NCBI GenBank assembly: GCA_026988115.1
Contig: JALSLV010000109.1
Span: 1 to 34,180 of the forward strand
Direction of reading: 5' to 3'
Source of the DNA: Lysobacterales bacterium
GTDB lineage: Bacteria > Pseudomonadota > Gammaproteobacteria > Xanthomonadales > Marinicellaceae
DNA length: 34,180 bases
The notes beneath the pieces are model-generated. The model worked only from the letters and a program-made list of their open reading frames with translations, ran no database searches and was not told the origin of the DNA. A program made the translations under genes and the position numbers. Positions within the stretch are counted from its first letter, which is position 1. The number at the start of each line of letters is the position of its first letter. Positions 1 to 34,180 of the stretch are shown here, one piece after another.

Positions 1-1
1 A

Positions 2-124
2 GAAAAATGGTTTCAAATTAAGCCTAAAATCTTTAAACAAAATCCTAGCCAATTTAAACAAAGGTTGTTAAGATTAAAGTCTTCTAACAAGATGGGTTTA
101 CATCAACAACGTTGTGAAACCTGA
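2..124 (+). CDS. Partial C-terminal end of an unrecognised gene
   Basis: An open frame enters from the left edge and ends at TGA 122-124, giving 40 residues rich in Lys, Gln and Leu (it includes KWFQIKPKIF and ends QQRCET). I do not recognise the family. Its basic composition would suit the tail of a nucleic-acid-binding or transposase protein, but that is a guess. A frame this short can also be open by chance, so this is a weak call. It is followed by about 70 bp of AT-rich DNA and then the first REP-like repeat cluster. Confidence 0.3.
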   Translation, partial: EKWFQIKPKIFKQNPSQFKQRLLRLKSSNKMGLHQQRCET

Positions 125-193
125 CACCTAATAATTATAATAATCCCTATTTTAGCATAAAACCAAATCAAATATTATTCATCCTTTTAAACT

Positions 194-296
194 GGTGCGC
201 TAAAGCACGCAACCCGTTGGAGCATCAAATAAAACTCATATCGGGTTGTGGACTTCAGTCCACCTTTTTAAACAGGTGCGCTAAAGCACACAACCC
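194..296. repeat. REP-like palindromic repeat cluster 1
   Basis: A B-type hairpin (GGTGCGCTAAAGCACGCAACCC) at 194-215 is followed by a linker containing AAATAAAACTCA and then a complete A+B unit at 243-296. In the A half, GTGGACT pairs with AGTCCAC. In the B half, GTGC pairs with GCAC. The outer GGGTTGT pairs with the terminal ACAACCC. The same family recurs six more times in the window, on both sides of the RAYT gene. Confidence 0.85.
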
Positions 297-310
297 AATG
301 GTATTTTAAC

Positions 311-3300
311 TTATTGTATTGAACACCCCTCTTCAAAACTATTTCTATAAATAAAATCACCATCATTTGCACAAACAATTTCAACATTGGTGACATCGTC
401 ACCAGCCAGTGTTGATGTGCCATTAACAACATTACAATTTTGCACGGGATTGTTCGATGGGGTTAATATTGTGACATCATAGGGACTTTGGTCAGCCAAT
501 GGTGCACTGAATACAAATGTTGTTTGATTGCACAAGACCAAATCATTGCCTAGGTTGTTTTGTAAAACCATGCCATTATCGTTAATCAAACCCGTAACTG
601 TACCACCAATAAAATAGGTGTTGGTGGTACAGGTGATATCGACGTTAGTTATGTCTGTACCAGTCACTGTTCCACTGGCATTAGCTAATACACAGGTTTG
701 GTTAGGTGATGTCGGTTGTGTGTTTAGGGTGACCAAATAGGTGCTTCCATTGATTAATTGATTAAAGAAATTATAAGTTCCATTGCCATTCAGTGACGCA
801 TTTTCTATGCCGTTAAGATTTATACTGACGCCTCCATTTAACCCAGTAACAGTCCCCCCAATTGCTGAAAACACATCAACCCGAATAATTTGATTAGCAA
901 TCGCAGTACCACCGTTATTGTCCGTAATCGTATAAGGAAAACTCACTGTACCAATAAAATTGGCATCCGGGACGAATTGGAAGCTACTCCCAAGAAAAAC
1001 CGTAACCACGCCATTGGGCACAGCAATATCTTGACTTGAGCCACCTGTTAATGCCACTCCATTTATGGATATTACCGACAAAGTATCACCATCAGGATCA
1101 GTGTCACCAGCCAGAGGAAACAATATCAAATTGCCATCGACTCTAACCGTATAATTATCATCAACAGCCAGAGGAAATCCAGTATTGTCTGCAAAATCAA
1201 TACCAACATTGCTACTAAATGGTGTGATAAATCCTGAGTTAATAACTTGCAAGGCTGTAGAGTTTGAAAAAGCAGCATCACTAAAGGAAAAGGTTAAGTC
1301 CAACACATCATTAAAGTTTTGGTGTGAAAGTGCATTGCCTGTTAGTGTTAATGTGGCTTGTGTTGCTGAGTTGTCAATGGTCAATACAGCTGTCAGTCCA
1401 GCGGGTAGATTGCCAATTGTGTATTGAGTTGAGGGTAAATCTACTGAGTTAACACTAAATGTCTCGCCTATTGTAGTAATGATGATTGGAGTTGAATTAT
1501 CTATCGAACCATCATTAATAACTGCCTCAGGATAAGACGCTGCGACTAAAGCATAAGTCAATTGTGGATTATCAATAAAATCAATGTTGGCAGCCGCAAT
1601 ATAAGCATTGCCAAGTCGAAACCCTGAATTGACAATGATGTCAGAATCACCATTGGTAAAAGCTCCATCATAAAATGTAAACGGGAAGTCGATGACATTA
1701 TTACTAACTTGGTGTGAAGTGGCTGTTCCTGAAAAAGTCAGCGTTGCTAATGTGCCCGTACTATCAATAGTAAGAATTGGGGTTAAACCAGCAGGCACTC
1801 TACCAATAGTATATAAACTCGCAGGCAAAACACCTGAACTTGTGGTGAAATGTCCCGTGGTTATATCGCTCGCTAAATTGATTGTTAATGGCGTTGTATT
1901 ATCAATTATTCCAATATTACTGGAGTTTTCATCATACTGACCAACGGTATAAGTTAGGGTGATGTTGTCATTAAAATCAAATTCAATATTTTGCATGAAA
2001 GGCGTAACGCTTCCTGAATTGACTACATTATTGGCATTATTATTGCTAAATGCCGCATCAGTAAAACTAAACGCAAGATTGGCAACTATATCATTCAGGT
2101 CTTGATGGTTTAAGGCAGTTCCTGTAAATGCCAGTGTTGCTGTGGTGGCAGAGACATCAATATTTAGCACCGCGCTTAAGCCATTAGGCATACCAGTGAT
2201 ACTGTATTGATCTGTAGGTAAAGCTGTACCACTGGTAGCAAATGTACCATTACTTAATTTAATCGCCAATGCTCTTGTGTTGTTGACAGTACCGTCATTG
2301 GCGGTTGTTTCTTGATAAATAGTCGGGCTTAAGTCGTATTGTTCAACCTTTCTACCAATTCCACCCATAATGTAAAGCGTACTGCCATCACCGTTGAATA
2401 TCATATTGGTTGGATCTAGTTCAATTGCTGAAAACCGAAAAGCAACACGGTCAAAAACTGCACTTGAAATATCATAAGCAATGGTTAAATTGTATTGATT
2501 AACATCATCGCCTTGATACCCCATAACATAGAGCTTACTGCCATCGTGATTAAAAAATATAGACTGTGGGCGTAATTCTTGTTCAGCGACATTTAATGCT
2601 GTTTGATTGAAACTGGCTGTCGAAATATCGTAGGGTATGGTCATATTGTATTGGCTAATATCGCCAAGATTACTATTTGTTATAATATTTGCTATAATAT
2701 AAAGTTGAGTCCCATCATTATTGAATAACATTGATCTTGGCGATGCTCCTTGTGCGGCGACATTCAACACAACACTACTAAAGGTGGCTGTTGAAATATC
2801 ATAGGCATTGCTTAAATCATACTGGTTTACATCAATTCCACTAATACCAAGAATATACAATTTATAGCCGTCATTACTAAAAAGCATAGAGACAGGTGTG
2901 ATTTCCTGATTAAATACATCTAAAACCTCTGCAACATATCGAGCTGTTGAAATATCATATACCCTTAAAAGATTGTATTGGACAACCTTTCTTTGTGCAT
3001 TTAACACGTAAAGTACACTGCCATCATTGTTAAAAAGCATATTGTATATGGAGCTACTAGATGGACCAAAATCAATGGCCGTACCACTATAAAGTGCAGA
3101 TGTTAGGTCAAGCTCTGGCGTTAAGATATAATCCAATCTATATTCATCCAAAAAATCAACAGCTGTATGAGTGCTAAAAGGCGAATTAATCCCCGAATTA
3201 ACAACATTAGCAGCGTCCCCACCCATAAAGGCTGCATCGGTAAAGGCAAAGGTTAAATCACTGATGTCGTTAATATCTTGATGATTAATGGCATTGCCTG

Positions 3301-4372
3301 TCAAACTTAATACCGCTTGAGTGCCACTGCCATCAATAGTAAGCACAGGCGTGAGGCCTGCGGGAACATTGCCAACACTGTACTGAGCAACCGGCAAGGC
3401 CCCCGAGCTGGTACTAAAGCTGTCACCAACCAAATTGATAATCAATGGACTTGAGTTATCAACCGAACCATCATTGCCAAGTGTTTCTGCGTAGATGGTC
3501 TGGTTTATATCGAATTGATTAATATTGCCACCACTGCCAGAATTGGACACATAGAGCTTGCTGCCATCCTTATTAAAAGATATCGCCAGTGGAGTGATGG
3601 CTGCTGGAGTTAAATCAAGTGCAACTTGTCCATAGCTAGCGCTTGTTAAATCATAGGCTGTTGCCACATCAAATTGATGAATGGAGTTGACGACATCTGT
3701 AACATAAAGTTTTGTTCCATCACCATTAAACCCCATTGTAGTAGGTATGCCAATAATACCAGTGAATGTAATAACCGTTGCACCTTCTATGGCTGTTTGT
3801 ATATCATAAGCCGTACTTAGGTTGTATTGTTTGATATTTTTGGATGTTGGATCCATCACATAAAGAACCGTTCCATCCCCGTTATAAACCATGTCGATAT
3901 TATTTGTAGCTATAATAGTAGCATATGGGAAAAACCCTATAGGTTCTGCCGTGGCAATATCATAAGCCGTTGTCAGCAGATGTTGCCAAATGTAACCATC
4001 ATTTGTCAGAACATAAAGCCTGGTGCCATCACCGTTATACAGCAAAGTTTGTATATTATGTACCCCTGCTTGTGACTCAATAAAGGCCACTTGGTTAAAA
4101 GTGGCAGTGGAGACATCAAAAGCAGAGGTCAGGTCGTATTGATTGATGTTATTGTTATCCCAACCTGTTACATAAAGCGTGCTGCCATCATCGTTAAAAA
4201 GCATGGCAAATGGCCGGCTTTCCTGTGCCGATACATCCAGCACCGAGCTATTAAAACTGGCAATAGCAATATCATAAGGTTTATCCACTACATAATTTAA
4301 AGATTGAGCTTGTAAAAATGTACTGAATAAAAAGAGTACCGTAAAGACCGTGATTTTAATTGTGTTTTTCAT
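311..4372 (-). CDS. Exported modular protein: beta-propeller and Ig-like blocks
   Basis: A 1353-residue protein with a clear signal peptide (residues 1-23, ending LQAQ). Residues about 25-290 and 413-685 each hold about five repeats of roughly 53 residues, with a core like FNxDGxxLYVxxxxxxxVxQYDLxxAYDISTA. This is a propeller of the LVIVD/YVTN type. About 115-residue Ig-like repeats (marks: NDGSVDNS, LPxxQYxIGxxPAGL, LTIDxSxTxATLxxTG, FSFxDAAF) follow the first propeller (about 292-410) and come three in a row after the second (about 686-1060). Next are a cadherin-like block with DDNYTV and DTDPDGDTLSV, then two repeats starting IGGTVTGL. The C-terminus is DFIYRNSFEEGCSIQ. Probably a secreted or surface protein; the ligand is unknown. 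It is monocistronic and ends just beside a REP cluster. Confidence 0.85.
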   Translation of the reverse strand: MKNTIKITVFTVLFLFSTFLQAQSLNYVVDKPYDIAIASFNSSVLDVSAQESRPFAMLFNDDGSTLYVTGWDNNNINQYDLTSAFDVSTATFNQVAFIESQAGVHNIQTLLYNGDGTRLYVLTNDGYIWQHLLTTAYDIATAEPIGFFPYATIIATNNIDMVYNGDGTVLYVMDPTSKNIKQYNLSTAYDIQTAIEGATVITFTGIIGIPTTMGFNGDGTKLYVTDVVNSIHQFDVATAYDLTSASYGQVALDLTPAAITPLAISFNKDGSKLYVSNSGSGGNINQFDINQTIYAETLGNDGSVDNSSPLIINLVGDSFSTSSGALPVAQYSVGNVPAGLTPVLTIDGSGTQAVLSLTGNAINHQDINDISDLTFAFTDAAFMGGDAANVVNSGINSPFSTHTAVDFLDEYRLDYILTPELDLTSALYSGTAIDFGPSSSSIYNMLFNNDGSVLYVLNAQRKVVQYNLLRVYDISTARYVAEVLDVFNQEITPVSMLFSNDGYKLYILGISGIDVNQYDLSNAYDISTATFSSVVLNVAAQGASPRSMLFNNDGTQLYIIANIITNSNLGDISQYNMTIPYDISTASFNQTALNVAEQELRPQSIFFNHDGSKLYVMGYQGDDVNQYNLTIAYDISSAVFDRVAFRFSAIELDPTNMIFNGDGSTLYIMGGIGRKVEQYDLSPTIYQETTANDGTVNNTRALAIKLSNGTFATSGTALPTDQYSITGMPNGLSAVLNIDVSATTATLAFTGTALNHQDLNDIVANLAFSFTDAAFSNNNANNVVNSGSVTPFMQNIEFDFNDNITLTYTVGQYDENSSNIGIIDNTTPLTINLASDITTGHFTTSSGVLPASLYTIGRVPAGLTPILTIDSTGTLATLTFSGTATSHQVSNNVIDFPFTFYDGAFTNGDSDIIVNSGFRLGNAYIAAANIDFIDNPQLTYALVAASYPEAVINDGSIDNSTPIIITTIGETFSVNSVDLPSTQYTIGNLPAGLTAVLTIDNSATQATLTLTGNALSHQNFNDVLDLTFSFSDAAFSNSTALQVINSGFITPFSSNVGIDFADNTGFPLAVDDNYTVRVDGNLILFPLAGDTDPDGDTLSVISINGVALTGGSSQDIAVPNGVVTVFLGSSFQFVPDANFIGTVSFPYTITDNNGGTAIANQIIRVDVFSAIGGTVTGLNGGVSINLNGIENASLNGNGTYNFFNQLINGSTYLVTLNTQPTSPNQTCVLANASGTVTGTDITNVDITCTTNTYFIGGTVTGLINDNGMVLQNNLGNDLVLCNQTTFVFSAPLADQSPYDVTILTPSNNPVQNCNVVNGTSTLAGDDVTNVEIVCANDGDFIYRNSFEEGCSIQ

Positions 4373-4456
4373 AGGAATTATTTAAAAGTAATTACCTCTA
4401 TAAGCGAGATTGAAAGCAAAACCCCTCATTTAATTTTGATTTTTTTAAGGTTTATT

Positions 4457-4560
4457 GGGTAGTGGACTTCAGTCCACCCTTAAAAAAGTAGGCTAAAGCC
4501 AACAACCCAGCCAAGTTATCAAATAAAACTCACACTGGGTTGTTGACTTTAGTCAACCTT
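4457..4560. repeat. REP-like palindromic repeat cluster 2 (upstream of RAYT)
   Basis: An A+B unit at 4457-4508 (GTGGACT/AGTCCAC, then GTAGGCT with a decayed right arm) is followed by the conserved linker AAATAAAACTCA and a second A unit at 4537-4558. In that A unit the stem has changed on both arms to GTTGACT/AGTCAAC, so pairing is kept. This A unit also supplies the apparent -35 box of the RAYT gene. Confidence 0.85.
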
Positions 4561-4570
4561 AGGCTATGAT
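4543..4570 (+). promoter_or_regulatory. Putative promoter of the RAYT gene inside a REP unit
   Basis: TTGACT at 4543-4548 and TATGAT at 4565-4570 are separated by 16 bp. The -10 box ends 8 nt before the ATG at 4579, so the transcript would be almost leaderless. The -35 box is the left arm of a REP hairpin. Inferred from consensus match only. Confidence 0.5.
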
Positions 4571-4578
4571 ACAAAACC

Positions 4579-5091
4579 ATGAGAAAACAACTCTTCCACT
4601 ACAGCCAACTCAATAGCTACCAATTCGTCACCTTCCGCACACAAGCCAGTATCGATGATTTTCTCATCCGAATGAAAGACTCACCATTAGATGAATCACA
4701 AAAACAATTGGCAATGGACAAATACATAGATACATCCAACAAAGGACGATTATTAAACAATGAAGTAATCAAATTGGTTATAGATTATTGCAAAAGCCTA
4801 GAACCTAAGTTTTACTCATTAATTTGCCTTAGCGTTATGCCCAATCACCTGCATATACTCTTTGAACAAAAACAAAACATGAGCACAATCATGCAACAAC
4901 TCAAAGGCGGTCTTTCATTCAAAATCAATCAACACTTAAAACTAAAAGGCAATTTATGGGAACGCAACTATTTTGATAAAGCCATACGAAATGAAAAACA
5001 CCTGCAAGTGACCTATAATTATATCAAAAACAACGCTAGTAAAGCCAAGCTAACAGATGCTGACCAACGGTTTTATAGTATTTACGAATAA
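4579..5091 (+). CDS. REP-associated tyrosine transposase (RAYT, Y1_Tnp/IS200-like)
   Basis: A 170-residue protein of the Y1/HUH transposase family. The HUH pair is visible in MPNHLHILFEQ (about residue 90). The core ends with TYNYIKNNASKAKL, which corresponds to the region of RAYTs carrying the catalytic tyrosine. RAYTs are single-copy, domesticated relatives of IS200/IS605 that nick and process REP palindromes. The gene is flanked within 20 bp upstream and 11 bp downstream by REP-like units, the typical layout of a REPtron. There is no Shine-Dalgarno sequence, and the start fits a near-leaderless transcript. The family call is strong. That it acts on these particular repeats is inferred from position. 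Confidence 0.88.
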   Translation: MRKQLFHYSQLNSYQFVTFRTQASIDDFLIRMKDSPLDESQKQLAMDKYIDTSNKGRLLNNEVIKLVIDYCKSLEPKFYSLICLSVMPNHLHILFEQKQNMSTIMQQLKGGLSFKINQHLKLKGNLWERNYFDKAIRNEKHLQVTYNYIKNNASKAKLTDADQRFYSIYE

Positions 5092-5101
5092 AACTCATAT
5101 T

Positions 5102-5218
5102 GGGTAGTGGACTTCAGTCTATTCTTTTAAAGGGTAGGCTGAAGCCTACAACCCAACCACATATTGGGTTGTGGACTTCAGTCCACCTATTTAACAGATG
5201 AGCTTAAGCACACAACCC
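5102..5218. repeat. REP-like palindromic repeat cluster 3 (downstream of RAYT)
   Basis: Two A+B units lie head to tail: 5102-5154 (left hairpin decayed to GTCTAT on its right arm, right hairpin GTAGGCTGAAGCCTAC perfect) and 5166-5218 (left hairpin perfect, right one decayed). With cluster 2 they bracket the transposase gene. Confidence 0.85.
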
Positions 5219-5243
5219 AATCAACAAACATTGATAGCAAAAA

Positions 5244-5272
5244 TTGACATCAATACAATTCCAGATTAAAAT
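5244..5272 (+). promoter_or_regulatory. Strong sigma-70 promoter of parD
   Basis: A perfect -35 box TTGACA at 5244-5249 and TAAAAT at 5267-5272 are separated by exactly 17 bp. The predicted start is about 20 nt before the parD ATG at 5300. Read directly from the sequence; activity is not shown. Confidence 0.7.
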
Positions 5273-5299
5273 AATACAAAACACTTTTGGATTACCACA

Positions 5300-5548
5300 A
5301 TGAATTTTAGTCTAACCCCACAACTCGAACATTTTGTGCGAGAATATGCTGCAACTGGTGATTACAACAATGCCAGTGAAGTGGTGCGTGAAGCACTGCG
5401 TTTGTTTAAACGTACGGAAGAAGAACGTCATTTAAAACTCAAAAAATTACGCCAAGTCATTAATAAAGGTGATGATGCCATAAAGAAAGATGAAGTGACA
5501 GATATTTCTTCAATCAAAGAGCTGGATGATTTTTTTGAAAAGCTTTAA
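5300..5548 (+). CDS. parD: ParD-family ribbon-helix-helix antitoxin
   Basis: An 82-residue protein of normal ParD length. The N-terminal ribbon-helix-helix is visible as MNFSLTPQLEHFVREYAATG followed by NNASEVVREALRLF, the DNA-binding and dimerisation part. The acidic C-terminal half (KELDDFFEKL) is the usual toxin-wrapping segment. In the family, ParD binds its own promoter and neutralises the gyrase-targeting toxin ParE. Here the ParE partner downstream is broken, so this is an orphan antitoxin. It may survive as a promoter-bound repressor or as protection against related ParE toxins. It has a strong promoter of its own and lies between RAYT and the defence island. Confidence 0.88.
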   Translation: MNFSLTPQLEHFVREYAATGDYNNASEVVREALRLFKRTEEERHLKLKKLRQVINKGDDAIKKDEVTDISSIKELDDFFEKL

Positions 5549-5726
5549 GTACAAGCCAAAGTGACAATGAATTTCTACCGATTTCTCAAGTTCGTGATGA
5601 TGTAGATAATGGGTTGTTGTCATACAGGATTGGTAAACACGTGGTCTATTACTGTGAAACTAAGCAAGAATATTCAATCATCCGAATTTTGCATTCACAA
5701 ATGGATCCTGAGAAACATTTAACATA
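5526..5726 (+). pseudogene. parE: ParE toxin remnant (internal deletion and frameshift)
   Basis: An ATG at 5526, overlapping the end of parD as usual for parDE, begins MIFLKSFKYKPK and then hits TGA at 5562-5564. In another frame from about 5551 the C-terminal part of ParE continues: FLPISQVRDDVDNGLLSYRIG, then HVVYYCE, IIRILHSQMDPEKHLT and a stop at 5724-5726. The Y-R-I-G and I-I-R-I-L-H-xx-M-D marks are characteristic of ParE. About 30 to 40 central residues are missing compared with the usual length of about 95, so active toxin is not expected. Confidence 0.82.
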
Positions 5727-5774
5727 AATAATATCTTCACTATTAGGATTTAGGTGTTAGACAACTTTTTAAAA

Positions 5775-5932
5775 GTAGGCTAAAGCACACAACCCCGCAA
5801 CATACTGGGTAGTGGACTTCAGTCCACTCTTTTAAAAAAACAGGCCTAACCCTACAACCCGAATGATAAATTACCAAAATCCATGTTTTGATATTATTTA
5901 GTATTAGAATCACCTAGAATAAATAACCATGC
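5775..5932. repeat. Left direct repeat bounding the defence island (REP cluster 4 plus sigma-gene leader copy)
   Basis: REP units at 5775-5860 (B, A and a decayed B) are followed by 58 bp (5875-5932) that match 15942-15999 at 53 of 58 positions with no gap. The match runs through the start codon region: ATGC here corresponds to the ATGC that opens the sigma factor at 15996. After the ATG the two copies diverge and the left one stops within nine codons. With the REP part the duplicated block is about 157 bp. Confidence 0.85.
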
Positions 5933-5950
5933 AAAATACCAACATTAAGG

Positions 5951-5956
5951 TATAAT
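5951..5956 (+). promoter_or_regulatory. Putative -10 box of the defence operon
   Basis: TATAAT at 5951-5956, about 34 bp before the hsdM ATG. No convincing -35 box is at the right distance. It lies immediately downstream of the left direct repeat, so any upstream promoter element would fall in the duplicated leader. Confidence 0.4.
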
Positions 5957-5989
5957 CAAATTCCTAACTAAAAAGAACAAAAAAGAACC

Positions 5990-7510
5990 ATGGCAAAAGA
6001 CAATAACAACTTTGAAGCGGCACTGTTCAAGACTGCGGATAAACTCAGAAAAAACATAGATGCCGCCGAATATAAAAATGTGGTATTGGGTCTGATCTTT
6101 CTCAAATATATTTCCGATTCATTTCAAGAGCTGTACCAACAACTGCAACAAGACGAATATTCAGACCCAGAGGACAGGGATGAATACATTGCCGAAAACA
6201 TCTTTTTTGTCTCAAAGGATGCACGTTGGTCAAACCTGCAAGCCCAAGCCAAATCAGCCGATATTGGTATCGTCATTGATGCCGCAATGGATGCCATCGA
6301 AAAAGAAAACAAAGCCCTCAAAAATGTCTTGCCCAAGGTTTTTGCCAAGCCCAATTTAGATAAAGCCTCACTGGGGCAATTGATTGATGTCATCTCCAAT
6401 ATTGAACTCAAAGCCGTCAACGAACACTCAAAAGACTTGCTGGGACGTGTGTATGAATACTTTTTGGGGGAATTCGCCAATGCCGAAGGCAAAAAAGGCG
6501 GGCAATTCTACACCCCCAAATCAATCGTCAAATTAATGGTCGAAATCATCCAACCCTACAAAGGCAGAGTCTATGACCCAGCCTGTGGCAGTGGTGGCAT
6601 GTTTGTTATGAGTGAAAAATTTGTCGAAGAGCATCAAGGCAATATCCAAGACATCACCATCTACGGGCAAGAGTCCAACCAAACCACTTGGAAACTATCA
6701 CGGATGAATCTGGCCATTCGCAACATCAACTCAGAGTTTGTTGCATGGAACACCGAAGGCAGTTTTTTAAGAGATGCACACCCCGACCTCAAAGCCGATT
6801 ACATCCTGGCAAACCCACCCTTCAACCAATCCGAATGGGGACAAGACATCTTGACCGAAGACAGCCGTTGGAAATATGGACTACCGCCAGCAGGCAATGC
6901 CAATTTTGCATGGATGCAACACATGCTTTATCATCTGGCACCCAATGGCGTGATGGCAACCGTATTGGCCAATGGCAGCCTCAGCTCCAACACCTCTGGG
7001 GAAGGCGAGATACGCAAAAACATCCTCAAAGCAGACTTGGTCGATTGCATTGTTGCACTGCCCAAGCAGCTTTTTTACAACACAGGTATCCCAGCCACCA
7101 TTTGGATACTACGCCGAGGTCGCAACCAACGCCAAGGCGAAACCCTATTTATTGATGCTTCAGAAATGGGCTTTATGAAAGACCGCGTACACCGCGAATT
7201 TGCCCCCGCAGACATAGAAAAAATACAACAAACCTACCACAATTGGCGAAACAACAAAGAACTTCAAAATAACAAATATGAAGACATCAAAGGCTACTGC
7301 AAATCTGCCAAACTGCCAGAAATAGAAAAACACGCCTTTGTACTCACCCCAGGTCGTTATGTCGGCATCCCCGATGAAATTGATGACGGCATCCCATTTG
7401 CAGACAAGATGCATGATCTACTAACCACTTTATCCGAGCAAATAAACCAAGAACAACAACTGAATAAAAACCTGCAACAACAACTGGCAAAGATTGGTTT
7501 TAAACTATGA
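5990..7510 (+). CDS. hsdM: Type I restriction-modification DNA methyltransferase, M subunit
   Basis: A 506-residue N6-adenine methyltransferase of normal HsdM length. The N-terminal helical domain opens with FEAALFKTADKLRKNIDAAE and VVLGLIFLKYISD. The SAM-binding motif I is DPACGSGG at about 196-203, and the catalytic NPPF lies at about 275-278. QFYTP at about 172 is a further family mark. The C-terminus is coiled coil (LSEQINQEQQLNKNLQQQL), the contact region with HsdS. HsdM2-HsdS methylates the recognition site; with HsdR it forms the restriction complex. It is the first gene of the operon, and hsdS starts 49 bp downstream. Confidence 0.97.
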   Translation: MAKDNNNFEAALFKTADKLRKNIDAAEYKNVVLGLIFLKYISDSFQELYQQLQQDEYSDPEDRDEYIAENIFFVSKDARWSNLQAQAKSADIGIVIDAAMDAIEKENKALKNVLPKVFAKPNLDKASLGQLIDVISNIELKAVNEHSKDLLGRVYEYFLGEFANAEGKKGGQFYTPKSIVKLMVEIIQPYKGRVYDPACGSGGMFVMSEKFVEEHQGNIQDITIYGQESNQTTWKLSRMNLAIRNINSEFVAWNTEGSFLRDAHPDLKADYILANPPFNQSEWGQDILTEDSRWKYGLPPAGNANFAWMQHMLYHLAPNGVMATVLANGSLSSNTSGEGEIRKNILKADLVDCIVALPKQLFYNTGIPATIWILRRGRNQRQGETLFIDASEMGFMKDRVHREFAPADIEKIQQTYHNWRNNKELQNNKYEDIKGYCKSAKLPEIEKHAFVLTPGRYVGIPDEIDDGIPFADKMHDLLTTLSEQINQEQQLNKNLQQQLAKIGFKL

Positions 7511-7559
7511 GAAACCAAGCCCAATATAAAGCACATCTAAACCAGTTTGGAGAATCATT

Positions 7560-8801
7560 GTGAGTGATTTGCCAGATGGGTGGGTTGAAGTTAATTTGAC
7601 GGATGTAATTCATACAGCCAATACAGGGTTGGATGCGATTAAGAGAGCTCCAATAGTACTAGAAGATACAGGTGTTAAATGCTTTAGAATTCAGGATGCG
7701 TCACAAACCAAAAGCTATGATAAGTGGGGATTTACGAAAGTTGAACAAAAAAATTATGATAAATTTAAGTTATTGGAAGGAGATATATTGATTGCAAGGA
7801 CTGGAAATTCTATTGGAGTGAATTTTTTAGTTAAGAAAGATACAAAATCTGTTTTCAATAATGGACTTATTCGCTTGAGAACAAACAATAAAATTAGATA
7901 TGATTTTTTGTATAAAATAATTTCTTCAAAACTATTTCAAAGATATATTCAGTCTATTGCTTATGGAACATCAACACAACCTAATATGCAGATAAACGTG
8001 CTTTTGAGTTTTGACTTACGATTACCACCACTCCCAGAGCAAAAAGCCATAGCCAATATCCTCACAGCCTTCGATAAAAAAATAGCCCTACTACAAGCCC
8101 AAAACCAAACCCTAGAAACCCTCGCCCAAACGATTTTTAAGGAATGGTTTGTTGATTTTAATTACCCTGATGCCACCGGTGAAATGGTTGACAGTGAGCT
8201 TGGCAAGATTCCGCAAGGCTGGCAGGTTGGTCGATTAGGAGATGAGCTGGAAATAAAAAGAGGTGGGTCTCCAAGACCAATTAAAGATTTCATATCTGGC
8301 TCAGGTTATCGTTGGCTAAAAATTTCTGATGCATCAGCAACAAAATCTCCCTTTATATTTAAAATCAAAGAACATATTAAAAAAGAGGGTTTGAAAAAAA
8401 CTACATTATTAAAAGTGGGAGCATTGGTTCTTTCTAATAGTGCAACACCAGGAATACCCAAGTTCCTAGAGTTAGATAGTTGTATTCACGATGGGTGGCT
8501 ACATTTTCCTAGTAGTAATATTTTTCCATATCAATATTTATATTTATTCTTTAAAAATATAAGAAAATCATTAATACAACAAGGCAATGGAAGCGTATTT
8601 AAAAATCTTAAAACAGATATTTTAAAAAACTGGACTACCGTGATTCCTGACAAAAAGACATTGAAATCTTTTGATCAATTGATAATTCCAATCTTCGGAA
8701 AAATCAAAGACAACTCAAAACAGCTCAATAGTTTAACTAAAACAAGGAATATCCTATTGCCAAAGTTGATGAGTGGAAAACTGAGGCTTAAAAATGTTTA
8801 A
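7560..8801 (+). CDS. hsdS: Type I restriction-modification specificity subunit S
   Basis: A 413-residue HsdS with a GTG start preceded by GGAG at 7549-7552. The first target recognition domain covers about 1-150. The central conserved helix begins LPPLPEQKAIANILTAFDKK and ends FKEWFVDF (about 154-200). The second recognition domain (about 215-385) opens GKIPQGWQVGRLGD, and the distal conserved helix is LNSLTKTRNILLPKLMSGKL. The two recognition domains define the two halves of a bipartite target, which cannot be read from sequence alone. The recognition domains are visibly more AT-rich than the conserved helix between them, as expected if they were swapped in. Confidence 0.95.
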   Translation: MSDLPDGWVEVNLTDVIHTANTGLDAIKRAPIVLEDTGVKCFRIQDASQTKSYDKWGFTKVEQKNYDKFKLLEGDILIARTGNSIGVNFLVKKDTKSVFNNGLIRLRTNNKIRYDFLYKIISSKLFQRYIQSIAYGTSTQPNMQINVLLSFDLRLPPLPEQKAIANILTAFDKKIALLQAQNQTLETLAQTIFKEWFVDFNYPDATGEMVDSELGKIPQGWQVGRLGDELEIKRGGSPRPIKDFISGSGYRWLKISDASATKSPFIFKIKEHIKKEGLKKTTLLKVGALVLSNSATPGIPKFLELDSCIHDGWLHFPSSNIFPYQYLYLFFKNIRKSLIQQGNGSVFKNLKTDILKNWTTVIPDKKTLKSFDQLIIPIFGKIKDNSKQLNSLTKTRNILLPKLMSGKLRLKNV

Positions 8802-8840
8802 CATGAAATTTATCAAAAACAGTTGTTTGGAAATTCAAAA

Positions 8841-9449
8841 ATGAGTAATCAGATAGAAAACATAAACATATTTGATAAAGTTGCATTGTATGTTACATCA
8901 ATGTGGCTATTGTTTTTTTTGATTATCATTATGAAAATTGATGTTCCAATTGATTTTAGTATCAATGCTAGATTCATTGGTTGGGAAAGTTTGTTGTTAA
9001 AAAATATTATACCGCTTATTGCAGTGGTATTTTTAAGTTTTGGTCTATTATATTCGTACTCATTTAATTATAAGTTTAGAGGGACAAGTCCATTACAAAT
9101 AAAAATTAAAAAATTAAAAAATATCAACTATGAACAAATTATATTTTTAACAACTTATATTATTCCCCTTGTTAGTTTAAATTTAGATGATACTAGGTAT
9201 TTGGCGTTATTATTTGCACTAATTATAATTATAGGGATTATTTTTATAAAAACAGATTTGTATTATGCAAACCCAACCCTCTCTCTCCTAGGTTATCATA
9301 TCTACCAGATTTCAGGGACAAGAAATAATAATGGCAATAAGGAAAAACATATTGACTTAACAGTTATTACAAAAGGCAAAATTCAATCCTCACAAGAAAT
9401 CCTACTAAAACGTATCAGTGATACAATATACTACGGAAAAAAACCATGA
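8841..9449 (+). CDS. kwaA: Probable Kiwa defence membrane protein KwaA
   Basis: About 202 residues from ATG 8841; a TTG at 8823 could add six, but the ATG has a TTGGA-like site upstream. Four hydrophobic segments are visible at about 14-31, 55-71, 100-115 and 120-136, then a soluble C-terminus starting YYANPTLSLLGYHIYQI. Size, four-helix topology and the NPTLxLLGY motif fit KwaA. The stop overlaps the start of a DUF4868 (KwaB-like) gene by 4 bp, which is the Kiwa gene order. In Kiwa, KwaA is the membrane part of a KwaA-KwaB complex that responds to phage infection. The gene is very AT-rich compared with hsdM and hsdR, a sign of separate origin. A generic membrane protein remains possible. Confidence 0.68.
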   Translation: MSNQIENINIFDKVALYVTSMWLLFFLIIIMKIDVPIDFSINARFIGWESLLLKNIIPLIAVVFLSFGLLYSYSFNYKFRGTSPLQIKIKKLKNINYEQIIFLTTYIIPLVSLNLDDTRYLALLFALIIIIGIIFIKTDLYYANPTLSLLGYHIYQISGTRNNNGNKEKHIDLTVITKGKIQSSQEILLKRISDTIYYGKKP

Positions 9450-10378
9450 CTATTATCAAAAATATTAAAGCATTACTAAAGGAACAAGATTTATCTATCT
9501 TTATCTATTTTAGACTAAAAAATGGAATAGTTAAATTAGCAGATATAGATAATGATGTTTTACCTGATCTACTGAAAATTTATTGTAATGAAATGAGAAA
9601 TGAAATAACTGAGAAGGAGAATTTGGAAATTTTAAAGCTATCACATGCAGATGAAAGGAAAAATGTGATTTTTAAATATGACTTCGAAACGGATAGAGAA
9701 CCATTTTTGAGCATTGATAATGTCATAGAAGATAATAATATTCAGCCATTTAGTTTTTCAGACGACAAACTGGAAAATATTGATGGCTTTATCGCAAAAA
9801 TAGGCAACTCAAAAAAGGCTGCATATTTCTATACAAAATTTTATCCTGTAAATTTAATCAAGCAGGGGAAGGTAATTAAATTAATTAAATCAGATGCCAG
9901 ATTTGAAAAATTTAAAGAAGAACTCTTACAGCTTACAGGCAAGTTTGATATTATTTCTTATAATAGTGACTATTATATTAAAAAGATTGAGATTTTAGAA
10001 AGGTACTATAGCTTTGAGGAAGTAATTAAGAAGAAAGCGAAGAAAGGGTTTAAAAAGATTACTAAATTGAATATCCTATCAGATTCTTTAAAATTTGAAA
10101 AATATCTAGACAAAGGATTAACAAGATCTAAGAAACTTATAAAAGTAATGGCTTCATCAAAAGTTATATCAAAATCAATTTCTAATAGAGACTTAATCAA
10201 TTTTGTAGCCAACCACCCGATTTTAAAAAAGAGTATGGCAATAGATAGTGATAATTCGCAGTTTATTTTAAAGACAAACAAACATTGTGACATTTTTATC
10301 AAAATATTAGATGATGATTACTTAAGATCCGAGTTAACTAAGGAAGAGTATGATGCTATTGCAAAAAATAGTGTTTAA
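9446..10378 (+). CDS. kwaB: Probable Kiwa defence protein KwaB (DUF4868)
   Basis: 310 residues, the usual KwaB size, starting in an ATGA overlap with the preceding membrane protein. DUF4868-like marks are the central F-x-x-K-x-Y-P region (AYFYTKFYPVNLI), the hydrophobic strand FDIISYNSDYYIKKIEILER, and especially the C-terminal block LDDDYLRSELTKEEYDAIAK, which resembles the conserved L-x-D-x-Y-L-x-S-x-L-T-x-x-x-Y-x-x-x-x-K end of the family. There are no membrane segments. KwaB is known as the partner of KwaA in Kiwa anti-phage defence. The gene is strongly AT-rich and Lys/Ile-rich, unlike the flanking hsd genes. Assignment rests on motif memory and gene order, not on a search. Confidence 0.7.
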   Translation: MTIIKNIKALLKEQDLSIFIYFRLKNGIVKLADIDNDVLPDLLKIYCNEMRNEITEKENLEILKLSHADERKNVIFKYDFETDREPFLSIDNVIEDNNIQPFSFSDDKLENIDGFIAKIGNSKKAAYFYTKFYPVNLIKQGKVIKLIKSDARFEKFKEELLQLTGKFDIISYNSDYYIKKIEILERYYSFEEVIKKKAKKGFKKITKLNILSDSLKFEKYLDKGLTRSKKLIKVMASSKVISKSISNRDLINFVANHPILKKSMAIDSDNSQFILKTNKHCDIFIKILDDDYLRSELTKEEYDAIAKNSV

Positions 10379-10388
10379 TTATTAAACA

Positions 10389-11450
10389 ATGAAAAACAAA
10401 CTAACCACCAATATCACAAACACCATCAAAGACTTATTGATGGTGGCAAGGACGCAAGTTGTGCAGCATGTTAATACCACCATGGTGAATACCTATTTTG
10501 AAATTGGCAAGGTGATTGTCGAGCATGAACAGCAAGGGAAACAAAGAGCCAAATACAATACGCAAACATTAAAGGCTGTTTCAACAGAGTTAAGCAGTGA
10601 ATTTGGCAAAGGGTTTTCGGTGACAAATTTGGAAAGAATGCGCTTGTTTTATTTGCAGTATTCAAAATCGGCGACAGTGTTGCCGATTTCTGATAAATCA
10701 GAAAAACACTTGTCCATTAATCAAAAAACCAAGACAACTGAAAATAATTTTACCCTCTCTTGGTCACATTATGTGTTTTTAATGGGGTTAGATCAGCCTG
10801 AAAGGGAGTTTTATCAAAAGGAGGCGCAAATAAATAACTGGTCTTTGCGTGAGTTACGCAGACAGTTTGATTCTGCTGTGTATGAAAGAGTGGTGTTAAG
10901 TCGGGATAAGAAAGGCGTATTAACCGACAACCTGAAAAAATACCATTCCCCAGAAAGCCCCCAAGATAAAGTGAAAGACCCATATATACTGGAGTTTTTA
11001 GGACTAAATGAAGCCAATAAATACACAGAAACTGAATTGGAACAAAAAATAATTGACCATTTAGAACATTTTTTGCTGGAACTTGGCAAAGGCTTTACCT
11101 TTGTTGGGCGACAAAAATGCTTTACTTTTGATGATCAGCACTTTTTTATTGATTTGGTCTTTTACCATCGGTTGTTGCGTTGTTTTGTGGTGATTGACCT
11201 TAAACTGGGTCGCATTAAGCATCAGGATATTGGGCAAATGCAGATGTATGTCAATTATTACGACCGCTTTGTCAAAACAGAAGACGAAAACCCAACCATA
11301 GGAATATTACTAGCCAAAGACAAAAATAAAACCTTGGTTGAAATCACTTTGCCGAAACAATCCAATATTTTCGCCAGTGAATACAAAACCTATTTACCCA
11401 CTAAAGAGCAATTAATGGAACAACTAAAAGAACAAATAGAAGATGCCTGA
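10389..11450 (+). CDS. DUF1016 (YhcG-type) PD-(D/E)XK nuclease
   Basis: 353 residues, typical for the family. The N-terminal DUF1016 helical domain includes ARTQVVQHVNTTMVNTYFEIG, KAVSTELSSEFGKGFSVTNL and ERMRLFYLQY. The C-terminal nuclease core has FIDLVFYHRLL (D255) and VVIDLKLG (D270, K272), then Q-M-x-M-Y-V-N-Y-Y. This is the PD-(D/E)XK pattern with the catalytic acid and lysine present. Family members are common inside type I RM and other defence loci, but their function is not settled. The stop overlaps the hsdR start by 8 bp, so the two genes are translationally linked. It starts 10 bp after kwaB. Confidence 0.9.
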   Translation: MKNKLTTNITNTIKDLLMVARTQVVQHVNTTMVNTYFEIGKVIVEHEQQGKQRAKYNTQTLKAVSTELSSEFGKGFSVTNLERMRLFYLQYSKSATVLPISDKSEKHLSINQKTKTTENNFTLSWSHYVFLMGLDQPEREFYQKEAQINNWSLRELRRQFDSAVYERVVLSRDKKGVLTDNLKKYHSPESPQDKVKDPYILEFLGLNEANKYTETELEQKIIDHLEHFLLELGKGFTFVGRQKCFTFDDQHFFIDLVFYHRLLRCFVVIDLKLGRIKHQDIGQMQMYVNYYDRFVKTEDENPTIGILLAKDKNKTLVEITLPKQSNIFASEYKTYLPTKEQLMEQLKEQIEDA

Positions 11451-14400
11451 TTTAAGCGAAGATGCCATAGAACAAGACTTGATTGAGTTGCTACAAGCTC
11501 AAGGTTATGCTTATTGTCATGGGGCACAGCTTGATAGAGGTAAATTTGATGGCGTAGTGCTGGAACAACAATTTAAAGCGGCGTTGAAACGGCTCAATCC
11601 CGATGTGCCTGAGTCTGCTCGCAGTGAGGTATTTCAAAAGGTCATGCATCTGGGTTCGGATGATGTCATGCGCAACAACGAAAGATTGCATTTAATGCTG
11701 GTTGATGCGGTGACGGTGGAGTATTTTAAAGATGGGGAAACCAAGGGCTTGCAAATAAAACTGATGGATTTTGACAATCCCCAAAACAATGGTTTTAGGG
11801 TGGTGAATCAATTTGTGATTAAGGAAAACAACCAATCCAAACGCTTGGATGTGGTGCTGTTTGTCAATGGTTTGCCTTTGGTGGTGATTGAGCTCAAAAG
11901 TGCGGTCAGTGAAAAAGCCACACTGGAAAAAGCCTATACCCAAATTCAGAACTACAAAACGGCTATCCCTACTATTTTCAACTACAATGCCATGTGTGTG
12001 ATTTCTGATGGCATTGATGCGCGGGTGAGTACTTTGTCTGCACCTTTTTCACGTTTTCAGGCATGGAAATCACCACTTCAGCAAGACAATCTCAACTTGC
12101 CACAATTGCATATCATGGCGGATAGAATGTTACGCAAAGATGTGCTGTTAAAACTGATTCGTTTTAATACCGTCTTTGAGTCGGTTGAGAGTAAAGATAA
12201 GAAAACCGGTTTGTTGTCTTTGGTAAAGATTAAAAAAATGGCAGCTTATCATCAATATTATGTGGTGGAAAAAGCCATTGCCTCTACTTTGAGGGCGATT
12301 AATTTAACCAATGCCAGCAATAGAGTAGATGAAGAACCAGAAGCCTATGGTCTAACCTCAGTTAAAACCCAGCCCAAAGGTGATATGAAAGCGGGTGTGG
12401 TTTGGCACACTCAAGGCAGTGGTAAGTCTCTTTCAATGGTTTTTTATGCTGGGCAACTGGTGGCAGAACCCGCCATGAAAAACCCAACCATCGTAATTTT
12501 GACCGATAGAAATGATTTGGATGAACAGCTATTTGCTACCTTTGCACATTGTAAATCATTGCTGCGACAAACACCCGTACAGGCACAAACTCGTCAACAT
12601 TTAAAAGAGTTGCTCAATGTCTCTGGCGGTGGTATTGTTTTTACCACTATTCAGAAGTTTTATCCTGAGGATGGCAGTAATGTATTTGATCGGTTGTCTC
12701 CACGCGGAAACATTGTGGTTGTGGCTGATGAGGCACACCGCAGTCAATATGGCTTTGCAGGAAAACTGGAATCCAATAAAAGCAGCTTACAATTTGGCAC
12801 AATCAAATACGGCAATGCCAAATACCTGCGTGATGCTTTACCCAATGCGACTTATATCGGTTTTACTGGCACACCGATTGAAAAAGATGACCGCGATACG
12901 CAAAAGGTCTTTGGCAATTATATTGACATCTATGACATTGCTCAAGCAGTCAAAGATGGGGCAACGGTCGCACTCAATTATGAAAGCCGTTTGGTTAAGA
13001 TTAAACTGAATGAGGATGTGGGTAAAAAGATTGATACACTGGTTGATGAAATTGGCAATGTCACGGATGAACAGTTAGAAAAAGCCAAAAAGAAAAATGC
13101 CCAAATCAATGCTATTATTGGTCATCCTGATAGGTTAAAAGACATTGCCAAAGATATTGTCATGCATTTTAAAGAGCGTCAAAAAGTGTTTGAAGGCAAA
13201 GGTATGATAGTCTGTATGACACGTCAGATTGCGGTGGATTTATATGCACAAATCATTAAACTAAACCCTGCTTGGCACAATAATGATTTAGACAAAGGTG
13301 TCATTAAAGTGGTGATGACCAGTGCTACCGACGACCCAGCGAGTTTTCAGCCTCACCATACCAATAAAAAAGTCCGTAAACTGTTAGCACTGCGGATAAA
13401 AGATATTCATGATGAATTGCAACTGGTGATTGTTCAATCCATGTGGCTAACAGGTTTTGATGCACCACCACTACACACCATTTATATCGATAAAAAAATG
13501 CAAGGCGCAGCTTTGATGCAAGCCATTGCCCGAGTCAATCGGGTTTATAAGGATAAACCAGCAGGTTTGATTGTTGATTATATTGGTATTGGTCAGGATT
13601 TGCGTCATGCCATGTCTGAATATACTGAAAGTGGCGGACAAGGAAAAGCGGTGGTAGATTTGAGCGATGTCATTGCTGCTATGAATGCTAAGTTTGAAGT
13701 GGTACACCAGATGTTTCATGGGCTGGATTACGCTAAATATTTTGCTGTCACAACGGGTGAAAAACTGAAAATATTATTGGCCAGCCAAAATTTTATTTTA
13801 AATGACGAAAAACTTAAACAACGGTTTTTGTCCGAAGTCACCGCATTGTCCAAGTTGTATGTTATGGCAGTACCCAGTGATGCATCGGAAGCCATTAAAG
13901 ACCGTGTTGCTTTCTTTCAAGCAATTAAATCGAGATTGATGAAATATACCCCAAGCGGTGGCAAAACAGATTTACAAGTTACATCAGCCATAAAACAAAT
14001 TGTTGATGGTGCATTATGCAGTGATGGTGTGATAGATATTTTTGCAGCCGCAGGTGTAAAGACGCCATCTATAGATATTTTATCAGAAGAATTTTTGCTC
14101 GAAGTTAAAAATATGGAGCATAAAAATCTGGCATTTGAGTTATTAAAAAAACTGCTCAATGATGAAATAAAGTTAAGAAAGAGAACCAATATCATACAAG
14201 GCAAAAAGTTTTCTGAAATGTTAGCCTCAACAGTTAAGCGTTATCACAACAACCAGATTGATACCGCACAGGTGATTAAAGAACTGTCTGAAATTGCCAG
14301 AGACATGAATGTAGCCGATAACAAAGCCAAAGATTTGGGGCTAACTCCACAGGAGTACGCTTTTTATACCATTCTTGCTGAAAACAGCTCAACTCAGTTT

Positions 14401-14622
14401 TTGGCAGACAACAAGATGAAAGAATTGATACATGTCATAGTTGACATCATCCGCAAAAATGCCACCGTAGATTGGAACAAAAGAGCCGATGTGAAAGCCA
14501 AATTACGCTTGTTGGTTAAAAAAGTACTGATGAGATATGGCTATCCACCAGATTTAGCCAGAATTGAAGCTGATAGAGTATTAGATCAGAGTGATAAATT
14601 GGCAGAAGAATTTTCGAATTGA
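11443..14622 (+). CDS. hsdR: Type I restriction endonuclease, R subunit
   Basis: 1059 residues. The N-terminal nuclease domain shows RLDVVLFVNGLPLVVIELK (D135/D136 area, E150, K152) followed by Q-I-Q-N-Y. The translocase motor has Walker A TQGSGKS (about 323-329), TDRNDLDEQL, DEAH at about 429-432, GFTGTP and the late helicase motif region VIVQSMWLTGFDAPPLHTIY with QAIARVNR. HsdR cleaves unmethylated DNA at a distance after ATP-driven translocation. All catalytic marks are present and the frame is intact. It is the last gene of the operon, so the Kiwa pair and the DUF1016 gene sit between the S and R subunits. Confidence 0.97.
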   Translation: MPDLSEDAIEQDLIELLQAQGYAYCHGAQLDRGKFDGVVLEQQFKAALKRLNPDVPESARSEVFQKVMHLGSDDVMRNNERLHLMLVDAVTVEYFKDGETKGLQIKLMDFDNPQNNGFRVVNQFVIKENNQSKRLDVVLFVNGLPLVVIELKSAVSEKATLEKAYTQIQNYKTAIPTIFNYNAMCVISDGIDARVSTLSAPFSRFQAWKSPLQQDNLNLPQLHIMADRMLRKDVLLKLIRFNTVFESVESKDKKTGLLSLVKIKKMAAYHQYYVVEKAIASTLRAINLTNASNRVDEEPEAYGLTSVKTQPKGDMKAGVVWHTQGSGKSLSMVFYAGQLVAEPAMKNPTIVILTDRNDLDEQLFATFAHCKSLLRQTPVQAQTRQHLKELLNVSGGGIVFTTIQKFYPEDGSNVFDRLSPRGNIVVVADEAHRSQYGFAGKLESNKSSLQFGTIKYGNAKYLRDALPNATYIGFTGTPIEKDDRDTQKVFGNYIDIYDIAQAVKDGATVALNYESRLVKIKLNEDVGKKIDTLVDEIGNVTDEQLEKAKKKNAQINAIIGHPDRLKDIAKDIVMHFKERQKVFEGKGMIVCMTRQIAVDLYAQIIKLNPAWHNNDLDKGVIKVVMTSATDDPASFQPHHTNKKVRKLLALRIKDIHDELQLVIVQSMWLTGFDAPPLHTIYIDKKMQGAALMQAIARVNRVYKDKPAGLIVDYIGIGQDLRHAMSEYTESGGQGKAVVDLSDVIAAMNAKFEVVHQMFHGLDYAKYFAVTTGEKLKILLASQNFILNDEKLKQRFLSEVTALSKLYVMAVPSDASEAIKDRVAFFQAIKSRLMKYTPSGGKTDLQVTSAIKQIVDGALCSDGVIDIFAAAGVKTPSIDILSEEFLLEVKNMEHKNLAFELLKKLLNDEIKLRKRTNIIQGKKFSEMLASTVKRYHNNQIDTAQVIKELSEIARDMNVADNKAKDLGLTPQEYAFYTILAENSSTQFLADNKMKELIHVIVDIIRKNATVDWNKRADVKAKLRLLVKKVLMRYGYPPDLARIEADRVLDQSDKLAEEFSN

Positions 14623-14649
14623 TGATAGGTTAGATTAATTGGTTTAAAA

Positions 14650-14856
14650 GGTAGGCTGAAGCCTATACCCAATCTCATACTGGGTAGTGGACTTTTATTC
14701 GTATCATCCTTGATACTCACCTTCATCCATGAAGGCTTACATGAAAATACTCTCCAGAAGTATTTTTGTCCACTCTTAAAAAAAAGTAGGCTAAAGCCTA
14801 CAACCCGCTGGAGTTGTCAAATAAAACTCAATTTGGGTTGTTAACTTTAGTTGACC
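14650..14856. repeat. REP-like palindromic repeat cluster 5, interrupted
   Basis: A B unit (14650-14670) is followed by an A unit starting at 14682. The A unit is split after GTGGAC (14687-14692); its right arm GTCCAC resumes at 14768-14773. A B unit at 14786-14806, the conserved linker and a decayed A unit (14835-14856) complete the cluster. Confidence 0.85.
14697..14766. repeat. Three-hairpin insert of about 70 bp inside a REP unit
   Basis: Three adjacent inverted repeats: 14701-14716 (GTATCA/TGATAC), 14720-14735 (CCTTCAT/ATGAAGG) and 14744-14766 (AAAATAC/GTATTTT, with an inner TCT/AGA pair). Each has CC in its loop. The segment interrupts an otherwise canonical REP hairpin. There is no coding potential. 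It may be a small non-autonomous palindromic element; I do not recognise it. Confidence 0.65.
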
Positions 14857-15095
14857 TTTTTTAAAAGTTTTGTGCACCAACATAAATACGGTTTAACCTT
14901 AAAATAACACAAGAATCACATAGAACCATTTTGTATTATTGAATTGGTTCAGTTTACAAAACACATTAATTGCGGCGTTTTGTGCCGCATAGTACAATAA
15001 AATTAAACTTTCTGGGTAAATAGGTTGAGGAAAAGCTCATATCGGATTGTTGGCTTTAATCCACAAAGCTATACCCAGCAATCTTTCATCAACCC

Positions 15096-15130
15096 TTGCA
15101 AAAACGTACGTCCAATGTTAATATGCGTAC
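15096..15130 (+). promoter_or_regulatory. Promoter/operator of the Phd-PIN module; transcript probably leaderless
   Basis: TTGCAA at 15096-15101 and TAATAT at 15119-15124 are 17 bp apart. The expected transcription start is at or next to the A of ATG 15131, and no Shine-Dalgarno sequence is present. The inverted repeat GTACG (15106-15110) / CGTAC (15126-15130) straddles the -10 box, a suitable site for autoregulation by the Phd-like antitoxin (inference). Confidence 0.55.
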
Positions 15131-15370
15131 ATGAATAATTTAACACCAACAGAATTAAGAAATAATATCTATAATGTGCTGGATGAGGTATTGGCAACGG
15201 GTATTCCTGTTGAAATCATTAGAAAGGGCAAAACCTTAAAGATTATTGTCGCCGATCCAATTGATAAACTACAAAATTTATCTGTGAGGTCTGGATTTAT
15301 TACCGGTGACTCCGAGGATTTGCCTGATATTCATTGGGATGAGGATGTCAAGTTAGATACAGTCTTATGA
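15131..15370 (+). CDS. Phd/YefM-type antitoxin
   Basis: 79 residues with the Phd/YefM N-terminal fold: LTPTELRNNIYNVLDEVLATG followed by PVEIIRKGKTLKIIV. This part dimerises and binds DNA. The C-terminal tail (DLPDIHWDEDVKLDTVL) is acidic and is the probable toxin-binding part. The stop overlaps the next ATG by 4 bp (ATGA), so antitoxin and toxin are coupled. Phd-type antitoxins commonly pair with PIN toxins. The pair sits inside the direct repeats that bound the defence island and could stabilise it. Confidence 0.85.
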   Translation: MNNLTPTELRNNIYNVLDEVLATGIPVEIIRKGKTLKIIVADPIDKLQNLSVRSGFITGDSEDLPDIHWDEDVKLDTVL

Positions 15371-15741
15371 TATACCTGGATACGCATGTGGTGGTTTGGT
15401 TGTATGCGGGTGATACAAATAAATTAACAAAATCTGGTATCGGCTTAATTAATGACAATGATTTGTTGATATCGCCTATTGTACAACTTGAATTGCAATA
15501 CCTGTTAGAAATTAAAAGAATCACGCAACCTGCCGATACCATTTTAAAAGATTTATCCAAAACCATTGGATTGAAAACCTGCAATAAACCTTTCAATGAT
15601 GTCATCAAACAATCCATCAGTCAAAACTGGACAAGAGACCCTTTTGATCGAATCATTGTTGCCCAAGCTTCTATCAATAAAACTAAGTTATTGACAAAAG
15701 ATAAAACAATACTGAAAAATTATAATAGTGCTTGCTGGTAA
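15367..15741 (+). CDS. PIN-domain (VapC-like) ribonuclease toxin
   Basis: 124 residues with the PIN acid set: D5 in IYLDTH, E42 in VQLELQ, D91 and D94 in RDPFDRIIVAQA, and D112 in LLTKDKTI. This layout is the small PIN toxin family, whose members are Mg2+-dependent RNases cutting tRNA, rRNA or mRNA. The substrate here is unknown. All acidic positions are present and the frame is intact. Translation is coupled to the antitoxin by a 4-bp overlap. Confidence 0.9.
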   Translation: MIYLDTHVVVWLYAGDTNKLTKSGIGLINDNDLLISPIVQLELQYLLEIKRITQPADTILKDLSKTIGLKTCNKPFNDVIKQSISQNWTRDPFDRIIVAQASINKTKLLTKDKTILKNYNSACW

Positions 15742-15843
15742 TTGATAAATACAGCTTAAAAATTATACAATTCTCACCGTGTTTATCGGAAAAACTAAGT
15801 TTATTACGCGACAACCAACTTGAAATCTACCGCTTTTTAGAAG

Positions 15844-15999
15844 GTAGGCTAAAGCCTACAACCCAACCTCATACTGGGTAGTGGACTTTTAGTCCACCTT
15901 TTAAAAAGTAGGCTGAAGCCTACAACCCTAATGAAAGTTGTCAAAATCCATGTTTTGATATTAATTAATATTGGAATCACATAGAATAAATAATCATGC
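15844..15999. repeat. Right direct repeat bounding the defence island (REP cluster 7 plus sigma-gene leader)
   Basis: REP units B-A-B at 15843-15928, all three hairpins nearly perfect, are followed by the sigma-gene leader. The block 15942-15999 matches 5875-5932 at 53 of 58 positions, and the REP part also matches with small differences. This copy is the one attached to an intact gene, so it is probably the original. Confidence 0.85.
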
Positions 16000-16523
16000 C
16001 AAACAAAAACAACCAAAACCAACAAGCCGACAATGACTTAAACCAAGTCATCTATGCGCAGTTGCGAAATTTGGCACACAGCCTTATGGTTAAGGAACGC
16101 AATAACCATACATTATCGCCAACGGATTTGGTGCATGAGGCTTATTTAAAAATATCGGGTTCAAAACTATCGGTTAATGATGAGAAGCATTACTTTAGAA
16201 CGCTTGCCAAGCAAATGCGAATGGTTTTGATTGATTATGGCCGTGCCAAACAAAGCCACAAAAACAATGATGGCAAAACCGATGTTAATTACACAGAGTC
16301 TTTAGGGTTGATGGATGTCGCTCCTGATTTTTCTCAATTGAGTGCAGCTATTGATAATTTAAATCAATTTGATGAACGCAGTGCACAGGCGATTGATTTG
16401 GTCTATTTTGCCAATCTTCCACAAGATAAAGCCGCCAAATATTTGGAGATTTCAATTGCCACCCTAGAGCGAGATATAAAATTTGGTCGTGCTTTTATTA
16501 ACAGATATATCAATGAACAATGA
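15996..16523 (+). CDS. ECF-like RNA polymerase sigma factor (TIGR02999 type)
   Basis: 175 residues. The sigma-2 region reads LSPTDLVHEAYLKI and HYFRTLAKQMRMVLIDYGRAK, the hallmark of the TIGR02999 group. The sigma-4 region is AQAIDLVYFANLPQDKAAKYLEIS followed by ATLERDIKFGRAFI. The stop overlaps the start of a Ser/Thr kinase gene by 4 bp. No Shine-Dalgarno site is seen, and TAGAAT at 15982-15987 lies 8 nt before the ATG, so a near-leaderless start is possible. In related loci such sigma factors are thought to be controlled through the linked kinase, but the targets here cannot be read. Confidence 0.9.
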   Translation: MPNKNNQNQQADNDLNQVIYAQLRNLAHSLMVKERNNHTLSPTDLVHEAYLKISGSKLSVNDEKHYFRTLAKQMRMVLIDYGRAKQSHKNNDGKTDVNYTESLGLMDVAPDFSQLSAAIDNLNQFDERSAQAIDLVYFANLPQDKAAKYLEISIATLERDIKFGRAFINRYINEQ

Positions 16524-19180
16524 ATAAACCAAAGTTTAATCAACAAGTCAAAGAGCTCTTTAGCCAATGTGTCGATGTGTCAGTTACAGAACAAAAAGCC
16601 ATCATCGCAAACAGTAAGGTTTCAGATGAAGTCAAAAAGATGGTTGTCAGTTTGCTTAATTTTCAAGATGATAAAAACTCACCTTTAACCGGCACCATCA
16701 AAAAAAGTATAGACTTAAGCTTAGGTGAAGAAACATTAAAAGCAGGCGACATCATTGATAACTACAAGTTGGTTAAGCCCATTGGAGCAGGAGGTCAAGG
16801 TGAGGTGTGGTTAGCCGAGCGACATGATGGCGAATTTGCTCACCAAGTGGCAATTAAGTTTATCAAACTGTCTCATAACCAAAAAGAACTGTCGCGTTTT
16901 CAAACCGAGCGAGAACTATTGGCATCCCTACGCCATGCCAATATTGCACAGTTAATCGGTGGTGGAACTTACCAAAATAACCGCGTTTACATGATTATGG
17001 AATGGGTTGATGGTTTGGCTATTATTGACTACGTGAGAAAAAATTTAACCAGCATCAAGGATTATCTGCTGTGCTTTAGTCAATTGTGTGAAGCGGTTAG
17101 TTTTGCTCATAGCAATGGCATCATACATCGAGATATTAAACCCTCAAATGTCATTATCACTCATGATGGCACGGTAAAACTATTGGATTTTGGTATCGCC
17201 AAAAGTCTTGAGGCTGATGCCACGCAGACAAGAAGCGAAATGATGATGACCTTTGCTTATTCCAGCCCTGAGCAAATCAATGGTCAGCCTGTTTCAACGG
17301 CTTCGGATATTTATGCGCTGGGTTTAATATTGTATGAATTGCTAACCAGCAAACAAGCCCAAGATCACACCACCGAATCTCCAGCGGACATGATTCGCAG
17401 CATCACCGATGTTACACCCAGTTTGCCCAGTAAAATCAGACCTGATATTGGCTTGAACTTCACCCCAAAACAATTGCAAGGCGATTTAGATAATTTGGTC
17501 ATGATGGCAATTCGCAAAGAACCCGATAGACGTTATGCAACGGTCAAAGACCTGGTGACCGATATTCAAAACTATTTGTCTTCCAAACCATTGATAGCCA
17601 GTGGTGACAGCATGGTCTATAAATTTAAAAAACTCATCAAGCGCAATCGTGCGGCTTCGTTTTTTGCCATAATAGTTTTGGCTTTTCTTATGGCGTTGCC
17701 AATCTACATGTATCAAACCAATAAAGAAATAAAAAATCAAAGAGACATAGCCAAAGAAACCTCGGATTTCTTAATCAATATTTTAAAAGGCGCCTCGCCA
17801 TTGGGTGTTAATGGTAAGGAAACCAAGTTGTCGGATGTGTTAGCCATGGGCGAACGCCAAATTGAATACGATTTTAACGACCAATTGCCTTTAAAGGCCA
17901 AGATGTATGATACCTTGGCGATTATTCAGCACAATATTGGTAATAATACAAAAGCATTGGAACATTATCAAAAAGCTGAAAAGATTTATAGTGCTATAAA
18001 TGACCCCGAAGGCCAACTAAAATCATTAGGACAACAGGCAATATATGCCACCAGACTTGGTCAAACACAACAAACCAAAAACCTGCTAGCAAAGGCTGAT
18101 ATTGTCTCTCAACAAGTGACGAATCCTAAGGCATTGGCATGGTACCAAATACGCAAAGCCACATTGATGCATGAAAGTGGTGATTTTGATGGTTCTTATC
18201 AATTGTTAACTGAGACATTTAGGCAACTCGAAACACATGCTATAAAAGATGATGAGATTTTGGGACGACTTTACTATGAAATGTCTATTGCAGTAAAAAA
18301 CAAAGATAAAATAATGGCTTTAGAGTACAACCAAAAAGCGTTAGATTTTGCCAAATCAAGTGTCGGTTATTACCATCCACTTTATCAATCACGATTAGTA
18401 TCACTCATTTATCGATTCATTCGCTTAAAAGATTATAAACAGGCAAGGTTGGCCATAGATGAGTCGTTGATATTGGCTGAACGACTCTATTCTAAACAAC
18501 ACCAACGCTATGCCGATGTACTAGCGATTAAAGCTGTTTTCCATCATGATTTAGGTGAATTTAATCAAGCTGAATTAGATTATAAACAGTCAATAAATAT
18601 CTTCAAAACTAAATTTGGTGAAGACAATGTATCCTATGCCACAGGCATCAATAATTTAGCCTATTTGTATGAAGACATGGGCAAATATCCACAAGCAGAG
18701 ATATTATATCGACAATCTATAGCCTCTCGAAAAAGGCTTGATCCAGATAACATTATGAGAATTATTTCGGCAGAATCTAATTTAGCAAGATTGTGGGTGA
18801 AATTAGGTAAATACCAACAAGCCAATGAGTTGATGCCCCGTATCATTGAACAATATACCCAACACAAACGTGACAACCTCTACAATTATATTATTTTAGC
18901 AGCTATCACCATTGAAGATGGGTCTGATCAAGAAAAATGTGAAAAAGGCTTAAAGCAAATAGACGACCTGATTCCCGATTTACAAAAACAATCGGACAAA
19001 GGCTGGCGTCGCATGTATGCCGAACTATGGATTGCCAAATTAGCCAGCAATTGTCAACAACCAATCATAGCAAATAAATTTTCAACAGCCGCTCTTGAAA
19101 AGTCTAAAATAATCTATCAAACTGGCAGTAAAGGTCAACAACGGTTTGCACAACTCGTGAAATCTCTTAACAAAAAATGA
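16520..19180 (+). CDS. Membrane Ser/Thr protein kinase with TPR domain
   Basis: 886 residues. Residues 1-80 are a short N-terminal region; the kinase domain spans about 82-355, with glycine loop GAGGQG (89-94), K113 in AIKFIK, HRDIKPSN (203-210), DFG (223-225) and SSPEQ in place of APE. All catalytic residues are present, so activity is expected. One transmembrane helix lies at about 379-398. The rest, probably periplasmic, is about eight TPR-like repeats (for example KALEHYQKAEKIYSAIND, QAELDYKQSINIFKTKFG, QAEILYRQSIASRKRLDP), a protein-binding sensor domain. It is coupled to the sigma gene by ATGA, implying joint function; the phosphorylation target is unknown. Confidence 0.92.
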   Translation: MNKPKFNQQVKELFSQCVDVSVTEQKAIIANSKVSDEVKKMVVSLLNFQDDKNSPLTGTIKKSIDLSLGEETLKAGDIIDNYKLVKPIGAGGQGEVWLAERHDGEFAHQVAIKFIKLSHNQKELSRFQTERELLASLRHANIAQLIGGGTYQNNRVYMIMEWVDGLAIIDYVRKNLTSIKDYLLCFSQLCEAVSFAHSNGIIHRDIKPSNVIITHDGTVKLLDFGIAKSLEADATQTRSEMMMTFAYSSPEQINGQPVSTASDIYALGLILYELLTSKQAQDHTTESPADMIRSITDVTPSLPSKIRPDIGLNFTPKQLQGDLDNLVMMAIRKEPDRRYATVKDLVTDIQNYLSSKPLIASGDSMVYKFKKLIKRNRAASFFAIIVLAFLMALPIYMYQTNKEIKNQRDIAKETSDFLINILKGASPLGVNGKETKLSDVLAMGERQIEYDFNDQLPLKAKMYDTLAIIQHNIGNNTKALEHYQKAEKIYSAINDPEGQLKSLGQQAIYATRLGQTQQTKNLLAKADIVSQQVTNPKALAWYQIRKATLMHESGDFDGSYQLLTETFRQLETHAIKDDEILGRLYYEMSIAVKNKDKIMALEYNQKALDFAKSSVGYYHPLYQSRLVSLIYRFIRLKDYKQARLAIDESLILAERLYSKQHQRYADVLAIKAVFHHDLGEFNQAELDYKQSINIFKTKFGEDNVSYATGINNLAYLYEDMGKYPQAEILYRQSIASRKRLDPDNIMRIISAESNLARLWVKLGKYQQANELMPRIIEQYTQHKRDNLYNYIILAAITIEDGSDQEKCEKGLKQIDDLIPDLQKQSDKGWRRMYAELWIAKLASNCQQPIIANKFSTAALEKSKIIYQTGSKGQQRFAQLVKSLNKK

Positions 19181-19183
19181 AAA

Positions 19184-19609
19184 TTACATTTTAAATAATT
19201 CTGTTTTTATATCTTTGAACGCTTTGAATTCTAATGCATTACCACTTGGATCATAAAAAAACATGGTGGCTTGCTCGCCAACTTTTCCTTCAAAACGGAT
19301 ATAGGGTTCAACAACAAATTCAACCTTAGCAGCGATTAATTTATCACGTAGTGCTCGCCATTGAGGCATTTCAAGCACCACACCAAAGTGAGGAATAGGC
19401 ACGTGCTTGCCGTCAACTGGGTTTTTACAAGAAGCATCTTGTGCTTTACCTGCGGTATGACAAACCAGTTGGTGACCAAAAAAATCATAGTCTATCCAGT
19501 GTTCTGTACTTCTTCCTTGCGAACAACCGAGTAATTTCCCATAAAACTGACGGGATTGCTCAAGATTAGTCACGGCAATGGCTAAATGAAAGGGGGTGAG
19601 TGAAGACAT
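19184..19609 (-). CDS. VOC-superfamily (glyoxalase/dioxygenase fold) protein
   Basis: 141 residues with the vicinal oxygen chelate pattern: the first half opens PFHLAIAVTNLEQSRQFYGKLLGC with H8, and the second half has PHFGVVLEMPQWRALRDKL followed by MFFYDPSGNALEFKAF with the terminal Glu. These His/Glu positions are the usual metal ligands. The substrate cannot be deduced. It is convergent with the kinase gene, whose stop lies only 3 bp away, and there is no terminator-like hairpin of note between them. Confidence 0.85.
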   Translation of the reverse strand: MSSLTPFHLAIAVTNLEQSRQFYGKLLGCSQGRSTEHWIDYDFFGHQLVCHTAGKAQDASCKNPVDGKHVPIPHFGVVLEMPQWRALRDKLIAAKVEFVVEPYIRFEGKVGEQATMFFYDPSGNALEFKAFKDIKTELFKM

Positions 19610-19720
19610 AATGAACCTTTTTAAGTTAATAGATGTCTATTTTACATTAGAGCAAACTAATATAAGAGCTATTTAAAAATAAAACGATAGAATTATCTAT
19701 AAACTGCACTCTGATGACTA

Positions 19721-19726
19721 TATAAT
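19721..19726 (+). promoter_or_regulatory. Putative -10 box of the ccm operon
   Basis: TATAAT at 19721-19726, about 26 bp before the ccmE ATG. The -35 region is weak. It supports ccmE as the first gene of its own transcript. Confidence 0.4.
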
Positions 19727-19752
19727 AACCCAAATTTTTTGCGAGACGATTG

Positions 19753-20208
19753 ATGACTCCTACACGAAAAAAACGATTACTAGCGGTGGTATTAATATTG
19801 ATTGGTGTCGGTATTGCTACGGCTGTCTTTCTTACTGCTTTTAAAGAAAATATTTTGTTCTACAAATCCCCTACCGAAGTGTTGCAAGGCGATTACCCAA
19901 AAGCGCGCAACTTTCGCATTGGTGGCATGGTTAAAAAGGGAACCATTAATAAATCCACCACATCACTGGATGTAGAATTTTTAGTGACTGATTACGCCAA
20001 AGACGTCAAAGTTCAATACACTGGCTTGTTGCCTGATTTATTTCGCGATGACCAAGGCATGATTGCTATTGGTCAATTGGATAAAAATGGCGTATTTCAA
20101 GCGGAAGAAATTTTAGCCAAACACGATGAAAACTACATGCCACCCGAGGTTGCTGCATCCATGAAAGAAAAAACAGACGCCTATGACGATAACAAGGTCA
20201 ATAACTGA
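19753..20208 (+). CDS. ccmE: Cytochrome c maturation haem chaperone CcmE
   Basis: 151 residues from ATG 19753. The TTG three bases upstream is less likely, because CcmE proteins normally begin M-x-P-x-R-K-K-R-L. An N-terminal membrane anchor lies at about 9-28, then the periplasmic OB-fold domain with LFYKSPTEV, RIGGMV and the haem-binding HDENY motif (H124, Y128). CcmE carries haem covalently on the His and hands it to CcmF. Its stop overlaps the ccmF ATG (TGATG). ccmA, B, C and D, which load haem onto CcmE, are not in the window. Confidence 0.96.
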   Translation: MTPTRKKRLLAVVLILIGVGIATAVFLTAFKENILFYKSPTEVLQGDYPKARNFRIGGMVKKGTINKSTTSLDVEFLVTDYAKDVKVQYTGLLPDLFRDDQGMIAIGQLDKNGVFQAEEILAKHDENYMPPEVAASMKEKTDAYDDNKVNN

Positions 20209-22148
20209 TGTTAGCAGAAATTGGTCAATTCACCCTAGCCTTTGGCATGATGCTTGCGCTTTTGTTAGCTGCTTTGCCTTTATACGGCTATTTTACTAAG
20301 AATGATAATCTGATGCATACCGCCAGACCCTTGGCGTATCTGCAATTTATATTTTTACTGGTTTCATTTCTTATTTTAGTGACTTTATTTATTACCCAAG
20401 ATTTTTCTGTAGCTTATGTGTGGCGAAATTCTAACCTAGCCTTGCCATTGCGCTATCGGATTTCGGCAACATGGGGCGCACATGAAGGTTCGATGTTGTT
20501 GTGGTTAATGATTCAAACGGTTTGGACAGCAGCAGTTGCGTTTTATTCAAAATCTTTGTCGCGTTCACAAGTGGCGCGTGTTTTAGCCATATTAGGCATT
20601 ATTAGCTTAGGCTTTACCGCTTTTGTGTTCTTTACATCCAATCCTTTTTTGCGCAGCATTCCTGCTCCATTTGATGGCAATGACCTTAATCCTTTACTGC
20701 AAGATGTGGGATTAATCATCCATCCACCGATTTTATACATGGGTTATGTAGGCATGAGTGTGCCTTTTGCTATTTCGATTGCTGCTTTATTGGGTGGCAA
20801 AATTGACGAAACATGGATACGTTGGTCACGCCCTTGGACCAATGCAGCTTGGGGCTTTTTGACCTTTGGCATTGTACTAGGCTCTTGGTGGGCTTATTAC
20901 GAACTTGGCTGGGGTGGCTGGTGGTTTTGGGACCCTGTAGAAAATGCCTCATTTTTACCATGGTTGGCAGGAACAGCTCTCATTCATGTTCAGGCAGTGA
21001 GTGAAAAACGCAATGCCTTTCGAGGGTGGACTGTGCTTTTAGCGATTTTAGGTTTCTCTTTAAGTGTTTTAGGCACATTTTTGGTTCGCTCAGGCGTTTT
21101 GACTTCGGTTCATGCCTTTGCCAGCGATCCTAAACGCGGTGTGTTTGTACTGACTTTACTGGCTATTTATGCTGGTGGTGCTTTGTTTTTATACGCTCTT
21201 CGTGCCAATAAACTTAAGTCACAAGGTGGCTTTCAACTGTCTTCACGTGAAACTTTACTATTAGCCAATTCCATCATCTTTTCAGTGGCTTGTTTTATGG
21301 TACTTTTAGGCACACTATTTCCTTTAATTTTTGAAGCCTTTGGTAAAAAGATTTCGGTAGGACCTCCTTATTTTGGCAGCATGTTTTTTATGATGATGAT
21401 GCCAATGGCAGTTTTATTGCCTTTGGGAATGTATTACCGTTGGCAAAAAGATGACATTAAGCGCGTGATGAAACAACTCATGCCGTCTTTGATTATTGCC
21501 TTAGCCTTATCATTAATTGTGTGGTTTATGTTTAAACCGTTAAATATCAAAGCGACAATGGGCGTCTTTGGTGCGAGTTGGGTCTTTATTACTGCTCTAT
21601 TTTATTTCAAGGAATACAAAGGCAAGCTCACCCGAGCGGTTTGGGGCATGCAGATTGCGCATATTGGTGTAGCCATTTATATCTTTGGTGTTTCCATGAC
21701 CGAACACACAGACTTTGAAATTGACAGTTTGATGCAACCTGGTGAAGTCAAAATTGTGCAAGGTTATGAAATTGAATTTAAAGGCGTGGAACAAAAACAA
21801 ATCGAAAATTACCAAGCCAGCCAAGGGCATTTTGTGGTCAGAAAAGACGGTCAATTAATTGCCGAAATGAACCCACAAAAACGCTTTTACCCCAGACGAG
21901 GCAATCCCATGACTGAAGCTGCCATTGACCCTGGCTTTAGCCGTGATTTATACATTTCATTAGGTGAACAAATCAATGATAAAGGTGGTTGGGCAGTGCG
22001 TATTTACATCAAACCTTTTATCCGTTGGATGTGGGGCGGTGGTATCTTGATGATGCTTGGCGGATTTTGGGCAGCAACCGATAGGCGTTATTTCCGTCAC
22101 GCCAAACAAATGAAACAAAAGAATATTGATAAGTATTTAGAAGCATGA
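20208..22148 (+). CDS. ccmF: Cytochrome c haem lyase subunit CcmF
   Basis: 646 residues, normal length, with many transmembrane helices. The WWD haem-handling domain is at about 227-250 (GWGGWWFWDPVENASFLPWL). Conserved periplasmic histidines are present at about H172 (IHPPILYMGY) and H260 (TALIH). CcmF takes haem from CcmE and, with CcmH and CcmI, attaches it to CXXCH motifs of apocytochromes in the periplasm. It overlaps ccmE by 1 bp and ccmG by 4 bp, a tight operon. Confidence 0.97.
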   Translation: MLAEIGQFTLAFGMMLALLLAALPLYGYFTKNDNLMHTARPLAYLQFIFLLVSFLILVTLFITQDFSVAYVWRNSNLALPLRYRISATWGAHEGSMLLWLMIQTVWTAAVAFYSKSLSRSQVARVLAILGIISLGFTAFVFFTSNPFLRSIPAPFDGNDLNPLLQDVGLIIHPPILYMGYVGMSVPFAISIAALLGGKIDETWIRWSRPWTNAAWGFLTFGIVLGSWWAYYELGWGGWWFWDPVENASFLPWLAGTALIHVQAVSEKRNAFRGWTVLLAILGFSLSVLGTFLVRSGVLTSVHAFASDPKRGVFVLTLLAIYAGGALFLYALRANKLKSQGGFQLSSRETLLLANSIIFSVACFMVLLGTLFPLIFEAFGKKISVGPPYFGSMFFMMMMPMAVLLPLGMYYRWQKDDIKRVMKQLMPSLIIALALSLIVWFMFKPLNIKATMGVFGASWVFITALFYFKEYKGKLTRAVWGMQIAHIGVAIYIFGVSMTEHTDFEIDSLMQPGEVKIVQGYEIEFKGVEQKQIENYQASQGHFVVRKDGQLIAEMNPQKRFYPRRGNPMTEAAIDPGFSRDLYISLGEQINDKGGWAVRIYIKPFIRWMWGGGILMMLGGFWAATDRRYFRHAKQMKQKNIDKYLEA

Positions 22149-22690
22149 ATAAAACTGTAATAAAAGCCTTAATTCCATTGTTACTATTTTTAACTTTGGT
22201 TTATTTGTTGTACCAAGGTTTGGGCAAAGACACGCGCTTATTGCCTTCGGCTTTAATCAACAAACCCGCACCAGAATTTGCTTTGCCTTCGTTAATGAAT
22301 GGTAAAATAATCGACAACAATGCACTCAAAGGAAAAATGTATTTACTCAATGTATGGGCAAGTTGGTGTCCCAATTGCCGTGTCGAACACCCAATGGTCA
22401 CTGAATTTGCACGGCAAAACATCATTCCGGTATATGGCTTAAATTATAAAGACGAAAACGCAACCGCCAAAGCGTGGCTGAATCAATTCGGCAACCCTTA
22501 TACTGACATTTTAGTGGATGACAAAGGCTTGGTTGGAATCGATTTTGGTGTTTATGGTGCACCCGAAACCTTTTTGGTTGATGGCAACGGCATCATTCGC
22601 CATAAAATAGTGGGGGAACTTAATCCACAAAACATCCAGAATGAATTATTGCCATTGATAGAGAAATACAAAAATACGGTTAAGAATTGA
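22145..22690 (+). CDS. ccmG: Thioredoxin-like CcmG/DsbE
   Basis: 181 residues. The membrane anchor is at about 5-23 and the periplasmic thioredoxin fold holds the active site WASWCPNCRVEHP (C75, C78), the family pattern for CcmG. YGAPETFLVD includes the cis-proline loop. It keeps apocytochrome CXXCH cysteines reduced for haem attachment. It starts inside the end of ccmF (ATGA). The following gap of 194 bp before ccmH is unusual for this operon and is filled with repeats. Confidence 0.95.
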   Translation: MNKTVIKALIPLLLFLTLVYLLYQGLGKDTRLLPSALINKPAPEFALPSLMNGKIIDNNALKGKMYLLNVWASWCPNCRVEHPMVTEFARQNIIPVYGLNYKDENATAKAWLNQFGNPYTDILVDDKGLVGIDFGVYGAPETFLVDGNGIIRHKIVGELNPQNIQNELLPLIEKYKNTVKN

Positions 22691-22712
22691 GTTCTTTTTT
22701 GGGTTTAAGTAA

Positions 22713-22865
22713 CACAGTGGTTCACAGAGGAGACACAGAGTTGCACAGAGTTTTTTTAAAAACTAAAGTTAACGACAATAAACGATAAAACCAATTTGTC
22801 ATACTCGCGAATGCGGGGATCCAGTTACTTTTAACTTTCTGGATTCCCTTTTTCAAGGGAATGAC
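22713..22865. repeat. Two dispersed-repeat elements between ccmG and ccmH
   Basis: 22713-22750 holds short direct repeats of a CACAGAG core (three copies), similar to a dispersed repeat seen in many bacteria. 22798-22865 is an imperfect palindrome: GTCAT pairs with ATGAC at the ends, GGATCCAG with CTGGATTCC inside, and small hairpins (GCGAATGC; CCCTTTTTCAAGGG) lie in each half. The latter resembles widespread ATTCCC...GGGAAT palindromic elements. Both lie in the non-coding gap, so the flanking genes are intact. Confidence 0.7.
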
Positions 22866-22884
22866 AAGAGTACAAAATAAAACT

Positions 22885-23292
22885 ATGAAAAAAATAATAA
22901 TCACATTAATACTCATTGCAAACACCGTTTTTGCTATCGACATTCACGAGTTTAAGACAGAGCAGCAGCGTCTTGATTATCAGCAATTAACAGAAGAATT
23001 GCGTTGTTTGGTTTGTCAAAACCAAAACATTGCCGACTCCGATGCAGGCTTGGCTAAAGACTTACGTAATGAAGTGGCTAAAATGGTTCAGCAGGACATG
23101 AGTCAAAGTGAGATTACTGATTATTTGGTTGAACGTTATGGTGATTTTGTTCGTTACAATCCACCAATGCGTGCCGATACTATTGTTTTATGGGCTATGC
23201 CTTTATTGGTTTTATTGATTGCAGGGTTTATTGTCATCCGAACTATTAAGAAAAATACCACTTCCACTCACACAAACGAGTCAGACTCATGA
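22885..23292 (+). CDS. ccmH: Cytochrome c maturation protein CcmH
   Basis: 135 residues from ATG 22885. The earlier ATG at 22861 lies in the repeat element and would precede the signal peptide with unrelated residues. Signal peptide MKKIIITLILIANTVFA; redox motif LRCLVCQNQ (C41, C44); transmembrane helix at about 104-126. CcmH reduces apocytochrome thiols with CcmG and forms the haem lyase with CcmF and CcmI. The stop overlaps ccmI by 4 bp. Confidence 0.95.
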   Translation: MKKIIITLILIANTVFAIDIHEFKTEQQRLDYQQLTEELRCLVCQNQNIADSDAGLAKDLRNEVAKMVQQDMSQSEITDYLVERYGDFVRYNPPMRADTIVLWAMPLLVLLIAGFIVIRTIKKNTTSTHTNESDS

Positions 23293-24494
23293 ACAGTTCT
23301 TTATTGATTACTTTTATCGCTATTAGTGTTGTCGCACTGGTTTTATTTTGGTTGTTTTACCGCAAATCCAATAGCACCCAAAAACTCACACAAAATTATT
23401 TACTTGAACAACTCAAAGACCAAAACTTAACGCAACAACAACGCCAAGACTACGAGCAAAAACTCTCTAAAATATTGACACAAGAGGGTCAATCACAAGG
23501 TTCGGCTAAAATACTGTTAATTGTTGCGTTGTTTATAATTCCTTTTAGTTTTTTCTTTTACAACAAATTAGGCAATCCAAAAGCTGTCGATTATGTCGCT
23601 CCCACTCAAGCCCAAGCTGCACAAAACAACACTCAACAAGGTCAAGCCCCGCAAATGAGCATGGAAGAAGCCATTAAACAACTTGAGGCACGATTGGTTG
23701 AAAATCCCGATGATGTTGATGGACAGATGCTTTATGCGCGTTCACTTGTTTCCATGAAAAAATACCCACAAGCAGTGGCAGCCTACCGCAAATCTAATGA
23801 ACTGGCTCCCAATGAATCAGTCATCTTAACCGAATTGGCAGAAGCCATAGCACTGGCAAACAACAACCGCAGTTTTTTAGGAGAATCTGAGCAATTACTT
23901 TCAAAAGCAGTGGAACTTGAACCCAACAACCAAAAAGCCTTATGGTTATTAGGCATGACCTATTACGAACACAAAGACTTTGCCAAAACCAATGAGTTAT
24001 GGAGTAAACTTTATGGCATGATGAGTGATCCAGGTGCCAAGAAACAACTGGCGCAACAACTCAACGATATTCGAGAAAAACTGGGTATAAAAGAAGTTTC
24101 ATCAGATAGCAAACCACAGGTTGCGGCCAATGACAAAGCCAATTTAACCATCAAAATCAACTTAGATGAAACACTTAAAGCCAACCTCAAAGGCAAACGC
24201 GCCCTACTCTATGTTTACACAAAAGAACCAACAGGTATGCCCATGCCTATTGCGGTCGTGCGCCAACCTTTAGAACAAATAATCAAAGGTTTCCCCATTG
24301 AAATATCCATGAATGATGGCAACAGCTTGCAACCAAACAGGAAATTAAGCGACTTTGATCAAATTAAAATCGGTGCGCGCATTAGTTTTACTGGTAATGC
24401 CATGCCGCAAGCGGGAGATTTGCAATCAGAGGAATTGCTTGTTGATTTACCCTCTACCCGCACAATTCAATTAAAAATCAATAAAATCAGATAA
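23289..24494 (+). CDS. ccmI: Cytochrome c maturation TPR protein CcmI
   Basis: 401 residues. Two transmembrane helices (about 4-23 and 73-92) flank a cytoplasmic loop with a helical LTQQQRQDYEQKL segment. A periplasmic TPR domain (about 125-260; for example MEEAIKQLEARLVENPDDVDG) binds apocytochrome C-termini in this family. The C-terminal domain opens LTIKINLDETLKANLKGKRA, common to the CcmI/CycH group. It is the last gene of the ccm cluster. Confidence 0.93.
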   Translation: MNSSLLITFIAISVVALVLFWLFYRKSNSTQKLTQNYLLEQLKDQNLTQQQRQDYEQKLSKILTQEGQSQGSAKILLIVALFIIPFSFFFYNKLGNPKAVDYVAPTQAQAAQNNTQQGQAPQMSMEEAIKQLEARLVENPDDVDGQMLYARSLVSMKKYPQAVAAYRKSNELAPNESVILTELAEAIALANNNRSFLGESEQLLSKAVELEPNNQKALWLLGMTYYEHKDFAKTNELWSKLYGMMSDPGAKKQLAQQLNDIREKLGIKEVSSDSKPQVAANDKANLTIKINLDETLKANLKGKRALLYVYTKEPTGMPMPIAVVRQPLEQIIKGFPIEISMNDGNSLQPNRKLSDFDQIKIGARISFTGNAMPQAGDLQSEELLVDLPSTRTIQLKINKIR

Positions 24495-24522
24495 ACTTTA
24501 TTACCCATTTAGTGCTTTTAAA

Positions 24523-25653
24523 CTATCTTTTATTCCACTCAGCTTTAAAAGCAGGACCTGTGGGTCCTGATGTGTACCTTGTTTCACCTATTTCGCCCCA
24601 CCGACCACCGTACTGAATAAAGTACTGTCGATTTAATGGGTAGTTTTTCTCACCTACATGAATAAGCTTTCCCGCAGTATCCCATACAGGTCCGCCGTTA
24701 TAAGTATGATCATTGATTTTGATGGTATTGCGTATGTGAAAACTTCCTGCCCTAGGGTAACTAGCATGTGAACCATCAGCAACATACACAACCGGATGGG
24801 TGCTACGAAGAAATGTCAGTTGATTACGAATATAACGTTTGTAGTATTCATGTTGGGCATAAATAGCTTCGACAAATTGTAGGTTTTTATTGACACTTAT
24901 CGTAATATGTTCCCAATCACCTTCATGATTAACTGATCCAACAGAGTCGTTATAGGCATAAAAAAACCAGTACTGAATATCGTATCCATTTCTCACTGCT
25001 ACACTTTTTTTAACATGCACATAGGCTTTCCATTGTGAGGGAGGTGCACCTTTATGGTATTTATCTGCAGGTTGTAAAAAAAATCTCGTGCTTGATTTGG
25101 AATACCTTCTTGTTCCTTGATTTCTACAGCCTTTCCAAGTTGCATCCTTATCACGTTTAGATTGCCTTGCTAAGTTTTTTTGGGTCACTTGCCCAACTTT
25201 AAAAACTTGATCATCCCTATTACACGCACCTTTATTTTCAAAACGCAATTGAACCCTTTGCAAATACCAGTCAACATTTGCAGGGCGAGTCCAGTCTTTA
25301 CTTTTTGGTGGCAATCTTAGTATAGGTGAAAACTTATTGGCCATTTCCACCTCAAGACTATCAGCAATACCGTCTCTATCATCATCTCTTTGATCTAGTC
25401 TACCTGGGCGAGGTGGTGGAGATGGTCTACTGGTAGACTTAGGTCTTCTATGGTCTCTACTAACAGGTCTCTTACCTGTTCTTCTGTGATCACGAACATC
25501 TGGCTTTTTATTGGTTTTTCTGTGATCAATTGACCCAGGTCTTTGAACAACTTTCTTTACTAGCGGGTTGTCATTTAATTGTGCTGACCATAAATTAAAG
25601 GATGCAAGCATCATTAGTATTATTATGGTTTTAACTTGATAGGTATTGTTCAT
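24523..25653 (-). CDS. Exported Vps62-like (DUF946-type) protein
   Basis: 376 residues from ATG 25653, chosen because a GAGAG site precedes it and the signal peptide (NNTYQVKTIIILMMLASFNLWSA) starts there; a start at 25686 would add 11 residues. After the signal peptide come about three short basic repeats of the form DHRRTGKRPxxR (about 45-80), a proline-rich stretch, then DDRDGIADSLE, a possible calcium-binding D-x-D-x-D segment. The main domain has YWFFYAYND, NHEGDWEHITI, AQHEYY and HPVVYVADGSHASYPRAG, marks of the Vps62-like family. The biochemical role of that family is not established. Divergent from the next regulator gene. Confidence 0.75.
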   Translation of the reverse strand: MNNTYQVKTIIILMMLASFNLWSAQLNDNPLVKKVVQRPGSIDHRKTNKKPDVRDHRRTGKRPVSRDHRRPKSTSRPSPPPRPGRLDQRDDDRDGIADSLEVEMANKFSPILRLPPKSKDWTRPANVDWYLQRVQLRFENKGACNRDDQVFKVGQVTQKNLARQSKRDKDATWKGCRNQGTRRYSKSSTRFFLQPADKYHKGAPPSQWKAYVHVKKSVAVRNGYDIQYWFFYAYNDSVGSVNHEGDWEHITISVNKNLQFVEAIYAQHEYYKRYIRNQLTFLRSTHPVVYVADGSHASYPRAGSFHIRNTIKINDHTYNGGPVWDTAGKLIHVGEKNYPLNRQYFIQYGGRWGEIGETRYTSGPTGPAFKAEWNKR

Positions 25654-25796
25654 ATTTACTCTCAATAGTTGATCGATTCTTAGCAAGTATAGTGTCTATT
25701 GGAAAATCAAATATGAAGATTATGTAGTGATTACATAATATTTTTATTTAAGAGCCTGCTATATCAATATGTTAGCCTGTGATAAACTATCAAAAC

Positions 25797-27611
25797 ATGG
25801 AAATTAAATTTAACAAAACGACTATAGAGACTCAGACTTACTTAATTCAACAGGGTGGTAAACCCGTTGAGGTTGAACCCAAAGTTTTTGATTTGATTAT
25901 ATATTTGATCGAAAACAGGAATCGGGTTGTTGGTCGTGGTGAAATTTTGGAGAATGTGTGGTCTTCCGTTGTTGTCTCTGACACTTCACTGAACAATCGC
26001 ATCAAAAGCGCTAGACAAGCCCTGGGGGATGATGGTCAATCACAACATACGATTAAAACAATTCATGGGAGAGGGTATCAATTTGTGGCTGAAATCATCA
26101 GTAAAGTTTGTTCAAACACAGAAAAAACCACAAGTTCTAAACACATCATTATAAAATCTTTAACCCTGTTGTTTTTTATTGCTATTGTTGCCAGTTACTT
26201 CTATATAAATAAAACGGATATACTCGATCCAAACAAGCAAATTTCAATAGCTGTTATGGCCTTTGAAGATTTAAGTAAAAATAAAGATCAAACTTATTTT
26301 TCTGATGGGATGAGTACCGAACTAATAGGCTTATTGGCTGAAATGAAGGATATCAAAGTTCGAGGCCGCCGATCTTCTTTTTTTTATAAAGACCAAAATG
26401 TACCGATACAAACCATTGCCAATGAATTAAAAGTCACACATATTATCGATGGCAGTGTACGAAAAGAAGGCAATGATGTGCGCATTGATATTCAATTAAT
26501 AGAAACAAATAGCGGCATAAATATTTGGTCACAAACCTTTAATCGAAAATTGAATAATATCCTCGATATCCAAGCAGACATTGCTTCTCATGTTAGGCAG
26601 CAATTTCAATTGCATGTTGTTAAAACAAAGAATAGCCCTTATAAAATTGATGACAAAGCCTATTTCTTGTATCTACAATCCGAATTTTTATACTATAAAA
26701 ATGATCCAGAATTAATATTGGATGCCATTGATTTGCTTAAAGAATCGCTAAAAATCGACTCTAATTTTGCACCAGTACACTTGTTGTTGGCTCAAGAGTT
26801 GGTCTCTGCCAGTCTAAATTTGCAAAAGCTTCCTTATGATGAAGGCTTGAGTCAAGCACGAATTGCGGTAAATAATATGCTGGCATTGAATAAAAATTCA
26901 GCACCAGCCTATGCCTTATTGGCCCGTTTGGACTTAAATCAATATTCTGATTTTAATTCTGCCAATCTCAATATAAATAAAGCAATCAATTTGAATCCCA
27001 ACAATGCTACAGTTTTGGCCAATGCTACTGTGGTGTTGGGATATTCTGGCAACTTAGACAATTCGATTGAAAATCTTAATAAATTGATAGAAATGAACCC
27101 CAAAGAATTTGTTTATTACAGAAACAAAGGCATTGTTCAGCATTGGTTGGGAGATTTTTCTGGCGCCATTGAATCATTTAAAAAATACAAATATTATTAT
27201 CCCCAAGCACCCATTGGCAATGCTCAGATGGTAAAAGTGTATATAGATATGGAAAAATTTGATGAAGCATTAATAGTTGCAAAACAAGAAACGGTAGCAC
27301 ATTATAAACAACTTTCCTTGAGTATTGCTTTATACGCATTAAATAGAAAACAAGAGTCTGAAGCCTTGTTGATTGATTTGGTTGATCATTCAAAACAAGT
27401 CATCAATGAGCTGATTGCCGAGGCTTATGCCTATAGAGGTGACATTGAAAACACTTTTAAATACCTTGAATTGTCTTTTCAAAGATCACCTGCAGATTTG
27501 ATTGAAGCCATTAATTATCCTGCTTTTAAATTGGTTTATCATGATGCTAGGTGGAAAGCTCTATTACAAAAATTGAACTTACCACCTAGCCATCGTTTAT
27601 TGAAACTGTAA
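25797..27611 (+). CDS. ToxR/CadC-like winged-helix membrane regulator with TPRs (copy A)
   Basis: 604 residues from ATG 25797; a GTG at 25779 would add six. The N-terminal OmpR-type winged helix (about 1-100) has EPKVFDLIIYLIENRNRVV, then a recognition-helix region VSDTSLNNRIKSARQALGDD and HGRGYQFVAEI. One transmembrane helix lies at about 120-140. The periplasmic part starts ISIAVMAFEDLS, a TolB-N/FlgO-like fold (about 150-280) ending DIQADIASHV, followed by TPRs with repeated NPNNA-type turns. It is a one-component sensor-regulator tethered to the membrane; signal and targets are unknown. It is convergent with a TPR protein 18 bp away. Confidence 0.88.
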   Translation: MEIKFNKTTIETQTYLIQQGGKPVEVEPKVFDLIIYLIENRNRVVGRGEILENVWSSVVVSDTSLNNRIKSARQALGDDGQSQHTIKTIHGRGYQFVAEIISKVCSNTEKTTSSKHIIIKSLTLLFFIAIVASYFYINKTDILDPNKQISIAVMAFEDLSKNKDQTYFSDGMSTELIGLLAEMKDIKVRGRRSSFFYKDQNVPIQTIANELKVTHIIDGSVRKEGNDVRIDIQLIETNSGINIWSQTFNRKLNNILDIQADIASHVRQQFQLHVVKTKNSPYKIDDKAYFLYLQSEFLYYKNDPELILDAIDLLKESLKIDSNFAPVHLLLAQELVSASLNLQKLPYDEGLSQARIAVNNMLALNKNSAPAYALLARLDLNQYSDFNSANLNINKAINLNPNNATVLANATVVLGYSGNLDNSIENLNKLIEMNPKEFVYYRNKGIVQHWLGDFSGAIESFKKYKYYYPQAPIGNAQMVKVYIDMEKFDEALIVAKQETVAHYKQLSLSIALYALNRKQESEALLIDLVDHSKQVINELIAEAYAYRGDIENTFKYLELSFQRSPADLIEAINYPAFKLVYHDARWKALLQKLNLPPSHRLLKL

Positions 27612-27629
27612 AAACACCTTGGTTGACAA

Positions 27630-29159
27630 CTATTTTGCTGATAATTTGCCCTGACAAAAAGCCAATCCATTAAGGCTATTTAGCCTATTGGGGTTGATGG
27701 CTAAGGTTTTTTCATAAGCAATTATGGCGCTTTTATAATTTTTATTCATGACCAACATATCCCCCAATAATTCTCTGGATGGAAGCACCGCACCTGGAGT
27801 AACTGGGTTTTTATCTAACCTGTCTTCTAAATCCGCTGCATGAGTTAATTGGTTGATGGCAAGTTCTGCATCACCGTTGGAAAATGTTATCCATGCCTGA
27901 ATGGTTTGTCTTTGTGCATCAATTAATTTTGCCCAATAATTGGGACTGAGTTTAAATGTTTTATCGTATAAATCATTCAACATATCAATGTTTTGTTGTG
28001 CCACTTTAAGTTCACCACTGCGAGCAGCACCAAGACCTTTGGCAAAATATGTGATGGCTTGAACTTGTGGGTATCTATCCCATGATAAATATTGAGGATG
28101 CTTTGGTTTTAATTGTTTTGCCATTATCCATCGTTTTTGTTCAAGTACCTGTCTAGCAGGGATTGCTGCCATTGCGTAGGCAGCCGGGAAAACATCTTGA
28201 TAATCATGGTGAGACTGTAACTCATCAATAACTAATTGAACCTTGTCATATTCACCCAACTGTAAATAAGCATAGACAAGATAGTCCAAAGCATGCAGAT
28301 AATGCATTGATGTGGCACCATTGGTTGGGTACTTTAAAGCCGCTTTAGCCGAACGGATATTCCAACTGGCCACATCTTTCCACATACCCAATCTAACAAA
28401 AATATGGCTAGGCATATGCAAAGCATGTGGGACATCAGGTGCAATTTTATCATAGGCCCGTGCAGCGACAATGGCTTTTCTTGCCAATAAATTACTGTCA
28501 TAGGCATGTATGGAATAATGAATGACTCCAGGATTTAATGGAGCAACTTTATACAATTCATCTAAAATTTCACCCGATTCTTTTTGATGGGTTAGGTTTT
28601 TATCACTCATTGATGCTGTTGCAATGTGTGATAAGGCGTAGATTGCTGCTGCATCAATATCTTTGGGATATTTTTCATATATCAATTTTTGCCCTTGTTC
28701 CCAAGCAATAATCCTGTCTTTCTCATTGGTTTTTTGCCAGTCTTTATAATAATTGGCAGTAGCATTGATATATAGATTTTCTCTTATCGAGGTATTGGAT
28801 AAATTGAGTGCTTTATTAATGGCTTTTTCACCCAATAGCAAAGACTCATCACTGATGGTATCTGGCCACAAAGGATGAAATAAAGTCATTGCATAGCCCC
28901 AGTAGGCCATGGCACAATTGGGATGGTTTTTAATAATGGTTTTAAAAGTAATTTCGGCTTGTTTGTACATCATGTGGTGATATAAAGCCAATGCATTATT
29001 CATGTTATCTTGTTGACTTTTCTTACATGTTGTGGAAAATTCAACATTGCCCAGATCTCCAAATTCTTGGACAAGCATATCCTCATTATCATGCGCACCA
29101 TCGTGGGCCTGTAACTGATTAACCATCAGAGTGATAAATAAAAGGCCTATTTTTTTCAT
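27630..29159 (-). CDS. Exported TPR-repeat protein (full-length copy)
   Basis: 509 residues with signal peptide MKKIGLLFITLMVNQLQA. It begins with a His/Asp-rich stretch (HDGAHDNED), then TPR-like repeats throughout: ALALYHHMMYKQAEITFKTI, HPNCAMAYWGYAMTLFHPLW, HMPSHIFVRLGMWKDVASWN and near the end SAIIAYEKTLAINPNRLNSL. The NCAMAYWGYAMTL and HALHMPSHIFVRLG blocks are typical of a family of uncharacterised bacterial TPR proteins. Periplasmic location is inferred. Two regulator genes with TPR sensor domains flank it and its truncated paralogue, suggesting a shared pathway. Confidence 0.8.
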   Translation of the reverse strand: MKKIGLLFITLMVNQLQAHDGAHDNEDMLVQEFGDLGNVEFSTTCKKSQQDNMNNALALYHHMMYKQAEITFKTIIKNHPNCAMAYWGYAMTLFHPLWPDTISDESLLLGEKAINKALNLSNTSIRENLYINATANYYKDWQKTNEKDRIIAWEQGQKLIYEKYPKDIDAAAIYALSHIATASMSDKNLTHQKESGEILDELYKVAPLNPGVIHYSIHAYDSNLLARKAIVAARAYDKIAPDVPHALHMPSHIFVRLGMWKDVASWNIRSAKAALKYPTNGATSMHYLHALDYLVYAYLQLGEYDKVQLVIDELQSHHDYQDVFPAAYAMAAIPARQVLEQKRWIMAKQLKPKHPQYLSWDRYPQVQAITYFAKGLGAARSGELKVAQQNIDMLNDLYDKTFKLSPNYWAKLIDAQRQTIQAWITFSNGDAELAINQLTHAADLEDRLDKNPVTPGAVLPSRELLGDMLVMNKNYKSAIIAYEKTLAINPNRLNSLNGLAFCQGKLSAK

Positions 29160-29267
29160 AAGTGTTTCTCAAGTTTAAATCAGGTTTCATTGTTGCTGAA
29201 TTAGAATATCCAAACATGAAGCTATTGTATTGTTTTTGTATTGATTGAGTTTTATTTGAGACTCATT

Positions 29268-29298
29268 ATTATAATCATCAGATATTCAATCAAGTCAA
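29268..29298 (-). promoter_or_regulatory. Possible promoter of the full-length TPR gene
   Basis: On the minus strand TTGACT (29293-29298) and TATAAT (29268-29273) are 19 bp apart, slightly long; an alternative -10 GATTAT gives 16 bp. It lies about 110 bp before the gene start. Consensus match only. Confidence 0.35.
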
Positions 29299-29349
29299 TG
29301 ATCTAGGTTCATAGAAATGATCAAACACCTGAAGTTATTTGGTGTGCAA

Positions 29350-29847
29350 TTATTTATTGTCCATATTCGTACTTGCTGCAACCCAATCAGAATCTTGACT
29401 ATTTAATTTAACAAGGTTATTGGATATTTTGCTAATTGAACTTATTAATTTCATTTCGCGACGGGTATTTGGATTAAAAGTTCTGGCTAACTCTAGTGCA
29501 ATGCTAGCTTTTATTAATGAATCGTGATTGATTTTGTTGGACCACCTTGGGGTTAATAATGTTAGTGCATAACCCCAATGTGCCATGGAACAATTTGGGA
29601 ATTTTTCTACCATCTGAATAAAAGTTTTTTCAGCATTAGCAAACATTTTATGGCGGTACAAGGATAAGCCTTTATTCATTCTCTCTTGGGCTCTATTGCC
29701 ACATGAGATATTCAATGAATGCTTGCCTAAACTGGCAATGTTTTTTAATAATTGACTTTCGTCATTTTTTGCTTGTGTAAGGGAACTAACTATTACAAGA
29801 GATACCAACAAAATGATTTTGCGTTTAATGGTTGCGACTTGTTTCAT
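29350..29847 (-). CDS. C-terminally truncated paralogue of the neighbouring TPR protein
   Basis: 165 residues with a signal peptide (about 1-26, IILLVSLVIVSSLTQA). Residues about 33-130 align with the N-terminal part of the protein at 27630-29159: SLYRHKMFANAEKTFIQMVE and FPNCSMAHWGYALTLLTPRW match ALYHHMMYKQAEITF and HPNCAMAYWGYAMTLFHPLW. The paralogue has about 340 more residues, for which there is no remnant in the 190 bp downstream. It is either a decayed gene with an intact start or a minimal TPR protein. It is divergent from regulator copy B. Confidence 0.7.
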   Translation of the reverse strand: MKQVATIKRKIILLVSLVIVSSLTQAKNDESQLLKNIASLGKHSLNISCGNRAQERMNKGLSLYRHKMFANAEKTFIQMVEKFPNCSMAHWGYALTLLTPRWSNKINHDSLIKASIALELARTFNPNTRREMKLISSISKISNNLVKLNSQDSDWVAASTNMDNK

Positions 29848-30003
29848 ATTCTTTCTCCGTTTGTTTTAAAAGTGACTCCATTGTCATCAAAAGCAACCTG
29901 TTAAACCTGAAGGTTTCCTCACTATTTGTTACAGATTATCTATCAATTTGCACACTATTCACTTAAACTTGTAGTAATTACAGGGTTTCAAGCATGTTTT
30001 ACT

Positions 30004-31878
30004 ATGATCATACAATTTAATAAAATAACCATTGATACCAAAACTTTTGATGTTTCAAGGGATGGAGAACATATAGATATTGAGCCAAAAGTATATGATT
30101 TAATTGTATACTTGATTAAAAATAGAGAGCGAGTCGTTAGTCGTGATGATATTTTAGAGAATGTTTGGCAGGGTGTAATTGTTTCTGATACCTCTTTGAG
30201 TAATCGAATTAAAAGCGCTAGACAAGTATTGGGTGATGATGGACAGTTACAGCACACCATAAAAACGGTGCACGGCAGGGGTTATCAGTTTGTGGCAGAA
30301 ATTGATGCAGCGAAAACACCAGAAAATCCATCAAACAAGATTGCTAAAGTCTCCAAAACTCAGAGACTATTATTGATTTTTGGATTGGTCGTTTTAGCAC
30401 TTATTATTAATGGATATTGGGTGACAAAAAGCAATCAACCCAATCGAAATGTTATGGTAGATGACTCACTTACAATGGCACAAAAATCCATTGCTGTTTT
30501 GCCTTTTTCAAAAACTAAGCCGAATGAAGAGACCAATTACTTAAGTTTTGCCTTGGCAAACCAAATTATTGGTAACTTTGACTATTTAGAGAAGTTTACA
30601 ATCCGTCCTGCAGGAACCATCAGAAAATATACCCATAAGATTCTTGACCCCATTGAAATAGGCAAAGAATTAAAAGTAGACTATGTTCTCACTGGCAACT
30701 ACATCAAAGAAAACAATATTATACGGCTCAATGTAGAATTAATTAACATCAAAAATAATGAAATAATCTGGCAAGAACCCATTCAAGTTGATTACTCCAA
30801 CACGTTTGCATTACAGGATATAGTCACCACTAAAGTAGCTCAAGGTTTAAAAGCCAGTTTTAGTTCCCAAGGTATAAACCGCAAAGAATCCAACATTCCC
30901 AAAAACCCTCTTGCTTACGAATATTATTTACGAGGTGTTTCCTATGCCAATACAAAAGAAGATAATCAGTTAGCCATAGCTATGCTTAATAAGTCCATCG
31001 AACTAGAGTCTGACTACGTATTAAGTCAGGCAGAATTAGGACATAGGTATCGTTTGATTGCAGCTTATGACCATATCGATATAAATGGATACAAAAAAGC
31101 AGAAAAACAATTGCTTCAAACACTGGCACTTGATCACTATTCAATGAGGGCTCTAAAAAATCTGGTTTACCTCTACACTGACATGGATGAAGCGGCTAAA
31201 GCTTTAGAAATGGCACAAAGAATGTTAGCAATAAACCCTAATAATATAACATCCTATGCGCCATTAACTAGGCTTTATTTCTATACAGGAATGAATGAAT
31301 TAGCGGTTAAAATTGCTGAAAAAGCCTACAAATTAGATCCTAAAAACTACTACAATCATAATTTAGGTATCACCTATTTTAATGCTGGTTTTTACCAAAA
31401 GGGTGTTGATTTCATTAATTCTTTTGATAAACAAAGAAGCAATGGATCTGCGCAATTATGGTTAGGGATGAATTATCAAAGATTGGGTCAAAATGACAAG
31501 GCATTAGATACATTTAAGAATTTAGCCTTTATCAAAACCAATTCAGAATTGTCTAAACAAGCCTCTTTAATTAACATTGCCATTCTCGAAAAAAATAAAG
31601 TTAAAGGATTAAAAGCGCTAGATAATGCGCAACATATCTTTTTAACTCAAGCTCGACTTTTAAGCTGGGCGAGCTATTATGCTTATTTTGGCGAAAAACA
31701 AACAAGTTTGACAATGATGAAAAAAGCCGTAGTTGGTGGTTTTTACAACATTGGCGAAATACAAAGAAATCCATTTTTTGACTCTTTGAAAGATGACAAG
31801 AAGTTTCAAGAAATCCTTGCTCTTGCCAAACAAAAACACGTAGCGTTTAAGCAGGAGACCGAGAATCGAGGGTTGTAA
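30004..31878 (+). CDS. ToxR/CadC-like winged-helix membrane regulator with TPRs (copy B)
   Basis: 624 residues from ATG 30004; a TTG at 29926 would add a stretch with no likeness to copy A, so I reject it. Winged helix at 1-100, then one transmembrane helix (about 121-141, LLLIFGLVVLALIINGYWV). The TolB-N/FlgO-like part begins KSIAVLPFSKTKPNEETNY, and TPRs follow (for example AIAMLNKSIELESDYVLSQ, ALEMAQRMLAINPNNITSY). From VSDTSL to VAEI the winged helix is identical to copy A at 37 of 41 positions, whereas the sensor halves differ widely. Duplicated DNA-binding parts with different sensors suggest one target set and two inputs. Confidence 0.88.
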   Translation: MIIQFNKITIDTKTFDVSRDGEHIDIEPKVYDLIVYLIKNRERVVSRDDILENVWQGVIVSDTSLSNRIKSARQVLGDDGQLQHTIKTVHGRGYQFVAEIDAAKTPENPSNKIAKVSKTQRLLLIFGLVVLALIINGYWVTKSNQPNRNVMVDDSLTMAQKSIAVLPFSKTKPNEETNYLSFALANQIIGNFDYLEKFTIRPAGTIRKYTHKILDPIEIGKELKVDYVLTGNYIKENNIIRLNVELINIKNNEIIWQEPIQVDYSNTFALQDIVTTKVAQGLKASFSSQGINRKESNIPKNPLAYEYYLRGVSYANTKEDNQLAIAMLNKSIELESDYVLSQAELGHRYRLIAAYDHIDINGYKKAEKQLLQTLALDHYSMRALKNLVYLYTDMDEAAKALEMAQRMLAINPNNITSYAPLTRLYFYTGMNELAVKIAEKAYKLDPKNYYNHNLGITYFNAGFYQKGVDFINSFDKQRSNGSAQLWLGMNYQRLGQNDKALDTFKNLAFIKTNSELSKQASLINIAILEKNKVKGLKALDNAQHIFLTQARLLSWASYYAYFGEKQTSLTMMKKAVVGGFYNIGEIQRNPFFDSLKDDKKFQEILALAKQKHVAFKQETENRGL

Positions 31879-31909
31879 CAACCTGCCAGGTTAATACCAT
31901 GAAAGCTCA

Positions 31910-31947
31910 ATAAAAGAGTAATCTCAATACTGTAATTACTCTTTTAT
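31910..31947. terminator. Bidirectional rho-independent terminator
   Basis: A perfect 13-bp inverted repeat, ATAAAAGAGTAAT (31910-31922) and ATTACTCTTTTAT (31935-31947), with a 12-nt loop. The A/T-rich outer arms give a U tract on both strands. It lies in the 81-bp gap between two convergent genes, the expected place. Confidence 0.75.
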
Positions 31948-31959
31948 AATGGTTAATTA

Positions 31960-33978
31960 TTACCTAGAAATAGTCATGTATTTACTTGCTTTTCTATAAG
32001 CAGTTTCATTGTTGGAATTTTGACCTGAAGCTTTAAATACGAATTGATATACTCCCAATTGATCTGTGCCGTTAAATTGATTTGTCCATGTACCATCACC
32101 CTTAATCAAATCGCCATGAGTTGCATCATCATATAGTTGAACATCAAATGGAATAGGATCGTTATTTAAAGATGATCCAAAAGGTTTGGTTATGTTTACA
32201 ATGACATTACCTTCTGTTACCGGTAATTGACGATCTGATAATGTTGCTGTCATTAAAATACTGGAATTCAAGTTATAATCTTGTGTTATTAACTTTGCAT
32301 TTAACCTAAAGTTTGATCCAATTGCAGCAGTAAAACCAATCGGTACAATTCCAGCAAATGGATTGATTCCGTTGCTTGCATAATTAAATGTAGAGCTAGA
32401 GGTGACTGGCTCAATGAGTTGTGGCCAAAACCCATTGGGGGTTAACTTCAAAGACCATTGACCAAAATATGGGCTATATTTTCCATTGCCAATAAATTTC
32501 ACATTGTAAATTTTATAAGTATCGTGACTGATGGTGTTGATTTCTAAATCTATGGTTGGGCTATTTTCGATTATTTCACCAGTCTCAAATCCATGTGCAA
32601 AAATATTTTCACCGATACCTTGAATCAAGCCAGGATTAACAACATCTCCAGTTGGCGCAATCACTTCTAGTTGATAATACAATCTCATGGCTGGATCATC
32701 TAATATGAGAAAATTTACTTCACGTGCAGAAGAGTCAACATTTAACATCCCTTTGATTTGTGGCGTACTGTTGTTTAAAAAACCCAGAGTCATTGCTGGT
32801 GAATTTTCTAAATACAAAATATCATGCTCACGGGCATCTGCAAATATTTTAAAATAGAAATCCTCAAGGCTAAACAACCCCAACCCACTAAAATCTTTCA
32901 CTATTTGGTGATAGCCATCAGATACATTGGTGATATTTTGTAACTTATCTGCATTTACATCAGAACCTATTCCAACACTGTAAGTTATTAAATCGGGGTT
33001 TAAAGCTTGGATAGAACCAATAACATCGTCAATAAATGGTGCGGTATTCTCCTTACCATCGGTTAGCACAATCATCACTTGTTTAGCTGTTCCTATTAAT
33101 GGTGTAACACCAGATGAATTGGGTTCAACCGTTAATAACATGTTTGATGCTCTGATCATTGCGCCACCAATTCCTGTTAAACCAGTTGGGGCAAGTATAT
33201 TGGTGTCGGTAATATCAGTTTCAGCTATTCTTTGTGTTCCATCTATGGTCTTGATTGGAAACAATATTTGGCTTTGTCCATTATACTTCACCATACCAAG
33301 TCTGTCTCCAATGGCAAAATCAAAAAAACTATTGCCATTATTATAATCTATGTTTTCACGCAAAAGATCTGCATAAAGATTGGTCGCAACTCGCATGGAT
33401 TTGATTTTGTCTCTGCCATTTAAATCATCTGCCATACTGCCACTTCTATCAAGTAATAAAACTGTATCAAAAGGAAATGGCGTAACCCCTCTTCCAGTTA
33501 GAGTAATATTTTGGGAGTTGTCATCAATGCTTTGACCAGAATAAGAAACTTGTAATTCCAAATTTTGTAGCCCTACCTCTGCGGGAGTAAATACAAATGT
33601 ATAAGCCTTAGCTTCTTGGCCTGGAGTAATAATTACATCTGTAACACTAGGAACTTCAGACCATGCATTATTTGGATTAACGACAGAAATACTGAATTTA
33701 AGGAAAGCATCACCTTCATTATGAATAACCAATGCTTTTGCATATGAATATCCTAACTGTACGTCACCAAAATCAAGTTGAGTTTCTTCAATACGGATTT
33801 GTGGAGAACGAGGTTGATTACACATGTTTCTTAAAAAGTCTTTATGTGATTGAAAAAGTTGCTGTTGTGTTGGATCAGGTACGTTTGGAATTCCACCTGG
33901 ATTTGGTGGTAATGGTGGCATGGTTTTTTCTGCTGCTTTATCTAATACTGTTTTACACCATCCTGAATTCAATTCCAT
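31960..33978 (-). CDS. von Willebrand factor A protein, 5'-truncated
   Basis: 672 residues from the first in-frame ATG, but the gene very probably began further upstream. Residues 60-165 form an Ig-like ASH-type domain (LDFGDVQLGYSYAKALVIHN, GLQNLELQVSYSG). The vWA domain (about 170-375) has a complete MIDAS: DRSGS (177-181), the APTGLTG threonine and VLTDGKE. A motif ENIFAHGFE (457-465) and two more beta-rich regions follow, including the DGTWTN area near the C-terminus. No signal peptide remains. The open frame continues upstream to 34062 with a haem motif. It faces regulator copy B across a terminator. Confidence 0.85.
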   Translation of the reverse strand: MELNSGWCKTVLDKAAEKTMPPLPPNPGGIPNVPDPTQQQLFQSHKDFLRNMCNQPRSPQIRIEETQLDFGDVQLGYSYAKALVIHNEGDAFLKFSISVVNPNNAWSEVPSVTDVIITPGQEAKAYTFVFTPAEVGLQNLELQVSYSGQSIDDNSQNITLTGRGVTPFPFDTVLLLDRSGSMADDLNGRDKIKSMRVATNLYADLLRENIDYNNGNSFFDFAIGDRLGMVKYNGQSQILFPIKTIDGTQRIAETDITDTNILAPTGLTGIGGAMIRASNMLLTVEPNSSGVTPLIGTAKQVMIVLTDGKENTAPFIDDVIGSIQALNPDLITYSVGIGSDVNADKLQNITNVSDGYHQIVKDFSGLGLFSLEDFYFKIFADAREHDILYLENSPAMTLGFLNNSTPQIKGMLNVDSSAREVNFLILDDPAMRLYYQLEVIAPTGDVVNPGLIQGIGENIFAHGFETGEIIENSPTIDLEINTISHDTYKIYNVKFIGNGKYSPYFGQWSLKLTPNGFWPQLIEPVTSSSTFNYASNGINPFAGIVPIGFTAAIGSNFRLNAKLITQDYNLNSSILMTATLSDRQLPVTEGNVIVNITKPFGSSLNNDPIPFDVQLYDDATHGDLIKGDGTWTNQFNGTDQLGVYQFVFKASGQNSNNETAYRKASKYMTISR

Positions 33979-34062
33979 TGATATTTTTGGAAATCGACCA
34001 ATTCCATTATCACTAATACTACGGTGACAAGAAAAACAAGCGCCATCTTGGTCAGTATTAAC
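33979..34062 (-). pseudogene. Residual N-terminal haem-binding (CXXCH) segment of the vWA gene
   Basis: Upstream of the ATG at 33978 and in the same frame, the sequence reads VNTDQDGACFSCHRSISDNG and joins the vWA protein without a stop. CFSCH (codons 34024-34038) is a c-type haem attachment motif, and TMPP at residues 20-22 of the downstream frame could give the distal Met ligand. The frame is closed by TAG at 34063-34065. There is no start codon or signal peptide before CXXCH, so the 5' end of a cytochrome c-vWA fusion has been lost, apparently through the adjacent IS630-type insertion. Confidence 0.6.
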
Positions 34063-34180
34063 CTAGCTAGATAATATCGCTCTATTATGTTATAATAGTA
34101 GCATGAAAAATATAGACTTAAGAACACTAACACCAGAGGCTAGAAAAGAATTAAAGCGAGTCACTATTAGACTATTTAAA
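34055..34180 (+). mobile_element. Left end of an IS630-like insertion sequence (partial)
   Basis: Inferred from the transposase start at 34103 and from the abrupt loss of the vWA/cytochrome reading frame at 34063. IS630 elements insert at TA; several TA dinucleotides occur at 34057-34072, so the exact junction is unresolved. Confidence 0.5.
34103..34180 (+). CDS. IS630-family transposase, N-terminal part, runs off the right edge
   Basis: 26 residues to the window end, starting MKNIDLRTLTPEARKELKRV. This is the usual opening of the helix-turn-helix domain of IS630-type transposases. TATAAT at 34091-34096 lies 6 nt before the ATG, so the transcript may be leaderless. The insertion sequence end must lie between about 34055 and 34100; the terminal repeat cannot be confirmed without the right end. 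Confidence 0.65.
   Translation, partial: MKNIDLRTLTPEARKELKRVTIRLFK

Follow-up and report, generated by a model that had tools for sequence, protein, structure and literature searches.

A defence gene block between duplicated sigma-gene leaders and REP arrays in a Lysobacterales bacterium

How defence islands that carry no mobility gene enter and leave a chromosome is poorly understood. The question is raised in a concrete form by a locus in a Lysobacterales bacterium, where an insert of ∼10 kb with defence genes lies between two copies of a sequence that includes the leader and start codon of a sigma factor gene. We analysed a window of 34,180 nucleotides (contig JALSLV010000109.1, assembly GCA_026988115.1), for which a first-pass annotation had proposed an excisable defence cassette, together with the same site in related species, and we find that the locus is easier to read as the scar of an old insertion than as a cassette proven to be removable.

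The repeat pair and the genes between its copies

The site runs from a conserved box at the start of a surface-protein gene to a sigma/kinase operon, with the following features.

4400-4437: conserved box where a divergent surface-protein gene starts (left landmark of the site)
4453-4560: REP array (BIME), self-blast family
4579-5091, +: RAYT-type Y1 transposase, 170 aa (PF01797, E 3.8e-12), REP arrays on both sides
5091-5221: REP array (self-blast)
5300-5548, +: ParD antitoxin (PF03693)
after ParD, to about 5727: shortened ParE-like remnant, named ParE by reading alone
5765-5936, +: left repeat, three REP units and then a sigma-type leader to just past the ATG
5990-7510, +: hsdM, type I methyltransferase (PF02384, E 4.7e-110)
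7560-8801, +: hsdS, specificity subunit (PF01420, E 1.8e-27)
8823-9449, +: kwaA of Kiwa (PADLOC KwaA, E 2.1e-64; no Pfam match)
9446-10378, +: kwaB of Kiwa (PF16162, E 1.3e-35; PADLOC KwaB, E 1e-89)
10389-11450, +: DUF1016/YhcG PDDEXK nuclease (PF06250, PF17761; PADLOC PDC-S02)
11443-14622, +: hsdR, type I restriction subunit (PF04313, PF18766, PF11867)
14643-14865: REP array after hsdR (self-blast), one REP unit broken by a short insert (by eye)
15131-15370, +: Phd/YefM-like antitoxin (PF02604, E 6.1e-6, under the Pfam cut-off at 26.3 vs 29.8 bits)
15367-15741, +: PIN-domain toxin (PF01850, E 2e-10)
15833-16003, +: right repeat, three REP units and then the sigma gene's leader and ATG
15996-16523, +: ECF sigma factor (PF07638), right landmark of the site
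16520-19180, +: Ser/Thr kinase with TPRs (PF00069), overlapping the sigma gene

The two copies of the direct repeat, 172 bp on the left and 171 bp on the right, are identical at 146 of 174 positions by blastn, with E values of 9e-44 when the two flanks are compared alone and 2.3e-40 within the window. The first-pass annotation had matched 5875-5932 to 15942-15999 at 53 of 58 ungapped positions and had assigned the right copy to the sigma gene's leader and ATG; both statements hold, and the alignment extends beyond that core in each direction. The left copy ends 53 bp upstream of hsdM. An ungapped scan of the window with the right leader core returned the 53/58 match at 5875, with the next best scores at 35 (position 8814) and 32 (14881), and a best score of 30 on the opposite strand. 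Across the whole draft genome (121 contigs) the core was found at exactly two places at E ≤ 0.001, a threshold that strongly diverged copies would escape, and a common dispersed repeat, the alternative weighed in the first-pass annotation, is ruled out for this genome at that threshold. Among 10 genus relatives, a 64-base leader query (E ≤ 10) gave matches below E 0.001 solely at the two sigma-locus leaders of one species, G006, although it did not list the real but too diverged leader of another, G010, and further diverged copies in relatives may likewise escape.

The leader and REP parts of the repeat match at 56 of 62 and 90 of 112 positions, respectively, a difference that is not significant (Fisher p 0.13). 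The REP units before the two copies thus match, as had been noted, but this is not special to the pair: other REP arrays in the window align to the right one with 79-91% identity over 56-100 bases, so that the locus-specific part of the repeat is the leader. Exact runs of 22, 17, 12, 12, and 10 bp are shared by the copies, the longest of them spanning the local REP-leader junction, and the divergence of the copies suggests a long residence of the block. For a possible third trace of the leader at 14912-14925, the score against three leader queries was reached by 3, 32, and 34 of 300 shuffles; in register the region matches the leader at 32 of 58 ungapped positions, and another place in the window reaches 35 of 58. 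No convincing trace was found after the REP arrays at 4510-4578, 5222-5299, and 5549-5760, where the best score was reached by 36 of 300 shuffles.

The gene content given earlier for the block is borne out for HsdM, HsdS, KwaA (by PADLOC only), KwaB, DUF1016/YhcG, HsdR, and the PIN toxin; of the Phd/PIN pair, the Phd half has the sub-threshold match listed above. As first suggested, this pair may guard against loss of the block. The kwaA and kwaB genes lie adjacent, as in Kiwa, and hsdM, hsdS, and hsdR are all long open frames, as in a type I restriction-modification system. No integrase or site-specific recombinase was found by Pfam among the 25 window proteins (KwaA and the product of 29350-29847 had no Pfam match), in agreement with the earlier view that the block is not integrase-driven, and the locus accordingly lacks the recombinase gene of an integrase-borne genomic island. 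The RAYT gene, the sole transposase found in the window, lies outside the left repeat. An 82-86% copy of the parD region on another contig of the same genome (C24) has ∼118 bp extra between the two pieces that match, and its ParD is followed by an open frame of 106 aa.

Three states of one site in related species

The box ATAAGCGAGATTGAA occurs exactly once each in this genome (G000), G006, and G010, and is absent from G009 and G007 even allowing one mismatch; at that setting a reversed-pattern control gave about one match per genome, so that only exact matches count. By blast, 4392-4441 aligns to G006 and 4400-4437 to G010, and the sigma gene is 86 and 88% identical in these two species, respectively. 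Counted from the box, the sigma ATG lies 150 bp away in G010, compared with 1014 bp in G006 and 11,596 bp in this genome. The G010 site is empty, with one leader, a remnant REP of another type, and no RAYT, parD, or defence block. In G006 the site holds an insert of ∼1 kb with a RAYT gene and REPs, in the order box, REP pair, leader copy, RAYT tail, REP pair, RAYT, REP pair, leader, sigma gene, and the sigma leader is again duplicated. Hence, the site is empty in one species, lightly filled in another, and filled with defence genes in the third, and both filled states have a second copy of the leader. Of the 10 genus members checked, G006 and G010 alone had an informative upstream region; the nearest sigma match in G008 is cut within the gene by a contig end, those in G009 and G007 are at 59% identity, and the 52 upstream bases of G009 match other leaders at merely 18-23 positions.

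These three states of one site in three species indicate that the block is acquired DNA, and to this extent the excisable-cassette proposal stands. An empty site had been expected to join the RAYT/parD side directly to the sigma gene. This is not what G010 has, because RAYT and parD are absent from it too, which indicates that the insertion is larger than the hsdM-to-PIN block; as these two genes also have no counterpart at the empty site, the locus probably grew in several steps.

What is new is the second species, G006, in which the comparison reveals another insert at this site, enclosed by a separate duplication of the leader. The two leaders of this genome agree at 42 of 47 positions, compared with 31-36 of 47 between species and 35 of 47 for the two copies in G006. 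Given that the copies here agree better than leaders of different species do, and that their 22-bp run crosses the local REP-leader junction, the duplication probably arose independently of that in G006. G006 and G010 have a REP-leader junction in common that differs from the one spanned by this run, which argues that the duplicated unit was REP plus leader. In both filled sites the insert has a REP array at one end, whereas its other end falls at the start of the sigma gene, just before the ATG in G006 and a few bases after it in this genome.

No donor of the block was found with KwaB in the family, class, plasmid, and phage sets or with HsdM in the family. KwaB matched this genome alone among 33 family genomes (E ≤ 0.001) and among 369 class genomes (E ≤ 1e-20). 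It matched no phage record and, of 72,556 plasmid records, two, at 31% identity. At E ≤ 1e-60, HsdM has relatives in 6 of the 33 family genomes, this one included, and in neither G006 nor G010.

A proposed insertion anchored on a REP array, and its competitors

From the repeat, the empty site, and the second insert, which are observed directly, we infer anchoring by REPs, a join at the start codon, and an order of steps that together would make the repeats the scar of a homology-anchored insertion, a reading to which we give a probability of about one half. Cargo DNA ending in a REP array would pair with the REP array beside the sigma gene, and its other end would be joined without homology just downstream, at the sigma start codon. 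The stretch from anchor to join, REP array plus leader, would thereby be duplicated with one copy on each side of the cargo, leaving the gene-proximal leader intact, and the block would now stay put save for rare deletion. The G006 site supports such an insertion as the same outcome with other cargo. The leader parts are also more alike than the REP parts, though not significantly, as would be the case for a donor that carried REPs of its own. A ComEC-type competence domain, encoded in all three of these genomes, is weak support for the insertion, being also encoded in 10 of 14 control genomes.

Events of this general kind have been described. After conjugation into E. coli of linearised DNA with a single homologous end, a duplication-diagnostic PCR product was obtained from 56 of 60 Lac- recombinants, with target duplications of 109-950 bp in 14 sequenced clones, which the authors explain by recircularisation and a single crossover (PMC3240628). 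One-sided homology integration, whether as homology-facilitated illegitimate recombination or as a single crossover after recircularisation, has also been proposed for V. cholerae T6SS arrays (PMC5361080). The locus resembles these cases (PMC3240628, PMC5361080) in the target duplication beside the insert, in its probable stepwise growth, and in a structure that in two species would fit one homologous and one illegitimate end; it differs in that a REP array would serve as the anchor, in its larger insert, and in that the event is read from sequence alone. Several points weigh against the anchored insertion. One-sided integration proper is given for E. coli as a very rare event, at 3e-10 per recipient, and as classically producing deletions and short inserts of ∼1 kb (PMC3240628), compared with ∼10 kb here; two independent joins at one start codon would be a coincidence if joining were random; REP identity of ∼80% makes a weak anchor; the same picture would result had REP plus leader been duplicated in tandem ahead of the insertion; and the relatives that bear on the matter are two, G006 and G010. 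If correct, REP-anchored insertion would be a concrete, testable route by which small repeated hairpins could make a promoter region a growth point for defence genes. In the open-licence literature, at the level of titles and abstract openings, we found no account of REP-anchored defence islands with duplicated leaders. In holding variable defence cargo at one fixed position flanked by conserved genes, the site is like the hotspots of the E. coli pan-genome, for which prophages, ICEs, and transposons are described as the usual carriers (PMC10121019), although no prophage, ICE, or transposon is seen here.

The excisable cassette, which would need no recombinase of its own to leave by recombination between the copies and so restore the sigma leader, strikes us as rather unlikely. 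The geometry does permit it, since a crossover between the two repeats would leave the sigma gene preceded by a single leader, and a relative with an empty site exists. Its precedent is the microcin H47 island of Escherichia coli (PMC3191183, PMC5426353), 13 kb in size and described there as having no recombinase, with imperfect repeats of 148/144 bp that include identical segments of 13, 11, 20, and 17 bp, and with excision seen by PCR, also without RecA. The present locus is like it in size, in its long imperfect direct repeats at both ends with longest identical runs of ∼20 bp, and in the absence of an integrase or excisionase gene from the element. It is unlike it in that excision and integration were demonstrated for H47, whereas the block here is known as sequence only, and in that the cargo is defence genes and the repeats are a gene leader plus REP units. 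Excision of the block is possible, but the G010 site, with another REP type and neither RAYT nor parD, is not an excision product; excised forms were not seen, the two copies are no longer identical, and the H47 product itself is reported as a weak band, with nested PCR needed in the strain of origin.

A local tandem duplication of REP array and leader, with cargo entering later beside the spare copy, is unlikely. Tandem arrays do occur at several REP or RAYT places in genus genomes (L085, L096, and L119), and the G006 leaders are as far apart as those of different species, so its duplication is old. However, no cargo-free duplication was seen among the relatives, of which only G006 and G010 are informative, and, their REP-leader junctions being different, the two filled species would each require a duplication of their own. 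We are slightly more doubtful still of a recurrent docking site, in which host recombination or the neighbouring RAYT would use REP plus leader of the sigma/kinase operon as an exchange unit and swap cargo between duplicated leaders without an integrase; if true, cargo would be exchangeable while the sigma gene always retained a working leader.

RAYT, REP arrays, and the remaining readings

The window RAYT carries the Y1/HUH transposase domain and an HxH motif (MPNHLHILFE). GTAG-headed REP cores flank it at 4488 and 5134, both matching in the forward direction, with reverse REPs also present in the arrays (by eye). In its Y1 transposase and the GTAG-headed REPs on both sides it is like known RAYT/REP (BIME) units (PMC2817692). 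That source gives REPs as usually exceeding 100 copies per genome and tabulates some RAYTs with few REPs; the exact core here, unlike the usual case, has few matches, clustered in the window (5 of 7 in the genome at ≤1 mismatch, more diverged REPs lying outside this count). The window RAYT is 27% identical to that of G006 over 121 aa. Another RAYT of this genome (contig C103), outside the genus list of Y1_Tnp loci, is 73% identical to that of G006 and has REP-type repeats on both sides.

Copying by RAYT of an extended REP unit, carrying the leader to its place before hsdM, appears improbable to us, although a RAYT adjoins the array both here and in G006. Of 36 genus Y1_Tnp matches, 30 came with loci and were self-compared, and in 12 of these, one being the locus of this window, direct repeats flank the transposase on either side. 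At the other 11, aligned by eye, identity ends at the REP units or within ∼25 patchy bases of them (∼25 at L114 and ∼11 at L097, the remaining loci stopping at the REPs), which argues against such copying. Very improbable is a pair of attL/attR ends of an island whose integrase was lost or acts in trans: the same start-codon boundary is used in two species, but no recombinase was found among the 25 scanned window proteins or seen on reading the translations of the occupied G006 site (by eye), and identity continues into the REPs, unexpectedly for an att core. Least credible is a left copy that is merely a shared promoter of the sigma factor's regulon, now serving hsdM; it stops 53 bp before that gene, and its leader is better preserved than its REPs (not significantly), but the genome has no third copy at E ≤ 0.001, and identity crosses the REP junction and the ATG, neither of which a promoter needs.

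Promoter-like sites are near shuffle level (46 vs 40.0, sd 6.1), with one 9-of-12 match in the right leader (15965) and none listed in the left. Terminator-like sites exceed it (18 vs 8.9), some of them being REP hairpins.

Repeats bounding the defence block

Self-BLAST of the window, contig C109 of the 3.5-Mb source draft genome, gave two direct repeats identical at 146 of 174 positions, bearing out the first-pass annotation, which had placed a copy of the sigma-gene leader at each end of the defence block:

4579-5091, RAYT (Y1 transposase) gene
5300-5548, parD
5765-5936, left direct repeat
15833-16003, right direct repeat
15996-16523, ECF sigma gene

Each repeat opens with three REP units (forward, reverse, forward, as judged by eye) and continues with the ECF sigma leader to just past the ATG, with 90 of 112 positions identical in the pre-leader stretch, 56 of 62 in the leader, and exact runs of at least 8 bases measuring 22, 17, 12, 12 and 10. 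Because these REP units are members of a family scattered across this locus, their agreement between the repeats is not specific. The leader is the locus-specific part of the pair and, when checked as a possible dispersed repeat, was matched at only two places genome-wide (E≤0.001). The first 15-20 bases of the leader block may be REP unit rather than sigma leader; on another contig of the same genome, C24, a REP array (L083:2682-2792) precedes AAAATCCATG and AT-rich sequence that looks like the block's first half. The REP core GTAGGCTNAAGCCTACAACCC has 18 genome matches at up to 2 mismatches and 7 at up to 1, five of the latter inside the window, and the family seems unusual in being mostly local to its RAYT.

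The same site in two related species

The site comparison rests on two related species, G006 and G010, other members of the genus being uninformative. Their sigma genes are 86% (G006) and 88% (G010) identical to that of the window, and each of the three genomes has a single exact match to a conserved box, ATAAGCGAGATTGAA, located where the divergent gene starts. The distance from this box to the sigma ATG is 150 bp for G010, 1014 bp for G006 and 11,596 bp for the window. The G010 site, with a single leader, remnant REP and no block, confirms that the block is an insertion. Since its 150 bp leave no room for RAYT and parD, these too are part of the added DNA; the empty site has one leader, as had been predicted, but lacks RAYT and parD as well, and so is not the predicted product. 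The main addition is the second species, G006, in which this site carries a different insert and again two leaders: a RAYT gene with its own REP pairs, 27% identical to the window RAYT, and to its left a second sigma-leader copy stopping just before the start codon. As read from these sequences, one species has an empty site and two have differing inserts there, both with the leader doubled.

Over 47 aligned leader positions the window copies agree at 42, compared with 31-36 between species, so the window copies are probably younger than the species split, though not fresh; the two G006 copies agree at 35. The 22-base exact run spans a REP-leader junction peculiar to the source genome, and G006 and G010 have a common, different junction. 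Two independent leader duplications, in the window and in G006, are the simplest reading. With few sites compared (the 47 leader positions), conversion of an older duplication may also account for the pattern. Across the 30 Y1_Tnp loci sampled in the genus, RAYT units do not ordinarily produce a leader duplication: direct repeats flank the transposase at 12 of them, and at all 11 besides the window's the identity stops at the REP units or shortly past them (at most ∼25 patchy bases, by eye).

A proposed anchored insertion and possible excision

The insert of either filled species has a REP array at one end and meets the sigma start codon at the other. If the homologous end of the incoming DNA lay at the REP array and its other end were joined non-homologously just downstream of that array, the insertion would duplicate exactly REP plus leader; we give this class of explanation about an even chance (0.5). 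With DNA homologous at one end, 56 of 60 Lac- recombinants of E. coli are reported to yield a target-duplication PCR product, with duplications of 109-950 bp in 14 sequenced recombinants; the authors' account is recircularisation and a single crossover, one-sided illegitimate integration proper being described as very rare in E. coli (PMC3240628). T6SS arrays of V. cholerae have been proposed to grow stepwise via one anchored end (PMC5361080).

The geometry of the block would permit excision by recombination between the repeats. The microcin H47 island, as reported, is a close precedent (PMC3191183, PMC5426353). Such an arrangement is not rare, since, across three bacterial species, direct repeats are reported to flank 10-18% of the variable segments (PMC2884548). 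The excisable cassette, possibly guarded by its toxin-antitoxin pair, remains a proposal for this block, and the empty relative is not the product that it predicts.

Cargo and neighboring features

Between the repeats lie, in order, hsdM, hsdS, kwaA, kwaB, a DUF1016/YhcG nuclease gene, hsdR, a REP array, a Phd-like antitoxin (match below the Pfam cut-off) and a PIN toxin; the genes have open reading frames. Kiwa and the nuclease gene (8823-11450) sit within the type I restriction gene set, with hsdS on one side and hsdR on the other. A REP unit past hsdR (14685-14770) is split by ∼65-75 bases of other sequence (by eye). Cargo G+C runs from 26% (kwaA) and 27% (kwaB) to 45% (hsdM), against 36-42% in the sigma, kinase and ccmF genes and the window's last third, a spread that suggests mixed origins. 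KwaB was absent from the other 32 family genomes searched (E≤0.001) and the other 368 class genomes searched (E≤1e-20). In agreement with a cassette lacking an integrase, Pfam assigned neither an integrase nor any other site-specific recombinase to the 25 window proteins scanned, a set outside which small overlapping frames lie and in which two proteins, KwaA and 29350-29847, matched no Pfam family.

The parD stretch (5219-5772) has an 82-86% counterpart in a parDE pair on C24 (L083:4440-5118) but is short of ∼118 bases in the ParE part, and so reads as ParD followed by what is left of a ParE. At its end (34056-34180) the window shares 125 identical bases with the end of C24 (L083:5113-5237). 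This stretch closes with the beginning of an open frame (MKNIDLRTLTPEARKELKR...), putatively IS630-like, which would explain the breaks of both contigs. Finally, two Trans_reg_C/TPR protein genes of the window have ∼223 bases in common at 74% (25873-26095 and 30080-30302), and by this likeness are a duplicated regulator.
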